Assembly: GCF_002174455.2 (NCBI RefSeq)
Contig: NZ_CP147246.1
Location: 2,197,501 to 2,261,500, forward strand
Length of the DNA: 64,000 nt
Reading direction: 5' to 3'
Source of the DNA: Enterococcus sp. 9D6_DIV0238
GTDB taxonomy: Bacteria > Bacillota > Bacilli > Lactobacillales > Enterococcaceae
Position numbers and translations under genes: made by a program. The notes below the pieces were generated by a model. It did no database searches. It had not been told where the DNA came from and saw only the letters and a list, made by a program, of their open reading frames with translations. Of the stretch, positions 1 through 64,000 are shown piece after piece; within the stretch, counting starts at the first letter, position 1, and each line of letters opens with the position of its first letter.

Positions 1-223
1 TAATTTCACTTATTCCAGTATTTGTTTCAAGCTTATTTTTAAGTTATGTTTATCTCCACAAAAGAAATATATGGTACAATATATTTTCTCATTCATTATA
101 TAACTTTTTAATTTTTGTTTATGCTTATATTTTTGCTTTAAACTGATACTTGTAGTTTTTTAGCGTTAATTTTGAATGGAAATCAAATGTAGATTATGAC
201 GAGTATCCAACTTTAAAGTACGA

Positions 224-255
224 AAGTATCATGATGAAAATCATGGTGCTTTTTT
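224..255 (+). terminator. Rho-independent terminator
   Basis: Arms 224-235 and 240-251 pair with two wobble or mismatched positions around a short loop and run into six T residues. It probably ends transcription of a gene upstream of the window. Confidence 0.55.
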
Positions 256-382
256 GTTAAGGGAGAGTCCAATAGAGTTGCTTAAAATAAAAGTTTAGGA
301 TAAAGGATTTATCTATCCTATTTTGTCTATAAAAATATCTTTTCCAAAAACATTCGTTTTTGCTAGTTAAATAATATTCACT

Positions 383-427
383 ATACTTTAATTATGGTGT
401 GATTTTTTAATACCATAATTAAAGTAT
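383..427. repeat. Perfect 16-bp inverted repeat before a broken gene
   Basis: Arm ATACTTTAATTATGGT (383-398) is exactly repeated in reverse complement at 412-427, with a 13-base loop. It lies directly before the Shine-Dalgarno sequence of the small frame-shifted gene starting at 444. No U-run follows, so it looks more like an operator or attenuator than a terminator. What binds it is unknown. Confidence 0.6.
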
Positions 428-443
428 GAGAAGGAAGAAATTT

Positions 444-778
444 ATGAATTTAGATGAGTTAGGGCTGATGACTTTCCTAGAGTAAGTGAACGTTGGAACA
501 AAGAATGCTCATATGCTTATCAGCAATACAAAAAACATTCTAAAAAATTTTATCTGAGAAGAATAGATGAAGTAGAGATTATGAGCGGTGGCCAATTGGT
601 TTATTATGGTCAAGATATTTTATTAGAATCGTATTCTGAAGAGGCCGAATTCGTAAAATGTGTGATTGACTTGTCAATTATGACAATGGAAATAGTTTGC
701 AAAAATATTATAGTAAAAGAGATTGACATGAAAGATGTATCATTTTTGTGGAATGATAAGAATAAAAAAAATTTGTAA
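444..778 (+). pseudogene. Frame-shifted small hypothetical gene
   Basis: An ATG at 444 with a good Shine-Dalgarno (AGAAGGAAG) opens only 13 codons before a stop. Another frame is open from 458 to 778 without an ATG until 581. Joining the two frames near 460-467 gives a protein of about 110 residues beginning MNLDELG and continuing DDFPRVSERWNKECSYAYQQ. This suggests one indel in a formerly intact gene. I do not recognise the family; the composition resembles small cytosolic proteins of toxin/immunity loci. If the frameshift is real, only the 65-residue tail from 581 could be made, and its ATG has no convincing ribosome binding site. Confidence 0.4.
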
Positions 779-919
779 ATAACATTTCTAGATAGAACAA
801 ATTGAGAGCAAAATAAGGTCTCTTTGATAAGAATAGCTCAATCAAAGTGAGGAGATAACTAAGAGTTGAAATTAATAACTTTTTAGTGATAGTGGCTTTA
901 AGATTATTGTCTGATTTTA
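779..919. other. Gene-free AT-rich spacer
   Basis: About 140 bases between the broken gene and the carboxypeptidase terminator. I see no open frame, RNA gene or clear promoter. Confidence 0.5.
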
Positions 920-967
920 AAAATGCAAAACGCAGTTGTCATAAAAAGCAACTGCGTTTTGCATTTT
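920..967. terminator. Strong bidirectional terminator
   Basis: A perfect 19-bp stem (920-938 with 949-967) has A-runs on one side and T-runs on the other. It can terminate the minus-strand carboxypeptidase gene as well as any transcript from the left. Confidence 0.9.
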
Positions 968-974
968 CTATCAT

Positions 975-2420
975 TTAAAGCCAAGGTCCAACAATCAATG
1001 TATAAATACTTAGACCAACTCCCGCAAGAGCTAAAAGAACGCCTAAGATCAATAAAGGATTGAATTTTTTAGCACTTCCTGCGGCAGGTTCCTTTTTAAA
1101 TAATTTTGATAAAGCCATGAATAGTAAGCCTAAAATAATCAACAAACCATTTACGAAGAAAGTCGATAGTCCATTCTTTTGGTTCGCATTTTTTAAAAAG
1201 GTTGAATGTTGTAGAGCTTTTAATTTTTTAGCATACTGGAATTCAACACTTGGGGCAGAAATTGTAGAAGATACTTGGCTAAGCCCATTATCAAAAGTCA
1301 CTTGATTGGCAGACAAGGTAAAATTCGGCTGTGTTTCTTTTTGGATCACACCATAGAGGTCTTGTGTCAAGATAACGTCCTCCTGATCGATGGTTTGCTC
1401 TCCTTTAGCTAGCAGCTGCTTATATTCATAAGTTGAAAAAGCACGGTCAAAAATGGCGTTACCAAAGGCATGACGTTGTAGTTCGCCGTTTTGATCTTCC
1501 CAGTCACCGACACCGAGGATCACTTCGATCAGACGTGTTTCACCGCGGACAGCAGTTGCTGCATAGTTGAAGCCGCCAGTTGGGCTTGATCCAGTTTTTA
1601 AGCCATCTGCGCCTTCGTAACCGTAAGCAAGTCCTGGTAAAGAGTAGTTATGATTTTCCAGCACTTCAGCGTAAGGTGTGTTTTCCATGATCGTGATTTG
1701 GGTGGGGCTTGTATATGTCACTGTTTCTGGATATTCCTTCAACAAATGATAGCTTAAAATCGCCAAATCACGTGCAGTTGAAACATTGTCTGCATTTTGA
1801 TCGATGCCAGCGGGATTGTAATAGCCATTGAATGAAGCTGTGTCAGCACCGCTACAGTTATAAAACGTCGATTTAGTCATACCTAGCTCTTTTGCTTTAT
1901 CGTTCATCATATGGATGAATTTTGCTTCGTCATTTGCTGTGACCAGGTTTGCGAGCATCACCGTGGCAACATTTGAGGATTGTACCATTACAGCATAAAG
2001 TAAATCGCGAACAGGATAATCGACGCCAGAGACAATATTATTATTGCTCAACTCATAGATTTGTGAAATCGCCTGATCACTGTCTGTTGCTTTGACCGTC
2101 GTATCTAAAGTGAATTTTCCTTGGGCGATTGCTTCAAAAACAAGATAAGCAGACATCAATTTAGCGATACTGGCAGGGTTCCAAGCAAGATCAGGATTAT
2201 CTTCCCATAAAACCTGTCCCGTATGAGCTTCGATCACAATGGAGGCTTTAGGCTTATAATAATCGCTTGTTTCGTAGCCAGCATTTTGGGTGATCGTCAA
2301 TATATCTTCTTCCGCATAAGCATCTACAGCAGCAAAAATACTTGCAGCATAACCAAAGACTAAAAGCAGAGTGCTTATCCTTAATAAAATTGTTTTTTTC
2401 TTCATAATAAATATAAACAT
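975..2420 (-). CDS. dacA: D-alanyl-D-alanine carboxypeptidase (peptidase S11, DacA/PBP5 type), copy 1
   Basis: Low-molecular-weight penicillin-binding protein that trims the terminal D-Ala from peptidoglycan pentapeptides outside the membrane. All three serine-transferase motifs are visible: SIAK at residues 84-87, SSN at 148-150 and KTG at 275-277. There is an N-terminal hydrophobic signal. The C-terminus has two hydrophobic stretches separated by a basic segment, unlike the single amphipathic anchor of classical PBP5. The 481-residue start (ATG) has GGAGG 11 bases upstream; an internal ATG at 2405 lacks a suitably placed site. A second gene with the same architecture lies at 6357-7802, so this looks like a local duplication. 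Confidence 0.92.
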   Translation of the reverse strand: MFIFIMKKKTILLRISTLLLVFGYAASIFAAVDAYAEEDILTITQNAGYETSDYYKPKASIVIEAHTGQVLWEDNPDLAWNPASIAKLMSAYLVFEAIAQGKFTLDTTVKATDSDQAISQIYELSNNNIVSGVDYPVRDLLYAVMVQSSNVATVMLANLVTANDEAKFIHMMNDKAKELGMTKSTFYNCSGADTASFNGYYNPAGIDQNADNVSTARDLAILSYHLLKEYPETVTYTSPTQITIMENTPYAEVLENHNYSLPGLAYGYEGADGLKTGSSPTGGFNYAATAVRGETRLIEVILGVGDWEDQNGELQRHAFGNAIFDRAFSTYEYKQLLAKGEQTIDQEDVILTQDLYGVIQKETQPNFTLSANQVTFDNGLSQVSSTISAPSVEFQYAKKLKALQHSTFLKNANQKNGLSTFFVNGLLIILGLLFMALSKLFKKEPAAGSAKKFNPLLILGVLLALAGVGLSIYTLIVGPWL

Positions 2421-2907
2421 CCTTTGTTATTCCTCCGGTTCAGCTAAAAGCGACCGAATATTTTTAAATGTCATTCTAATTGGAGCCTGAATTTTCTTTT
2501 TTCTAAATTATGTGTGTTCAAAAATGTATTGTAACAGATTTTACTTCTTGTTGTCCGAAAATAAATTTTTTTTTAGAAAAAGGACAACATAATCGTGCAG
2601 ACAATCGATTCTATTTTTTTCAATATAAAACATCACTAATTTATGTGCGAAATCACTCTTTATTATGCCCACAAAACTCTCTTTCTTACCAACAATATGT
2701 AAAATATTATAAAAGTAACTATTTTCATTTTACGTGAAAATGAATGAAAGAGATACGTTTTTGGGCGATTTTTAATAAAAAGTAATGATTGCAGGAAACT
2801 AAGCTCCTCCTTTATTTTTTTGCTATAGGTACTTTAACGAACGATTCCTCGAAAAAAGTAATTTCCAGTTAAGTTTGGTATACTTTAAAGAGATGGAGGT
2901 GCTGTTG
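2421..2907. other. Divergent intergenic region
   Basis: Nearly 490 bases between the carboxypeptidase (left, minus) and the patatin gene (right, plus). It must contain both promoters. The clearest element is a TATACT -10 hexamer at 2879-2884 preceded by TTTGG. Its position puts the transcription start downstream of the in-frame ATG at 2875, supporting the 2908 start for the next gene. No other feature is seen. Confidence 0.45.
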
Positions 2908-4605
2908 ATGAAAATTGAAACGATGGTTGCATCTGAATGGCATAACTTTGCCGCTCAGGTAGCTGAAAGTCGCCAATTGTTCCCTTTATTTGAGACACAT
3001 TCTTCAGCAAGAGAAGTATTTACTAGAAGTGTGCGTAAGAATACTGGACATGCTTATGTTGCTTATGCCGGGAAAGTTCCCTATCTATTTATAATGACTG
3101 AATCAGAGCGGGTAACCAATTTACTGCTGCTTCAGGAAACGGTAAAAACAGGTTGGTCGTCTATTTTCACAGTGATCGAGCACTTATTTAAACGGACGTT
3201 TCAGGGATCAGCCAGCTTTCATTTTCCACATCATCTTACACTTCATTTAAAAGAGCTCTTTTTAATGCATGGATATAAAGAGATAGAGGAGAATCGTTTT
3301 AGTAAGGTGCTGGACTATCATACAAGCTTAGTGTTAGGTGGCGGCGGTGCTAGAGGGGCATATCAGATCGGTGTTTGGCAAGCGGTGAAAGAATTAGAGA
3401 TACCGATCGAACTTATTACTGGAACCTCTGTCGGGGCATTAAATGGAGCGTTGATCCTACAAGGGGATTTTGAAGCGGCTAAAAAGATGTGGGAAGAAAT
3501 TGACACTAAAAAGATTTTAGCTTTTCCCGTCAATAAAACCACTAATGATACATTTGGTGGTGTGCTTAGTCAGGTAGGAGCCTTCACGATAAATGCGATT
3601 CAAACAAAAGGTGTGTCTACAAAACCCTTACAAGAATTGATCCGGGATACTTTTTCTGCGGAAAAAATGCAGCAGGTGAGTACTGATTTTTATTTAGTGA
3701 CCACAGAGCTGCCGAACTTTCAGGAAAAAGTGATCCGGTTTAACGGGAAGCAACAATCCAAATGGCAAAATTGGCTTTTAGCATCAGCCTCCTTTTTCCC
3801 AGCCATGGCCGCGGCCGAAATAGCAGATAAATACTATGTTGATGGGGGTTACCGCAACAATATTCCAGTGGATGTTGCTATCGAACATGGAGCAACAGAA
3901 TGTATCATTGTTGATGTCAAGGGGCCAGGTATCACGAAGCCTGTAAAAATTCGTGATGAAATCACCTGTCTGACTTTACAGACACCTTGGTCAATGGGGG
4001 CAGTGCTTTTATTTGATGGTGCACGCTCTGTTCAGAATATTAAGCTGGGCTATTTGGAAACGATGAAAATAATCGGGGAAAAGTATAAAGGTCATTGGTA
4101 TACTTTTGATGAGACATTCGATAGCCTAATACAGTTTCAGCAACAGTTTTTTACGTATATCAAAGAGACCTATCAGCTGAAATTATGGCTGTCAGTTGAA
4201 CAAAAAAATAAGATCTGTAAGAAAATGCGTAAAGTTTATAAAGACAGGGTGTTCACTGAAAATATTGGGTTAGTGTTAGTGGAGTTGTTAGCAAAAAATC
4301 AGGGAATCTCTGCGGCCAAGCTTTATACGATCGAAGAAATGATCGGAATTTTACAGCAGAAAAAAGAAATGAAGACTGATTTAGTTGAGACGATCGGTAT
4401 GATTTCAGTACAAGAATGGCTGAAAAAGTATTATGATGATTATTTTTTATTATCTGAGAAGCAGCAATTAGCCGCACTAACCAGTTTACTTGCATCAAAT
4501 GAACAGGAAAAAGCACAATGGTTAGCAACTTTAGTGGATAAACTGCCTGTTCAAGTATTACAATTATTGATGATCGAATTTATTCAAACAAGGAGTGGTA
4601 AATAA
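2908..4605 (+). CDS. Patatin-like phospholipase
   Basis: Predicted serine acyl hydrolase acting on phospholipid or acyl-ester substrates. The patatin core is complete: a glycine-rich oxyanion loop GGGGARG near residues 144-150, the nucleophile elbow GTSVG with Ser174, and the catalytic Asp in DGG near residue 312. The first ~135 residues before the core and the last ~190 after it are not recognised, so the 565-residue protein is larger than minimal patatins. I chose the ATG at 2908 because AGATGGAGGT sits seven bases upstream; the longer frame from 2875 starts before the likely transcription start. It overlaps the next gene by one base, indicating an operon. Cellular target unknown. Confidence 0.85.
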   Translation: MKIETMVASEWHNFAAQVAESRQLFPLFETHSSAREVFTRSVRKNTGHAYVAYAGKVPYLFIMTESERVTNLLLLQETVKTGWSSIFTVIEHLFKRTFQGSASFHFPHHLTLHLKELFLMHGYKEIEENRFSKVLDYHTSLVLGGGGARGAYQIGVWQAVKELEIPIELITGTSVGALNGALILQGDFEAAKKMWEEIDTKKILAFPVNKTTNDTFGGVLSQVGAFTINAIQTKGVSTKPLQELIRDTFSAEKMQQVSTDFYLVTTELPNFQEKVIRFNGKQQSKWQNWLLASASFFPAMAAAEIADKYYVDGGYRNNIPVDVAIEHGATECIIVDVKGPGITKPVKIRDEITCLTLQTPWSMGAVLLFDGARSVQNIKLGYLETMKIIGEKYKGHWYTFDETFDSLIQFQQQFFTYIKETYQLKLWLSVEQKNKICKKMRKVYKDRVFTENIGLVLVELLAKNQGISAAKLYTIEEMIGILQQKKEMKTDLVETIGMISVQEWLKKYYDDYFLLSEKQQLAALTSLLASNEQEKAQWLATLVDKLPVQVLQLLMIEFIQTRSGK

Positions 4606-4823
4606 TGGCACAAGAATTTTCATATGAAATCGTAGAAGAAATCGCCGTACTATCTGAAAATCAAAAAGGTTGGCGTAAAGAATTAAATTTGGTCAGCTGG
4701 AACGGACGCCCGCCAAAATTTGATTTAAGAGATTGGTCTGCGGGTCATGAGAAGATGGGAAAAGGTATCACCTTGACCAACGAGGAGTTTGAAGCCCTAT
4801 CTAATGCAATAAAATCTATGTAG
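4605..4823 (+). CDS. YdbC family PC4-like single-stranded nucleic-acid-binding protein
   Basis: A 72-residue protein resembling the lactococcal YdbC family (PF02229, PC4-like), which binds single-stranded DNA as a dimer. The pattern GWRKELNLVSWNGRPPKFDLR, then GKGITLTNEEFEAL is characteristic. Its ATG overlaps the stop of the lipase gene (TAATG), so the two are translationally coupled, and yicC follows 16 bases later. Role inferred from family only. Confidence 0.85.
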   Translation: MAQEFSYEIVEEIAVLSENQKGWRKELNLVSWNGRPPKFDLRDWSAGHEKMGKGITLTNEEFEALSNAIKSM

Positions 4824-4839
4824 GAAGGACACCCTGTCA

Positions 4840-5724
4840 ATGAAAAGTATGACTGGATTCGGAAAAGAAACATTCTTAAATGATCGCTATCAAATCGATG
4901 TAGAGATCAAGAGCGTCAATCAACGCTTTTTAGATATCCAATTACGGATGCCTAAAGAACTCAATCCGCATGAAATGGCGATTCGTCAGTTAATGAAGCA
5001 AACATTACAGCGTGGTAGAGTAGAAGCATATATCACTATCAAACAAACAGGTAGTAGTAATCAAGAGGTACAAGTTCATTGGAAACTGATTCATCAGCTG
5101 TTAAGTGAAATTGAACAGGAGTTATCTGCTACATACCCAAAAGCGATTTTTGAACCTGGTAGAAGTATTGAACAGCTGCTAAACAATCCTGATTATGTTG
5201 AAGTAACAGAAAAACAGGAGGCTGACGAAGCGTTCGGCACACTTGTCTTAGAAATCGTGAAACAAGCAGTAGAGAAGATCGATGCTAGTCGACTGCAGGA
5301 AGGACAACAAATTCAGCAAGTACTAACTGGTTATGGGCAGGAATTTATCAAGTTAGTCAAAGAATTGACTGGATTTGTCGATGTCTATGAAAAAGACTAT
5401 CGAGAAAAGTTTGAAGCCCGCTTAAATGATTGGCTAGGTACTCAAGTCGATGAAAACCGTCTATTGACTGAAATGGCGATTCTTCTTGAAAAAGGGGATA
5501 TCCATGAGGAGTTGGATCGCTTAATGATCCATATCGACAAAATGCAGACACTATTATTGCAGGAAGAGCCTGTTGGTCGAGAGCTAGATTTTCTGATCCA
5601 GGAAATGAACCGTGAAGTCAATACGATCGGTTCGAAATCAAGCCCGATCGAGATCAAGAACATTGTGGTTCAGATGAAGACGATCCTAGAGAAAATTCGT
5701 GAACAAATTCAAAATATCGAATAA
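4840..5724 (+). CDS. yicC: YicC/YloC family endoribonuclease
   Basis: Full-length (294 residues) member of the YicC family of RNA endonucleases. It opens with the family signature MKSMTGFG, then IEIKSVNQRFLDI-like sequence, and has the C-terminal domain with REVNTIGSKS. In related bacteria it lies just upstream of gmk-rpoZ, as here with two extra genes intervening. The Shine-Dalgarno AGGAAGGAC precedes the ATG. E. coli YicC is a ribonuclease linked to small-RNA decay; that it acts similarly here is an inference. Confidence 0.92.
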   Translation: MKSMTGFGKETFLNDRYQIDVEIKSVNQRFLDIQLRMPKELNPHEMAIRQLMKQTLQRGRVEAYITIKQTGSSNQEVQVHWKLIHQLLSEIEQELSATYPKAIFEPGRSIEQLLNNPDYVEVTEKQEADEAFGTLVLEIVKQAVEKIDASRLQEGQQIQQVLTGYGQEFIKLVKELTGFVDVYEKDYREKFEARLNDWLGTQVDENRLLTEMAILLEKGDIHEELDRLMIHIDKMQTLLLQEEPVGRELDFLIQEMNREVNTIGSKSSPIEIKNIVVQMKTILEKIREQIQNIE

Positions 5725-5733
5725 GATAAATTT

Positions 5734-5762
5734 TTGGTGATTAAGCCAATTAGCAGTATAAT
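5734..5762 (+). promoter_or_regulatory. SigA-type promoter
   Basis: TTGGTG (5734-5739), 17-bp spacer and TATAAT (5757-5762), 20 bases before the start of the hypothetical gene at 5782. Confidence 0.75.
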
Positions 5763-5781
5763 GAAGAAGAGGTGAAAGTGT

Positions 5782-6069
5782 ATGTCGAATTACTATGATG
5801 TTACTTTCCATGAATTAAGTGGGAAGTCTGTTGTAAAAAGAGAAATTATATCAGAAAAAGACACGTTTGATGTCTGGCAGGATGCTTGTGAGTCGTTTAC
5901 AGATGAGATGCTGAATATCCGAATCAATGAAGATACTTTCGTATCATTGAATCGTCGTTTTGTTGTTCGAATCGATGTAGAGGAAGTCGAAGGACCTGTA
6001 GACAAACAAATCAAACGCCATGACGAAATCATGGGTGTTGTGAACACATTGTCAAATATGGGCTTTTAA
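5782..6069 (+). CDS. Conserved-looking hypothetical protein (95 aa)
   Basis: A cytosolic, acidic 95-residue protein with no signal peptide or membrane segment and no motif I recognise. It has its own clear promoter and a good ribosome binding site (AGAGGTG), so it is very likely a real gene. Near the middle it alternates short strands and charged stretches (SLNRRFVVRIDVEEVEG). It is followed by a structured repeat that may act as its terminator. Function unknown. Confidence 0.75.
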   Translation: MSNYYDVTFHELSGKSVVKREIISEKDTFDVWQDACESFTDEMLNIRINEDTFVSLNRRFVVRIDVEEVEGPVDKQIKRHDEIMGVVNTLSNMGF

Positions 6070-6097
6070 GGCATAAAAAAAATCCTATAAGAAAAGA

Positions 6098-6271
6098 GGA
6101 TGGGACAGAAGTGTTCAACTCCGAGAAATAAGAAGAAATTCACGAAAATTGTTCTTCAAATTTTTGTGAATTTTAGCTTATTTCCGAAGGAGTTACTTCT
6201 GCTTCCACCGTTTATTCGTTTTCAAAGGGACTGGGGTGTAACTCGTAGAGTTATGTCCCAGCCCCTTTTTC
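6098..6271 (+). repeat. Dispersed structured repeat (copy A), terminator-like
   Basis: An element of about 175 bases starting GGATGGGACAGAAGTGTT and ending TTATGTCCCAGCCCCTTTTT. The ends pair (GGGACA with TGTCCC), CAGAAGT pairs with the later ACTTCTG, and GTAACTC-GTA-GAGTTA forms a small hairpin. A related element lies at 47568-47769. The closing stem plus U-run would terminate transcription of the gene at 5782. Confidence 0.7.
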
Positions 6272-6356
6272 TAATGATCCCAAGAGATAAAATGGTCAAA
6301 AGGACATACGGCAACATAAGAAGAGCCCGATCCACTTTTTCTCTGGATATTCCAGT

Positions 6357-7802
6357 CTATAAAAAGAACCAAACGCTGACAGCGCCAATGATAAAGAGAA
6401 AGCCGAAAATGACGAATGAACGAGTCATAAACGTACCTACTGTACGACTACCCCGTCGTGGTCCTGAAACACGTTTTCTACATAAGCGGGAAAGCACAAA
6501 GAATAGCACCCCTAAAAAGGTCATACTGCCGCTGATCCAATAGTTGATTTTATCTTTCTCAAACGGGAAGAGGGAGGTTTTCGTTTGTTTTTGCTGTCTC
6601 TTAGTCTTTTCTTGAACGGCCGTTTGTTTTTCTTGGTAGCTGACAGTTTGAACGGGTAGTTTTGGAGAAACTTGTCCCAATTCGCTTGCAAGGCTCAAGG
6701 CACCATTTTCTGTGATGAAGTGAGGTTCGGTTCCTTTTTTTACGAAACCGTAAAAATCCTGCTCCAAAGTGATTTCTTTTTGATTGACTGTATTCGGACC
6801 TTTGTTCAGCAATTTTTTATACTCGTAAGCAGAAAAGGTATTATCTAAAATGGCATTTCCAGCAATGTGACGTTCATATTCTCCTTCTTGATCTGACCAA
6901 TCACCAACTCCTAAAATAACTTCAATGAGACGAATCTCTCCTTTTTTTGCGGTAGCAATATAGTTGAAGCCGCCTGTTGGACTTGAACCGGTCTTCAGCC
7001 CGTCGACTCCTTCATAGCCATATTTAGCACCTGGTAAAGAATAATTATAGGTTTCAAATGTTTCTTCGTAGGGTGTATTTTCCATCGTTGTGACTACAGG
7101 TTTGCTTGTGAACTGCAGTGCATCGGGATACTTTTTGATTAGATGATAAGCTAAAATAGCCAAATCACGTGCAGTTGATTTGTTATCGCCATCAGGATCG
7201 ATTCCAGTTGCTTGGTAATATCCGTCAAAAGCACTGATTTGTGCGCCGCTACAGTTAAAATAAGTCGTATTCTCCATACCTAACTCAGCTGCCTTTTCAT
7301 TCATTCGATGAATGAAGCTTGTTTCATCACCATCAGCTACTAGATTTGCCAGCATCAATGTTGCGACATTTGAAGAAGGAACAGCGATCATGGTCAGCAA
7401 ATCTCGAACAGGATATTCAACGCCTAAAGAAATTTTGTTATTGCTCAAAGCGTAAAGCTGAGAAATATTTACATATTTTTCTGTAGCTGTGACAGTGGTA
7501 TCTAGTGAGAATTTACCTTGTTCCATTGCTTCAAATGCTAAGTACATGGTCATGACTTTCGCGATACTTGCCGGACTCCAAGATAAATCAGGCTGATCTT
7601 CCCATAAGATTTGTCCAGAGCCGGCGTCGATAACGATCGAGGCTTTTGGCCGATAGCCGTCCTTGATAGGATATTTAGGATTTTCTGTAAAATCTGTTTC
7701 GTTAGTGACAGCTTCCACTGTTTGCTGGAAAGTTCCAATCAAAAAGCAAAGGAGCAATGAGAAAAAAATGATTAGAGGTAATTGTTTTTTGGGCGTAAGC
7801 AT
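6357..7802 (-). CDS. D-alanyl-D-alanine carboxypeptidase (peptidase S11), copy 2
   Basis: Paralogue of the gene at 975-2420, with the same length (481 residues) and long collinear stretches of identity. Motifs are SIAK (79-82), SSN (143-145) and KTG (270-272), so it should be active in trimming peptidoglycan stem peptides. It has an N-terminal signal and two C-terminal hydrophobic segments separated by a basic stretch (RLCRKRVSGPRRGSR). The ATG is preceded by AAAGGAATT. The copies diverge mostly in the C-terminal third, which may alter localisation. It is convergent with the 5782 gene and divergent from gmk. Confidence 0.92.
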   Translation of the reverse strand: MLTPKKQLPLIIFFSLLLCFLIGTFQQTVEAVTNETDFTENPKYPIKDGYRPKASIVIDAGSGQILWEDQPDLSWSPASIAKVMTMYLAFEAMEQGKFSLDTTVTATEKYVNISQLYALSNNKISLGVEYPVRDLLTMIAVPSSNVATLMLANLVADGDETSFIHRMNEKAAELGMENTTYFNCSGAQISAFDGYYQATGIDPDGDNKSTARDLAILAYHLIKKYPDALQFTSKPVVTTMENTPYEETFETYNYSLPGAKYGYEGVDGLKTGSSPTGGFNYIATAKKGEIRLIEVILGVGDWSDQEGEYERHIAGNAILDNTFSAYEYKKLLNKGPNTVNQKEITLEQDFYGFVKKGTEPHFITENGALSLASELGQVSPKLPVQTVSYQEKQTAVQEKTKRQQKQTKTSLFPFEKDKINYWISGSMTFLGVLFFVLSRLCRKRVSGPRRGSRTVGTFMTRSFVIFGFLFIIGAVSVWFFL

Positions 7803-8776
<974 letters not shown>

Positions 8777-8780
8777 CCTC

Positions 8781-9086
8781 ATGATGTTAAAACCATCTAT
8801 TGACTCATTATTGAAAGAAGTACCATCAAAATACTCACTAGTGATCTTAGCGAGTAAACGTGCGCACGAATTAGACGAAGGAGCACAGCCAACACTGGAA
8901 AGCTTTGAATCAGTAAAAAGCGTTGGACAAGCACTTGAAGAAATCGATGCAGCAACAGTGATCAATGATCCTAGACCAGAAGAGAAGCGTGAAAGAATGC
9001 GTCTAGCAAAAGAAGAACAAAAAATGAGACATGAACAAGAACAAAAGGAACTTGAAAATCGTATTCGCGAAGAGAAAAGTCTTTAA
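8781..9086 (+). CDS. rpoZ: RNA polymerase omega subunit
   Basis: Small RNA polymerase assembly subunit. The N-terminal [10 protein letters not shown] and [16 protein letters not shown] segments are the family signature, followed by a long charged C-terminal helix typical of enterococci. Two ATG codons are adjacent (8781, 8784); either could be used. A terminator follows at once. In Bacillus relatives priA follows closely; here about 11.6 kb is inserted first. Confidence 0.95.
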
Positions 9087-9120
9087 TATACCTAAACTTA
9101 AAAATAAGTTTCAAGATTAA

Positions 9121-9165
9121 AAAACGAAGAATGAAAATCTTTTTATGATTTTCATTCTTCGTTTT
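9121..9165. terminator. Terminator after rpoZ
   Basis: A perfect 19-bp stem (9121-9139 with 9147-9165) and a 7-base loop, flanked by A and T runs. Confidence 0.92.
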
Positions 9166-9350
9166 TTTATTTTTAAGCATATCTGCATCTATCATTTTTG
9201 TAAGTTGACATGAAACGACAGGAAACGATATTTTATTTATTATTTTTTGTTATATAATCATTGTTATGGGTTTGCTTTTAGATTTAAAAAAGAGAATTCA
9301 TAGCTTATTCGTTAGATAAGAATAATAAGTTAAATTTTTTTGTAAAAAAA

Positions 9351-9384
9351 TAAAATATTTCTTGTTTTTAAATCAAACGAGAAA
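9351..9384 (+). repeat. Left inverted repeat flanking the recombinase gene
   Basis: Positions 9365-9384 (TTTTTAAATCAAACGAGAAA) are an exact reverse complement of 10882-10901. With three differences the match extends leftwards to 9351. The pair brackets the tyrosine recombinase gene, with about 1.5 kb between them. Confidence 0.75.
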
Positions 9385-9479
9385 CATTTTTATTTGAGAA
9401 TAAATAATCACAAGCTAAGTACATTGTATGGCTTTGTTAAAAATAAATCAATAGCTTAAAGAGAGAAAGTAATCAATTA

Positions 9480-9521
9480 TTTTATCATTTTTTTACGATT
9501 TTTATTAAAAAAATGATAAAA
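9480..9521. repeat. Perfect 16-bp hairpin upstream of the recombinase
   Basis: TTTTATCATTTTTTTA (9480-9495) pairs exactly with 9506-9521 around a 10-base loop and is followed by CGGGCGG. It may be a terminator blocking read-through into the recombinase gene or a protein-binding site. Confidence 0.6.
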
Positions 9522-9550
9522 CGGGCGGTTTTTCAGTTCTGGAGCGAGTA

Positions 9551-9578
9551 TTTTTTCCCGCCGTCAAATCCGCCGTCA
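9551..9578 (+). repeat. Left direct repeat (paired CCGTCA motif)
   Basis: Two CCGTCA hexamers spaced 12 bp apart (9561 and 9573) after a T-rich run. The same arrangement recurs in the same orientation at 10811-10838. Paired 12-bp-spaced repeats on both sides of a tyrosine recombinase gene resemble arm-type integrase binding sites. Confidence 0.6.
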
Positions 9579-9604
9579 CTATTTTATGAAGGGGCATGAT
9601 CATT

Positions 9605-10705
9605 ATGGCTAAAGGTGAGAATATTTATAAAAGGAAAGATGGACGTTGGGAAGGTCGCTATCCTAAAGGGCGTAAAGAAGACGGCTCGATTCATTATGGC
9701 TATATCTACGCACGTTCCTACCGCTTAGTTAAAGAACAATTGATTGAGAAAAAAGCGCAGACAACTGTGTTTTATTTAGGTTCTTCTAAAAAATTTCGCG
9801 GAACCCTCGGTGATTGGGCGAATATTTGGCTAAATGATATCATGACGCCTAGATTAAAAGAGAGCACATATGCTAGCTATAGCAATAATCTTCAAATACA
9901 TATTTTCCCCATGTTAGGACATCGTCCACTAGAAAAAGTGACACCGTTCGATATGGATAAATTAGTAAATCAGCTCTCTAGCTCACTATCTGCAAGTTCC
10001 ATTCAGATTGTTTTTCGAATTTTAAAAAGTTGCTTGGAAGCTGCCAAAGAACGCGGCTATATCTACTTAAACCCTTGTGAACGGACAATACTGCCTAAAA
10101 GCCAAAAGAAAACAGTTCATGCTTTGACACGTAAACAGCAAAAAGCGGTAGAGGCTGAAAGCATGAAGTCAGAAAAAGGATTACCAATTTTATTAGCATT
10201 AGAAACAGGGATGAGGATCGGTGAAATCTGTGCATTAAAATGGTCAGATATCGATTTTGAAGAGTCAGTGATTCACGTTCAACGGACGAAACAGCGGATT
10301 GCCATGCCGAAATCATCAGAAATGCGTACAAAAATCATCGAGACAGTACCAAAAACAATGAACGCCGATCGATTGATCCCGCTATCGCTCAAAGTTAAAA
10401 CAGCATTATTGAGATGTAAAGAACGATCTACTTCTGAATTTGTTGTAACAAGCAGTCAAGGTTCTGTTGAACCAAGAACGGTTAGTTATAGGTTTGAACA
10501 AATAAAAAAAAGAATAGGCTTATTAAATGTACCCTTCCATGCGTTACGCCATACATTTGCGACTCGGTGTGTCGAATTGGGGGTAAACATTGCAGCGATC
10601 AGTTCTTTGTTAGGTCATTCATCAATAAAACTAACCTTGGATACGTATACCAATTCCTTTTTTGAAGAACAACGAGCGGCAATCGATAAATTAGCAGTGC
10701 TCTAG
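9605..10705 (+). CDS. Tyrosine recombinase / site-specific integrase
   Basis: A phage-integrase-family recombinase of 366 residues with an intact active site: Arg204 (ETGMRIGE), His312 and Arg315 (HALRHTF), His338 (LGHSS) and nucleophile Tyr348 (LDTYTNSF). The N-terminal arm-binding domain (YKRKDGRWEGRY) and a SAM-like core-binding domain precede the catalytic domain. I prefer the ATG at 9605, ten bases after GGGG; the in-frame ATG at 9596 is only one base from it. It is flanked by paired CCGTCA direct repeats and by inverted repeats, and followed by a strong terminator, then the WxL operon. No phage structural or excisionase genes are present, so its role may be local inversion or ancestral island integration. 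Confidence 0.93.
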   Translation: MAKGENIYKRKDGRWEGRYPKGRKEDGSIHYGYIYARSYRLVKEQLIEKKAQTTVFYLGSSKKFRGTLGDWANIWLNDIMTPRLKESTYASYSNNLQIHIFPMLGHRPLEKVTPFDMDKLVNQLSSSLSASSIQIVFRILKSCLEAAKERGYIYLNPCERTILPKSQKKTVHALTRKQQKAVEAESMKSEKGLPILLALETGMRIGEICALKWSDIDFEESVIHVQRTKQRIAMPKSSEMRTKIIETVPKTMNADRLIPLSLKVKTALLRCKERSTSEFVVTSSQGSVEPRTVSYRFEQIKKRIGLLNVPFHALRHTFATRCVELGVNIAAISSLLGHSSIKLTLDTYTNSFFEEQRAAIDKLAVL

Positions 10706-10733
10706 ATTGGGTGTTTTTTGCCAAAGTAGATTT

Positions 10734-10775
10734 ATTCAGGCTTTTAAATAACAAATGTTATTTAAAAGCCTGAAT
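10734..10775. terminator. Terminator after the recombinase gene
   Basis: A perfect 20-bp inverted repeat (10734-10753 with 10756-10775) with a two-base loop. The lack of a long U-run leaves open another role such as a protein site. Confidence 0.7.
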
Positions 10776-10810
10776 GTAATGAAGCAACTCACATAGTATA
10801 TTGGAATATA

Positions 10811-10838
10811 TTTTTCTACGCCGTCAAAATCGTCGTCA
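10811..10838 (+). repeat. Right direct repeat (paired CCGTCA motif)
   Basis: CCGTCA at 10821 and TCGTCA at 10833 follow a T-rich run, matching 9551-9578 in sequence and orientation. Confidence 0.6.
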
Positions 10839-10881
10839 AATTGATCAATGAATGCCTGCAGATCAAGAATGGTTCACTACA

Positions 10882-10914
10882 TTTCTCGTTTGATTTAAAA
10901 ATAAGAATCTTTTA
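10882..10914 (-). repeat. Right inverted repeat flanking the recombinase gene
   Basis: Bases 10882-10901 are the exact reverse complement of 9365-9384, extending with few differences to 10914. A TTGATT inside the repeat is 17 bp from TATTTA and could drive the WxL operon; if so, inversion would leave the operon attached to a different upstream sequence. That promoter reading is weak. Confidence 0.7.
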
Positions 10915-11024
10915 TTTATTTAATCAAAGACACTTATTGAAGTCAATTATTCTGATTAAAGGAGGTTTATTTGTTATGTACAAAATTGGAACCACCTTTT
11001 ATAGAAAGGAGGTGAAAATGAAAA

Positions 11025-13478
11025 GTGTTAGAGAAAATCAAAAAAGCTTTCTTTGTGGCTATAGTTGCAGGAATTTTATGTGTGCCATTAAAAGCAGAAG
11101 CTTTAGGCTATGTTGATGCGCCTCAAAGTATACCTCTAGATCAGATTTTTGTCACACCAAAAGGCGCGAATAGCTATGTTGAAGGAAATAATGTAGTGAT
11201 CACTGATAAAAAGGCTAGCCAAATCGGAAGTATCTTTTCAACAGAGCAGAATAAAATCGATTTGACTAAAGACTTTTATTCAGAAATGTACGTCTATCTT
11301 GATGGAGACGCAGATGGTGTCGCGTTTGTGATGCACAATGATCCTGAAAAACTGATTAACTTTTCAGGCTTAGTTGGGAATGGTTTGTCGATTTATGGGG
11401 ATAGAGTTATTTATGGTACCCCCAATAAAATCGGTGGACAACAATTGAAAAATAGTTTTGCGATTGAATTTGACACATATTATAACGGCGATAGCTATGA
11501 CTCTGGACTTAACAAAAATACGGATAAAGGACATATTGCCTATTCTTTTCCAGATAAGCTTTCTTCCTATAAATATACAAGTCCTTATACAACGATTACA
11601 GGAATTAACCATTTGGGTCTGCAGTATCCAACGTTTAAGCTTGGAGATGGGCAGTGGCGTTTATTGAAGCTGCAATGGAAAGCATGGAATGCAAGCAATA
11701 TTGGTGAGCTTACGTATACATTTGGGGATCTAGATCCTGTCACAGTATCAATAACAAAAGATACTTTCGGTACGGATAATGTGTATTGGGGCTTTACAGG
11801 ATCTACTGGTGCTCTTTCGGAAAAAGCGATCGTTGCATTCAAATCAGTTCCAGGTTTAGTCAACTATACTGAAAATGTGGATTTCATGGATAATAATGGC
11901 CAGAAAATTCAAAGTATCACACAAGATTCTGAAGTGACTGTTCATTACACAGGTCAATACAATGGTGGTAAACAAAACATGATAAAACCTGTATTCTCAT
12001 TTGAATTAGACCAAAATCAGGTCTATCAGCAAGGAACATTTCGTTTAAATGGGGCAGCCGTTACGCCTACTTATATTAATAATACATTGGAGCTTTCGTT
12101 AGGAAAAGATCTATCAAGTGCCGACAGTAAAATCGATATTCAGTTTAAAGTAAAGGATACTGAACTGACGACCAGTGCGAAATTAGGGATTACTGCAAAA
12201 GCAACGGCTAAAAATGTGATCTCAGAGAAAAAGGTATTCTACGATATCAACTACGACTTGGACCCGCCGGTTGGTCTAGGGAAGCTAACGTTTATTGAAC
12301 GCGGAGATACACAAGCAATCACTGAAGCGAAAGAGTATGATCCGTTCTTTTGGGATTATCAGGATGATTATAGCTCTAAGGAAAATATCGATATTCGTTT
12401 AAAAACAGGACAGGATATTGAAAAGATAGTTAGCGCTGTTGGTCCTAGCAGTTTTATACTGACGCTTACAGACGAAAAGGGAAACGCTCGTGATATAACG
12501 ATCCCACTCTTTATAGAAGATCAAACAACGGTCAAAAGCAATAAGTATATTATTCAAGGAAAAGATCTCAGTGTAACTGCGAAAGAGTATCCGAAAACAC
12601 AACAAGATTTAGAGACGCTTATTCATCAAAGAGGAGCACTTAGGCTTTGGCAATACAATGTTGTAGCAGCAAATGAATTAGACAGCACTCAATTGACGTT
12701 TTCACTGGGCACGTTGCCCAAACCGCCCGCATTAGCAGGTCCAGGAGTATATCCAATCACCGCATTTTACGGTACTGGTGTAGAGAAAGTAGAAAAGCCA
12801 TTGAATGTTACGGTGATACAAAGCTTTGCCACCGTTAAAATTAGCTTTGTTGACGAAAATGACCAGCCGATCATTGAAGATTTTTCATTTGAAGCAAATG
12901 TATCAGAACAAATCGATTTAACAAAAAATCAGGAACTTTTGGAAAAACTGAATGCTGTAAAAGCATTAAATTATGTCAAAGATACAACACCATCTGATGA
13001 GAAGAATCTATTGATTTTACCAGAAGGAGTGTCACGGAAATATACCTTTAAAGGAACGTTATTTATCGAGTCAGCACCGAATACGATCGATTTTGGCGAT
13101 CAAAAAGTAAGTGGGCAAAATAAAAAATTTACGGATCCAATCTACGATCAACACTTAGTGATCTGGGACAACCGCTCAACGTTAGGTACATGGAAAATAA
13201 CCTTAAAACAATCGCAGGATTTTAGTCTTACAGGAGATGAGCAACAACGACTTCCGAATGCGTTGAGTTACCAAACGGCGGATGCAGAAAAGATAATCTC
13301 TACAGAGGCTCAGGAAGTCTTTCGTTCCAAGCATCAAGCTTCTGGAAAATATGATATCAGCGAAGAGACCTGGGGACCGAATAAACAAGGATTACGCTTT
13401 AACGCACCGATAGGCTCTATCAAACAAACTGGAAACTATGAAACGACTCTTACTTGGCAGATCGAAGAAGCATATTGA
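11025..13478 (+). CDS. L-type lectin domain WxL surface protein
   Basis: Large secreted adhesin-like protein of 817 residues. It has a signal peptide (hydrophobic core ending PLKAEA), then an L-type lectin fold (residues ~30-260, with DLTKDFYSEMYVYLDGDADG, VAFVMHND and FAIEFDTYYNG), immunoglobulin-like repeats, and a C-terminal WxL domain for non-covalent peptidoglycan binding. In the WxL domain the motifs read WKI and LTWQI rather than a strict W-x-L. The start is GTG, 12 bases after GGAGG; a better-spaced ATG at 11018 is out of frame. First gene of the WxL operon. Ligand unknown; lectin domains suggest glycan binding. Confidence 0.82.
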   Translation: MLEKIKKAFFVAIVAGILCVPLKAEALGYVDAPQSIPLDQIFVTPKGANSYVEGNNVVITDKKASQIGSIFSTEQNKIDLTKDFYSEMYVYLDGDADGVAFVMHNDPEKLINFSGLVGNGLSIYGDRVIYGTPNKIGGQQLKNSFAIEFDTYYNGDSYDSGLNKNTDKGHIAYSFPDKLSSYKYTSPYTTITGINHLGLQYPTFKLGDGQWRLLKLQWKAWNASNIGELTYTFGDLDPVTVSITKDTFGTDNVYWGFTGSTGALSEKAIVAFKSVPGLVNYTENVDFMDNNGQKIQSITQDSEVTVHYTGQYNGGKQNMIKPVFSFELDQNQVYQQGTFRLNGAAVTPTYINNTLELSLGKDLSSADSKIDIQFKVKDTELTTSAKLGITAKATAKNVISEKKVFYDINYDLDPPVGLGKLTFIERGDTQAITEAKEYDPFFWDYQDDYSSKENIDIRLKTGQDIEKIVSAVGPSSFILTLTDEKGNARDITIPLFIEDQTTVKSNKYIIQGKDLSVTAKEYPKTQQDLETLIHQRGALRLWQYNVVAANELDSTQLTFSLGTLPKPPALAGPGVYPITAFYGTGVEKVEKPLNVTVIQSFATVKISFVDENDQPIIEDFSFEANVSEQIDLTKNQELLEKLNAVKALNYVKDTTPSDEKNLLILPEGVSRKYTFKGTLFIESAPNTIDFGDQKVSGQNKKFTDPIYDQHLVIWDNRSTLGTWKITLKQSQDFSLTGDEQQRLPNALSYQTADAEKIISTEAQEVFRSKHQASGKYDISEETWGPNKQGLRFNAPIGSIKQTGNYETTLTWQIEEAY

Positions 13479-13494
13479 TGGAGGAGAGATTGTG

Positions 13495-13824
13495 ATGAAG
13501 CAAATAAATAAGATTCAGTTCGTCCTACTCCCCATCATTTTTCTTGCCCTATCTTTTGGAACAATCAATGAAGCTTGGGCTGTTGAGGAGGGTGGACAAG
13601 TACAAACGAATGCTGGTGTTGTTCTGCGTAAGGCTAAAACAACGTCAAGCCAAACGAGTGATTCATCAAATGAACCGCTGACACCGAAAGAAAAACCAGT
13701 AGGTCGCCTGCCGCAAACAGGGGATTTAGTAACGATCAGTTTACTCATTAGCGGAGGAATCGTCTTGATTGTCACGCTGTCGTTGCTTTTCTTAAAAGGG
13801 AATGCCGAAAGGAGAGGAGACTAG
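13495..13824 (+). CDS. Small LPxTG-anchored surface protein
   Basis: A 109-residue sortase substrate: signal peptide ending NEAWA, a short Ser/Thr-rich region, LPQTG, a hydrophobic membrane segment and a positively charged tail (KGNAERRGD). Small LPxTG proteins of this type are regular members of enterococcal and lactobacillar csc/WxL clusters. The ATG at 13495 follows GGAGGAGA; the longer frame from 13438 would overlap the previous gene and place the signal peptide internally. Confidence 0.9.
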   Translation: MKQINKIQFVLLPIIFLALSFGTINEAWAVEEGGQVQTNAGVVLRKAKTTSSQTSDSSNEPLTPKEKPVGRLPQTGDLVTISLLISGGIVLIVTLSLLFLKGNAERRGD

Positions 13825-13825
13825 T

Positions 13826-14617
13826 ATGAAAAAAGCAGGTTTATTGTTGGCTTTATCGATAGTCAGCCTGTTGTTGAAGCCGTTAGATACTGCGGCAACG
13901 GCAACCTCCTATTCTGGCGATGCGACAGTTCAATTCACTGGGAACCATCCTAAACAAGTGATGGATCCAGAAAATCCCGGAAATCCCGCTGATCCTGGTG
14001 ATAGTCCCAGTACGGATCGCCAACTGCGTTTTGACTTTGTTCCGCAAATAAATTTTGGAGAAGCGGAAATTAGTGATACTGATCAAACATACTATGGCCA
14101 TGCACAACTTTTTAAAGATGATACAGGTGCACGCGGAAATTTCATTCAAGTATCGGATTTTAGAGACAAGAGTACAGGTTGGGCGCTGCAGATCAAACAG
14201 GAGACACAATTTCAGAATCAATCAGCGAAAAATCAAAAGCTGAAAGGTGCAGTCTTATCGTTTGACCAATCTTGGTCGAATTCATTGAATGATCCAGCAA
14301 CAGCACCGACTGTTTCTAAAGAAGTCATCCGCCTGTTAAATATTGGAGAAACATACAATTTGGCTGAAGCGAAACCGCAAAAGGGTGAAGGAACGTGGTC
14401 GATCATTTTCGGCGCATCTGTGTCGAACGATAAAAATCGAGCAGATACACTGAGACCTAAACTGGATGAAAAAAATAATCCAATACTGGATCCAGCATTT
14501 AATAATCAACCAATTTACGAGAATCAAGCCGTCTCTTTATTCATTCCTGCAAAAGGAGCAAAAGAGCCTGGCAACTATCAAACGGTGTTAACTTGGATTT
14601 TATCCGAGCTACCATAA
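13826..14617 (+). CDS. WxL domain surface protein
   Basis: Secreted 263-residue protein consisting of a signal peptide, a Pro/Gly-rich linker (ENPGNPADPGD) and one WxL domain. Both tryptophan motifs are intact: GWALQI in the middle and LTWILSELP at the C-terminus. WxL domains bind peptidoglycan and assemble with DUF916 proteins at the surface. The ATG at 13826 follows AGGAGAGGAGA. Part of the same operon, one base after the LPxTG gene. Confidence 0.92.
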   Translation: MKKAGLLLALSIVSLLLKPLDTAATATSYSGDATVQFTGNHPKQVMDPENPGNPADPGDSPSTDRQLRFDFVPQINFGEAEISDTDQTYYGHAQLFKDDTGARGNFIQVSDFRDKSTGWALQIKQETQFQNQSAKNQKLKGAVLSFDQSWSNSLNDPATAPTVSKEVIRLLNIGETYNLAEAKPQKGEGTWSIIFGASVSNDKNRADTLRPKLDEKNNPILDPAFNNQPIYENQAVSLFIPAKGAKEPGNYQTVLTWILSELP

Positions 14618-14644
14618 ATCAAACAATTCTAGGAGGAAACACAC

Positions 14645-15418
14645 ATGAAATTCACACACAAATTATGCGCTGCAGCTTTAGTCGCAGCATTTGGAGCAGC
14701 TGCAGCATTCCCAACAGGAGCATCTGCTGCTGAGAATCCATTGGAATGGAGCGGTAAAGGAACGATCAACTTCAGCGAAGATGATGGAGAGGATAAACCA
14801 GTCGATCCAACAGATCCAACGAAACCAGTCGATCCTGAAAATCCAATCGTTAACCCACCGGTAAACCCTGCTAAAGGGCCGTTAAAAGTGATCGCAGTGA
14901 CTGATTTAAACTTCGGAAATAACAAAGTAACACCAGCGACAGGAAATGGTTGGGAATATACAGCCGCTGCTGCTGAAGTAGAATACAAAGACGGCGTGAA
15001 AGTAGCTAGTCCTAACTTCGTTCAATTTAAAGATACACGTGCAGACAATCAACCAAATAAACACACATTGACTGCTAAAGCGACGACCTTTACGAATACG
15101 GATAAAAACGAATTGAAATCTGCTCAATTAAAATTCAATAATATCAAATTAGTCAATGGTGCAGATCAAAATCAAGTAAATGCTGCAGGAGTTCCAGCAA
15201 CTCAAACGGTTGAAACAGATGGTACAACACCGACGACCTTTGTCACACAAGATGCAGCAGATAAAGGATTTGGTCAATTTATTCTTCAATTCGGTGATGT
15301 AGCTGATAATACTGCAGGAGACTCTGTAAAATTATGGGTTCCTTCAGCAGGGAACAAGTTATCAACAAACAGTGGTTATTCTTCAACGATCACTTGGACG
15401 ATCGCAGACGCAAGATAA
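14645..15418 (+). CDS. WxL domain surface protein, divergent motif
   Basis: Secreted 257-residue protein with an alanine-rich signal peptide (cleavage near GASAAE), a linker of Pro-Thr/Glu repeats (VDPTDPTKPVDPENP) and a WxL domain. The proximal motif reads HTL instead of WxL, while the distal ITWTI is kept. Highly biased, preferred codons suggest strong expression. It has a strong Shine-Dalgarno (AGGAGGAAAC). A hairpin after it may make it the most abundant product of the operon. Confidence 0.9.
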   Translation: MKFTHKLCAAALVAAFGAAAAFPTGASAAENPLEWSGKGTINFSEDDGEDKPVDPTDPTKPVDPENPIVNPPVNPAKGPLKVIAVTDLNFGNNKVTPATGNGWEYTAAAAEVEYKDGVKVASPNFVQFKDTRADNQPNKHTLTAKATTFTNTDKNELKSAQLKFNNIKLVNGADQNQVNAAGVPATQTVETDGTTPTTFVTQDAADKGFGQFILQFGDVADNTAGDSVKLWVPSAGNKLSTNSGYSSTITWTIADAR

Positions 15419-15496
15419 ATCGAGTCAAATTTTAAGAAGAGAATAAGGCGACGAATACAAATACACTTATGTTTTGTCCTTAGATGCCTGAAAAAA

Positions 15497-15531
15497 GGGT
15501 GGACGGAAGTTGATTACTTCTGTCCGAACCC
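15497..15531 (+). terminator. Hairpin between the last WxL gene and the DUF916 gene
   Basis: GGGT-GGACGGAAGT pairs with ACTTCTGTCC-GAACCC, one imperfect stem with a 5-base loop. There is no long U-run, so it may be a partial terminator or an mRNA-stabilising processing point separating the highly expressed WxL gene from downstream genes. Confidence 0.6.
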
Positions 15532-15562
15532 TGATTCTCTTTGAGAGGAAAGGGCAGTAGTA

Positions 15563-16639
15563 ATGAAAAAATTTTTTTCAATGTGGCTGATCGTTATTCT
15601 ATACATAGGGATCAATAGTGGCTTTTTATCTATTATTGCTCAGGCATCAGACGATGACGGCAGCAGCTTCACTTACAAAGTAATTCAGCCAGAAAACCAA
15701 CATAATAAAGAAGTCGGTTATTTCGATTTACGGATGACACCCGATCAGGAACAAACAGTCATAATCAAAATGAATAATAGTTCTGATAAAGAGATCACTG
15801 TAAATGTTTCATTGAATAGTGCCAAAACAAATACAAATGGAGTCATCGAATACGGACCGTCGAAATTGGAAAAGGACAAATCACTGAAATATGATTTTGC
15901 TGATTTAGTCAAAGGGGATACAACGGTCAAGATTCCAGCAAAGCAAAGTGTGGATTATCCACTGACGATCAAAATGCCGGCAACTCAATTTGATGGTGTG
16001 ATTTCTGGTGGTATTTATATGATCCAAAAGGGACAAACAGAGGATCAAGAAGCGATGATCAAAAATGAGTATGGTTATTTGGTTGGAATGATCTTAACGG
16101 AAACAGACATAGCAATAAAACCATCGCTGCAATTAAATAAAGTTTTTGCAGAACAGCAGAACTACCGCAATGCTGTATTCATCAATTACTCCAACACTCA
16201 GCAGGCGTATATCGATAACATGACAGTTGATGTTCAAATTATGGCAAAAGGTTCAGATGAAGTCTTATATGACACCAAACAAAATAAAATGCGGATGGCT
16301 CCGAATTCTCAAATCAATTTTCCTGTCTTGATGAATGGTGAAAAAATGGTAGCTGGTGATTATCGGGCACATGTATTGGTCACAACAGACAATGATGGTA
16401 GATGGGAATGGGAGCAAGAATTTACGATCACAGATGAAGAAGCAGATAAGTTCAACCAAGAAGATGTGAGTTTACTGCAGGAAAGTCGTGTGAACTGGCC
16501 GTTGATCTTAATTTTGGTAGCTGGTGCATTAAGCATGGTTTTGGGGATCTTCTTTGTGGTGCATTTCTTAAATCGGAAGAAAAAAAGAGCGAAGAAAAGG
16601 CGCAAAGGAATGAAACCAAGAAAAAAAAGAGCAGAATGA
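15563..16639 (+). CDS. DUF916/DUF3324 WxL-associated membrane protein
   Basis: The standard partner of WxL proteins (WxL-interacting protein). Signal peptide, DUF916 domain (FTYKVIQPENQ through FDGVISGGIYM, residues ~30-155), DUF3324 domain (~160-300), one transmembrane helix near 312-335 and a very basic cytoplasmic tail. The family links WxL proteins to peptidoglycan and the membrane. Its ATG has an AGAGGAAAGG site. Confidence 0.93.
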   Translation: MKKFFSMWLIVILYIGINSGFLSIIAQASDDDGSSFTYKVIQPENQHNKEVGYFDLRMTPDQEQTVIIKMNNSSDKEITVNVSLNSAKTNTNGVIEYGPSKLEKDKSLKYDFADLVKGDTTVKIPAKQSVDYPLTIKMPATQFDGVISGGIYMIQKGQTEDQEAMIKNEYGYLVGMILTETDIAIKPSLQLNKVFAEQQNYRNAVFINYSNTQQAYIDNMTVDVQIMAKGSDEVLYDTKQNKMRMAPNSQINFPVLMNGEKMVAGDYRAHVLVTTDNDGRWEWEQEFTITDEEADKFNQEDVSLLQESRVNWPLILILVAGALSMVLGIFFVVHFLNRKKKRAKKRRKGMKPRKKRAE

Positions 16640-16683
16640 CCCAAACAGTTCTTTGATTTTGTTGAATATTGGAGGATAGAAAC

Positions 16684-17349
16684 ATGACGATACTGGATGG
16701 GCTATTTATTGGGATACTTTCGACAGCTATCCTCTGTATGATTTTCGCTAGTGCCTTTTTTGTCTCTAGTTTCTTTATACGAAAAAAAATCAAGCAGTTA
16801 GAACAACGTAAACCTAAAAGCAAGAAAAAAAGGAAGTTTCTTAAAAAGAAGATATTTAAATTACGCAAAAGACGGAAAAAACGACTTCGGTCAGGTCTGA
16901 TCCTTTTCATGCTAGGAGGGCTTTTAGCGGGAGGGACCGTATTTTCCCGTTATCACCAAGCAACAAATTTAAGTGATCGAGATTCTGATGGGATTGTAGA
17001 AGGGTATTTTTTATTAAATAAAACAGAGCAGCAGCTGGCAGCAGTAAAAGAAACGACGAATAAAGAAAAGACAAGTAAAAATTTACGGGAACTGGCTGCT
17101 AAATTATCCGGCTTTGGTGTTCGTTACGCAGATCCACGACTTACTTTAGAAGGACAAAAGCTGTTAAATCGCTATTATTCTCAAATGAAAGAGTTGGGAT
17201 TGAATTTGAATAATCAATCTGCTGAAAGCTTACAAGAAAAAACAATTTATGATGATTATGTAGCAGATATCAAAAAAGTTCAAGCGACTCAAAAAAAGAT
17301 TTTTGTTTATTTTAACGTCAACGAATCGGCACTTGAGCAAAAGAAATAG
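16684..17349 (+). CDS. WxL-locus membrane protein of unknown function
   Basis: A 221-residue protein with two hydrophobic helices (residues ~5-30 and ~75-95) joined by an extremely basic cytoplasmic loop (KKIKQLEQRKPKSKKKRK...). An extracytoplasmic helical domain rich in Lys, Glu and Leu follows (~100-221). I do not recognise a catalytic motif. The ATG at 16684 follows TGGAGGATAGAAAC; the longer frame from 16669 lacks a site. Position between the DUF916 gene and the signal-peptidase-like gene suggests a role in WxL export or assembly. Confidence 0.75.
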   Translation: MTILDGLFIGILSTAILCMIFASAFFVSSFFIRKKIKQLEQRKPKSKKKRKFLKKKIFKLRKRRKKRLRSGLILFMLGGLLAGGTVFSRYHQATNLSDRDSDGIVEGYFLLNKTEQQLAAVKETTNKEKTSKNLRELAAKLSGFGVRYADPRLTLEGQKLLNRYYSQMKELGLNLNNQSAESLQEKTIYDDYVADIKKVQATQKKIFVYFNVNESALEQKK

Positions 17350-17360
17350 TGTTTTAGGAA

Positions 17361-17969
17361 ATGGCTGTGGCTGAAATGAATAGAAAAAGAATAATTCATA
17401 AGAAAAATCGTAAACGTCAGAAGCACAAAGAACTTGGAAGAGAAGTAGCGATCACTTTTTTGATCGTCATTTTGATCGGACTATTGCTTTCACGATTTGT
17501 ATTTTCCTTGCCTGAAAATGTTGGGTATGGAATGATGAACAGTCTAAGGGATGGAGATCGTGTTTATGTCAATCGTTTAGGTAAACTGCGGCGTTTTTCC
17601 TTGATTTATTTTAAGCAGCCGGATGGAAAAGGCACAGCCATTCGGCGAATCATTGGCTTGCCGGGAGAACAGGTGCGTTACACCAATGATGATCTGTATA
17701 TAAATGATCGACTAGTAGTAGAACGTTTTTTACAAAAGTCATTGGCTCAAGCAAAATTGGCTGATGAAGTGATCACAAAAGATTTTGATTCAACTGATAT
17801 TCTCAAAACGGATGATGGGACCATTCCGGATGGTCACTATCTTGTTCTCGGTGATAATCGTGGATATGCAACAGATAGCCGCTATTATGGAGTTGTTGAT
17901 AAAAAGAAGATCATAGGAACAGTTGAATTGCGCTGGTGGCCGTTTTATCAAATCAGAAGCTACCGATAA
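17361..17969 (+). CDS. Signal peptidase I-like protein lacking the catalytic dyad
   Basis: The fold and boxes of type I signal peptidase (S26) are recognisable: N-terminal membrane anchor (~30-50), GMMNSLRDGDRVYVNRL, IRRIIGLPGEQV and GDNRGYATDSRYYG. The catalytic Ser (S-M-x-P-T-L) aligns with Gly57, and the general-base Lys (K-R-x-I-G) aligns with Arg95. It is therefore probably not a protease. S. pyogenes SipA from pilus loci is a known signal-peptidase homologue without the dyad that supports pilus assembly, so an assembly-chaperone role for WxL proteins is a reasonable inference. Last structural gene of the WxL operon. Confidence 0.82.
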   Translation: MAVAEMNRKRIIHKKNRKRQKHKELGREVAITFLIVILIGLLLSRFVFSLPENVGYGMMNSLRDGDRVYVNRLGKLRRFSLIYFKQPDGKGTAIRRIIGLPGEQVRYTNDDLYINDRLVVERFLQKSLAQAKLADEVITKDFDSTDILKTDDGTIPDGHYLVLGDNRGYATDSRYYGVVDKKKIIGTVELRWWPFYQIRSYR

Positions 17970-18012
17970 AGGTATCAAGTAAATGTGAATTTTTTCTATG
18001 GGAGGAGAAAGT

Positions 18013-18705
18013 ATGTATCGTATTGGTGTGGTAAACTTTGAAGGCGATGCGGCAGAATGGGCGCAGCTACAGGCGCAACTGCCGAATGATTGGGAACTGC
18101 ATCAAGCAGTTTTGGATAAAGAGACTATTTTTGATCTGCTCATTTTGCTAGAAAACACGCTGGAACAAGTTGGAGCAACTTGCGCTCGATTACTACAGAT
18201 AAACAAAGAAACAGGTTCATTGATCTGGATTTGGTCAAAGACGCAAAATGAAATGAATCGATTGGTGTATTTAAGACTTGGCGCGGACGGTGTGATGACA
18301 GAAAATATAAGTTTAGAAGAATGGACCTTGATCGTGTCCAATGCTTTACGGCGCAAAAAAAATCATCCGCAAAAAATAAGAGAAAAAGAATCAGGTGAAA
18401 CGAGTAATGATGGGCTTGTTTTAAATATTAAAAATAGAAGTGTCATCGTTAATGATAATGAAGAGGTTCAATTAACGAATCTTGAATATAAAGCGATGGA
18501 TCTTTTAGTACAGAATATGGGTGAAACAGTTACCTATGAAGAAATTTATAATGCAATCTGGGGAGATCCAGAAAGTGAACACCGGAAGCTATATCGCATC
18601 AGTAATTTGATTTTTCATATACGAAAGAAATTCGAAGCTGAGACAGGAACGTCCAAGCCGATCCGAACAGTCCGTTCAAAAGGCTACATTTTGACGTTTG
18701 ATTGA
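18013..18705 (+). CDS. OmpR-type winged-helix regulator with atypical receiver domain
   Basis: A 230-residue regulator with a C-terminal OmpR/PhoB winged helix (residues ~135-230, LTNLEYKAMDLLVQNMGETV then IRTVRSKGYIL). The N-terminal receiver-like domain is degenerate: the phospho-acceptor region reads DLLILLENT with Glu where Asp is expected, and the acidic pocket is not evident. No histidine kinase gene is nearby. Probably a phosphorylation-independent regulator of the WxL operon. The ATG at 18013 is preceded by GGGAGGAGAAAG. Terminator follows. Confidence 0.8.
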   Translation: MYRIGVVNFEGDAAEWAQLQAQLPNDWELHQAVLDKETIFDLLILLENTLEQVGATCARLLQINKETGSLIWIWSKTQNEMNRLVYLRLGADGVMTENISLEEWTLIVSNALRRKKNHPQKIREKESGETSNDGLVLNIKNRSVIVNDNEEVQLTNLEYKAMDLLVQNMGETVTYEEIYNAIWGDPESEHRKLYRISNLIFHIRKKFEAETGTSKPIRTVRSKGYILTFD

Positions 18706-18708
18706 ATA

Positions 18709-18752
18709 AAAAAAGTTTGAACATACCGAAAGGAATGTGTTCAAACTTTTTT
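18709..18752 (+). terminator. Terminator of the WxL operon
   Basis: AAAAAGTTTGAACA pairs with TGTTCAAACTTTTT, loop of 14 bases, U-run at the end. Confidence 0.88.
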
Positions 18753-18846
18753 ATTTTCCAGAAAGGATGAAAATTTTTCTATTCTATTGTAAAGTTTAGA
18801 AGCTTAGAAGACCTGATCAAAAATAATGAAGAAAAATAAACTATTT

Positions 18847-18875
18847 TGAAACCTTTAGGACAAAGTTGCCGTCTA
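18847..18875 (+). promoter_or_regulatory. ECF sigma-factor promoter (autoregulatory)
   Basis: TGAAACCTTT (18847-18856) and CGTCTAA (18869/70-18875), with 17 bp between TGAAAC and CGTC, match the consensus of SigV/SigW-like ECF factors. It is immediately upstream of the ECF gene. Confidence 0.82.
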
Positions 18876-18897
18876 ATAGGTGTAAGGGAGGAGAAAA

Positions 18898-19416
18898 ATG
18901 GAAAAAGATTTGCAAATCAAGCTGGTCAAAAAAGCAAAGAAAGGTGATGCGCACGCCTTTGTACAGCTTTGCGAGATGTACCAAGTTGTTTTATATAATG
19001 CAGCTTATAAGCTGTTGTTAAATGATGAAGATGTTGCTGATTGTTTACAGGAAACTGAAATTCGTGCTTGGCAGAAAATTACAAATTTAAAAAACGAAGC
19101 TGCATTTAACACGTGGATCTTTCGAATCATGGTCAACAGTGCGAAAGATATTTTAAAAAAGAGAGTCAAAGGAATCGAATTCGAAGAAAAGCATGTACAA
19201 AACGGAATAGTCGATTGTGAAATACCTGATTTAATCCAAGAATTGAATGCATTATCAGAGAACTATAGAATCCCGCTTGTTTTATACTATTACGCAGGTT
19301 TTAGCATCAAAGAAATCTCAGAACAATTAAAAATGTCAACGAACACAGTGAAAACAAGACTGATGCGTGGCAGAGTGAAATTAAAAAATCTATTGGAGGA
19401 GGAAAACAATGGATAA
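18898..19416 (+). CDS. ECF RNA polymerase sigma factor
   Basis: A 172-residue extracytoplasmic-function sigma factor with region 2 (residues ~15-85, DEDVADCLQETEIRAWQKI) and region 4 (~115-165, IPLVLYYYAGFSIKEISEQLKMSTNTVKTRLMRGR). Its own promoter has the sequence such factors recognise, implying autoregulation. It overlaps the next gene, an anti-sigma factor, by eight bases. It resembles SigV-type factors, but I cannot name the orthologue with certainty. Confidence 0.92.
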   Translation: MEKDLQIKLVKKAKKGDAHAFVQLCEMYQVVLYNAAYKLLLNDEDVADCLQETEIRAWQKITNLKNEAAFNTWIFRIMVNSAKDILKKRVKGIEFEEKHVQNGIVDCEIPDLIQELNALSENYRIPLVLYYYAGFSIKEISEQLKMSTNTVKTRLMRGRVKLKNLLEEENNG

Positions 19417-20506
19417 AAAAATAATCGATACACTTAAAAACGAAAAAGAAATTCCAAAAGAAGTTATGGAAAAATTGACATATAGTCGAACAGCTATTTT
19501 AAATAATAAAATAAAACAAGATAAAAAAATCAAAATAAGCTATATGTATAAAATCATCATTTCAATCGCACTTGCAGCGCTCGCGTTGTTGTTCATCATA
19601 ACGAAAACGCCTGTTGGTGCAGCAATCGAGCAAGCCTTTGGAATCAGCAAAGATTCTGGTGTTGAAATAGTAGAGAACAATCAGATTCCGACACAACTGG
19701 ATCTAACAAGCGTTTCTAACGGCAGAGAAATCAAGCTGACAAAATTTGTCTCAACGAAGAAGAAGTATGCGTTTGATTATCAATTTGAACTGAATGATGA
19801 AAAATTGAGGGCGTTATTAGAAAAAGATATTGCAGTAGGGAATAGCATGCAGTTTATTGATTTTGGTCTATTTGCTGAAGGAAGTTCAGAAGATTTGTTT
19901 GGAGGGGTAACACAATATCCTACTTTCCGCATTGAAGGAAATATGTTTTATGGCTCTGTAGTATCGACATTTACAAGAGAAAAAATCCCTGATGATGCAA
20001 AGTTGACATTGGTCATTAATAGATTATGGTGGCAGGATAATGATGATTTCATGGCTGCACAAGCAGCAGCTTTTGCAGATCCGGTTCATCCACAACCGTT
20101 TAGCGTAGATACAGCCTTGGAGTATGAGGGAGATTGGCGCTTTGAGATTGAGTATAAACCATTGACACAAACAGCGAAAACGAACATTACGAATATCAAC
20201 AATATTACTGATATCAGAGTGAAAAATGATGCATTGCAAACGTCTGTGAAATTTATTGCTCCATTAAATGAACAGAGTAATCCGTCAGTAACACTCTTTA
20301 AGAACGGTGTCAAAAGTGAAAATCAAGTGGATCAGATGATATATGATCTTGAAAAGGGTGAAATAAACATCTCATTCGATTTCAGTGCACTGGATACAAC
20401 ATCAGTATATACCATTCAGCTAAACGAGGCAGATGATTTTACCGGCGAAGCACTGGAAGAAATTGGTCGTTTTGATCTTCAAAATGAAGCAGGACCGCCT
20501 AAATAG
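19409..20506 (+). CDS. DUF4179 membrane anti-sigma factor
   Basis: A 365-residue single-pass protein: short cytoplasmic N-terminus (~45 residues) that would bind the sigma factor, one transmembrane helix (~46-66), then a DUF4179-like extracellular domain with GISKDSGVEIVENNQ and a second beta-rich domain. Gene overlap with the sigma gene and this topology are typical of ECF/anti-sigma pairs. The stimulus is unknown; enterococcal SigV pairs respond to lysozyme through a different anti-sigma family (RsiV), so this is not simply that system. Confidence 0.85.
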   Translation: MDKKIIDTLKNEKEIPKEVMEKLTYSRTAILNNKIKQDKKIKISYMYKIIISIALAALALLFIITKTPVGAAIEQAFGISKDSGVEIVENNQIPTQLDLTSVSNGREIKLTKFVSTKKKYAFDYQFELNDEKLRALLEKDIAVGNSMQFIDFGLFAEGSSEDLFGGVTQYPTFRIEGNMFYGSVVSTFTREKIPDDAKLTLVINRLWWQDNDDFMAAQAAAFADPVHPQPFSVDTALEYEGDWRFEIEYKPLTQTAKTNITNINNITDIRVKNDALQTSVKFIAPLNEQSNPSVTLFKNGVKSENQVDQMIYDLEKGEINISFDFSALDTTSVYTIQLNEADDFTGEALEEIGRFDLQNEAGPPK

Positions 20507-20512
20507 AGAAAT

Positions 20513-20547
20513 AAAAAGTTCTGAACCATTATGATTCAGAACTTTTT
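20513..20547. terminator. Terminator after the anti-sigma gene
   Basis: AAAAAGTTCTGAA pairs with TTCAGAACTTTTT around nine bases. Confidence 0.9.
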
Positions 20548-20757
20548 TGATTTAAGTGATGTATCGACCAGTTGCAATGTTCAGGACTACTCAGATACCC
20601 TCTTTATATGATTATGTATACACATGTTCCGTTATTATCTGTTAATTTTTTGCAATAGAAATCAGAGGAGCAAGACAAATCAAGGATTCTTTAGTACAAT
20701 AAGCAAAGAAAAGCGAAAACAGAGAATCAACTGACAAGAATAAAAGGAGGAATGGAC

Positions 20758-23190
20758 ATGAGAAAAACGGCGCAGGTCATTGTTGATGTTCCAACGATGC
20801 AGACGGATCAACCGTTTACTTATTTGATTCCTTTAGACTTAGAAGAACAACTTTCAGTAGGAATGCGGGTAGCAGTTCCTTTTGGCAATGGAAATCGCCA
20901 TTTGCAAGGGTTTGTTCTAGAAATCAGAACCGTTTCTGAAGCTGAAATAGCAAAGCAAACATTTCAATGGAAGGAAATCCTTTCTGTATTAGATTTGAAA
21001 CCCGTACTAAATACAGAGTTATTAGCCTTAGCAGACTATATGAAGGAAAAAACATTCGCTTTTAAAATCACCTGCCTGCAAACGATGTTACCTAGTGTGA
21101 TGAGAGCAGATTACCGAAAATACATATATTTGACTGACGAATTAGAAGAAGCAATGCAGGATGAACTATTCTATGGATTAGATGAAATCGCTTGGGAAGA
21201 TGCACAAGCACGCAATATTTTGCCTCAGCTGATGCAGCTTAGAAAGCTGCAGAAAGTCGATATTCGTTATGAAGTCAATACTAGAAACAAAGTCAAAACG
21301 ATTCGGCAGATCCAAGCGACCAAAAGCTTTGAACAGCTGGAAGAAGCGCGAATGGCGCTTAGAAAAGGGGCACAAAAAAAAGAACAGCTGATCAATTATT
21401 TACAGCAGTTGGGCACAGAACAGCTAACGACCGTCAAAGAAATGAAAGAATTGGGTTTTAGTACAGCTGTGTTAAATGATGGAGCAAAACGAGGTTGGTT
21501 GATTTTTGTTGAAACCGAAGCTTATCGTGATCCATTTGCAGATCATACCTTTGAACAAACAACGGCATTATCATTGAATGAAGAACAACAGATCGCAGTT
21601 GATCAAGTATTGGGTTCGATGAATCAGGGAACAAGTAAGACCTACTTGTTAGAAGGAATTACTGGAAGTGGTAAAACAGAAGTCTATCTACAAATCATTG
21701 CAGAAGCTTTACATCAAGGAAAAACGGCAATGATGCTTGTACCGGAAATTTCGTTGACGCCACAGATGGTCCAACGCTTCAAGAGCCGCTTTGGTGATCA
21801 AGTGGCAGTGATGCACAGTGCATTATCTCAAGGGGAAAAATATGATGAATGGCGTAAGATCGAACGCGGTGAAGCGCAAGTAGTAGTAGGTGTACGTTCA
21901 GCTATTTTTTCACCGTTAGAAAATGTTGGTGTCATTATTATCGATGAAGAACATGAAGCTAGTTATAAGCAGGAAGAAACGCCGCGATATCATGCACGTG
22001 ATTTAGCAATTTGGCGTGGGGAGTATCATCATTGTCCAGTGGTTTTGGGGAGTGCGACACCGTCCTTAGAGTCTCGAGCACGGACACAAAAAAATGTCTA
22101 TGAACGCTTGGTCCTAACGAAAAGAGCAAACCAGACCGCATCCCTGCCGACGATCGAAGTCGTAGATATGAGAGAAGAAGTACAAAGGAAAAACACCTCT
22201 TCCTTTTCATTAGCGCTTCAAGAAAAGCTACGGGATCGTATGGCTAAAAAGGAACAAAGTGTTCTATTGTTGAATCGCCGAGGGTATTCTTCTTTTGTGA
22301 TGTGCCGTGATTGCGGGTATGTTTTACCTTGTCCAAATTGTGATATTTCATTGACTTTGCACATGGATACGAAAACAATGAAGTGTCATTATTGTGGTCA
22401 TGAAGAACGGATTCCACACCGCTGCCCAAATTGTGACGGGGATAAGATTCGTTACTATGGAACTGGGACGCAAAAGGTAGAAGAAGAATTGAAGCAGTTA
22501 TTTCCGGAAAGTCGAATTTTACGAATGGATGTCGATACAACTCGACGTAAAGGCGCCCATGAGAAAATTTTGACAGCATTTGGCAACCATGAAGCAGACA
22601 TCTTATTAGGAACTCAAATGATCGCTAAAGGACTGGATTTTCCGAATGTTACGTTGGTCGGTGTATTGAATGCTGATACCGCATTGAATCTTCCCGACTT
22701 TCGTTCCAGTGAGCGAACGTTTCAGCTATTGACTCAAGTCAGTGGTCGAGCAGGCCGAGCTGAAAAACCAGGTGAAGTGATCATCCAGTCTTTTAATCCA
22801 GAACATTATGCAATTCAGCTGGCTAAAGCACAAGATTATGAAGACTTTTATCAAAAAGAGATGTATGTTCGTCATCGTGGCGACTATCCGCCCTTTTATT
22901 TTACCGTCCAAATCACTGCCAGCCATCCAGAGGAAAACCAAGCAGCAAAGCAGATGTTTGAAATCGTTAAGGAGTTAAAGGCTGGTCTATCTGATCAAAG
23001 TATTTTGCTGGGACCAACGCCGAATGCAATCATGCGTGTCAATAATCGTTACTTCTATCAAGTGATCATCAAATATAAGCATGAGCCTAATTTACAGAAT
23101 ATGTTAAAGAAAATACTGACAGATACTCAAAAGGCTACAGCACACGGACTGAAACTATCGATCGATGCAGAACCGATGAATTTTATCTGA
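20758..23190 (+). CDS. priA: Primosomal protein N' (replication restart helicase)
   Basis: Superfamily 2 helicase that reloads the replisome at stalled forks. The 810-residue protein has the N-terminal 3' DNA-binding domain, Walker A GITGSGKTEVY, DEEH, the GSATPSLES motif and the Cys-rich zinc sites (CRDCGYVLPCPNCD, CHYCGHEERIPHRCPNC). I chose the ATG at 20758, which has GGAGG seven bases upstream; the ATG at 20752 is too close. It opens the long housekeeping operon priA-def-fmt-rsmB-stp-prkC. Confidence 0.97.
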   Translation: MRKTAQVIVDVPTMQTDQPFTYLIPLDLEEQLSVGMRVAVPFGNGNRHLQGFVLEIRTVSEAEIAKQTFQWKEILSVLDLKPVLNTELLALADYMKEKTFAFKITCLQTMLPSVMRADYRKYIYLTDELEEAMQDELFYGLDEIAWEDAQARNILPQLMQLRKLQKVDIRYEVNTRNKVKTIRQIQATKSFEQLEEARMALRKGAQKKEQLINYLQQLGTEQLTTVKEMKELGFSTAVLNDGAKRGWLIFVETEAYRDPFADHTFEQTTALSLNEEQQIAVDQVLGSMNQGTSKTYLLEGITGSGKTEVYLQIIAEALHQGKTAMMLVPEISLTPQMVQRFKSRFGDQVAVMHSALSQGEKYDEWRKIERGEAQVVVGVRSAIFSPLENVGVIIIDEEHEASYKQEETPRYHARDLAIWRGEYHHCPVVLGSATPSLESRARTQKNVYERLVLTKRANQTASLPTIEVVDMREEVQRKNTSSFSLALQEKLRDRMAKKEQSVLLLNRRGYSSFVMCRDCGYVLPCPNCDISLTLHMDTKTMKCHYCGHEERIPHRCPNCDGDKIRYYGTGTQKVEEELKQLFPESRILRMDVDTTRRKGAHEKILTAFGNHEADILLGTQMIAKGLDFPNVTLVGVLNADTALNLPDFRSSERTFQLLTQVSGRAGRAEKPGEVIIQSFNPEHYAIQLAKAQDYEDFYQKEMYVRHRGDYPPFYFTVQITASHPEENQAAKQMFEIVKELKAGLSDQSILLGPTPNAIMRVNNRYFYQVIIKYKHEPNLQNMLKKILTDTQKATAHGLKLSIDAEPMNFI

Positions 23191-23278
23191 TGTTGTCTAG
23201 GGCTTCAAAAGCTAACTGTTAATCAAAAGAAAAAGACTGAGTACAAAAATGAAGTCAGTCAAATAGAAAGGAATTTTT

Positions 23279-23773
23279 ATGCGCTATCCTATTGTGATAC
23301 ATCCCAATGAACGTTTGATGCAAAAAGCAATGCCGGTCACTATGATCACGGATGAAACCATCACTATTTTAGAAAATATGTATGAAACAATGATTGCTCA
23401 TGACGGAATTGGTCTGGCAGCGCCGCAAATCGGTAAAAATATTCAACTTGCAGTGATCGAAGTCGACGAGGAAACGGGGTTGTTTGAATTGATCAATCCT
23501 GAAATCATTGAAAGTAAAGGAACGGATGTCGATGTTGAAGGCTGCTTAAGCATTCCGGGCACCTATGGAACGGTTGAGCGGGCAGAAGAAGTCACGGTTC
23601 GGTATTTCGATCGTGAAGGAGATGAGATCGAAGTAACTGCCTATGGTTATTTAGCTAGAGCTTTTCAGCATGAAATCGATCATTTAAACGGAGAATTATT
23701 TATCGATAAGATCATCGAACCGATCAAACCGGAAGATTTAGATGCATATATGGAGGAACATTTAGATGACTAA
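23279..23773 (+). CDS. def: Peptide deformylase
   Basis: Metalloenzyme removing the N-formyl group from new proteins. Three motifs are visible: GIGLAAPQIG, EGCLSIPG (metal-binding Cys) and QHEIDHLNG (HExxH). Length (164) fits type I/short forms. It overlaps fmt by eight bases. Confidence 0.97.
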   Translation: MRYPIVIHPNERLMQKAMPVTMITDETITILENMYETMIAHDGIGLAAPQIGKNIQLAVIEVDEETGLFELINPEIIESKGTDVDVEGCLSIPGTYGTVERAEEVTVRYFDREGDEIEVTAYGYLARAFQHEIDHLNGELFIDKIIEPIKPEDLDAYMEEHLDD

Positions 23774-24707
23774 ACTTATATTTATGGGAACACCAGCGTT
23801 TTCAGTCCCTATTTTAGAAGGCTTGATCGAAAATGGCTATGAGATCCAAGCAGTCGTGACACAGCCTGATCGCCCAGTAGGACGGAAAAAAGTAATCACG
23901 CCAACACCAGTCAAAAAAGCTGCAGTCAAACATGGATTGCTTGTCTTACAGCCGGAAAAAATCTCAGGATCTGCTGAGATGGATAAAATCATCGAACTGG
24001 CACCGGATTTAATTGTCACAGCTGCCTTTGGACAGTTTTTACCAGAAAAGATTCTACAAACACCTAAATTTGGTGCGATCAATGTTCATGCGTCTTTACT
24101 GCCTAAATACCGTGGCGGAGCACCTGTTCATTATTCTATTATTGAAGGAGAAAAAGAAACAGGCGTGACGATCATGGAAATGGTAAAAAAAATGGATGCT
24201 GGGGACATCCTTTCGCAAAAAGCTATTCCGATCACTAAATCAGATGATGTCGGTACAATGTTTGAACGTTTAAGTGTTGTAGGCAAAGAATTATTGCTGG
24301 ACACATTACCAAAACTCTTAAACAACCAAATCACGCCGATACCTCAGGCAGAAGATCAGGTGACTTTCTCACCAAATATCACAAGAGAGCAAGAACGGAT
24401 CGACTGGAATAAAACAGCTGAACAAGTAGATAATCAAGTGCGTGGAATGCGTCCTTGGCCGACAGCTTTCACTACGTATAAAGAGAGCAATTGGAAAATT
24501 TGGGATGTTACACCTTTAACGGAGACGACAAAAGCTGCTCCTGGAACGGTGGTCAAACGTAGTAAAAAAGAGCTATGGATCGCTTGTGGTCAAGGCACAG
24601 TGCTTTCTGTGAATGTCCTTCAGCCCTCTGGTAAAGGAAAACTCTCTGTTCAAGATTTCTTGAATGGCGTAGGTCAAACAGTAGCAGAAGCAGATAAGGT
24701 GGGCTGA
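23766..24707 (+). CDS. fmt: Methionyl-tRNA formyltransferase
   Basis: Formylates initiator Met-tRNA using 10-formyl-THF. The catalytic segment AINVHASLLPKYRGGAPVHYSIIEG and the C-terminal tRNA-binding domain are both present in 313 residues. The substrate pathway complements the adjacent deformylase. Confidence 0.97.
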   Translation: MTKLIFMGTPAFSVPILEGLIENGYEIQAVVTQPDRPVGRKKVITPTPVKKAAVKHGLLVLQPEKISGSAEMDKIIELAPDLIVTAAFGQFLPEKILQTPKFGAINVHASLLPKYRGGAPVHYSIIEGEKETGVTIMEMVKKMDAGDILSQKAIPITKSDDVGTMFERLSVVGKELLLDTLPKLLNNQITPIPQAEDQVTFSPNITREQERIDWNKTAEQVDNQVRGMRPWPTAFTTYKESNWKIWDVTPLTETTKAAPGTVVKRSKKELWIACGQGTVLSVNVLQPSGKGKLSVQDFLNGVGQTVAEADKVG

Positions 24708-24712
24708 TCAGA

Positions 24713-26077
24713 ATGGGTAAAAAAATACCAGCACGAGTGAAGAACTCCGTACGTTATGTGGCATTGAGAACCATCGAACGTGTGGATAATGGAGGAGCGT
24801 ACTCCAATCTATTATTAAATGAAATGATCAATAGCTCTGCATTAGGAGAAAAAGACAGTCGTTTATTTACAGAGCTTGTTTACGGCACGATCAGCCGCAA
24901 ATTATTATTAGAATACTATTTAACACCTTTTATTCAAAACCCTAAAAAGGTCGATAGTTGGGTCAAGAATTTGCTTAGTTTGTCCGTATATCAACTCGTT
25001 TTTCTAGATAAAATACCCGATCATGCGATCATCAATGAAGCTGTCGAAATTGGAAAACATCGTGGAAATAGCGGCATCGGTAAATTTGTCAATGGTGTAT
25101 TGCGGGCGTTTCAACGTGAAGGCGCGCCAAGCTTAGAGAAAATCCAAGATCCTATCAAACGCTTGTCGATCGAGATCAGTATGCCGCAATGGCTGACAGA
25201 AAAACTGATCAAGCAATTGGGCGTGGAAGAAACAAGAACGTTGGGCTTATCTCTGTTTGAAAAAAGCCATGTCAGCGGCCGTGTTGATACAAATGAAATC
25301 AGCGTTGAAGAGGCATTGGATGAGTTGAAACGTGATCATATCGAAGCTTCAGCGAGTCGGGTTTCGCCTTATGGTGTGGTGGCGGACAAAGGTTTTTTAG
25401 CCGGCAGCTATCTATTTGGCGCTGGACAGCTGACCATTCAGGACGAAAGTTCAATGTTGGTGGCACCAGCGATGCAAATCGAAAAAAATCATGTTGTGCT
25501 GGATGCATGTGCAGCACCGGGAGGAAAAACGACTCATATTGCTACCTTTTTAGACTCTAAGCAAGGTGGACGCGTAAAATCATTAGATATTCATGATCAT
25601 AAAATAAAATTGATCAAACAAAATGCAGAACGTCTTCATGTGAAAGAGGTAGTAGACACTGAAAAACTAGATGCACGTAAGGTTGGCGAAGAGTTTCCTG
25701 CTGACTATTTTGATCGAATTTTAGTCGATGCACCTTGTTCTGGGTTAGGTTTGATGCGCAGAAAGCCGGATATCAAGTACCATAAATCAGCACAAGATTT
25801 TGAACAGCTGCCAAAAATCCAGCTGGAAATTCTGGAAAGTGTTGCCCCAACATTGAAACAATGGGGTATAATGGTCTATAGCACTTGTACGATTGCCGAA
25901 GAAGAAAATCAAGAAGTTGTTGCAGCATTTTTAGAGAAGCACCCTGAATTTAAAAAAATCGAAGTGAAAGCCAATGACCTTGTACAGACTGCTGTTAAAG
26001 ATCAAATGCTGACATTATATCCGCATCAATTAGGGACAGATGGCTTTTTTATTTGTTGTATGCAGAAAGTTTGTTAA
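24713..26077 (+). CDS. rsmB: 16S rRNA (cytosine-967-C5)-methyltransferase
   Basis: NusB-like N-terminal domain (residues ~1-145) followed by the SAM-dependent methyltransferase domain. Key residues: SAM-binding CAAPGGKTTH, DAPCSGLG (catalytic Pro-Cys) and YSTCTI (second Cys). 454 residues, usual length. Five bases separate it from fmt. Confidence 0.96.
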   Translation: MGKKIPARVKNSVRYVALRTIERVDNGGAYSNLLLNEMINSSALGEKDSRLFTELVYGTISRKLLLEYYLTPFIQNPKKVDSWVKNLLSLSVYQLVFLDKIPDHAIINEAVEIGKHRGNSGIGKFVNGVLRAFQREGAPSLEKIQDPIKRLSIEISMPQWLTEKLIKQLGVEETRTLGLSLFEKSHVSGRVDTNEISVEEALDELKRDHIEASASRVSPYGVVADKGFLAGSYLFGAGQLTIQDESSMLVAPAMQIEKNHVVLDACAAPGGKTTHIATFLDSKQGGRVKSLDIHDHKIKLIKQNAERLHVKEVVDTEKLDARKVGEEFPADYFDRILVDAPCSGLGLMRRKPDIKYHKSAQDFEQLPKIQLEILESVAPTLKQWGIMVYSTCTIAEEENQEVVAAFLEKHPEFKKIEVKANDLVQTAVKDQMLTLYPHQLGTDGFFICCMQKVC

Positions 26078-26092
26078 ACGAGGTGAAGCAGA

Positions 26093-26842
26093 GTGGAAAT
26101 CAATTTTCAAACAGATGTCGGACGGAGACGAAATACGAATCAGGATTATGCTGGTCTATTTGAGAATCAGACAGGTCTAGCTTTAGCGATTTTGGCTGAT
26201 GGAATGGGCGGCCATCAAGCTGGTGATGTTGCTAGCCAAATGGCAGTGAATAATCTAGGGGCACGCTGGCAGGAAAGTCAAATTGAAACATCAGAAAAAG
26301 CAGCACAGTGGCTGATCAAAGAAATTCAAGATGAAAACGAGCGGATCTATCAAAAAGGACAGTCTCAACCAGAATATTTAGGGATGGGGACAACGATCGT
26401 CAGCGCAGTGTTGTTGGAGCAATCCTTTGTACTGGCGAATATTGGCGATAGCCGTGCCTATTTAATACGTAATGAGCAGTTGGTTCAGCTGACAGAAGAC
26501 CATTCATTAGTGAACGAATTGGTAAAATCTGGTGAAATTACCCGTGAAATGGCAGCCAATCATCCGCGGAAAAATGTTTTGACCCGCTCGTTAGGCATGC
26601 CGGGGACTGTCGAAGTAGATGTAACGAATCATCTTTGGGTGCCGGATGATTATATTTTATTGTGTTCAGATGGGTTGACGAATATGGTTTCTGAAGAGGA
26701 TATATTAGCGATCATACTTTCAGATAAACCACTAAAAGAAAAAGTGTCAACGTTGATCACTCAAGCCAATGAAGCAGGCGGAGCGGATAATATTACCGTT
26801 TTAGTAATCCATTTTGACGAACAGAAGGAGGCAAACCAATGA
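26093..26842 (+). CDS. stp: PP2C-family Ser/Thr phosphatase (IreP/PrpC/Stp)
   Basis: Dephosphorylates targets of the neighbouring kinase. PP2C motifs include [31 protein letters not shown] and [10 protein letters not shown], with all metal-binding Asp residues. GTG start preceded by AGGTGAAGC. The last four bases overlap the kinase start (ATGA), the conserved arrangement in Firmicutes. In E. faecalis this orthologue is IreP. Confidence 0.96.
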
Positions 26843-29016
26843 TCGAAATCGGCAGAAAATTAAATGGTCGATATCACATTATTGGCAATATCGGTAGTGG
26901 CGGAATGGCGAATGTTTTTTTAGCTCATGATTTGATTTTGGATCGTGATGTCGCAATCAAAGTACTGCGTTTTGACTTCCAAAACGATCAGGCAGCGATT
27001 CGCCGTTTCCAAAGAGAAGCTTTAGCAGCTACCGAATTGGTTCATCCGAATATCGTCAGTGTGTATGACGTTGGTGAAGAAGATGGGCTTCAATACTTAG
27101 TCATGGAATATGTCAAAGGAATGGACTTAAAGCGATATATCCAGACACAATATCCGATTCCATATGCAAAAATCGTAGATATCATGGAGCAAATTTTATC
27201 AGCAGTTTCTCTGGCTCATGAACATCGGATCATTCATAGAGATTTAAAGCCGCAAAATATTTTGATGGATGAAAGTGGCGTAGTGAAAATCACCGATTTT
27301 GGGATTGCCATTGCTTTGACTGAAACATCGATTACACAGACAAACACGATGCTGGGCTCTGTTCATTATTTGTCACCAGAGCAAGCCAGAGGTAGTATGG
27401 CAACAAACCAATCCGATGTGTATGCAGTTGGGATCATTTTATATGAAATGCTGACTGGAAATGTCCCTTTTGATGGAGAATCAGCTGTGACGATTGCGTT
27501 AAAACATTTTCAAGAAGAAATCCCTTCTGTTAAAATGGTCGATCCAAACATTCCGCAATCATTAGAAAATGTGGTGTTGCATGCAACAGCAAAAGATCCA
27601 GCAGATCGTTATAAAACTGCGGAAGAAATGTCCCGAGATCTATATACGGTACTTGCGGCAAATCGTCTGAACGAACCAAAGTGGGAACCTACGGGCTTGA
27701 TTGGCGAAACAAAGATCTTAACGCCGATCACTGATGAAATGAGCATGCCTTCAGCATTTGCTGCGATGGAGACACCTCCAGAAGAACGCAATGAACATGA
27801 AGAAATCGAGCAGCAAGAAGCAGAAGCACAAGTGAAAAAGAAGAAAAGAAAACGAAATCGAATCATTGTATTTGTCATTTTTCTTCTAGTTTTATTGATT
27901 GGTGGAGTTGTGTATCTAGCCAGTCAAGGAAGTAGTGAAGTCAAAATTCCAGATGTGTCAGGTAAAACAGAAGCGCAAGCTAGAACGACTTTAGAAGATG
28001 CTGGTCTGAAAGTTAAATCAGAATCGAAGCAAATACAAAGTGATGATATCGAAGAAGGAAAAGTAGTCAAAACAAATCCTGAGATGGACTCTACAGTCAA
28101 GAAAAATCGAGAAGTCGAGCTCTATATCAGCTCTGGGAATAAAAAAATCAAGCTAGTTGACGTGACAGGCGATAGTTATAAAGATGCTATCGAAAAGTTA
28201 GGTGAACAAGGGTTCAAAGAAAACCAAATCAAGATCACTAGAGAGACAGATACTGATGCAGATGAGGATGAAGTTATCAGTCAATCGCCGGAAGCTGGTG
28301 AAGAAGTCGATCCGAAAACAGATGAAGTGACATTAGTCGTTAGTGAAGGACCGGAAGATGTTTATTTGGCAGACTATGCAAGTCTAGGCTACAGTTATGA
28401 TAGTGCTGTTGCAGAACTGTTGAGCTACGGCATCAAATCAAATCAGATCACACGTGTGGATAAGGCTAGTGATACAGTAGAAAAAGGTTTTGTTATGGAA
28501 CAAAATCCAGCACCAGGTAATCCATTTAATCCGAAAAAAGGCAAAATCACCTTAGTGGTCAGCTCTGGACCGGATAAAACGACGCAAACAAGCTCCTCTG
28601 AATCAAGTAAAATTTCTTTAGATAATTACGAAGGACGTTCTTACAATAATGTGGTGGCTGATTTAGTCGCACTTGGAATCAAGTATGAACAAGTCGACGA
28701 AGCAAGCGATACGGTAGAAGAAGGCGTCGTTATTTCGCAAGAACCTAAGTCAGGAGCTTCGTTTGATACTAAAAGCGATAAAGTTATTCTACGTGTAAGT
28801 TCCGGTCGTGGAAACGGGACGGTACCAGATGTCAGCGGTTTGACTGCTGCTGAGGCTAAAGCTAAGATCGAAAGCAGCGGGTTTGTTTACGCAATTGGCT
28901 CTGGAGATGCAGCAAAAGGAAAAGCAATCAGCACATCACCAGGATCTGGCGGAACACTAAAAAAAGGTGAAACAGTTACTGTGAATTATGAAACTATAAG
29001 CGACGAAAATAGCTAA
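26839..29016 (+). CDS. prkC: PASTA-domain Ser/Thr protein kinase (IreK/PrkC)
   Basis: Membrane kinase that senses cell-wall fragments or lipid II and controls envelope stress and cephalosporin tolerance in enterococci (as IreK). Kinase domain at residues ~11-275 with [16 protein letters not shown] and DFGIA; basic juxtamembrane region; one transmembrane helix (~340-360). I count five extracellular PASTA repeats ([30 protein letters not shown] openings). Length 725. A terminator follows directly. Confidence 0.96.
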
Positions 29017-29019
29017 AAT

Positions 29020-29060
29020 AAAAATGAAGCAATCTCTTTTCAGAGGATTGCTTCATTTTT
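29020..29060. terminator. Bidirectional terminator between prkC and the BSH-family gene
   Basis: AAAAATGAAGCAATC pairs with GATTGCTTCATTTTT; serves both convergent genes. Confidence 0.9.
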
Positions 29061-30043
29061 TAGTTTAAAGAAGTTGCCTTAAATGTAGCTTCGATACCAA
29101 ATTCCGTAGGCTCGCTTGCTGTCAAAAGCTCTTCAGTCAAGGTAACTGAAAATACATCTTGGGTACTATAAGGATTCAAGTAGTAAACAAGATCATCAAC
29201 ATCCATAATCGCTCGATATTGAGTATAATCAACAGATCCATCATTTTTGATATTGACGCCTTTTGGAATCGTGACATTATCTAAAATGTGAAAAACGGCA
29301 TTAACAGCATCTCCCGTTGTTTGGCCTTTTTCAGTCAAATGACGTGTATAAACAGTTCGGGCGAATCGTTCAGGTGAGGTATATCCTCCAGGTAAACCAA
29401 AAGTGCCGGAGCCTTGTCCAAAAGGTTTAAGCTCATAGCCGTCAATAGAAGTCGCTGGGTTATTTGTTGGTTTGATAAAAATGTAATTATTCAAATTTTT
29501 CAAGTGCCATTCAAATTCAGGACTATTCGTCATTACGCCGATCGGATTATCTTTGATCTCGATCGTTCCGCTATTTGTTTCTACGACAACTGATTTTCCT
29601 GTTCGATCGGTAATGATAAAGTGCAATGGAACGGTGATCCCTAAAAGAGAGACAGGTGCATTCACAAGTACGATTTCATCTATACGTTGTTTTAGCTCAT
29701 CGATCGTTGCGATTTCACCAAGAACCCAAAGAATGAATTCGTGAGGAGCAAGATTTAGTTTGTTCTCTACAGGTTCAGGTACGTATTTTGCTTCATCTAA
29801 AAAATATAGCTCAGCAATGGAAAGCCCTTTTTCATTCACACCATCAGCAAAGAAATATTCTTCCAATTTACGGCCGGTACCGACAAATCCGTATGGTGAC
29901 TGCTGTTTTTGTCCGAAATGAGTTGTCCAAGCATGATTTCTAGGCATGACGATCGGTCTTCCGTCAAGCTCAAAACCAAAATCCATCGTTCTAGCTAAGA
30001 AATGATTTTTTTGTGTTGATTCAAAAGTTAAACTTGTGCACAT
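29060..30043 (-). CDS. Choloylglycine hydrolase family protein (bile salt hydrolase / penicillin V acylase)
   Basis: Ntn hydrolase that cleaves amide bonds of conjugated bile salts or related acyl amides. The protein begins MCTSLTF, so Cys2 becomes the N-terminal nucleophile after Met removal; Arg18 and Asp21 (ARTMDF), the MTNSPEFEWH segment and ERFARTVYTRH (Arg) match the family. 327 residues. Substrate preference between bile salts and penicillin V cannot be decided by eye. The gene interrupts the otherwise conserved prkC-rsgA order and is on the opposite strand. Confidence 0.92.
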   Translation of the reverse strand: MCTSLTFESTQKNHFLARTMDFGFELDGRPIVMPRNHAWTTHFGQKQQSPYGFVGTGRKLEEYFFADGVNEKGLSIAELYFLDEAKYVPEPVENKLNLAPHEFILWVLGEIATIDELKQRIDEIVLVNAPVSLLGITVPLHFIITDRTGKSVVVETNSGTIEIKDNPIGVMTNSPEFEWHLKNLNNYIFIKPTNNPATSIDGYELKPFGQGSGTFGLPGGYTSPERFARTVYTRHLTEKGQTTGDAVNAVFHILDNVTIPKGVNIKNDGSVDYTQYRAIMDVDDLVYYLNPYSTQDVFSVTLTEELLTASEPTEFGIEATFKATSLN

Positions 30044-30173
30044 ATGTTTTCCTCCAAGCTAATTGATAATAAAACAATTATACAACGAATCATAAATATA
30101 GTATGTCTACAAACTCTTAAAAAGTAAAAAGAAACCATTCTTGAGTAATGAATGATATCGATATGAGAAGAAG

Positions 30174-30202
30174 TTCAATAACTTTTGGGAATGTGGTAAA
30201 AT
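30174..30202 (+). promoter_or_regulatory. Promoter of rsgA
   Basis: TTCAAT (30174-30179), 17 bp, TAAAAT (30197-30202). The -10 overlaps the first in-frame ATG of rsgA, so that ATG would lie outside the mRNA. Confidence 0.6.
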
Positions 30203-30233
30203 GAAACCAACAAAAACTAAGGAGGTGGCATTT

Positions 30234-31121
30234 CTGAAAGGTCAAATAAGAAAAGCATTAAGCGGATTTTATTACATTTATGCTGACGGTCAGACATATC
30301 AAACAAGAGCACGCGGCAACTTTCGGAACCGTAAAATCACACCATTAGTCGGTGATGAGGTGATGTTTGAAAGTGATAGTTTAATAGACGGGTATTTATT
30401 GGAAGTCTTTCCCAGACACAATGAATTAGTACGTCCGCCTGTTGCAAATGTGGATCAAGGTGTCATCGTTATGAGTATGGTAGAACCGAATTTTTCATAC
30501 AATTTGCTGGATCGTTTTTTGGTGACGCTTGAGGAGAAGGAAATCACACCGATCATCTATTTAACGAAAATCGACTTGCTTACTGGCGATGAGACAGTCA
30601 AGGTAGCAGACATTCAACAAGTATATGGTGAGCTTTACTCAGTGATTGCAGCAACAAGTACAGGAGATGAAGAAGCCGTTCGTGAATTGGAGCAGTTTTT
30701 CCCAGAACGACTGACTGTATTTATGGGACAGTCTGGTGCCGGAAAATCAACATTACTGAACAAAATTTCTCCAGATCTGCAATTAGCAACGAATGAAATT
30801 TCTGAAGCGTTAGGGCGAGGAAAGCATACGACGCGCCATGTAGAACTTTTACCGTTGTTTGATGGTTTAGTTGCCGATACTCCAGGATTTAGTTCAATTG
30901 ACTTTTTAGAAATGGAAACAACCGAGCTGCCAAAGCAATTTCCTGAATTTGTCAAAGCGGCACATTTATGTAAGTTTCGTGAATGCATGCATCGAAAAGA
31001 ACCAGGCTGTGAGGTAAAAGCACTCGTGGAAACTGGTGAGATCGCGCAGACACGTTATGATAATTATCTCCAGTTTTTATCAGAGATCGAGAATCGCAAA
31101 CCAATGTATAAAAAGAAATAA
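30234..31121 (+). CDS. rsgA: Ribosome small-subunit-dependent GTPase A
   Basis: Circularly permuted GTPase for late 30S assembly. OB fold, then G motifs TKID (G4), [10 protein letters not shown] (G1) and DTPGF (G3), and a zinc site ([14 protein letters not shown]). Start choice: a consensus Shine-Dalgarno AAGGAGGTG lies eight bases before a CTG at 30234, giving [14 protein letters not shown], which matches the usual N-terminus. The ATG at 30201 has no ribosome site and overlaps the promoter -10. A CTG start is rare, so this is stated with caution; the downstream reading frame is certain. Confidence 0.93.
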
Positions 31122-31159
31122 CCAAATCACGTAATCAGAACATGAGGGAGGATTTTTTT

Positions 31160-31810
31160 ATGAAATTAGCACCATCGATTTTAAGCGCGGATTTTGCAAA
31201 TTTGGAAAGAGATATTCAATTGGTTGAAAAATTAGGAGCGGACTATATCCATGTTGATGTGATGGATGGGCAATTTGTTCCCAATATCACTTTAGGCCCA
31301 AATGTAGTTTCTGCGATCCGTCCAACTACAAAATTGCCGTTGGATGTTCATTTAATGATCGTTCAACCAGAAAATTATATTGAAGAATTCGCTAAAGCGG
31401 GTGCAGATATCATCACGGTTCATCAAGAATCTACACCTCATATTCATCGTGCTGTCCAAATGATCAAAGCATCAGGTGTAAAAGCTGGAGTCGTTATTAA
31501 TCCCGGAACGCCATTATCAGCGATTGAATATGTGTTGGACTTAGTGGATCAAGTATTGATCATGACAGTGAACCCAGGATTTGGTGGTCAAAGTTTTATT
31601 GAAAGTTCATTAAACAAAATTGCCCAGCTAAAAGAATGGAAAGATACAAAAGGCTATACGTATGATATTGAAGTCGATGGCGGAATCGAGCCGGAAACAG
31701 CGAGACGCTGCAAAGAAGCGGGCGCTAATGTCTTTGTTGCGGGATCATATATTTATAACTCTGAAAGTCCTAAAGATAGAATTGCAGCATTGAGAGCTGT
31801 ATTGGACTGA
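31160..31810 (+). CDS. rpe: Ribulose-phosphate 3-epimerase
   Basis: Pentose phosphate pathway TIM-barrel enzyme converting ribulose-5-P to xylulose-5-[30 protein letters not shown] and NPGFGGQ are family signatures. Start at 31160 after AGGGAGGATTTTTT. Its stop overlaps the thiN start (TGATG). Confidence 0.96.
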
Positions 31811-32463
31811 TGAATATACTACTTGTGGCTGGCGGCTCGCCGAAAGAATGGCCGCAGTTTTCGCTCGAGCAGTTTGATTTTATCATAGGGATCGATCGTG
31901 GTAGTTTGTATAGCTTAGAGCGTGGCTGGAAACTTGATTTAGCTGTAGGCGATTTCGATTCGTTGAGGCAGGAAGAGTTTGAACGTGTAAAAAAAGAAGT
32001 AAGAGAAATCGAGCAGGCACAAGCTGAAAAGGATTTTACAGATACTCAGCTAGCGTTGATGAGGGCGTTTGAAAAATTTCCTGAAGCGGAAATGACGATC
32101 ATTGGTGCGACAGGCGGCAGAGCGGATCATTTTCTTTCAAATCTTTGGTTGCCGTTAGAGCCGGAATTTCAAGCGTTTGCTTCACAAATTCAGTTGAAGG
32201 ATCGGCAAAACAGTATTACGTATTACGGTCCTGGAAGCTATTCGATCACAAAAGAAGTTGGAATGACGTACCTCGCTTATTGTTGTTTGACACCAGTCAA
32301 CAACTTAACCTTGACAGAAAGCAAATATACTTTGGATCATGTGGATGTTCCGATACCGACATCCTATGCCAGTAATGAGTTTGTAGGTAACAGCGCATCG
32401 TTTTCATTTGATTCAGGGATGATCGCTGTGATTCAAAGCAGAGATTTAAATAAAAAAAGCTGA
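31810..32463 (+). CDS. thiN: Thiamine pyrophosphokinase
   Basis: Makes thiamine diphosphate from thiamine and ATP. IGIDRGSLYSLERGW, AVGDFDS and KDFTDTQLAL are typical. 217 residues; overlaps rpe by one base. No TPP riboswitch is visible upstream, consistent with it being part of the housekeeping operon. Confidence 0.94.
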   Translation: MNILLVAGGSPKEWPQFSLEQFDFIIGIDRGSLYSLERGWKLDLAVGDFDSLRQEEFERVKKEVREIEQAQAEKDFTDTQLALMRAFEKFPEAEMTIIGATGGRADHFLSNLWLPLEPEFQAFASQIQLKDRQNSITYYGPGSYSITKEVGMTYLAYCCLTPVNNLTLTESKYTLDHVDVPIPTSYASNEFVGNSASFSFDSGMIAVIQSRDLNKKS

Positions 32464-32483
32464 ACGGAAACGTTCAGCTTTTT
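32454..32483. terminator. Bidirectional terminator between thiN and rpmB
   Basis: AAAAAGCTGAACG pairs with CGTTCAGCTTTTT with a GAAA-type loop. Confidence 0.93.
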
Positions 32484-32496
32484 GCATTATTTTCTA

Positions 32497-32685
32497 TTAA
32501 ACACGCTCGATTTTACCAGATTTCAAAGCACGAGTTGACACCCAAACTTTTTTAGGTTTACCGTCTATCAATACACGAACTTTTTGCAAGTTAGGTTTAA
32601 CAGTACGTTTAGTAGCGTTCATTGCATGTGAGCGGTTATTGCCGCTGCTTGTCTTACGACCAGTAAAGTAACATACTTTTGCCAT
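32497..32685 (-). CDS. rpmB: 50S ribosomal protein L28
   Basis: 62-residue L28: [20 protein letters not shown] and the basic [23 protein letters not shown] tail. Shine-Dalgarno AAAGGAGGAAAC. In Bacillus and enterococci the divergent neighbour is the asp23/yloU gene; here the peptide island lies between them. Confidence 0.97.
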
Positions 32686-32820
32686 TTTTAGTTTCCTCCT
32701 TTGCTTTGATCTCGGAGCGATAGTTTTCAGCTCATACTAACTTAATTTATCATAGAAAGTAGATTTTGGCAAGCGTATTTTTTGGTCTGTAACAAAAAAA
32801 GAAAATAAGTTTAAGTATAA

Positions 32821-32856
32821 AAAAACAGTGATCTAAGCTGGATCACTGTTTTTTTT
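32821..32856. terminator. Terminator of the small-peptide operon
   Basis: AAAAACAGTGATC pairs with GATCACTGTTTTT. It sits just beyond the last minus-strand peptide-operon gene. Confidence 0.9.
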
Positions 32857-32864
32857 AGGCTATA

Positions 32865-33032
32865 CTATTTTTTTATAGATCCGATCGATAAACATGAAGA
32901 GCAAAAATAGCCGCTAAGAACAACTGTAATAATAGCCAGTATCACTTTTATTGCTATTGGTTTAACAAAAATCGTTGCTGCTATAAGTAGAAATAATATG
33001 CCAATTATTACAGGAATATATTTTTGGTCCAT
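32865..33032 (-). CDS. Small two-helix membrane protein (candidate immunity protein 2)
   Basis: 55 residues with two hydrophobic helices (~5-23 and ~28-44), a Cys-containing FCSSC turn and a basic end (SIKK). A ribosome site (AGAAAGAGGG) precedes the ATG at 33032; a longer frame starting inside the upstream precursor gene is not needed. It has the same size and topology as the protein at 33477-33638 and, like it, ends a cassette of one PPIW peptide and two Thr-ended precursors. Immunity or self-protection is inferred from this placement only. Confidence 0.7.
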   Translation of the reverse strand: MDQKYIPVIIGILFLLIAATIFVKPIAIKVILAIITVVLSGYFCSSCLSIGSIKK

Positions 33033-33063
33033 AGTGAACGCCCTCTTTCTCTTTTCTTCATCT

Positions 33064-33183
33064 TTACGTGACAATGATTGCGACCCCAACAGCTGCGCCA
33101 GCTCCAACAAGTGCTCCAGCACCCATACACCAGCCGCAATTCAGATTTTTAACGGTACATTCAGTCATTTTGATTGCTTTCAT
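33064..33183 (-). CDS. Daptide-like precursor peptide 6 (39 aa, C-terminal Thr)
   Basis: Begins MKAIKMTECTVKNLN and ends VGVAIIVT. The leader shares the I-K...E...K-x-L-N pattern with the other precursors, with Asn at position 15. The core is Gly/Ala/Val-rich and hydrophobic like a membrane helix. Unlike the others it has three cysteines (9, 16, 19). Strong Shine-Dalgarno GAGGAGGAAAC before ATG 33183. C-terminal Thr is the feature modified in daptides. Confidence 0.8.
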   Translation of the reverse strand: MKAIKMTECTVKNLNCGWCMGAGALVGAGAAVGVAIIVT

Positions 33184-33203
33184 ATATGTTTCCTCCTCAT
33201 CGA

Positions 33204-33335
33204 TTAAGTTAACACAACGGCTAAGCCTGCACCAGCTGCAATAACGCCAGCGCCAATCCCAACACCAGTCCAAAAATCAGTGCCGTGTGAATTCAATGTT
33301 TTTTGATCTACCTCTACAAATTTGATTAATTTCAT
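33204..33335 (-). CDS. Daptide-like precursor peptide 5 (43 aa, C-terminal Thr)
   Basis: Begins MKLIKFVEVDQKTLNSHG and ends LAVVLT. Leader pattern I-x-F-x-E-x4-K-x-L-N aligns with the other precursors. Core starts near DFWTGVGIG and is Gly/Ala-rich. AAAGGAAGG precedes the ATG. Too short for automated gene calls. Confidence 0.82.
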   Translation of the reverse strand: MKLIKFVEVDQKTLNSHGTDFWTGVGIGAGVIAAGAGLAVVLT

Positions 33336-33386
33336 TATTATACCTTCCTTTCACCTATTAATTGTAATATTTTATATAGAAAATGC

Positions 33387-33446
33387 TTAGAATTTCCAAA
33401 ACCAAATTGGCGGAATGATGGAAATTGGATATATAGCCCATTTCAT
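33387..33446 (-). CDS. PPIW mini-peptide 2 (19 aa)
   Basis: Encodes MKWAIYPISIIPPIWFWKF. AAAGGAGCAAAAC is well spaced before the ATG at 33446. It shares M-(K/R)-W...PISII..PPIW with the peptide at 33991-34044. There is no leader motif, no terminal Thr and no signal peptide. It could be a leaderless membrane-active peptide, an intracellular signal or a component of the mature product. Function unknown. Confidence 0.7.
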   Translation of the reverse strand: MKWAIYPISIIPPIWFWKF

Positions 33447-33476
33447 AATGTTTTGCTCCTTTCTAATGTAGCCTCT

Positions 33477-33638
33477 TTATTTTTTGAGTAAATAAGACCT
33501 GATTGCGATACTTAAAGAGAGAAGCATGATTCCAGAGCAAACAAAAATGATCCGATGTTCCAATAGGCTGATAAGAAGTACGCCAATTCCTAAAAGAAGT
33601 AGAAATAGACTGACAAAATTTATTTCTTTTCGATTCAT
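33477..33638 (-). CDS. Small two-helix membrane protein (candidate immunity protein 1)
   Basis: 53 residues: short charged start MNRKEINF, two hydrophobic helices (~8-25 and ~29-47) and a basic tail (YLLKK). The ATG at 33638 is preceded by AGGGAGGTTTTC. Together with 32865-33032 it forms a pair in matching cassette positions. Small two-helix proteins commonly give immunity in bacteriocin loci; that is inference here. Confidence 0.72.
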   Translation of the reverse strand: MNRKEINFVSLFLLLLGIGVLLISLLEHRIIFVCSGIMLLSLSIAIRSYLLKK

Positions 33639-33664
33639 CGCTAGAAAACCTCCCTCTTTTATGG

Positions 33665-33778
33665 TTACGTAAGTGCTATGCCAATGCCAAAACCTACACC
33701 TAGAGCTGTTAAGTAAATCCCAAGGTAATCTCCATAATTACTCGTCAATCGTTTCAGTTCCTTTTCTTTAAAATACAT
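33665..33778 (-). CDS. Daptide-like precursor peptide 4 (37 aa, C-terminal Thr)
   Basis: Begins MYFKEKELKRLTSNYGDYLG and ends GFGIGIALT. Start at 33778 is chosen because AGAGGAACG precedes it; a longer frame to 33871 would run through the upstream precursor. The leader is the most divergent of the six, but Asn-x-Gly is kept around residues 14-16. Core is Gly-rich and hydrophobic. Confidence 0.78.
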   Translation of the reverse strand: MYFKEKELKRLTSNYGDYLGIYLTALGVGFGIGIALT

Positions 33779-33804
33779 ATCGTTCCTCTTTTCTTCATTG
33801 GCTA

Positions 33805-33933
33805 TTAGGTCAATATCGCTATAGCTGCTCCAGTAGCAAAACCTAGTCCGAGTCCGGATAAACCGCCCCATAAGAGTAGTCCATCGCCATTAAGTGTTTT
33901 TGTAGTAATCTCTTTAAAGTGAATGTTTGTCAT
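33805..33933 (-). CDS. Daptide-like precursor peptide 3 (42 aa, C-terminal Thr)
   Basis: Begins MTNIHFKEITTKTLNGDG and ends AAIAILT. Leader pattern I-x-F-x-E-x3-K-x-L-N-G is clear. The core contains repeated Gly-Leu dipeptides. AGGAGTATC precedes the ATG. Confidence 0.82.
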   Translation of the reverse strand: MTNIHFKEITTKTLNGDGLLLWGGLSGLGLGFATGAAIAILT

Positions 33934-33990
33934 TTTAAGATACTCCTATTATAATGTGAATTTTTTTGCTGATGACAGCGTGTTTCCTTT

Positions 33991-34044
33991 TTAAAACCGC
34001 CAAATTGGCGGAACGATAATTGAAATAGGAAAAATCCATCTCAT
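33991..34044 (-). CDS. PPIW mini-peptide 1 (17 aa)
   Basis: Encodes MRWIFPISIIVPPIWRF with one of the best ribosome sites in the array (CAGGAGGTGAG). Homologous to the 19-residue peptide at 33387-33446. Two Pro-rich, Trp-containing hydrophobic peptides at equivalent positions argue strongly against chance. The codons for PPIWR form a near-palindrome (CCGCCAA-TTGGCGG), so a DNA-level role is also possible. Confidence 0.7.
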   Translation of the reverse strand: MRWIFPISIIVPPIWRF

Positions 34045-34081
34045 GTTGACTCACCTCCTGATCAATTAATGCGGCTATCTA

Positions 34082-34198
34082 TTAAGTTAAAACAATGATA
34101 GAACCTATCACTACTCCGGCGACTGTTCCACCAGCAACACCCTGCCAAAAACCATTCAATACCTTACTATTTGTTTCTTCAAACTTGATTTTGTTCAT
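34082..34198 (-). CDS. Daptide-like precursor peptide 2 (38 aa, C-terminal Thr)
   Basis: Begins MNKIKFEETNSKVLNGFWQG and ends GSIIVLT. Its first 20 residues are almost identical to precursor 1, and the cores then diverge. AGGAGGAAAAAC precedes the ATG. C-terminal Thr preceded by hydrophobic residues. Confidence 0.85.
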   Translation of the reverse strand: MNKIKFEETNSKVLNGFWQGVAGGTVAGVVIGSIIVLT

Positions 34199-34210
34199 CT
34201 GTTTTTCCTC

Positions 34211-34315
34211 CTATGTCAATGCGACAACGACACCAATACCAATTCCAACGCCCACACCTTGCCAAAAACCATTTACTACTTTGCTTTCTGTTTCTTTAAA
34301 TTCAATCTTGTTCAT
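34211..34315 (-). CDS. Daptide-like precursor peptide 1 (34 aa, C-terminal Thr)
   Basis: Begins MNKIEFKETESKVVNGFWQG and ends VVVALT; core is a regular Gly-x repeat (VGVGIGIGVVV). First gene of the minus-strand peptide operon, with AGAGGAAAC before the ATG. It is divergent from the biosynthetic operon. Confidence 0.85.
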   Translation of the reverse strand: MNKIEFKETESKVVNGFWQGVGVGIGIGVVVALT

Positions 34316-34572
34316 CTTGTTTCCTCTTTTCCTAAATATTTTTTTGTTGTGCACACTTAAAGTATAGGAGGAATTGGAGAATAATTTCTTCTTTTTCTTT
34401 AACTCATTTTTCCTTCCCTTATTCGTTTGAAATTGATCTTTCTTATACGTTTAAGCATTCATGAACGTCTGAAAAAACAGTGCGGACAAAAATTTAAGGA
34501 CTTAAGAGAAAATGTCAATAGCGCATATTGCGTCGCTATAATTAGGTCAGTTAAATAAAAGGAGTGGTCGAA
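34316..34572. promoter_or_regulatory. Divergent control region of the peptide and enzyme operons
   Basis: Minus-strand side: a TATACT -10 (about 34359-34364) without a good -35. Plus-strand side: TATAAT at 34537-34542 with only GTCAAT at -35. Between them are three CGTTT/CGTCT motifs (TTCGTTTGA at 34422, TACGTTTAA at 34446, AACGTCTGA at 34464) resembling LytTR-regulator half sites. Weak -35 boxes plus such motifs fit activator-dependent promoters controlled by the nearby AgrA-like regulator. Site assignment is tentative. Confidence 0.45.
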
Positions 34573-35772
34573 ATGATTGGAATAACCTTAGTAGAAGAAA
34601 GTAATCATGTTTTAAGAAATGTTGAAGATGCAGCACTGTCAGATATTGTGAAAGAAGATGTTTCTATAGAAGAATTGAGTCTTGATACGTATGATTTTGA
34701 TACAAACACTTTTTTGGACTTATTAGAATATACAGAGTTTCAAGAGTACACGGACTATATCTTTGTCAACTTTTCTAAGTCAAAACGAGTACCTAAAATC
34801 ATTTCTTTTTTGAACACATTCAGTGAGTCAACTAGATTTCATTCTATTTCTATAGAAGATGGAGGCAACTTTGCGGATCAATACGTTGATCGAACCAAAC
34901 TACAGAATTACGAAAAGAAAAGTGATTCATCGGAACTAATTTTAAAAAATGGTTTAATGGCACTCTTTACAGGAATCTATCCGAGAATATTTAGAAAAAA
35001 TATAATTAAACATATTTACTTTGAACAATTGTCGGATGTAGAGCATCTTCATTCATCAGTGTATCTCAATTGCGCAATCAATCATGGATTGTATATCGAC
35101 GAATTGGAAAAAGATTGGAGCAGTGAAATCCCAAGTATTATTACATTTAAAGATTCTTTGCAAACCTTTAGCAAAGAAAGTGAATTAGAAGAATGTTCCG
35201 AAAAAGAGTTACTAAAGCAATTAGAAAATTTTCAGGAAAATGGAACTATCGCTTGGCAAGAACGGAAAAATGGAATCATTGATTATGCTCAAATGCTGTC
35301 ACTCGGATTAGAACGCAGGCTATTTATCTATACTGATGGAATCTACTTAGATTATCAAAGAACGAGCAAGTTATCGTCTCTAATTAACTCTACATTTTCA
35401 GAAATTGAATTAGCAAACAGTAGATTGAGTCATAAAAATAAAAAGAACGGACTTTATGAAGTTTATCCATTATTAGTAAGCATCGCTAAATCATTGGAAG
35501 ATATGCATCTAACATTTATTACGCCATTCAATAAACATCGATTTGATTCCATCCAGCTAGAGAATTACCCGAGTGAATGGATAGTTTTTTCTGCAAGCGA
35601 TACTTACTTTGCGCTACACGTACCCAGTAATCGAACGTTTGAGGTCAATCAGTTATTTGTAGAAATCTTCGAAGCTCAAATCAAAGAATGCATTGAACTA
35701 GCTAAAAGTAAAAATGGAGAAATCACAGATACAGTAATTGAAGAACAAAAGGAGTTGATGCTCAGTGTATAA
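34573..35772 (+). CDS. Unrecognised protein, candidate precursor-recognition (RRE-like) component
   Basis: A 399-residue soluble protein heading the enzyme operon (AAAAGGAGTGG before ATG 34573). No cofactor motif, Cys cluster or membrane segment is seen. The C-terminal ~60 residues (DTYFALHVPSNRTFEVNQLF then a long helix) vaguely resemble the strand-helix pattern of PqqD-like recognition elements. Daptide clusters contain a dedicated recognition protein, so position and this pattern suggest that role. Gene overlap with the next ORF supports a shared complex. I do not recognise the family. Confidence 0.6.
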   Translation: MIGITLVEESNHVLRNVEDAALSDIVKEDVSIEELSLDTYDFDTNTFLDLLEYTEFQEYTDYIFVNFSKSKRVPKIISFLNTFSESTRFHSISIEDGGNFADQYVDRTKLQNYEKKSDSSELILKNGLMALFTGIYPRIFRKNIIKHIYFEQLSDVEHLHSSVYLNCAINHGLYIDELEKDWSSEIPSIITFKDSLQTFSKESELEECSEKELLKQLENFQENGTIAWQERKNGIIDYAQMLSLGLERRLFIYTDGIYLDYQRTSKLSSLINSTFSEIELANSRLSHKNKKNGLYEVYPLLVSIAKSLEDMHLTFITPFNKHRFDSIQLENYPSEWIVFSASDTYFALHVPSNRTFEVNQLFVEIFEAQIKECIELAKSKNGEITDTVIEEQKELMLSV

Positions 35773-37750
35773 AGAGGAGGCTGTCTTTTTCGGAACATTT
35801 AAAGAGAAGTTGAAAAATAAAAACCAAATAGATATTACAGATAATATCTATAAAGAAGCTGAATTTGCAGAATACTATGAAGCAGTGGCGCATGAATCCA
35901 TAAGTGGAGATATTGAATACTATTTAACTATTTTTTCTAAAGGTGATCGAGTATTGGAAATAGGAACAGGAAATGGTCGAGTCATGAAGCCCTTGCTGCA
36001 GAGGGGAATCGATATCTACGGAATCGAACCAGAACAGGCGATGCTGGCATTTTTGAGTGAAGAAGAAAAGTCCCGTGTGTATGTTGGAGGCATTGAAAAT
36101 ATAGCCCAGTTCGATCATGTTTCAAAGTATCGTTACATTATTATTCCGGCCACATCTGTTTCATTGTTTGATGAGCAATGCTTTACAAATTTTTTATATG
36201 AAGCAAAAAAAGTGTTAGCTAGTGATGGCAAGATCATCTTTGACTTCATCAATCCAAATCAGATCGATAAGTTAGACGGAGCGGTTTCTATCGATAAAAT
36301 CAAAAATCAGTTATTTATGTCTGGAAACTTTGTTCAAGGGAAAAAGTTTATCTATAATATTTACACGAAAACAGCTGACGGCAGTAAAAAACTAGGATAC
36401 TCAGTAAAAAATATTTATACCATCGATCAAATCAAGCGCTTAAGTGAAGAGGTTGGCTGTATGGCAAACATCATAAAAAATCGACCTGATTACGTCATGA
36501 TGGAGGTGCAAAAAATGAGGTATGATTATCTAGTCCCAATGGGCGATATTACAACCGTCAACGACGATAAAATCACTATTGTTCGAGCAGAAGAGGAGTA
36601 TGTATTTGACGGAGAACAAAAGAGATTTGTAGATTTAAGAAGTGGTTTGTGGAATGTCAATTTAGGCTATAAAAAGGAATTGCATGCAGCAATCAGCCGA
36701 CGATTCACAAATCAGCTATTAAAAAATTTAACCTACTTGGATATCCATTCCTTTCATCATCCGCTTTATCAAGAATATGCGGAGGGACTTTCCACATTTG
36801 TTGATAAAGAAGGAACATATACGCAAATCATTTATACAAATAGCGGTTCTGAGTGCACAGAATTAACATTAAAATTATCGCGACAAATCAACAAAGGAAA
36901 GAAAAAAACATTAGCTTTTTCTCAAGGGTATCATGGGACTTTTTGGGGCGGCATGTCAATCAGCGGATTAGATCAAGAAGTAACAGAAGTTTATTCGCCT
37001 AAATTGAGTAATATGGAATTTATGAAATTACCAGAGAATGATCTAGAAGAGAAAGCCTTTTTTGAACATATTGAACAGCATCATCGGGAGTACGGTGCAA
37101 TGATCATTGAACCTATCTTAGGCTCTGCAGGAGTAAAAGTGTCTTCGATTCGTTTTTTGAATAAACTGGGAAGATTACTCCAAAAATATATGATCACAGT
37201 GATTTTTGATGAAGTAGCAACGGGCTTTTATCGGACTGGGAAACCATTTTATTTTCACTATTTAGATTTTAAACCAGATATGATAAATCTCAGTAAAGGA
37301 ATCAATAATGGGATATTACCATTTGGTGTGGTCTTGTTGTCTAATGACATTGTGTGTAAATTGAAAAAAGAAGAGCTAGAGCATTTTTCTACACAAAATG
37401 GTAACTTGCTTGGTGTGATCAGTGCACATGAAACGTTATGTTACTATCAGCAGCATGAAGCAGAGATTGCTCAAAATATCCAAAAACTAAATGAACTTAT
37501 TTTAGCTGAAATGAGCTTTAATGGCATCTCTGTTAGAGGAATCGGCTGTATGTTTGCAGTGCCGATAGATGATCCACAAGCGCTGTCTTTGATCATGCAG
37601 TCATTAGAGCAGGCTGGAATATTGTGTTATCAATATTTCAATTCTGTGGAAGATAATGGGCTTACGCTGATGCCATCATTTTATACAGATCATAAAAAGA
37701 TGCAGCAGATCTTAAAACGTATAGCTAAGGCGGTGAAATCGTATGCTTGA
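35765..37750 (+). CDS. Fused SAM methyltransferase - class III PLP aminotransferase
   Basis: A 661-residue two-domain enzyme. Residues ~1-255: class I methyltransferase with motif I VLEIGTGNGR and acidic GIEPEQ. Residues ~260-661: class III aminotransferase with TNSGSECTELTLK, YHGTFWGG, IIEPILGSAG, FDEVATGFYRTG and the PLP lysine Lys511 in NLSKGINNG. In daptide biosynthesis separate enzymes (MpaD, MpaM) transaminate and dimethylate the C-terminus; here both are on one chain. GTG start (AAGGAG ten bases upstream) overlaps the preceding stop. Strongest single pointer to daptide-like chemistry. Confidence 0.9.
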   Translation: MYKEEAVFFGTFKEKLKNKNQIDITDNIYKEAEFAEYYEAVAHESISGDIEYYLTIFSKGDRVLEIGTGNGRVMKPLLQRGIDIYGIEPEQAMLAFLSEEEKSRVYVGGIENIAQFDHVSKYRYIIIPATSVSLFDEQCFTNFLYEAKKVLASDGKIIFDFINPNQIDKLDGAVSIDKIKNQLFMSGNFVQGKKFIYNIYTKTADGSKKLGYSVKNIYTIDQIKRLSEEVGCMANIIKNRPDYVMMEVQKMRYDYLVPMGDITTVNDDKITIVRAEEEYVFDGEQKRFVDLRSGLWNVNLGYKKELHAAISRRFTNQLLKNLTYLDIHSFHHPLYQEYAEGLSTFVDKEGTYTQIIYTNSGSECTELTLKLSRQINKGKKKTLAFSQGYHGTFWGGMSISGLDQEVTEVYSPKLSNMEFMKLPENDLEEKAFFEHIEQHHREYGAMIIEPILGSAGVKVSSIRFLNKLGRLLQKYMITVIFDEVATGFYRTGKPFYFHYLDFKPDMINLSKGINNGILPFGVVLLSNDIVCKLKKEELEHFSTQNGNLLGVISAHETLCYYQQHEAEIAQNIQKLNELILAEMSFNGISVRGIGCMFAVPIDDPQALSLIMQSLEQAGILCYQYFNSVEDNGLTLMPSFYTDHKKMQQILKRIAKAVKSYA

Positions 37751-38666
37751 TGTGCGTCATTTAAAGGTTGAGCAAGTTCTTTTTGACTATATAGAATGTG
37801 ACGAAGAGGTATATATCTTTAATACAAACAATGAACGAATGGTCCAATCGACAAGTGAAATGATTGACTATTTAAGAGAGTATGAGCCGGGAAATAATAC
37901 AAATGATCCTGCTATTGATAAATTCATTTTTGGTGCAGGAAAAAGAAAATTACTAGAGTTCAAATTGAAAGGTTTTTCTATTTCTAAAACATTTTTTTCA
38001 GTATTTTTAAAATTTATGGATGCACCCGCTGTAACAACGATCCGATTGATCTTGACCGGACTAGGTATTCTTCTTTTACCGCTATTTTTTCAAAGAGGAC
38101 TCGCGGACTATTTTACAGAGATAGAACGAATCGATTGGAAAGTGTTGGTGATCGTGTATATCAGTCAATTGATGATCACGATGATCCATGAGCTCGGACA
38201 TTATTATTATTATCAGAAATATATTCGTTCGGATCAGTTTCGCTTTGGCTTTTTATTAAGATATTTTTTCTTATTCATGTTTTATACGAATGTAAATTTT
38301 ATGGATCAGCTGTCAAAGAAAAAACAGCTGAAAATCATGCTGGCCGGTGTGCAAATTCAGCTGATGATCAGTGGAATCATCTGTTTACTGATGCTCTATG
38401 TTTCTTCACGCATATTAACTTTGTTGTTTTTTTTGAATGTCTTGAATATTTTGATCAATCTGGTTCCTTTTATAAAGACAGATGGTTATTGGATCATTAA
38501 TCTGCTAATTGATTCTCAGGACTATATGAGCTCGTTTAAATCTTGGCTCAAAAGAGAAAAGAAGGACATCAAACGATCAGAAATTCTGTTGTCTTTAGTG
38601 AATGTTAGTGTTATTTTCTATATCATTCTAACGGGAGTGCTACAGTTGGTACAGTTGTTTCTCTAA
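37743..38666 (+). CDS. M50-type intramembrane metalloprotease
   Basis: 307 residues. A soluble N-terminal part (~1-95) is followed by several transmembrane helices. Zinc motif HELGH at 149-153 (TMIHELGHYYYY) and third-ligand region NLVPFIKTDG with Asp247 match the site-2-protease family. Daptide clusters also encode such a protease, thought to remove the leader peptide; that role is inferred here. It overlaps the fusion gene by eight bases. Confidence 0.85.
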   Translation: MLDVRHLKVEQVLFDYIECDEEVYIFNTNNERMVQSTSEMIDYLREYEPGNNTNDPAIDKFIFGAGKRKLLEFKLKGFSISKTFFSVFLKFMDAPAVTTIRLILTGLGILLLPLFFQRGLADYFTEIERIDWKVLVIVYISQLMITMIHELGHYYYYQKYIRSDQFRFGFLLRYFFLFMFYTNVNFMDQLSKKKQLKIMLAGVQIQLMISGIICLLMLYVSSRILTLLFFLNVLNILINLVPFIKTDGYWIINLLIDSQDYMSSFKSWLKREKKDIKRSEILLSLVNVSVIFYIILTGVLQLVQLFL

Positions 38667-38690
38667 ACGAAGAAAGAAAGGAGCGAAAGT

Positions 38691-39404
38691 ATGAAAAATT
38701 TATTGGTTATCGGGTCTGCCGGCTATTTAGGCCAATCCTATATAGAAGAAAATAAAGACAACTATCATTTTTGGGGAATCGATAAAGTAAAAAATACTAT
38801 CTGTACAGATTTTATGAAAAAGGAATTTGTTGCAGATGTAACCGATCTAAAAAGCATTCGTAAAATAAAACAAGCGCTTGAACAAGAAAGGGTCAAATTA
38901 GATGGCTTGTTATTTTCAGTAGGGATTAACCCGATTCAAAGTTTCTATAGTATTGATGAAGAAATGTGGGATCATACATTTTCTGTGAATCTAAAATCCA
39001 TTGTATTCATGATCAAAGAATTTTATCCGTTGTTTAAAGAGCAAGTGGCGATCGTTTTGATCGGTTCTCAAAATGGTGTTGTTGGACATGAACAGAGGAT
39101 CGATTATGGACCATCTAAAGCAGCATTGATTCAATTAGCTAAAAATTTGACTTTGGATTTTGAAAAGGATAAAGAAAAAGATATCAAGGTGAACGTCGTT
39201 TCGCCGTCCTATATTTTGAATCAGAGTAATAAACAGCTGTTGACAGAATCTTTTGAAGGAAAAAAATTATTAAAGAAAATACCATTGAAAAAATTTGTTC
39301 AGCTAGAAGACGTTGTGGGAACCATCGATTTTCTACTATCGGACCGCAGTAAAGCTATTAGAGGGCAAAACATCATTGTAGATTACGGTTATACGATTGT
39401 TTAA
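38691..39404 (+). CDS. Short-chain dehydrogenase/reductase
   Basis: 237-residue SDR with the NAD(P)-binding GSAGYLG (8-14), catalytic Ser126 (IGSQNG) and Tyr139-x3-Lys143 (YGPSK), and a normal C-terminus. In this locus it could oxidise the C-terminal Thr hydroxyl to a ketone, allowing decarboxylation before transamination. In described daptides that step is by a different oxidoreductase, so this would be a substitution. Inference from context. Confidence 0.85.
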   Translation: MKNLLVIGSAGYLGQSYIEENKDNYHFWGIDKVKNTICTDFMKKEFVADVTDLKSIRKIKQALEQERVKLDGLLFSVGINPIQSFYSIDEEMWDHTFSVNLKSIVFMIKEFYPLFKEQVAIVLIGSQNGVVGHEQRIDYGPSKAALIQLAKNLTLDFEKDKEKDIKVNVVSPSYILNQSNKQLLTESFEGKKLLKKIPLKKFVQLEDVVGTIDFLLSDRSKAIRGQNIIVDYGYTIV

Positions 39405-39422
39405 AAGAAGGAGGAAGAAAAG

Positions 39423-40313
39423 ATGAGTTTAGAAATCAAAAAACTAAAAAAAAGAATGAATGAGCGAGACATTATAAAAGGAGTCGATTTAACTATTCCA
39501 GAAGGAGAAATTTACGGCTTTTTAGGAGCGAATGGAGCCGGAAAAACAACTATTTTTCGACATATTTTGGGAATTTACACACCTGATTCAGGAGAAATTA
39601 CATGGAAGGGCCGTAAAATCGACCGTTTCGATGCCGCAAAAGTCGGGTATCTTCCAGAAGAGCGTGGACTATATCCTAAAAGAACGGTAAAACAGCAACT
39701 GACCTTCTTTGGCAAACTTCATAAGATGAATAAAAGAGGAATCGAAAAAAGCATAGCGTTTTGGCTTGATTTTTTTGATATAAAAGAGAACATCGACCGG
39801 AAAATCAGCGAGTTATCAAAAGGAAACCAGCAAAAAATTCAATTCATCGCTTCGATCATCCACAGTCCAGAATTAGTTATTTTAGATGAACCATTTTCTG
39901 GTTTAGACCCAATCAATGCGAATCAATTAAAAGAAGCCATTCTCTTTTTAAAAGAAAAAGGCTCAACGATTATTTTTAGTTCCCATCAAATGGCGAATGT
40001 AGAGGAAATCTGTGAAAATATTTGTATGATCAAAAAGGGAGAAGTTCTGTTAAAAGGAAATTTACAGGAGATCAAGAATGGAACAGATAAGAGAAAAGTC
40101 ATTGTGCAGGCTGATTTTGAAAGAGAGGCACTCAAACGAGAATTTGAAATAGCTTCTTATAAAGAAAAAAATAATGTTGTTTCATTTTATGCACAAGATG
40201 AATTTAGTGCAAAAAAAATTCAGAAATTTATTTTTCAATCTGAAAATATTCAACAATTCAGAATTGAGCCTGTGTCATTAAACGATATTTTTCTAGAAAG
40301 AGTAGGTGAGTAA
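39423..40313 (+). CDS. ABC transporter ATP-binding protein (NatA type)
   Basis: 296 residues with Walker A GANGAGKT, the Q-loop region LPEERGLYPKRTV, signature LSKGNQQK and Walker B LVILDEPFSGLDP. The C-terminal ~70-residue extension is typical of NatA-like drug/bacteriocin exporters. Pairs with the permease beginning three bases later. Probably exports the modified peptides or provides immunity. Confidence 0.93.
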   Translation: MSLEIKKLKKRMNERDIIKGVDLTIPEGEIYGFLGANGAGKTTIFRHILGIYTPDSGEITWKGRKIDRFDAAKVGYLPEERGLYPKRTVKQQLTFFGKLHKMNKRGIEKSIAFWLDFFDIKENIDRKISELSKGNQQKIQFIASIIHSPELVILDEPFSGLDPINANQLKEAILFLKEKGSTIIFSSHQMANVEEICENICMIKKGEVLLKGNLQEIKNGTDKRKVIVQADFEREALKREFEIASYKEKNNVVSFYAQDEFSAKKIQKFIFQSENIQQFRIEPVSLNDIFLERVGE

Positions 40314-40315
40314 AA

Positions 40316-41548
40316 ATGAAAAATACACTAACGATCATTTTAGAAACATACAAACAAAAAGTCACATCAAAAGTATTCATTGTCATGCTGTTGATTTTGG
40401 TGCTGGGCACATTTTTTGGCATGAATTATGAAGGGATTTTTAAAAGAGCTGAACCGAGTAAAGAGACCATACTTGTTGCCTCAAATGACAAAGAAATCGT
40501 TACGACATTGAAAGAAATCGGTAAAGGAGCCGAGTTGAATTTTGTCAACGGTGGAAAAAGCTTAGCAGACGCTAAGAAAGAACTGAAGGAGACAGAGAGT
40601 AAAACTATTTTAAAACTTGAGAAGAACAACGCGGGCCTATATCAAGGGAAAATTTATTACGAGGGAGCCCTTCAACATAATATTTCTGAACAACTGCAAA
40701 GCATTGTAACTGCCGTCAATCAATCAATTAAACTATATCGATTAAATCTTGATGATACACAGCAGCAATTTCTGAACGAAAGTACAAGTTTATCCTTAGA
40801 ATCCTTAGCTGGAAACCAAGATGACTCTGGGCAGACTTTATTGTTAGTCTATATTGTAGGATTTATTCTATACATTGCGGTTATGCTTTTTTCTACTATG
40901 GTCGCACAAGATATCGCAGTAGAGAAAAGTTCAAGAGTAATGGAAATTTTATTAACAACGATTACGCCCGTTCAGCATTTAACAGGTAAAATCATTGGCA
41001 TAGGTTTGGTGGGAATGACCCAGGCAGCATCGGTCGGGGCTGCTGCCTATGCATCCTATAAAATCTTTGGGGATAGTACAGGACTGTTTAAATTCTTGAA
41101 TGAAGGCAAGAACAGTCAAGCAATCATTTTAGCTATTGTTTGCTTTGTTCTAGGCTATTTGATTTATTCTGTTGCCGCGGCTATTCTAGGTTCAGTGGTT
41201 TCATCTGTTCAAGAGGTTCAGCAATTGATGTATATCTTGATCATCCCTTTATTCATTGCTTTGTTTATGGTAGTTATTCTGGCGACAGGATCTGGAAGTA
41301 ACCAAGCCATTATCATTTCATCATATGTGCCGTTTTTATCACCAATCGTAATGTATGCTCGGTATATGCTTGGAGATGCATCTCTAAATGCATTTATTCT
41401 GGCAATGGGCATCAATATAGCATTTACTGTGATTTTAGCGCTTCTAGGAAAAAGTGTTTATCAAGGCGGAGTATTTATCTATAGCGGAGATAAGCTTACC
41501 AATGTATTCAAAAGAGCGTTTAAATCAGGAAAGTATTATGCCCGATAA
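40316..41548 (+). CDS. ABC transporter permease (NatB/ABC-2 type)
   Basis: 410 residues; one N-terminal helix (~15-35), a ~140-residue extracytoplasmic domain and five or six C-terminal helices from ~175, the standard NatB/ABC-2 layout, with the motif EKSSRVMEILLTTITP. Partner of the preceding ATPase. No peptidase domain is present, in agreement with leader removal by the separate M50 protease. Confidence 0.9.
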   Translation: MKNTLTIILETYKQKVTSKVFIVMLLILVLGTFFGMNYEGIFKRAEPSKETILVASNDKEIVTTLKEIGKGAELNFVNGGKSLADAKKELKETESKTILKLEKNNAGLYQGKIYYEGALQHNISEQLQSIVTAVNQSIKLYRLNLDDTQQQFLNESTSLSLESLAGNQDDSGQTLLLVYIVGFILYIAVMLFSTMVAQDIAVEKSSRVMEILLTTITPVQHLTGKIIGIGLVGMTQAASVGAAAYASYKIFGDSTGLFKFLNEGKNSQAIILAIVCFVLGYLIYSVAAAILGSVVSSVQEVQQLMYILIIPLFIALFMVVILATGSGSNQAIIISSYVPFLSPIVMYARYMLGDASLNAFILAMGINIAFTVILALLGKSVYQGGVFIYSGDKLTNVFKRAFKSGKYYAR

Positions 41549-41978
41549 ATATAAAAAAAAGCCAGTCGCGATCATTCCCTATAAGACGTTAGAAATGATT
41601 CAAACAGCCAATGGAGAAGAAGTCTTGTTTTATGCTATTTTTAAATGTCTAGATGAAATGAAGCAGAAAGCTGTTGAAAAAAATACCTGGCAAATATTTT
41701 TATTATTAGAAGATCGTCTCTATAAAAAAGACCCATATTCCAATAATATTTTGGTTTTTGATAAAGAACACCGACTATTAGATACCAGTAAAACATATGT
41801 GATGTTCTTGAAAAAAGACCTAGCCTCTATTGCTGTAGACAAATATGTAGAGGCAATTCAAAATATATTGACATTCTTCGGACAAAGTTACCGAGAGGTC
41901 AAAAGGGAGAAAATTCCTGTAACTACGCTAGAAGGAATGAGGATTGTGCGAATGCTTGAAACAGATTTAGGCTATTAG
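41538..41978 (+). CDS. Unrecognised 146-aa cytosolic protein
   Basis: Start at ATG 41538 (TCAGGAAAG upstream) overlaps the permease end by 11 bases. Soluble, rich in Lys, and without cofactor motifs; alternating helices and strands (VAIIPYKTLEMIQTANGEEV, QIFLLLEDRLYKKD). Last gene before a terminator. It may be a recognition or accessory protein for peptide maturation or an immunity factor. I do not recognise the family. Confidence 0.7.
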   Translation: MPDKYKKKPVAIIPYKTLEMIQTANGEEVLFYAIFKCLDEMKQKAVEKNTWQIFLLLEDRLYKKDPYSNNILVFDKEHRLLDTSKTYVMFLKKDLASIAVDKYVEAIQNILTFFGQSYREVKREKIPVTTLEGMRIVRMLETDLGY

Positions 41979-42035
41979 TATCCTCAGGGGAAAATAAAGT
42001 GTAATAAAAATCGTTTGGATCTGAGTAATTAAACT

Positions 42036-42074
42036 AAAAACTGCTCAATGTGTTTTATGCATTGCGCGGTTTTT
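42036..42074 (+). terminator. Terminator of the peptide-maturation operon
   Basis: AAAAACTGCTCAATG pairs with CATTGCGCGGTTTTT with two imperfect positions, nine-base loop. Confidence 0.8.
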
Positions 42075-42184
42075 AGGAAGTTGCTGAAGAAACAGCCTTT
42101 TTTTTATAGTGTTTTTTCAGATTTTAGGTAGCCTCTACAAAAATCAAAGCGTTTTAGTCTGTTGACACTTGAGTAAAATAAATA

Positions 42185-42259
42185 AACGTTTAGGCGAACA
42201 AGAAAGAATATTCTGACAATTATGATCTGTTTAAGCTAATTTAGGCAAAAAACGTTTGT
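42185..42259 (+). promoter_or_regulatory. Candidate LytTR-regulator sites upstream of agrB
   Basis: AACGTTTAG (42185-42193) and AACGTTTGT (42251-42259) both fit the nine-base AgrA/LytTR half-site pattern. They are 66 bases apart rather than the usual 21-22, so each may pair with a weaker half site. Similar TACGTTTAA and AACGTCTGA motifs are in the control region at 34422-34472. Confidence 0.4.
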
Positions 42260-42305
42260 CGTGATCAACACTTGATAAAATTATAGTATCGAAGGAGGAG
42301 AGGAT

Positions 42306-42902
42306 ATGGCGAATATATGGAATTTATGGAATATTGAACGAACAGTGAGTCAAAGAATATTGAACTTGATCATTAAGGAAGAAATGGATCAAATCGATTT
42401 TCTAAAATGCAAGTTAGGATTAGAAGCGTTTGTTATCAATATAACAAAGTTCTTGATTGTATATACGGCGGCTCTCCTTTTTAAGGTCGCTATTGCTACT
42501 TCTATTTTTCACGCAAGTTTTCTTTTGATAAGAACTTTTTCCTATGGGAAACATGCGAAGACGAGTTTAGGATGTGTATCAAGCAGCTTGCTTTTATTTG
42601 TAGGGTTACCAGTGCTCTGCCAAAGTGGGATCTTGATTCCTACCTATCTATTATTTTACATACGACTACTATCGCTAGTCGTATTGCTAAAATTCTCTCC
42701 AGGTGTTACCGACAAAAACAAATTATCAAAATCGAATCGGAAGAAGGCGTTGCGAGTTAAATCTATAGTCAGTTGGGGCGTGCTGAATGGTCTATATTTG
42801 ATTACAGCATCTGCACTAACTGAAAATTTGATTGTTTTAGGGATGTTTTTTGCCAGTATGTATGTTATACCAAATAAATTTAAAGGAGTAGATAAAATAT
42901 GA
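42306..42902 (+). CDS. agrB: AgrB-like peptide-processing membrane protease
   Basis: 198 residues, several transmembrane helices. The AgrB catalytic pair is present: His83 and Cys90 in RTFSYGKHAKTSLGC. AgrB removes the C-terminal part of AgrD and closes the thiolactone ring. It overlaps agrD by ATGA. GGAGGAGAG site. Confidence 0.92.
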   Translation: MANIWNLWNIERTVSQRILNLIIKEEMDQIDFLKCKLGLEAFVINITKFLIVYTAALLFKVAIATSIFHASFLLIRTFSYGKHAKTSLGCVSSSLLLFVGLPVLCQSGILIPTYLLFYIRLLSLVVLLKFSPGVTDKNKLSKSNRKKALRVKSIVSWGVLNGLYLITASALTENLIVLGMFFASMYVIPNKFKGVDKI

Positions 42903-43024
42903 AAGCATTTTTGGTAAGGTTTTTTAGAAATTATGGAACAATGAATATTGCAATGTGTTGTAGTTTCTTTTATGACGAGCCTGAAGTTCCTGACCTTTTG
43001 ATCAAAGAAAGTGAATCGAACTAA
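42899..43024 (+). CDS. agrD: AgrD-like autoinducing peptide precursor (41 aa)
   Basis: Amphipathic N-terminal helix (MKAFLVRFFRNYG), then a core ending MCCSFFY, followed by the conserved acidic C-terminal motif DEPEVPDLL. By analogy to AgrD, cleavage before Asp26 with ring closure on Cys21 would give a five-residue thiolactone C-S-F-F-Y with Cys20 exocyclic. AAAGGAG precedes the ATG. Not called by longer-ORF searches. Confidence 0.9.
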   Translation: MKAFLVRFFRNYGTMNIAMCCSFFYDEPEVPDLLIKESESN

Positions 43025-43054
43025 AAAAAGGCCGAGACATATTTATTCGGAATT

Positions 43055-43096
43055 AGAGTCTGGAACAAACTGATGTTTAGTTTTGTTCCAGGCTCT
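43055..43096 (+). terminator. Hairpin between agrD and the histidine kinase gene
   Basis: AGAGTCTGGAACAAA pairs with TTTGTTCCAGGCTCT (one wobble). Followed by a T-rich stretch. It would separate agrBD from agrCA transcription. Confidence 0.75.
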
Positions 43097-43116
43097 CTTT
43101 GATTTTTGAAGAATAC

Positions 43117-43145
43117 TTGCTTTACAGTTTATTAGAGTATATAAT
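43117..43145 (+). promoter_or_regulatory. Promoter of the kinase/regulator pair
   Basis: TTGCTT (43117-43122), 17 bp, TATAAT (43140-43145), about 38 bases before the kinase start. Confidence 0.72.
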
Positions 43146-43182
43146 TTTTTTACTAATAGAAATGTAAGGGGGTTCTAATGTA

Positions 43183-44505
43183 TTGGAATTCATCTTTATT
43201 ATAAGTAATGTTATGGCGATGTTACAGGTGATTTTTAACTACATAAACTTCAAATTACTGATGCTTAATAAAAAGATTCGTTTTTCTGAAATCCTAAGCT
43301 TAGTAGTTGTTACTATCCTGAATGGAAAAGTGTTCTCTATTCTAGGTGTTTACGGCATCATATTTATGTTTTTTTGTATAACGATCTTAGGCTACCATTT
43401 TATTTCTAAAAATCTTATTCAGGTGCTAGGTGTGAATTCTTATGTGGTTATTATTTCAGTTATAAGTGATCATTGTGTGTCAATTATAAGAAAAAATATA
43501 TTCGGTACAGAAATGAGCTCTTCTGGGAATTTAAATATGTTTATACAAGTAGTGCTTAGCTTGTTGCTGTCTGTAGTCATCACATTCATGATTGCTAAAG
43601 AGGCAAAAAGGCTAGGAGAAAAATTTCCTGTCATTAACGAAAGTGCTCCGTTGATTCATGTGATTGGAATAGTTACGATGATCATATACTATGTGAGTAT
43701 TTTTTTCGGTGTTTATCTAGGAAATAATAATGAAATCGTAACCGTCAATTTGATCTTCTTCCTATTATATTTAGCCGCTTCATTGGTCTCTTTTTTTATG
43801 TATATCAGCTCACTGAAAAATAAATATGATACGCAACAAAAAGAAAGAGAATATTTAGAAAATCAACGGTACATGGAGGTAATGGAAAATCAATACAAGG
43901 AAATCCGGAAATTTCGGCATGACTATAAAAATATACTGAATTCGTTAGAAGATTTTATTGTAGACAGGGATTATGAAGGTCTTAGTGATTACTATTTTAA
44001 CAAAATAAAAAAGACTTCGACACTTATTGATCAAAATGATTTCAAGCTGGAAGCGATTGGGAATATCAGAGTTAGAGAAGTAAAAAGTATCCTTGCCTCT
44101 AAATTGATTTCAATGCAGGAAAAAGGAATTGATACACAGCTGGAAGTGAATGAAATCATAGAAGAATTATCGATCGACTCAATTTCCTTAGTTAGAATCT
44201 TAGGTATCTTTTTAGATAATTCTATAGAAGAACTTGAATTTTTAGGTGAAGGTAAGCTTGCAGTGGCAGTCTACAAGGATGTATCGGCTGTTCATATCAT
44301 CATCCAAAATTCTTGTAGATCAGATTTACCTAAGTTTCATATACTCAAGCAAAGAGGATTTTCACTAAAAGGTGCCGGCAGAGGAGAGGGATTGAGCAAT
44401 GTTCAAGAGCTGATTCGAACTTTGAAAAATGTTCGGCTGGCTACGTCCATCAGTGATGGAATGTTTACACAAAAATTAACAATAGAACATAGTGAAAGGG
44501 TGTGA
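43183..44505 (+). CDS. agrC: AgrC-like sensor histidine kinase
   Basis: 440 residues with six or seven N-terminal transmembrane helices (to ~210) forming the peptide receptor. The HPK10 kinase follows: His246 in RKFRHDYKN, N box IFLDNSIEEL, G box GRGEGLSNV. I take the TTG at 43183, ten bases after AAGGGGG; the ATG at 43178 is out of frame. Overlaps the regulator gene. Confidence 0.92.
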   Translation: MEFIFIISNVMAMLQVIFNYINFKLLMLNKKIRFSEILSLVVVTILNGKVFSILGVYGIIFMFFCITILGYHFISKNLIQVLGVNSYVVIISVISDHCVSIIRKNIFGTEMSSSGNLNMFIQVVLSLLLSVVITFMIAKEAKRLGEKFPVINESAPLIHVIGIVTMIIYYVSIFFGVYLGNNNEIVTVNLIFFLLYLAASLVSFFMYISSLKNKYDTQQKEREYLENQRYMEVMENQYKEIRKFRHDYKNILNSLEDFIVDRDYEGLSDYYFNKIKKTSTLIDQNDFKLEAIGNIRVREVKSILASKLISMQEKGIDTQLEVNEIIEELSIDSISLVRILGIFLDNSIEELEFLGEGKLAVAVYKDVSAVHIIIQNSCRSDLPKFHILKQRGFSLKGAGRGEGLSNVQELIRTLKNVRLATSISDGMFTQKLTIEHSERV

Positions 44506-45230
44506 GTAAAGTGATATCTGTTATTATTTGTGAGGATGACTGGCGGCAACGCCAAACGATTGAGATGTATGTCAAAAATTATATAATGATGGAAAGTCTG
44601 GATATGGAATTGGCATTTTCTACAGGGAATCCCTTAGAAGTAATCGAGTTTGTCAAAAGTAATCCTAAGATCATCGGTCTGTATTTTTTGGATGTTGATC
44701 TACAGCATGAGATGTCAGGATTAACACTAGCAGCTGAAATCAGAAAGTATGACGATTTAGGCAAAATTGTTTTTGTTACTACGCATGGGGAACTATCATA
44801 TCTGACTTTTACGTATAAAGTCGAGGCTATGGATTACATCATCAAGGATAATAAAGATGATCTTCAGCGAAAAATTTGTGAAAATATCCAATTAGCCCAC
44901 GAACGGGTGACCAATGAGCGAGGCAACCAAAAAAGATTATTTAAGCTCAAGGATGGTGACACGATTCGTTCTGTGGATATGGGAGAAATCATTTTTTTTG
45001 AATCTTCTTCTGCCTCTCATAAAATCGTTCTCCATTTGGAAAATGGAGAGATTGAATTTTATGGTTCTTTAAAAGATATCGAAGAACAATGTACCGACTT
45101 TTACCGCTGTCATAAATCCTATTTGATCAATCGGAATCATATCAATAAAGTTATAAAAAGTGAGCGGATCGTCGAGATGAGTAATGGTGAAGAATGTTTA
45201 GTGTCCGTGAGAGCAATGAAAAATTTATAA
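44502..45230 (+). CDS. agrA: AgrA-like LytTR response regulator
   Basis: 242 residues. Receiver domain with acidic pocket CEDD and phospho-acceptor Asp64 (LDVDL), then a LytTR DNA-binding domain (~140-242) with FFESSSASHKIVLH and FYRCHKSYLINRNHINKV. GTG start inside the kinase stop (GTGTGA). Expected to activate agrB and plausibly the peptide operons. Confidence 0.93.
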   Translation: MSKVISVIICEDDWRQRQTIEMYVKNYIMMESLDMELAFSTGNPLEVIEFVKSNPKIIGLYFLDVDLQHEMSGLTLAAEIRKYDDLGKIVFVTTHGELSYLTFTYKVEAMDYIIKDNKDDLQRKICENIQLAHERVTNERGNQKRLFKLKDGDTIRSVDMGEIIFFESSSASHKIVLHLENGEIEFYGSLKDIEEQCTDFYRCHKSYLINRNHINKVIKSERIVEMSNGEECLVSVRAMKNL

Positions 45231-45236
45231 AAATGT

Positions 45237-45278
45237 AAATACAAGATCTGATGAATAGAGTCAGTTCTTGTATTTTTT
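45237..45278 (+). terminator. Terminator after agrA
   Basis: AAATACAAGATCTGA pairs with TCAGTTCTTGTATTT, then T-run. Right edge of the peptide island. Confidence 0.85.
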
Positions 45279-45373
45279 GTGTAATTGACAATTTACCGTA
45301 AACGATGTAAATTATACAAATATTGGCGAATATGGTGAGACACTCTATAATATTCTAATTAACTTCCTTTTCA

Positions 45374-45401
45374 TTGAGAGATTGCTATGTTAAAATATTA
45401 T
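45374..45401 (+). promoter_or_regulatory. Promoter of asp23-fakA
   Basis: TTGAGA (45374-45379), 16 bp, TATTAT (45396-45401), 45 bases before the gene. Confidence 0.5.
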
Positions 45402-45445
45402 AGAAGAAAATAGGGCAATTATGCTCTTTAAGGAGGCTTTCATCA

Positions 45446-45808
45446 ATGGCTGTAAAAATAAAAACACCAGCAGGCACCATTGAGATTACCAATGAGGTTA
45501 TCGCTACTGTAGTTGGCGGAGCTGCGACAGATATCTACGGAATCGTCGGGATGGCTAGTAAAAACCAAATCAAAGATAATTTAAATGGCATTTTGCGCAA
45601 AGAGAATTTCTCTAAAGGTGTAGTCGTACGTCAAGAAGAAAATGGCGTAGCGGTCGACGTATATACAATCGTAAGTTATGGAACAAAGATTTCAGAAGTT
45701 TCTCGAAATGTACAAGAAAAAGTCAAATACAACCTTGAGACATTACTTGGTGTCACTGCTAATTCTGTCAACGTTTTTGTACAAGGTGTTCGTGTGCTAC
45801 CTGACTAG
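45446..45808 (+). CDS. Asp23/Gls24 family envelope stress protein (YloU)
   Basis: 120-residue Asp23-domain protein, the conserved upstream partner of the DhaL-domain kinase gene. VKIKTPAGTIEITNEVIATVVGG and the VNVFVQGVRV end are typical. GGAGG site before the ATG. Confidence 0.93.
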   Translation: MAVKIKTPAGTIEITNEVIATVVGGAATDIYGIVGMASKNQIKDNLNGILRKENFSKGVVVRQEENGVAVDVYTIVSYGTKISEVSRNVQEKVKYNLETLLGVTANSVNVFVQGVRVLPD

Positions 45809-45875
45809 GCAGCCGACTGTTAAATAGAAGAAATACTTTTCGTCTATTAGCAGCAATCTAAAGGAGGATTTTTAG

Positions 45876-47549
45876 GTGAATGTAACAGAAATCAGTGCAA
45901 GTCAGTTCCAAGAAATGGTTCAGGCTGGTGCGAGTCGTCTGCATGTCAATGCAGAGTATGTCAACTCATTGAATGTTTTCCCTGTGCCGGATGGTGATAC
46001 AGGAACAAATATGAATTTATCCATGACAAGTGGAGCAAAAGCTGTAGCAGATTCTCGTTCTGAAAAAGTTGGAGAACTAACAACAGTCCTTTCAAAAGGA
46101 TTATTGATGGGCGCTAGAGGAAACTCTGGGGTTATTTTATCGCAATTATTCCGTGGTTTTTCTAAACAAATTCCAGACGTTGTTACGCTGAATGCACAAG
46201 ACCTAGCCGCAGCGTTTACTCATGGAGTAGAAACTGCTTATAAAGCTGTAATGAAACCTGTAGAAGGAACAATTTTGACTGTTTCTCGTGAAGCTGCCCG
46301 TTCAGGTGAACGTAAGGCAAAAGAAACAGATGATTGTATTGAAGTGATGGAAGCTGTTGTTAAAGGTGCTAAACGCGCGTTAGCTAAAACACCAGATCTT
46401 TTACCTGTGTTAAAAGAAGTCGGTGTTGTAGACAGTGGAGGTCAAGGGTTACTATTTATCTATGAAGGCTTTTTAGAAGCATTATCTGGTAACTTTTTAG
46501 CTACAGAAGTATATGAACCAACACCAGGCGAAATGGATGAAATGGTCAATGCTGAACATCATCGCGGGGTTAGCGGACACGTTGCCACAGAAGATATCAA
46601 GTTTGGTTATTGTACAGAGATCATGGTACAAATCGGTGAAGGTCCAACTGTAGATAGTGATTTCGACTATGACACATTCAGAAATTATCTGAATGAACTA
46701 GGCGATTCTTTACTGGTTGTCAACGACGATGAAATCATCAAAGTTCATGTTCATACAGAACATCCTGGTGAAGTCATGAACTACGGACAAAAATTCGGAT
46801 CATTAGTTAAAATCAAAGTTGATAATATGCGTTTACAACATGAAACATTGGTTGAGCATGATGCACAAGCTGCAGCTGCGCCAAAAGCACGTGTTCCTTA
46901 TGCGGTAATTGCGATCGCAGCTGGAGAAGGCGTTCAGGAATTATTCCGCAGCCTTGGAGCAAGCTACATCATCAGCGGTGGTCAAACAATGAACCCAAGT
47001 ACAGAAGATATCTTGAAAGCAGTGAAAGAAGTCAATGCTGATCAAGTGATTATTTTACCAAATAATAAAAATATCTTTATGGCAGCCGATCAGGCAGCTG
47101 AAGTAGCTGATATTCCTGTAGCCGTTGTCCCTACGAAGACAATTTCTCAAGGAATGACAGCGATGCTTGCTTTCAATGATCAACAATCTCTTGAAGAGAA
47201 TAAAGCAACGATGACAGAAATGATCGAAAGTGTTGTCAGTGGTCAAGTTACGACAGCTGTACGTGATACAACGATCGATAACGTTGAGATCAAAAAAGAT
47301 GACTACCTAGGAATGATCGATGGAAAAATCGTCGTTTCCGAGCCAGATATGGCCAAAGCTTCATTGGATACGCTAAAACGTATGATCGACGAAGATACTG
47401 AAATCGTCACGATCATTGTCGGTGAAGGCGGAACAATGAAGGAAGCTGAGCAATTTGCAGAAGCGTTGACTGCTGAATTTGAAGATCTGGAAACAGAACT
47501 TCACGAAGGCGGACAGCCGGTTTATCCGTACTTGTTTTCAGCTGAATAA
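45876..47549 (+). CDS. fakA: Fatty acid kinase catalytic subunit FakA-like (DhaL domain, YloV)
   Basis: 557 residues; N-terminal DhaL kinase domain with NVFPVPDGDTGTNM and GARGNSGVILSQ, then the DegV-like/FakA C-terminal domain. FakA phosphorylates fatty acids presented by FakB for phospholipid synthesis, consistent with nearby plsX and acpP. GTG start after AAAGGAGG. No fakB is in the window. Confidence 0.93.
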   Translation: MNVTEISASQFQEMVQAGASRLHVNAEYVNSLNVFPVPDGDTGTNMNLSMTSGAKAVADSRSEKVGELTTVLSKGLLMGARGNSGVILSQLFRGFSKQIPDVVTLNAQDLAAAFTHGVETAYKAVMKPVEGTILTVSREAARSGERKAKETDDCIEVMEAVVKGAKRALAKTPDLLPVLKEVGVVDSGGQGLLFIYEGFLEALSGNFLATEVYEPTPGEMDEMVNAEHHRGVSGHVATEDIKFGYCTEIMVQIGEGPTVDSDFDYDTFRNYLNELGDSLLVVNDDEIIKVHVHTEHPGEVMNYGQKFGSLVKIKVDNMRLQHETLVEHDAQAAAAPKARVPYAVIAIAAGEGVQELFRSLGASYIISGGQTMNPSTEDILKAVKEVNADQVIILPNNKNIFMAADQAAEVADIPVAVVPTKTISQGMTAMLAFNDQQSLEENKATMTEMIESVVSGQVTTAVRDTTIDNVEIKKDDYLGMIDGKIVVSEPDMAKASLDTLKRMIDEDTEIVTIIVGEGGTMKEAEQFAEALTAEFEDLETELHEGGQPVYPYLFSAE

Positions 47550-47567
47550 TCAAGAAATCTAAAAGAG

Positions 47568-47769
47568 AATGGGACAGAAATGTTCGACTCTTAGTGCTTT
47601 AGCACTTAGAATTTTGCTCGTTTCACTTTGCTGTTTGAACAATAGTGAAGCTGGATGCGTTAGCTGATATGATCGAAGCGCAGCGAAGTAGTTACTTCTG
47701 CTTCCGTCATTCATTCATTTTAAAGGGATTGGGTTGTAACTCGTAGAGTTATGTCTCAGTCCCTTTTTT
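47568..47769 (+). repeat. Dispersed structured repeat (copy B)
   Basis: Starts AATGGGACAGAAATGTTCG and ends TTATGTCTCAGTCCCTTTTT. Same framework as 6098-6271 (terminal pairing, TAACTC-GTA-GAGTTA hairpin, GTTACTTCTGCTTCC block) but with a different interior including an extra hairpin near 47593-47612. Also provides a U-run terminator for fakA. Confidence 0.7.
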
Positions 47770-47843
47770 TAAAGGAATAAAAATGCTATATTAATATCAA
47801 TGAAGAAAAATTTCGTATTTTAAAGATGAGAGGAGGGACGTAA

Positions 47844-49880
47844 GTGGATTTATCAGATGACATCAGTGTCTTATCGGGTGTAGGACCAAAGCGTGCTGAG
47901 AATTTGAAAGAGCTGGGGATCCAAACGATCGAAGATCTGCTGACTTACTATCCTTTTCGCTATGAAGACATTCAGGAAAAAGAGTTAAATGACATTCAGG
48001 ATCAAGAAAAAGTGACGCTTAAAGGCCTCGTTGTTTCTGAACCTGTTGTTAGCCGATATGGGTACAAAAAGAGCCGTCTGATGTTCCGGATGATGCAGGA
48101 CCATGCAGTGATCAACGTTTCCTTTTTTAATCAGCCATACTTAAAAGACAAAATCGTAATGTCAGAAGAGATTGCAGTCTATGGAAAATGGGATGCAAAA
48201 AGAAAGTCATTGAACGGCATGAAGATCTTAGCTGCGAAAAATGAAGGGGAAGATTTTGCGCCGATTTATCATGTGAACAAAAAGGTCCGGCAAAGCAGTT
48301 TGATCCAGCTTATTCGTGCTGGTTTTGATAGCTATGGAGAACTGATCCAGGAAATTTTACCAGAAGAATTGTTAGAGAAATATCGCCTGATTTCAAGAAA
48401 AGAAGCGATTTTTGCGATGCATTTTCCGCGTGATCCAGAGGAAAGTCATCAAGCTAAGCGTCGAGTTGTTTTTGAAGAGTTTTTCTTTTTCCAGTTAAAA
48501 ATGCAAGGGTTGAAACGGCAGGAGAAAGCAGAGAAGAACGGGTTAAGTATTCAATATGATGTTGAACGTTTAAAGGAATTTACAAAAAAATTACCATTTG
48601 AATTGACTGCGGCACAAAAGAAAGTGACAAATGAGATTTGCCGAGACTTGATGAGTGCCAACCATATGCAGCGTTTGCTTCAAGGAGATGTAGGAAGCGG
48701 GAAAACAGTCGTTGCGGCGATTGCTTTGTATGCAACGATGACAGCTGGTTTTCAAGGCGCACTGATGGTGCCGACTGAAATTTTAGCTCAGCAGCATATG
48801 GAAAGTCTCCAACAACTATACGATCCTTTGGAGGTACGTACAGCTTTATTGACAGGTTCGACGAAAACAAAGGAACGACGTGACATTTTAGCACAACTGG
48901 CATCAGGAGAAATCGACATCATCATTGGCACACATGCATTGATTCAAGAAGATGTTATTTTTCATCGTTTAGGACTAGTGATCACAGATGAGCAGCATCG
49001 TTTTGGTGTAAATCAACGGCGGATACTTAGAGAAAAGGGATTGAAGCCGGATGTTCTATTTATGACAGCGACACCGATCCCTAGAACGTTGGCTATCACA
49101 GCTTTTGGGGAAATGGATGTGTCGATCATCAATGAAATGCCCGCTGGACGAATCCCGATCGAAACACGTTGGATCCGCCCGCCACAGTTAGATACGGTAT
49201 TGGAATGGATGCAAAAAGAACTCGCGCGCGGTCATCAAGCGTATGTCATTTGTCCTTTGATCGAAGAATCTGAGGCACTGGACGTCAAGAATGCAACAGA
49301 GATTTTTGAACACATGTCTGCTTTTTTCAATCCTGACTATCAAGTTGGTTTGCTTCATGGAAAAATGAAGAACCAAGAAAAAGATGAGATCATGCAGGAG
49401 TTCAAAGAGAATGATCTGCAGATACTCGTTTCCACGACGGTAATCGAAGTCGGCGTCAATGTCCCAAATGCTACGGTCATGTTGATCATGGACGCAGATC
49501 GTTTTGGTTTAGCGCAGCTGCATCAGCTGCGTGGTCGTGTTGGTCGTGGCTCGGATGCATCCTACTGTATTTTAGTCGCCAATCCTAAGAATGAAATGGG
49601 CGTTGAGCGAATGAAGATCATGACGGAAACGAATAATGGTTTTGTACTAAGTGAAAAAGATTTAGAGTTGCGTGGACCGGGAGAAGTATTCGGTGCGAGA
49701 CAATCTGGGATTCCGCAATTTGCCGTCGGTGATATCGTCACAGATTTCAATATTCTGGAAGTAGCACGGCAGGAAGCAAGTGCGATTTGGAAAAAAGAAC
49801 AGTGGTGGCTGCTGCCGGAGTATCGTGGAGCGGCTGAGAAAATTAAACCTCATGAAGCGGAGCAACAGTTTTTTGATTAG
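47844..49880 (+). CDS. recG: ATP-dependent DNA helicase RecG
   Basis: 678 residues. N-terminal wedge OB fold (LSGVGPKRAENLKELGI), helicase domain with GDVGSGKTVV, DEQH and MTATPIPRTLA, and C-terminal QLHQLRGRVGRG. Branched-DNA helicase in replication restart. GTG start after GAGGAGGGACG. Confidence 0.96.
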   Translation: MDLSDDISVLSGVGPKRAENLKELGIQTIEDLLTYYPFRYEDIQEKELNDIQDQEKVTLKGLVVSEPVVSRYGYKKSRLMFRMMQDHAVINVSFFNQPYLKDKIVMSEEIAVYGKWDAKRKSLNGMKILAAKNEGEDFAPIYHVNKKVRQSSLIQLIRAGFDSYGELIQEILPEELLEKYRLISRKEAIFAMHFPRDPEESHQAKRRVVFEEFFFFQLKMQGLKRQEKAEKNGLSIQYDVERLKEFTKKLPFELTAAQKKVTNEICRDLMSANHMQRLLQGDVGSGKTVVAAIALYATMTAGFQGALMVPTEILAQQHMESLQQLYDPLEVRTALLTGSTKTKERRDILAQLASGEIDIIIGTHALIQEDVIFHRLGLVITDEQHRFGVNQRRILREKGLKPDVLFMTATPIPRTLAITAFGEMDVSIINEMPAGRIPIETRWIRPPQLDTVLEWMQKELARGHQAYVICPLIEESEALDVKNATEIFEHMSAFFNPDYQVGLLHGKMKNQEKDEIMQEFKENDLQILVSTTVIEVGVNVPNATVMLIMDADRFGLAQLHQLRGRVGRGSDASYCILVANPKNEMGVERMKIMTETNNGFVLSEKDLELRGPGEVFGARQSGIPQFAVGDIVTDFNILEVARQEASAIWKKEQWWLLPEYRGAAEKIKPHEAEQQFFD

Positions 49881-49888
49881 AATTTTTT

Positions 49889-50014
49889 GATAAATGACCT
49901 GAATGGAACAAACCAGATTTTTCAATAGATAGAAAAAATAGGAAAAGATGGAGAACTTCTTTTTGTCTTTTTCTTAATTTGTTTAAGGACTAAATGGGCT
50001 TGCACTTCTTTTTT
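49889..50014 (+). repeat. Degenerate unit of the 120-bp structured repeat
   Basis: Shares the CAATAGATAGAAAAA ... CTTAATTTGTTTAAGGACTAA frame of the following tandem units but is more diverged. Confidence 0.5.
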
Positions 50015-50613
50015 GATTTAGCTACACAAAGCAACTCTCAAGGAAAATAGATAATCTGTCAATGGAACAGAGAGCGTTTCAGTGCCAGATTCCTAATTTT
50101 CAAGAGAGTAAAACGCTTTGTTCCGCTTTTCTATGATCTAGCTGCACAAGCCAGACCTTTAAACAAATAGATAAAATGCTGAAAAGATAAAAAGCATCTT
50201 TCCATCATTTTCCTAATTTGTTCAAGGTCTAAGCGACTCGTTCCGCTTTTCTCGATCCAACTGCATGAGCCAGTCTCTCGGAAAAAAGATAAATGAGGAG
50301 TGAGACAAAGAACGTCTCAATCATCATTTTCTATTTTTCTTTTGAGACTAAGCAGGCTCGCTCCGCTTTTCGTGATCCAGCTACACAAAGCAACTCTCAA
50401 GGAAAATAGATAATCTGTCAATGAAACAGAGAGCGTTTCAGTGCCAGATTCCTAATTTTCAAGAGAGTAAAACGCTTTGTTCCGCTTTTCTATGATTCAG
50501 CTGCGCGAGCCAGACCTTTCAACAAATAGATAAAATGTTGAAAAGATAAAAAGCATCTTTCCATCATTTTCCTAATTTGTTCAAGGTCTAAGCGGCTCGT
50601 TCCGCTTTTCTAT
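50015..50613 (+). repeat. Tandem array of five ~120-bp structured repeat units
   Basis: Units start at 50015, 50135, 50254, 50374 and 50494, each opening GAT(C/T)(C/T)AGCTRCACRAG-like and closing CGTTCCGCTTTTC. Units 1 and 4 are almost identical, as are 2 and 5, showing a higher-order duplication of about 359 bp. Each unit has an inner hairpin (GAAAC-loop-GTTTC, GAGAC-loop-GTCTC, GAAAAGAT-loop-ATCTTTCC) and an outer stem (e.g. 50153-50170 with 50213-50230). The stems change in compensating ways between units. The array lies between recG and plsX with no open frame. Confidence 0.85.
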
Positions 50614-50656
50614 ATGTTATACTACTTACTGTACTTATCTAGGAGGGACTATTTTT

Positions 50657-51655
50657 ATGAAGATTGCTGTTGATGCAATGGGAGGCGATCATGCACCTCA
50701 GGCTATTGTTGAAGGTGTTATGCTGGCTAAACAGGATTTTCCTGATGTTGAGTTTTTACTTTATGGGAAAGAAACTGAAATTAAAAAATATGTAACAGAT
50801 GAAAAGAATGTCACGATCATTCATACGGATGAAAAAATCAGTAGTGATGATGAACCGGTCAAGGCGATTCGTCGAAAGAAAACAGCATCGATGGTTTTGG
50901 CTGCTCAGGCAGTAAAAAATGGTGAAGCAGATGCGATTTTTTCTGCAGGGAATACAGGAGCACTTCTAGCTGCGGGATTATTTATTGTCGGACGGATCAA
51001 AAATGTTGAGCGTCCGGGGTTGATGTCGACTTTGCCTATAATGGGTCAGGCGGATGGCGGATTTGATATGCTGGATTTAGGAGCGAATGCTGATAATAAG
51101 CCGGAGCATTTAGTACAATACGCAGTTTTGGGCTCTTTTTATGCCGAAAAAGTAAGAAATGTAAAAAATCCCCGTGTAGCTCTTTTAAACAATGGAACAG
51201 AAGCCACAAAAGGCAGCGAGCTAACGAAAAAGGCTTTTGAGCTGCTTTCAGAAGAAGAAGGGATCAATTTTATTGGCAACGTCGAAGCGCGTGATTTATT
51301 GAGTGGGGCTGCGGATGTTGTTGTTACTGATGGTTTCACAGGGAATGCGGTGCTCAAATCGATCGAAGGAACAGCACTAAACATGATGAGCTTGTTGAAA
51401 ACGTCTATTTTAGCTGAAGGTGTTAAAGGGAAAATGGGCGCACTGCTCTTAAAGAATGCTTTGCGTGGGATGAAAAGTGAAATGGACTATTCAAAACATG
51501 GCGGTGCAGTACTTTTCGGATTGAAAGCACCTGTCATCAAAACGCATGGATCGACCGGACCGGAAGCAGTTCGTTATACGATCCGTCAAATTCATACAAT
51601 GCTGAAAACAGAGGTTGTACCGCAGCTTGTAAGCTATTATGAAACAAAAGAATAA
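50657..51655 (+). CDS. plsX: Phosphate acyltransferase PlsX
   Basis: Makes acyl-phosphate from acyl-ACP for phospholipid synthesis. 332 residues; [27 protein letters not shown] and [20 protein letters not shown] are signatures. AGGAGGGAC site. In Bacillus fapR precedes it; here no fapR is present, as expected for enterococci, which use FabT. Confidence 0.96.
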
Positions 51656-51797
51656 GAGGGTTCGCAACCAGAATGCAACCATTCTGTAATAAAGTTGCAA
51701 AAAAAGATGGACAAATCGATCATTTGTGAGTACAATGTATCATAGCGTTTAACACTAAAAGCAAAACGTTGTTCAAAAACAGTGGAGGTGAACACAG

Positions 51798-52037
51798 TTG
51801 ACTCGTGAAGAAGTATTGGAAAAAGTAGCGAAGATTATCTCAAACCACTTTGATATTGAAGCTGAAAAAGTGACAGATCAATTAAACATTAAAGATGACT
51901 TGAATGCAGATTCGATTAGTGTAATGGAATTTGTTTTAGAGCTTGAAGATGAATTTGGTACAGAAATTTCAGATGAAGACGCAGAGCAAATCGAAACAGT
52001 TGGTGCTGCTGTAGATTATATTATGAATCACTTATAA
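51798..52037 (+). CDS. acpP: Acyl carrier protein
   Basis: 79-residue acidic carrier protein. The phosphopantetheine serine is in [11 protein letters not shown] (DSI rather than the more common DSL). TTG start with GGAGGTGAACACAG upstream. Terminator at 52052-52086. Confidence 0.95.
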
Positions 52038-52051
52038 TAATTAACAAAAGT

Positions 52052-52086
52052 AAGCGAAGCAAAACGATATCCGTTTTGTTTCGCTT
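52052..52086 (+). terminator. Terminator after acpP
   Basis: AAGCGAAGCAAAACG pairs with CGTTTTGTTTCGCTT, then T-run. Confidence 0.93.
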
Positions 52087-52242
52087 TTTTAGTATATATA
52101 TTCTTATTCTTGCCAAAATGTTGCAATTCTTTCAATAGTTATATACAATTGGTTAAAATGATTACAGGAAGATTAAAAGCATAAATCCTCGTGTAATGTA
52201 GAAAGAGTTTAAAGTAGGTAATTTATAGAGGGGTGCACAAAT

Positions 52243-53250
52243 GTGAGTAAGGAAAATCAACTTCTAGATGTTCAACACCTGCATACAGCGTTTCGTTTAA
52301 AGGACGAGTATTATGATGCAGTAGATGATGTATCTTTTGAATTAGGAGCAAATGAAATTTTAGCTATCGTAGGTGAATCAGGTTGTGGAAAAAGTACATT
52401 AGCAACAACGATCATGGGACTTCATGATGCGAAAAACACACGCATAAACGGAGAAATCATCTATAAAGATTTGAATTTAACAACATTTAATGAGCAACTG
52501 TATAATAAAATTCGCGGGAACGATATCGGAATGATTTTTCAAGATCCCTTATCTGCATTGAATCCTTTAATGCGGATCGAAGATCAAATCAAAGAGAGTC
52601 TAACCTATCATACAGATATGACAGCTGAACAAAAGCAGGCACGCGTGATCGAACTACTTGAACAAGTTGGCATACCTAATCCTGAAAGAGTAGGCAAACA
52701 ATATCCTCATGAACTTTCGGGCGGAATGCGTCAGCGTGTGATCATTGCAATTGCGATCGCTTGTAAACCAGCAATCATTATTGCAGATGAGCCGACCACA
52801 GCATTGGATGTGACGATTCAAGCACAAATTTTGGACCTACTCAAAGATCTACAGGAAGAAACAGGTTCCGGCATTATTTTGATCACACACGATTTAGGCG
52901 TCGTGGCTGAGATGGCGGATAAAGTTGCTGTGATGTATGCAGGGCAGTTCGTAGAAGTAGCTTCTGCTAAAGAGCTATTTGACAATCCAAAGCACCCATA
53001 CACTCGCTCACTACTACAGTCGATCCCACAAGAAAATTCTGAAAATAGTCAATTACATGTGATCGAAGGAGTTGTTCCTTCGTTAAGTAAACTACCGCGG
53101 ACAGGCTGTCGCTTTGCTCCCAGAATTCCTTGGATACCGGAAGATGCGCATGAAGAAACCCCTGTTTTGCATGAGGTTGAAGAAAATCATTTCGTTCGTT
53201 GCACCTGTTATCAACATTTTCAATTTAGAGATGAACAGGAGGAAATGTAA
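52243..53250 (+). CDS. oppD: Oligopeptide ABC transporter ATP-binding protein OppD
   Basis: 335 residues. Walker A GESGCGKSTL, signature LSGGMRQRV, Walker B IIIADEPTTALD, and the Opp/Dpp C-terminal domain with the Cys cluster region (TGCRFAPRIP, CTCY). GTG start. Overlaps oppF by one base. First gene of oppDFBCA. Confidence 0.96.
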   Translation: MSKENQLLDVQHLHTAFRLKDEYYDAVDDVSFELGANEILAIVGESGCGKSTLATTIMGLHDAKNTRINGEIIYKDLNLTTFNEQLYNKIRGNDIGMIFQDPLSALNPLMRIEDQIKESLTYHTDMTAEQKQARVIELLEQVGIPNPERVGKQYPHELSGGMRQRVIIAIAIACKPAIIIADEPTTALDVTIQAQILDLLKDLQEETGSGIILITHDLGVVAEMADKVAVMYAGQFVEVASAKELFDNPKHPYTRSLLQSIPQENSENSQLHVIEGVVPSLSKLPRTGCRFAPRIPWIPEDAHEETPVLHEVEENHFVRCTCYQHFQFRDEQEEM

Positions 53251-54194
53251 TGGCGGAAATTATTCAAATCAAAGATCTGAAAGTTCACTATCCTATTCGC
53301 AGCGGCTTCTTTAATCGGGTGACAGATCATGTTTTAGCAGTTGATGGTGTCGATTTTATTATCGAAAAAGGCAAGACTTATGGTTTGGTTGGAGAATCTG
53401 GTTCAGGAAAATCCACAACAGGTAAAGCGATTATCGGTTTGGAGAAAATCACTAGCGGCAGTATCCTTTATCAAAATAAGGAAGTAACACAAGCGAGAAC
53501 ACGAAAAGCAATGAAATACAACAAAGATGTCCAAATGATCTTTCAGGATTCAATGTCCAGTTTAAATCCTAAGAAACGAGTTTTGGATATTATTGCGGAG
53601 CCGATCAGAAATTTTGAACGTTTAAGTGATCAAGAAGAGAAAAAGAAAGTCAAAGGATTACTAGATATCGTTGGAATGCCTGAAGACGCATTATATAAAT
53701 ATCCGCACGAATTTTCAGGCGGTCAAAGACAGCGTCTGGGAGTGGCGCGTGCGGTTGCGACTAATCCCAAATTGATCATTGCGGATGAACCAGTTTCAGC
53801 ATTAGATTTATCTGTTCAAGCGCAGGTATTGAATTTTATGAAAAATATTCAGGAAGAATACGGGCTGAGTTATTTGTTTATCTCTCATGACTTAGGTGTT
53901 GTAAAACATATGTGTGACAATATTGCGATCATGTATAAAGGCCGATTTGTAGAAATCGGGACCCGTGAAGACATTTATAATGATCCAAAGCATATTTATA
54001 CAAAGCGTCTGTTGTCTGCGATCCCTAAAATCGATGTTGCTCATCGAGAAGAACACAAGGCAGAGCGTCGTAAAGTTGAGCAGGAGTATATTGCTCGTCA
54101 AAGTGAGTATTATGATGAAAACGGCCGTGTTTATGATTTGCGTAAAATCAGTCCAACACATCAAGTGGCGTTGAAAGATGGAGGTGCAGTGTAA
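53250..54194 (+). CDS. oppF: Oligopeptide ABC transporter ATP-binding protein OppF
   Basis: 314 residues with GESGSGKSTTG, FSGGQRQRLG and LIIADEPVSALD. The second ATPase of the importer. ATG overlaps oppD stop; its own stop overlaps oppB start. Confidence 0.96.
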   Translation: MAEIIQIKDLKVHYPIRSGFFNRVTDHVLAVDGVDFIIEKGKTYGLVGESGSGKSTTGKAIIGLEKITSGSILYQNKEVTQARTRKAMKYNKDVQMIFQDSMSSLNPKKRVLDIIAEPIRNFERLSDQEEKKKVKGLLDIVGMPEDALYKYPHEFSGGQRQRLGVARAVATNPKLIIADEPVSALDLSVQAQVLNFMKNIQEEYGLSYLFISHDLGVVKHMCDNIAIMYKGRFVEIGTREDIYNDPKHIYTKRLLSAIPKIDVAHREEHKAERRKVEQEYIARQSEYYDENGRVYDLRKISPTHQVALKDGGAV

Positions 54195-55156
54195 TGTGGA
54201 AAACGATTTTACGACGAGTACTTTTCATGATTCCTCAAATCCTGATTTTAAGTGTCTTGATTTTTGTTCTTGCTAAAATGATGCCGGGCGATCCATTTAC
54301 TGGGTTGATCAATCCGAACACGGACCCAGCAGTCATTGAAAAAATGCGGGAAGCTGCAGGGTTGAACGATCCTTGGACAACACAATATATTCGCTGGATC
54401 GGAAATGTTTTCCATGGTGACTTTGGAGAGAGTTTTATTTTTAAATTACCAGTAGCAACTTTGATCGGTAATCGTGCAGTCAATACGATTCTTTTGTCAT
54501 TATTGACGGTTGTGATCATGTATGCGATCGCTTTACCGCTTGGGGTTCTATCGGGTCGCTATCAAAATTCTATTTTAGATAAATTTGTCGTTATTTATAA
54601 TTTTATTAGTTTTGCTGTACCACCATTTATTTTTGCACTTGTGATGTTGTTTATTTTTGGCTATCGTTTGGACTGGTTTCCAACAACAGGCTCTGTTTCT
54701 AGTGGTGTTGATCCTGGAACAGCAGGATATGTCTGGGACCGTTTCTATCATTTGATATTACCCGCACTTTCTCAAGCTTTATTAGGGACCGCGATAACGA
54801 TTCAATATTTGCGTAATGAAGTGATCGATTCGCAATCATTGGACTATGTGCGTACTGCTCGTTCCAAAGGTGTGCCTACTAATAAAGTCTATACTCGACA
54901 TATTTTTAGAAATGCTTCTTTGCCTATTGTTTCTCAATTAAGTTATGAGATCACAGCTTTGATCAGTGGATCAGTCGTTATTGAACGGATTTTTGGGTAT
55001 CCAGGTATAGGTAAGTTGTTTATTGATTCGATCGGTCAACGGGACTATGCAGTAATTACATCCTTAGTATTGATTTTAGGTGTTGCGACGCTTATCGGAA
55101 ATCTGGTTTCAGATATCGTGATGAGTATTGTAGATCCGCGAATTCGGGTGCAGTAA
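54194..55156 (+). CDS. oppB: Oligopeptide ABC transporter permease OppB
   Basis: 320 residues, six helices; EAA-loop region DYVRTARSKGVPTNKVYTRHIFRNA. N-terminal MIPQILILSVLIFVLAKMMPGDPF is typical of OppB. Confidence 0.95.
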   Translation: MWKTILRRVLFMIPQILILSVLIFVLAKMMPGDPFTGLINPNTDPAVIEKMREAAGLNDPWTTQYIRWIGNVFHGDFGESFIFKLPVATLIGNRAVNTILLSLLTVVIMYAIALPLGVLSGRYQNSILDKFVVIYNFISFAVPPFIFALVMLFIFGYRLDWFPTTGSVSSGVDPGTAGYVWDRFYHLILPALSQALLGTAITIQYLRNEVIDSQSLDYVRTARSKGVPTNKVYTRHIFRNASLPIVSQLSYEITALISGSVVIERIFGYPGIGKLFIDSIGQRDYAVITSLVLILGVATLIGNLVSDIVMSIVDPRIRVQ

Positions 55157-55186
55157 AAATCAATTTTAAGGAAAGGATGAAATAAA

Positions 55187-56086
55187 ATGGAAAAAGATGA
55201 ACAAGTAACAGTAATTACTGAACAAATTCCTCCGATGGGCTTTCGCATGATCGCAAGAGAATTTAAAAAAGATAAATTAGCTATATTTTCGCTGACGTTA
55301 TTGATCATTATTTTGCTGGTTGTTTTTATAGGTGCATTGTTGACTGATCAAGATAAGGTAATGACCGTTAGTATTTTAGATAAATATGCTGAACCAGGCG
55401 GTAATTTCATATTAGGGGCAGATGAAGGCGGCCGTGATGTATTTGGGCAATTGATCATCGGTGCCCGGAACTCAGTAGTGATCGGTTTTGCAATCACGAT
55501 CATCACATCGATCATTGGTGTTGGAATTGGGATCATTTCTGGTTATTATGGTGGGTTCTTTGATAACGCTGTGATGAGGGTCGTGGACTTTATCATGATT
55601 TTACCGATCATGATGATCATCATTGTATTTGTGACGATAATACCTAAATATAATGCTTGGTCGTTTATTTGGATTATGAGTGCCTTTTATTGGGTTGCAA
55701 AAGCCAGGTTGTTTAGAAGTAAAACATTGTCGGAAGTTCGCAGAGATTACGTTAGTGCCTCTAAAACATTAGGTACAAGCGATTTCAAAATTATGTTTCG
55801 TGAAATCATGCCGAATCTAAGCTCGTTGATCATTACGAATTTAACGATCAACTTTGCAGCGAATATCGGTATTGAAACGACATTGACATTCTTAGGGTTT
55901 GGTTTGCCAACCAATGTTCCTAGTTTAGGGACTTTGATCGGTTATGCCAGTAATGGAGATGTTTTGGCTAATAAAACATGGATTTGGGTACCAGCATCAG
56001 TGCTGATCTTAGTAATGATGTTATGTATAAATTATATCGGTCAAGCGTTTAAGCGTTCAGCGGATGCCAGACAACGTTTAGGCTAA
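55187..56086 (+). CDS. oppC: Oligopeptide ABC transporter permease OppC
   Basis: 299 residues; cytoplasmic start, first helix ~32-55, then periplasmic-facing LGADEGGRDVFGQLIIGAR and EAA loop DYVSASKTLGTSDFKIMFREIMPN. AAAGGATG site. Confidence 0.95.
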   Translation: MEKDEQVTVITEQIPPMGFRMIAREFKKDKLAIFSLTLLIIILLVVFIGALLTDQDKVMTVSILDKYAEPGGNFILGADEGGRDVFGQLIIGARNSVVIGFAITIITSIIGVGIGIISGYYGGFFDNAVMRVVDFIMILPIMMIIIVFVTIIPKYNAWSFIWIMSAFYWVAKARLFRSKTLSEVRRDYVSASKTLGTSDFKIMFREIMPNLSSLIITNLTINFAANIGIETTLTFLGFGLPTNVPSLGTLIGYASNGDVLANKTWIWVPASVLILVMMLCINYIGQAFKRSADARQRLG

Positions 56087-56103
56087 AATGAGGAGGAAAA
56101 AGT

Positions 56104-57882
56104 GTGATAAACAAGAAATTTTTGGGCGTACTTACTGTAACTGCAGCTTTAACAATGACATTAACCGCATGCGGTGGCAGTAAAAAATCTGATTCAGGGA
56201 ATAAAAACGTTGATACAGAAGACATCAGTAAATTTACGATGGTAGTAAAAAATGATCAGGATCCGATCAAAGGCGGAACATTGGAAGTTGCTGTAGCATC
56301 AGATACACAATTTAAAGGATTGTTTTCTGAAGTTTACTATCAAGATGCTTATGATAATTATTACATGAGACCATCTCATGAAGGGCTATTCTCGTATGAT
56401 AAAGACTTTGTTATTACGAAAGATGGCGCTGCGACCTTAGATTTAGATGTCGATAATAAAAAAGCAACGATCACGTTAAAAGATGATATCAAGTGGTCAG
56501 ACGGCGAATCTGTGACAGCAGATGATCTGATCTATCCTTATGAAGTGATCGGGAATAAAGAATATACAGGTATTCGTTACGATGATGATTTTACCAATAT
56601 TGTCGGAATGGAAGAATATCATGATGGTAAAGCAGATACGATTTCTGGAATCAAGAAAATCGATGATCAAACAATTGAAGTGTCTTACAAAGAGATGAAC
56701 CCAGGTATGCTACAGTTGAGCGGCGGCGTCTATACGAATGCAATGCCAAAGCATATCTTTAAAGATATACCGATCAAAGACCAAGAAAAAAGTGATGCGG
56801 TCAGAAAAAATCCTGTCACTTTCGGTCCATACTATATTAGTAAAATCGTAACAGGTGAATCAGTAGAATATTTACCGAATGAACACTACTATAGAGGTAA
56901 ACCTAAACTAGATAAAATCGTATTTACAAATGTACCGACAGCTTCAATCGTTGAAGCGCTGAAAGCGAAAAAATATGACATGGTTTACTCAATGCCAACA
57001 GATAACTACCCAACATATAAAGATACGGAAGATTATCAAATGCTGGGTCGTGAAGAGTTAGCGTATACCTATATTGGGTTCAAATTAGGAACATACGATA
57101 AAGATAAAGGTGAATCCGTTCTAAACCCTGACGCAAAAATGGCTGATGTGAAATTACGTCAAGCAATGGGCTATGCGGTAGATAATGATGCGATCGGACA
57201 AAAATTCTACAACGGCTTGCGTTCAGGAGCAACAACATTGATCCCGCCAATTTTTGAAACATTGCACAATTCTGATATCAAAGGTTATCAATATGATATA
57301 GAAAAAGCGAAAAAACTTTTGGATGACGCAGGCTATAAAGACACGGATGATGATGGCCTAAGAGAAGATCCAGATGGTAAAAAATTAACGATCAATTTTG
57401 CTTCAATGGCAGGTGGGGAAACGGCTCAACCATTAGCTGATTACTATTTACAACAATGGAAAGAAATCGGTTTAGATGTGAAATTGGCTACCGGCCGCTT
57501 GATCGATTTCCAAGCATTTTATGATAAAGTAAAAAATGATGATCCTGAGATCGATGTATTCCAAGCAGCTTGGAGTGTAAATAGCGCGCCTTCGCCAGCT
57601 GGATTATACAGTAGAAATGCGGCATTCAACTATTCACGTTTTGTTTCAGAAGAAAATGACAAATTATTGAGCGCAATTGATTCAAAAGAATCATTCGATG
57701 ATACAAAACGGAAAGAAGCCTATGACGCTTGGCAAGAGTATATGTTTGAACAAGCACCAGTTATTCCAACACTATACAGAAACGAAGTTATGCCAGTGAA
57801 TAATCGTGTAAAATCTTTCACTTGGAACTATGAAGATACAAGAGATTTTTATGGGATTGAACTTACAGCTGAAAAACGCTAA
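56104..57882 (+). CDS. oppA: Oligopeptide-binding lipoprotein OppA
   Basis: 592-residue extracellular substrate-binding protein. Lipobox LTAC after a signal peptide; SBP family 5 fold with DDIKWSDGESVTADD. GTG start preceded by GAGGAGGAAAA. Opp systems import peptides including intracellular-acting signals, which may matter if the mini-peptides of the island are signals (speculative). Confidence 0.95.
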   Translation: MINKKFLGVLTVTAALTMTLTACGGSKKSDSGNKNVDTEDISKFTMVVKNDQDPIKGGTLEVAVASDTQFKGLFSEVYYQDAYDNYYMRPSHEGLFSYDKDFVITKDGAATLDLDVDNKKATITLKDDIKWSDGESVTADDLIYPYEVIGNKEYTGIRYDDDFTNIVGMEEYHDGKADTISGIKKIDDQTIEVSYKEMNPGMLQLSGGVYTNAMPKHIFKDIPIKDQEKSDAVRKNPVTFGPYYISKIVTGESVEYLPNEHYYRGKPKLDKIVFTNVPTASIVEALKAKKYDMVYSMPTDNYPTYKDTEDYQMLGREELAYTYIGFKLGTYDKDKGESVLNPDAKMADVKLRQAMGYAVDNDAIGQKFYNGLRSGATTLIPPIFETLHNSDIKGYQYDIEKAKKLLDDAGYKDTDDDGLREDPDGKKLTINFASMAGGETAQPLADYYLQQWKEIGLDVKLATGRLIDFQAFYDKVKNDDPEIDVFQAAWSVNSAPSPAGLYSRNAAFNYSRFVSEENDKLLSAIDSKESFDDTKRKEAYDAWQEYMFEQAPVIPTLYRNEVMPVNNRVKSFTWNYEDTRDFYGIELTAEKR

Positions 57883-57894
57883 AGAGTAACTAAT

Positions 57895-57933
57895 AGGGAT
57901 GAACAGAGCCGTTTTATGGCTTTGCTCGTCCCT
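57895..57933 (+). terminator. Terminator of the opp operon
   Basis: AGGGATGAACAGAGCC pairs with GGCTTTGCTCGTCCCT (wobbles), then CTTT. A second short hairpin AGAGTAG/CTACTCT with a T-run follows at 57966-58003. Confidence 0.75.
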
Positions 57934-58094
57934 TTAGTGTTTATTTACATGAATAAAAGGTATACAGAGTAGTCATTCCGAACAAGACGCTACTCTTTTT
58001 TTGTCACTTATATACTAGACAGATTCCAAGAGTGGTGGTAATCTCTTTGTTAAGCGTTTTCATTATCGCGTTGTAACTATTGGAGGGAAGTTGA

Positions 58095-58496
58095 ATGGAA
58101 CAAACATTGATCATTATCAAGCCAGACGGAGTGAAGCGTAAATTAGTGGGAGAAATCCTGCAGCGCTTTGAAAGAAAGCAGTTGATTATCCGCCAACTGA
58201 AAGTGGGAATAATGACTCGGGATTTAGCAGAGGAACATTATGCCCATGTGAAAAAATTTGACTTCTTTGAAGATATGATAACGTATATGACATCTTCTGA
58301 AGTGGTCTACCTCATCTTAGAGGGGGACTCAGTCATAAAGACAGTTAGAACGATGATTGGAGCGACCAATTGTTTGGAAGCTGCACCTGGGACGATTCGT
58401 GGAGATTATGGTAATAATAGCTATCATAACATTATCCATGCTTCAGATTCCCTAGAAGCAGCTCGTATCGAAATCAATCGGTTTTTTGGCAGCTAG
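58095..58496 (+). CDS. ndk: Nucleoside diphosphate kinase
   Basis: 133 residues; MEQTLIIIKPDGVKR start, APGTIRGDYG and catalytic His in NIIHASDS. Slightly shorter and more divergent than typical Ndk, but motifs are complete. Balances NTP pools. TGGAGGGAAG site. Confidence 0.92.
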   Translation: MEQTLIIIKPDGVKRKLVGEILQRFERKQLIIRQLKVGIMTRDLAEEHYAHVKKFDFFEDMITYMTSSEVVYLILEGDSVIKTVRTMIGATNCLEAAPGTIRGDYGNNSYHNIIHASDSLEAARIEINRFFGS

Positions 58497-58505
58497 CTAG
58501 ACTAC

Positions 58506-58542
58506 AAAGCGTGATAGGATTTGAGAATCCTATCCGCTTTTT
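58506..58542 (+). terminator. Terminator after ndk
   Basis: AAAGCGTGATAGGATT pairs with AATCCTATCCGCTTT, then T-run. Confidence 0.9.
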
Positions 58543-58743
58543 CTTTTTATCTAGAAGAGAGACAGGATGTTTTATCGTAAAAATGGCAGAAAAGCTGTTT
58601 GAAACCAAAAAATGATGAAAAAACCATTCGAATCTGATGAATCCTTGTGTGAATTTACGGCAAATCTCCCCTAACCATTTAAAAATACTGGAAAAAAAAG
58701 TATAATAGAGAAGGTTGTAAATAAACTTAAAGGAATGTAGAAA

Positions 58744-59436
58744 ATGGACAATCAGTTAACTACCGAACTAAAAGAACGTTACGGCATTGTTTTCCATGAT
58801 GTCAACCTATTAGAACAAGCTTTTACGCATTCATCCTATGTGAATGAGCATCGCTATTTAAAGTTGTCTGACAATGAACGATTAGAGTTTTTAGGAGATG
58901 CAGTATTGGAGTTATTAGTCTCTCAATATTTGTATCAGCAATTTCCAGAAATGCCGGAAGGCAAATTGACGAAAATGCGTGCAGCGATCGTTCGTGAAGA
59001 CAGTTTATCGAAATTTGCAAAAGAATGTCATTTCGACCAATATATCCTTTTAGGAAAAGGGGAAGAAAATTCTGGCGGCCGTCAACGTCCTGCCTTGTTA
59101 TGTGATCTATTTGAAGCCTTTTTAGGAGCATTATACTTAGATCAAAAAGTTGGCGCAGCGAAGAAATTTATTGCTGAAGTGATTTTCCCAAAAATCGATG
59201 CTGGTGCTTTTTCACATGAGATGGATCATAAAACACATCTACAAGAAGTATTACAACGTCAAGGAGATGTAACGATCGACTATCGTTTAGTCAATGAAGA
59301 AGGACCCGCACATGATCGGATTTTTTCGATCGAAGTGTATGTCGATGGAAAATTGATTGGAACGGGACAAGGAAAGTCGAAGAAATTAGCAGAACAGGAT
59401 GCCGCTGAACGAGCGCTGAAAAAACATCCTGAGTAA
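58744..59436 (+). CDS. rnc: Ribonuclease III
   Basis: 230 residues. RNase III domain with the signature [13 protein letters not shown] and acidic residues at [13 protein letters not shown], then a double-stranded RNA binding domain from ~160. Cleaves structured RNAs, possibly including the repeat hairpins described here (inference). Followed by smc as in Bacillus. Confidence 0.96.
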
Positions 59437-59459
59437 GCTTGGAAGGAGCCGTATTATTC

Positions 59460-62400
59460 GTGTATTTAAAACGAATTGAGATCGCAGGGTTTAAATCCTT
59501 TGCGGATCGAACCGTTATAGAATTTGAAAATGGAGTGACTGCTGTCGTTGGTCCAAACGGCAGTGGAAAAAGCAACATCACCGAAGCGATCCGCTGGGTT
59601 TTAGGCGAACAATCGGCAAAAAGTCTTCGCGGCGGAAAGATGCCGGATATTATTTTTGCCGGATCAGAAGGTCGTAAAGCATTGAATATAGCCGAAGTAA
59701 CGGTTGTATTGGATAATAGTGATCATTTTTTACCATTGGATTTTACTGAAATCAGTGTAACACGTCGGTTTCGCCGGACAGGTGAGAGTGATTTTTTCAT
59801 CAACAAACAAGCCTGCCGCTTAAAAGATATTCATGATTTATTTATGGACTCTGGATTAGGGAAAGAGTCATTCTCGATCATCTCCCAAGGGAAAGTCGAA
59901 GCGATTTTTAATAGTAAACCAGAGGACCGCCGCGGTATTTTTGAAGAAGCAGCGGGTGTGTTGAAATACAAGCAGCGTAAGAAAAAAGCCGAGCAGAAAT
60001 TATTTGAAACAGAAGATAATCTAAGCCGTGTTCAAGATATCATTTATGAATTAGAAGACCAACTGACTCCTCTAGCTGCCCAAAGCGAAGCGGCGAAGGA
60101 GTTTTTAAAGCTGAAAGAGACATTGACCGAAATCGATGTAAGCTTGACCGTCACAGAAATCGAGTCGGCCAAGGCTGTGTGGGAAGTCAAAACAGCAGAA
60201 TTGACGGAAATCGAAAGTAAGCTAAATGCAGCAAGTAAAAAAATCCGTGATTCAGAAGATGAGTTGTTCCAACTTAGAGGGAAACGCAATAAGTTGGATG
60301 AACAGATTGAACAAGAGCAGCAGCAATTGCTGCAAATCACAGAAGCATTGAAGCAAACAGAAGGACAAAAAGACGTTTTAGTCGAACGCTCAAAACACAC
60401 GTTGCAGACAACAAGTGAATATCAGCAATCTTTAGAAGAAAATGCTGAAAAAATCACTCGTTATCGTGAAGAAGTGCAGGAGCTGCAAAATAAAGTAGCA
60501 GAAAAAAAAGCTCAACGTGAAGCATTCGTTGAAGCGATCAATGCTTCAGAGCTGGAAGTTGAAAAATATAGCAAATCGTCAAAAGAATTACTGGAAGAAC
60601 TGCGTAGTCAATATGTTGAAGTGATGCAGGAACAAGCAAATACAACGAATGATTTGAAGTATTTGGAACGCCAATATCAGCAGGAAACAGCTAAAAATCA
60701 GCAATCGATCCAAAAGCATGAAGCGTTAGAAAAACAAATGACGGAAGCTTTAGCTGATAAAGAACAAGTGACTGCTGATTTAGCGGCTTCAGAACAGTCA
60801 CTAACGGAGCAAAGAGAGCAATATGCTCAGCTGAAACATCAGCTGGATCAAAAGCAAGGTCAGTTGGCAGCTAAACAAAAACAAATGTATCAAGCAATGA
60901 ATCAAGTCCAACAAGTCAAAGCTCGTCAAAAAAGCTTGCAGGAAATCCAAGAAAATTACTCTGGTTTTTATCAAGGTGTTCGTGCAGTTTTAAAACATAA
61001 AGAGCAATTGACAGGAATCGTTGGCGCTGTAGCAGAATTGATCGATGTTCCAAAAGAATATACAGTTGCGATCGAAACAGCTTTAGGAGGTGCGGCACAG
61101 CATGTCGTGGTTGAAACGGAAAAAGATGGCCGTGCTGGAATTACATTTTTAAAGCAACAGCATAGCGGCCGTGCCACCTTTTTACCATTAACGACAATCA
61201 AGCCTAGAAGTGTCTCTAGTGCTGTTCGTGACCGTGTTGGCAATGTAACAGGGTTTTTAGGAATTGCGAGTGAAGTGGTTCGTTTTCCCGATGAAGTCAG
61301 CAACGTTATCCAAAATCTTTTGGGTGTGACTTTATTAGCGGAAAATCTCGAAAGCGCCAATCAGCTAGCAAAAGCGGTCAATTATCAATATCGCGTGGTT
61401 TCTTTAGAAGGAGATGTCATGAACTCCGGCGGTTCAATGACCGGTGGTGCAAATAAGCGCGGCAATCAAGGGAGTCTGTTTTCTCAAACACAAGAGCTTC
61501 AAACGTTGACTGAACAAATGGAACGTGTGGAAAAACAGCTGGCAGCGACTGAAAAAGAAGTGCAGCAGCTGACAGATGAAGTCAAGCAGTTGAATGAAGA
61601 GCTTGAGCAATTGCGTTCAACGGGTGAAATCAGCCGTTTGAAACAGCAGGAACTTCAAAATAAATTGACCAATCAGGAAGAAACGATCACTCGTTTAACA
61701 AAAGAACAGCGTCTTTTTGAATTTGAAGCACGCGAGCTGCATCAATTTTTAACGGAATATCAAGCGAAAAAAGAAGAATTGACGGAACAACAGCAAAAAC
61801 TTGATCAACAGAGAAACAGCTTAGATCAGGAAATAAAGCAGGTCGATCAAGAAGCGAGCCAGATGGAAACTTTACGGGCAGAGGCGTTTGAACGATACAA
61901 TCAGATTCAGGCTGATCAGGCAGTTGCGGCGGAGCAGCTTGCTCATTTGAATGAACAACTATCAGAGAAGCAAGCACAGCTAGATGAATTTTTAGCACGA
62001 GAAACAGCTTTACGGCAACAATTACAGCAATTGAATGACAACTCGACGGATCACCAAGTCACCGAGGAGAGCTTGGCAATTCAAATGAAACAGTTAGCTG
62101 GAAAAAGAGAACAGCTGCAAAACAGCATTCAAACAGCTAAAACGAATCGTCAGCAACTGCAAGAGCAGGTCGATCAAATCGATACTAGTTTAGCTGAAGA
62201 AAATAAACTACAACAGCATCTATTGACAGAACAAACAAAGATCGAAGTCGAGAAGAACCGTTCTGAAATCAAATTGGATAATTCTCTGCAATATTTGCAG
62301 GAAGAATATAGCTTAACTTTTGAACGCGCCTTTGAAGATTATGAACTAACGATGGAGCAGGATCAGGCTAAAATCGAAGTAAAACGATTGAAACGAGAGA

Positions 62401-63038
62401 TCGAACGTTTAGGACCAGTCAATCTGAATGCGATCGAACAGTATGAGCAAGTCAATGAACGCCATGAATTCTTAGTCTCACAGCGAGATGATTTGCTGGA
62501 TGCTAAAGATCAATTATTTGAAACGATGAGTGAGATGGACGAAGAAGTTAAAACACGCTTTAGTGAAGTATTTGAAGCGATTCGTGCACAATTCAAAGTC
62601 GTATTTCCAAATATGTTCGGCGGTGGTCGGGCAGAGTTGATTTTGACAGATCCTAATGATTTGCTGAATACAGGTGTTGAAATCGAAGCGCAGCCGCCAG
62701 GCAAGAAGCTGCAGAATTTAAGTTTACTTTCAGGTGGAGAACGTGCTTTAACAGCAATTGCCTTGTTGTTCTCGATCATCCGTGTACGTCCAGTACCGTT
62801 TTGTGTCCTTGACGAGGTGGAAGCGGCGTTGGATGATGCGAATGTTTCACGATTTGGTCACTACTTAAGTGAGTTTGAAGACGATACTCAGTTCATCGTT
62901 GTCACGCACCGTAAAGGAACAATGGAGGCTGCTGATGTACTGTACGGGGTTACGATGCAGGAATCAGGTGTGTCTAAAATTGTTTCGGTTCGATTGGAAG
63001 AAGTCAAAGAAGGCGGAGCGATCGTGGCGGAAAGCTGA
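59460..63038 (+). CDS. smc: Chromosome segregation ATPase SMC
   Basis: 1192 residues. ATP-binding head (GPNGSGKSN), two long coiled coils (Gln/Glu-rich) around a hinge (~505-660, LIDVPKEYTVAIETALGGAAQ), C-terminal head with LLSGGERALTA and FCVLDEVEAALDD. Start: GTG at 59460 giving the usual YLKRIEIAGFKSFAD; the Shine-Dalgarno GGAAGGAG lies inside the longer TTG frame from 59439, which excludes that start. Confidence 0.97.
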   Translation: MYLKRIEIAGFKSFADRTVIEFENGVTAVVGPNGSGKSNITEAIRWVLGEQSAKSLRGGKMPDIIFAGSEGRKALNIAEVTVVLDNSDHFLPLDFTEISVTRRFRRTGESDFFINKQACRLKDIHDLFMDSGLGKESFSIISQGKVEAIFNSKPEDRRGIFEEAAGVLKYKQRKKKAEQKLFETEDNLSRVQDIIYELEDQLTPLAAQSEAAKEFLKLKETLTEIDVSLTVTEIESAKAVWEVKTAELTEIESKLNAASKKIRDSEDELFQLRGKRNKLDEQIEQEQQQLLQITEALKQTEGQKDVLVERSKHTLQTTSEYQQSLEENAEKITRYREEVQELQNKVAEKKAQREAFVEAINASELEVEKYSKSSKELLEELRSQYVEVMQEQANTTNDLKYLERQYQQETAKNQQSIQKHEALEKQMTEALADKEQVTADLAASEQSLTEQREQYAQLKHQLDQKQGQLAAKQKQMYQAMNQVQQVKARQKSLQEIQENYSGFYQGVRAVLKHKEQLTGIVGAVAELIDVPKEYTVAIETALGGAAQHVVVETEKDGRAGITFLKQQHSGRATFLPLTTIKPRSVSSAVRDRVGNVTGFLGIASEVVRFPDEVSNVIQNLLGVTLLAENLESANQLAKAVNYQYRVVSLEGDVMNSGGSMTGGANKRGNQGSLFSQTQELQTLTEQMERVEKQLAATEKEVQQLTDEVKQLNEELEQLRSTGEISRLKQQELQNKLTNQEETITRLTKEQRLFEFEARELHQFLTEYQAKKEELTEQQQKLDQQRNSLDQEIKQVDQEASQMETLRAEAFERYNQIQADQAVAAEQLAHLNEQLSEKQAQLDEFLARETALRQQLQQLNDNSTDHQVTEESLAIQMKQLAGKREQLQNSIQTAKTNRQQLQEQVDQIDTSLAEENKLQQHLLTEQTKIEVEKNRSEIKLDNSLQYLQEEYSLTFERAFEDYELTMEQDQAKIEVKRLKREIERLGPVNLNAIEQYEQVNERHEFLVSQRDDLLDAKDQLFETMSEMDEEVKTRFSEVFEAIRAQFKVVFPNMFGGGRAELILTDPNDLLNTGVEIEAQPPGKKLQNLSLLSGGERALTAIALLFSIIRVRPVPFCVLDEVEAALDDANVSRFGHYLSEFEDDTQFIVVTHRKGTMEAADVLYGVTMQESGVSKIVSVRLEEVKEGGAIVAES

Positions 63039-63084
63039 TATAGAATAGTACAAGACTTTGGAAAGAAAGTGTTGACCCTTTGTC

Positions 63085-63326
63085 TTATCCAGCTAGACAA
63101 ATCAATCCTTAGAAAAATAGATAAATTGCCAGTGAGACAAAGAGCGTCTCAAAGTCAATTTCCTAATTTTCTACAGGATTAGACGATTTGTTCCGCTTTT
63201 AAATTGTCCAGCTACACAGGCTAGCTCTTCGGAAAAAAGATAAAAATAGAGTGAGACAAAAAGCGTCTCAATCGATTTTTCCTATTTTTCTGTCAGAGCT
63301 TGAAGAGCCTGTTCCGCTTTTAAATT
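63085..63326 (+). repeat. Two units of the 120-bp structured repeat
   Basis: Units at 63085-63203 and 63204-63326 share CCAGCTAnACAnGC openings, GAGAC-loop-GTCTC inner hairpins, outer stems (AATCCTTAGAAAAATAG with CTAATTTTCTACAGGATT; AGCTCTTCGGAAAAA with TTTTTCTGTCAGAGCT) and the TTCCGCTTTT end with the array at 50015-50613. No open frame. Confidence 0.82.
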
Positions 63327-63340
63327 AAGGAGGTTTTTAT

Positions 63341-64000
63341 TTGATTAAATTGGTTGCCATTGATTTGGATGGGACGTTATTAGACAGTAAGAAGGAAATT
63401 TCATCTAGGAATAAAGCTGTTTTAGCACAAGCAAAGGCAGCAGGTGTTAAGGTCGTTCTTTGTACAGGGCGTCCGTTAGCTGCGATAGAAGGATATCTTG
63501 AAACATTGGATCTGCGTGATAATGGTGATTATAGTATTACATTCAATGGTGGACTAGTCCAAAAAAATGATACGGGTGAAATCATTGAAAAAAATCCAAT
63601 GCCGCTTGAAGATATTCACGTTCTGCATGGATTAGCTGAAACTCTGAATGTCCCTTTGGATATTTTATCTGATGGAATAGTTCTTCAATTACCAGTTTCT
63701 AAAGAATACACTTCCTTATACAGTCAGCTAAATAATCTATTGACCTTCGAACCTGTTGAATTGGTTGATTTGACAGCTGAACGCATATACAACAAAGCGG
63801 TCGTAGCAATCGATGAGGATTATCTGGACGAACAAATCAAGAAAATTCCTAGTGAATTCTATGATAAATACGAAGTCATCAAAACGAGAAGTAATTTATT
63901 AGAATTCATGCCGAAAGGAATCACAAAAGCGTACGGTATTTCTCTATTAGCTAAAGATTTAGCTATTGAGCAGGAAGAGATCATGACGATCGGTGATGAG
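63341..64000 (+). CDS. HAD-superfamily Cof-type phosphatase (partial, runs off window)
   Basis: TTG start with AAGGAGG upstream begins MIKLVAIDLDGTLLDSKKE, the HAD motif I; CTGRPLA follows (motif II) and the frame is open to the window end at MTIGDE, just where motif IV lies. Cof/YidA-type sugar phosphatase family. About 220 residues of an expected ~270 are present. In many Firmicutes a HAD gene lies between smc and ftsY. Confidence 0.92.
   Translation, partial: MIKLVAIDLDGTLLDSKKEISSRNKAVLAQAKAAGVKVVLCTGRPLAAIEGYLETLDLRDNGDYSITFNGGLVQKNDTGEIIEKNPMPLEDIHVLHGLAETLNVPLDILSDGIVLQLPVSKEYTSLYSQLNNLLTFEPVELVDLTAERIYNKAVVAIDEDYLDEQIKKIPSEFYDKYEVIKTRSNLLEFMPKGITKAYGISLLAKDLAIEQEEIMTIGDE

Follow-up and report, generated by a model that had tools for sequence, protein, structure and literature searches.

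The staphylococcal agr system is encoded by four genes in the order agrBDCA, with an AgrD peptide in which a cysteine ring is followed by a charged tail, and with a 9-12-9 bp direct repeat before agrB. Daptide clusters of Bacillota are described in PMC10036551, which reports that a DUF-RRE protein and a shorter protease occur in them along with an oxidoreductase of the PF13561 type, and counts about 180 Bacillota clusters with that type of oxidoreductase. In the stretch of DNA analyzed here (the window; 64,000 nucleotides), we found an island between rpmB and asp23 that probably encodes daptide-type enzymes, predicted to convert a C-terminal threonine into a dimethylated amine, under the likely control of agr. 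The setting of the island, namely the rpmB–asp23 site and the attached agr genes, is what is new, and no link between daptides and agr was found among the literature matches listed.

The island is an insertion of 12.5 kb whose approximate limits were given by empty sites in two related genomes. In G137 the alignment to the window stops at 32781 and resumes at 45285, the gap being filled by nine bases; in G398 it stops at 32782 and resumes at 45300, with 798 unrelated bases in the gap. The island, the agr genes at its asp23 end and the associated features are as follows.

32782..45285, no strand: whole island between rpmB and asp23 (limits approximate)
34447..34468, + strand: 22-bp inverted repeat in the divergent dap promoter, predicted AgrA operator
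41502..41978, + strand: 158-aa protein found near agr genes (homologues at agr loci)
42165..42194, + strand: direct repeat before agrB (9 bp, 12-bp spacer, 9 bp), predicted AgrA operator
42306..42902, + strand: agrB (PF04647, 1e-26)
42899..43024, + strand: agrD, predicted thiolactone ring C-S-F-F-Y before DEPEVP (TIGR04223, 24.5 bits, cut-off 19; alignment)
43183..44505, + strand: agrC, TTG start (PF14501; NF046015 best hit)
44502..45230, + strand: agrA, LytTR response regulator (PF04397, PF00072; NF046049 best hit)

The agrBDCA genes are complete and in order, and the matches to PF04647, TIGR04223, PF14501 and PF04397 are all above cut-off; the equivalog cut-offs were missed by both AgrC (NF046015, 196.6 against 500) and AgrA (NF046049, 248.8 against 400). 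The gene preceding them, given as 146 residues in the initial annotation, is present, although its start is more likely at 41502, which yields 158 residues as in both close relatives. Its product has no Pfam hit; homologues adjoin agrB in one locus (L134), lie no more than about 4 kb away from agr genes in two others (L122 and L129) and occur as pieces in L088.

Genes for agr adjoin asp23 in six of twenty two related genomes, with daptide genes in one of them (E. mansonii) and with a C39-exporter cassette in five. The E. mansonii island is the same as that of the window but partly decayed: agrC, the permease gene and the 158-aa gene are each broken across two frames and agrB and agrD were looked for and not found, so that the intact agr link is seen in one copy only. 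The linkage of agr to the daptide genes, already pointed out in the initial annotation, is supported by this second island, by the scars of both island ends kept together in G340 (another of the twenty two genomes) and by a predicted operator that is shared. The half-site of agrB promoters from loci without daptide genes makes up the 22-bp inverted repeat in the dap promoter of both the window and E. mansonii, where it occupies the same relative positions. The inverted repeat in the window has two mismatches and a layout unlike the direct repeats before agrB, and exact half-sites occur seven times in the window, five of them outside the island. In the upstream regions of nine dap clusters lacking agr the half-site was not found beyond chance, a comparison that was not blind, since the motif was already in view when the half-sites were selected visually.

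These observations have to be weighed against the rather unlikely possibility that this is a genuine Bacillota daptide cluster in which agr is a mere neighbour from the same insertion hot spot and controls something else. This reading would fit the five genomes where agr of the same type adjoins asp23 but is accompanied by an entirely different cassette, the LXG proteins carried at the rpmB–asp23 site in two genomes, and the absence of agr from the fetched flanks of all ten other daptide clusters. A mere neighbour would not, however, be expected to share its agrB half-site with the divergent dap promoters of two species while the agr-less upstream regions show no excess of it, nor to have left remnants of both island ends together in G340. 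Control by agr is the likelier reading, and regulation of the dap promoter would pass through the predicted AgrA operator.

At the other end of the island, the minus strand carries six open reading frames of 34-43 codons, each with a Shine-Dalgarno-like site and each ending in threonine.

34211..34315, - strand: precursor peptide 1, 34 aa, core GFWQGVG...T
34082..34198, - strand: precursor peptide 2, 38 aa
33991..34044, - strand: mini-ORF, 17 aa, containing W and PPIW, without leader (similar 16-aa ORF in L088, 4619-4669)
33805..33933, - strand: precursor peptide 3, 42 aa
33665..33778, - strand: precursor peptide 4, 37 aa
33477..33638, - strand: 53-aa hydrophobic ORF, candidate immunity protein (53-aa ORF in the L088 cluster, 4102-4263)
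33387..33446, - strand: mini-ORF, 19 aa, W-rich, same type as the 17-aa one
33204..33335, - strand: precursor peptide 5, 43 aa, SHGTDFWTG type
33064..33183, - strand: precursor peptide 6, 39 aa, CGWCMGAG type
32865..33032, - strand: 55-aa hydrophobic ORF, candidate immunity protein (homologue kept in the scarred G340 locus)

Within 32701-34572 of the minus strand, six of eight such frames of 25-80 codons end in threonine, compared with none of 34 on both strands of the window outside 32601-46000, in agreement with the initial description of six short peptides divergent from an enzyme operon. The six precursors have a common leader, typically F-x-E...LN, and threonine-ending precursors with an F-x-E leader were found in ten of the eleven comparison clusters, L004 being the exception. 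When four of the window precursors were searched with the NCBIfam precursor model NF041808, two gave weak matches of 13.1 and 9.9 bits against a cut-off of 25, whereas the other pair gave none.

The two W-rich mini-ORFs and the two small hydrophobic frames lying among the precursors were absent from the initial annotation. Neither the 53-aa nor the 55-aa frame has a Pfam match.

The biosynthetic operon faces the precursors on the plus strand and is followed by agrBDCA; the operon, with its SDR, HExxH membrane protease and ABC exporter genes, and the agr genes after it had been described correctly.

34573..35772, + strand: dapB-like gene, 399 aa, predicted C-terminal RRE-like domain
35765..36514, + strand: dapM-like methyltransferase, 250 aa, with no stop before the next gene (NF041820 daptide_MTase best hit, 8.6e-19; SAM motif VLEIGTGNG)
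36515..37750, + strand: dapD-like class III aminotransferase, 411 aa (PF00202, 1.2e-56; NF041821 best hit; tree)
37743..38666, + strand: dapP-like M50-type membrane protease (NF041824, 6.1e-18; HELGH at residue 149)
38691..39404, + strand: dapC-like SDR oxidoreductase (PF13561, 1e-38, 133.7 bits against gathering 27; YGPSK)
39423..40313, + strand: ABC transporter ATPase (PF00005)
40316..41548, + strand: ABC-2 type permease (PF12698)

The proposal that the locus would encode a daptide-like pathway, here of the Bacillota type, is supported by its enzymes. The best NCBIfam hit is the matching daptide model for the aminotransferase, the methyltransferase and the protease alike, although all scores are far below the cut-offs (NF041821, 218.9 of 450 bits; NF041820, 68 of 175; NF041824, 65.1 of 300). 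The NF041821 cut-off was also missed by all seven other Bacillota aminotransferases tested (207-241 bits). For the protease, the Pfam M50 and DUF3267 matches are both below gathering. Grouping of the aminotransferase with primary metabolism, named beforehand as a result that would refute the proposal, was not what the tree gave: the enzyme falls in a clade of twelve (SH-aLRT 100) comprising the window and eleven members with DapB and SDR neighbours, set apart from 66 rows without daptide neighbours. Homologues of the 399-residue protein (E < 1e-15) lie beside the aminotransferase in eleven of 84 other tree loci, and these eleven then served as the comparison clusters. The C-terminus of this protein gave a weak Foldseek match to the RRE fold (E 0.34) and no PDB match at E <= 0.001.

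Three features listed initially as departures from the Microbacterium pathway were not upheld. By sequence, the SDR is the oxidoreductase type already published for Bacillota daptide clusters and the "unknown" 399-residue protein is of the DapB type; neither counts as a departure, since clusters with a PF13561 oxidoreductase and a DUF-RRE protein are described in PMC10036551. The third, a fusion of methyltransferase and aminotransferase, exists as one open frame in the window record (35765-37750), within which a separate start and a GGAGGTG ribosome-binding site precede the aminotransferase. All 51 listed homologues at E <= 1e-60 (7998 candidates scored) stand alone with 397-424 aa and the shared frame occurs in none of them nor in ten clusters; a fusion characteristic of the pathway is not supported.

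What the sequences show are the genes, their motif residues, homology, synteny, the limits of the island and the half-site held in common. In the mechanism proposed beyond these, the DapB-like protein would bind the leader through its RRE-like domain and present the threonine to the SDR, whose oxidative decarboxylation would give an aminoketone. The aminotransferase would convert this to a primary amine and the methyltransferase would dimethylate it, giving each peptide a second charged amine. Cleavage by the HELGH protease, perhaps behind LN, would then free the peptides of their leader, and export would fall to the ABC pair. Daptides as a class are defined chemically by a dimethyl-propanediamine C-terminus, and the m/z values in the Fig. 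3 legend of PMC10036551 place the ketone about 46 Da and the dimethylated end about 17 Da below the unmodified peptide. At high density, a thiolactone peptide made from AgrD would activate both AgrC and AgrA; bound to the 22-bp inverted repeat, AgrA would fire both the precursor and enzyme promoters. A different C-terminus (an aminoketone, or a primary or monomethyl amine) due to an inactive later enzyme seems distinctly improbable. The shared frame, which sets the window apart from the relatives compared, could alter either protein, and an imidazoline terminus has been published for one branch of daptides, though via a YcaO enzyme (PMC12670281), for which no match was found among ten island proteins scanned with Pfam; on the other hand, the SKG lysine and the SAM motif are kept in the two domains and the aminotransferase retains its ribosome-binding site. 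That the peptides are unmodified leaderless or signal-type products beside primary-metabolism enzymes is very hard to credit, for although the daptide cut-offs are missed and the C-terminal chemistry is a prediction, all six peptides end in threonine behind a common leader and the tree separates the aminotransferase from the 66 rows.

More tentatively, and with somewhat less than even confidence, we suggest that in enterococci one agr circuit beside asp23 may drive whichever peptide cassette lies upstream, a daptide set or a two-Cys C39 bacteriocin set, through one AgrA half-site whose copies form a direct repeat before agrB and an inverted one in the dap promoter, with PPIW mini-peptides of 16-19 residues as a leaderless second component. 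A fixed site with varying cassettes would then show one regulator reused for different peptide weapons. If agr does control the island, the daptide cluster would have its own quorum switch, and a peptide weapon that acts on membranes would be governed by quorum sensing; a synthetic autoinducer could induce production at will, making daptide function in enterococci testable.

Compared with the known systems, the island agr resembles that of staphylococci in gene order, in the AgrD cysteine ring with its charged tail and in the 9-12-9 bp repeat, whereas it differs in lying beside asp23 with differing peptide cassettes and in AgrC and AgrA scores below the NCBIfam cut-offs. Hominicin and its S. 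pseudintermedius cluster, as given in PMC10036551, represent a Bacillota daptide with DapBCDM homologues like the island, but also include a lanthipeptide dehydratase, of which no match was found among the ten island proteins scanned with Pfam, and a second methyltransferase. The Microbacterium mpa and Thermobifida/Streptomyces pathways (PMC10036551; PMC12670281) follow the order predicted here, oxidative decarboxylation, transamination and N,N-dimethylation, with a PF00465-type dehydrogenase where the island has an SDR. In content the island resembles the Bacillota daptide clusters (PMC10036551), which share several threonine-ending precursors, the DUF-RRE protein, the PF13561 oxidoreductase, the aminotransferase, methyltransferase, shorter protease and ABC exporter, whereas the island is distinguished by the rpmB–asp23 site, agrBDCA, a predicted AgrA operator, the W-rich mini-ORFs and a methyltransferase and aminotransferase in one frame.

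The six short peptide genes ending in Thr, the divergent enzyme operon and the agrBDCA genes, from which the initial annotation had proposed a daptide-like locus, are all present in the window. On the minus strand between 32701 and 34572, eight short ORFs are preceded by a Shine-Dalgarno-like site, and six of them end in Thr; none of the 34 such ORFs outside 32601-46000 (both strands) does. Lying among the precursors are also two small hydrophobic ORFs (53 and 55 codons) and two mini-ORFs (17 and 19 codons). The mini-ORFs and their counterpart in L088 are W-rich and leaderless, have 16-19 residues and contain PPIW or LPIW, and a similar stretch was observed in Listeria:

Window 33991-34044, minus strand: W-rich mini-ORF among the precursors
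Window 33387-33446, minus strand: W-rich mini-ORF among the precursors
Compared locus L088, 4619-4669, minus strand: W-rich mini-ORF among the precursors
Listeria locus L001, 7182-7328, plus strand: similar stretch, WIVISVIVPPI after a daptide-type leader, end not Thr

Three core types recur in the alignments, namely GFWQGV-like (window precursors 1 and 2, E. mansonii (G348) and Listeria), DFWTG-like (precursor 5, E. mansonii, Listeria and genome G104) and CGWC-like (precursor 6, E. mansonii, Listeria, G104 and Priestia). This recurrence suggests multi-component products, whose components might act in synergy by analogy with the synergistic haemolysins described in PMC10036551. The NCBIfam precursor model matches two of the four window precursors tested weakly and the other two not at all.

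The motif residues of the enzymes and of AgrC are readable in the window (SDR YGPSK; protease HELGH; aminotransferase SKG; methyltransferase VLEIGTGNG; AgrC RHDYKN). The NCBIfam profiles that the three enzymes match best are those of the daptide aminotransferase, protease and methyltransferase, but all three scores lie under the cut-off. Other Bacillota aminotransferases fail the daptide cut-off likewise (7 of 7 tested, 207-241 bits against 450). These scores fit a remark in PMC10036551 that the Actinomycetota proteins are about equally similar to outgroups and to their Bacillota counterparts.

Of the 84 other loci represented in an aminotransferase tree, 11 have a homologue of the 399-residue protein (E < 1e-15) close to the aminotransferase gene, and these comparison clusters come from Listeria, three Streptococcus, Paenibacillus, Heyndrickxia, Priestia, S. 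epidermidis, Weissella, G348 and G104. In the tree, which comprises 85 sequences including the window, the window aminotransferase and these eleven form one clade of twelve (SH-aLRT 100) with DapB and SDR neighbours. Six rows with only an SDR neighbour and one with neither DapB nor SDR lie beside this clade, and the other 66 sit on the opposite side. The finer branching order is unsafe because the tree was built quickly and has long branches. Grouping with a primary-metabolism family, named in advance as an outcome that would count against the daptide reading, was not observed, and by this tree the window aminotransferase is not such an enzyme. Among the homologues listed, the nearest named aminotransferase is that of Enterococcus sp. 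AZ192 (98%).

The 399-residue protein, initially regarded as unknown, is best read from these neighbourhoods as the DapB of the cluster. Its model (pLDDT 89) has a terminal beta-beta-beta-alpha-alpha-alpha domain, the match of which to the TbiB1 leader-binding domain is statistically weak. In Paenibacillus profundus (L004), where the methyltransferase is absent, DapB, the aminotransferase and the SDR adjoin a small ORF that perhaps encodes a thiopeptide whose C-terminus is modified:

L004 8327-8521, minus strand: ORF of 64 aa with many Cys, Ser and Thr residues, ending in Thr

In genome G129 (L128), an agr operon (AgrA 58%) adjoins genes for a YcaO, a DapB-like protein, an SDR and a lantibiotic-dehydratase C-terminal protein; this is a cluster of thiopeptide-like kind that combines agr with a DapB/DapC pair.

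The reported methyltransferase-aminotransferase fusion is not counted here as a pathway difference, since the 51 listed aminotransferase homologues have 397-424 residues, the two genes are separate in all ten comparison clusters having both (L004 lacks the methyltransferase), and the aminotransferase of the window is served by a separate GGAGGTG and ATG. The two G348 genes overlap but are read in different frames; the frame relation in the window is another one, owing to a change of length within the final codons of the methyltransferase gene. Translation in the window could yield both fused and free enzyme.

The window AgrD scores above its family cut-off, and its alignment with five further AgrDs shows a CC...DE-x-x-x-P frame; under the ring rule for staphylococci, its thiolactone ring is predicted as C-S-F-F-Y. 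Upstream of agrB, ACACTTGAG-N12-ACGTTTAGG occupies 42165-42194, and this 9-12-9 layout is common to the window and to four agr loci without dap genes (L123-L126). The exact half-site ACGTTTARG occurs seven times in the window (0.84 expected), five of them outside the island:

Window 11631, 24266, 53618, 56074 and 62405: exact ACGTTTARG half-sites

The divergent dap promoter contains an inverted repeat of 22 bp made up of two half-sites, with 2 mismatches in the window (34447-34468) and perfect in G348. The repeat also precedes homologues of the 158-aa gene in L122, L134 and L129 (3 mismatches) and an ABC gene in L122, giving six places in five of the 17 sequences scanned. A half-site matrix trained only on the agrB promoters of L123-L125 was scored against 2000 shuffles, and its top two sites in the dap promoters of the window and G348 are exactly the inverted-repeat half-sites. 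The best score was reached by 48 shuffles for the window dap promoter, 5 for that of G348, 5 for the window agrB region, and 1, 4 and 179 upstream of the 158-aa homologues of L122, L134 and L129, while nine dap upstream regions of agr-less species gave 495-1996. The test is independent of the dap sequence, yet not blind, because the training half-sites were chosen by eye after the motif was noticed. It supports, but does not prove, control of the dap promoter by AgrA.

The search with the 158-aa protein found only two protein clusters, the nearest named protein being that of Enterococcus sp. AZ020 (99%). In other enterococcal-family genomes weaker homologues adjoin agrB (L134) or lie at most about 4 kb from agr genes (L122 and L129), and the protein probably belongs with agr and not with the chemistry.

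Alignment to empty sites places the island limits at approximately 32782-45285. In 22 genomes compared from the genus to which G348 belongs, the rpmB-asp23 interval measures 173-196 bases in twelve, 949 in G398, 4094 in G340, 4337 in G380 and 3621 in G356. The remaining six have agr genes beside asp23, the sequence examined stopping short of rpmB in four of them. G348 carries the dap operon. The other five carry a cassette with a C39-peptidase exporter, of which G397 has only pieces; G308, G364, G396 and G269 additionally encode thioredoxin-like proteins and peptides that have two Cys and a double-glycine-like leader. Rows of such peptides (e.g. KAGKTFCVVDAFGYKVLCF) stand beside the C39 exporter and thioredoxin-like genes of the agr-linked loci L123-L126; the one tested has no NCBIfam match.

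Neither agrB nor agrD was found in the G348 island, where two frames each are needed to read agrC, the 158-aa gene and the permease; this copy therefore looks either decayed or misread. The G340 interval retains the 55-aa membrane ORF with its surroundings at one end, an agrA tail at the other and an LXG protein between, and is probably the scar of a formerly complete dap-agr island. In G288, from outside this genus, the ABC pair and agrCA are retained at this position; agrC is in two pieces separated by an unrelated ORF of 319 aa, and no agrB was found. LXG-domain proteins occur at rpmB-asp23 in two genomes (L137 of G340 and L150 of G356), which makes the site a possible hot spot of competition genes. 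Between thiN and rpmB, G243 (L147) has an ABC ATPase and a permease with 76% and 68% identity to the window pair; no matches to dap enzymes were found beside them, and they are perhaps an orphan immunity transporter.

No description of an agr-linked daptide locus was found in titles and abstract openings of the open-access literature, among the matches listed. A term search of PMC12670281 gave no occurrence of Enterococcus, quorum or agr, and quorum appears in PMC10036551 in a reference only. According to the latter, the oxidoreductase of Bacillota daptide clusters belongs to PF13561 and their protease is shorter, and a Bacillota DapC homologue is employed for micrococcin/thiocillin. The window shares this oxidoreductase and shorter protease, and the SDR can no longer be regarded as a departure from the daptide pathway. 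Judged by its genes, the locus is a daptide cluster of Bacillota type, an already known class; what is new is the setting, an agr-linked island with an operator predicted to be shared, at a site where different cassettes are also found.
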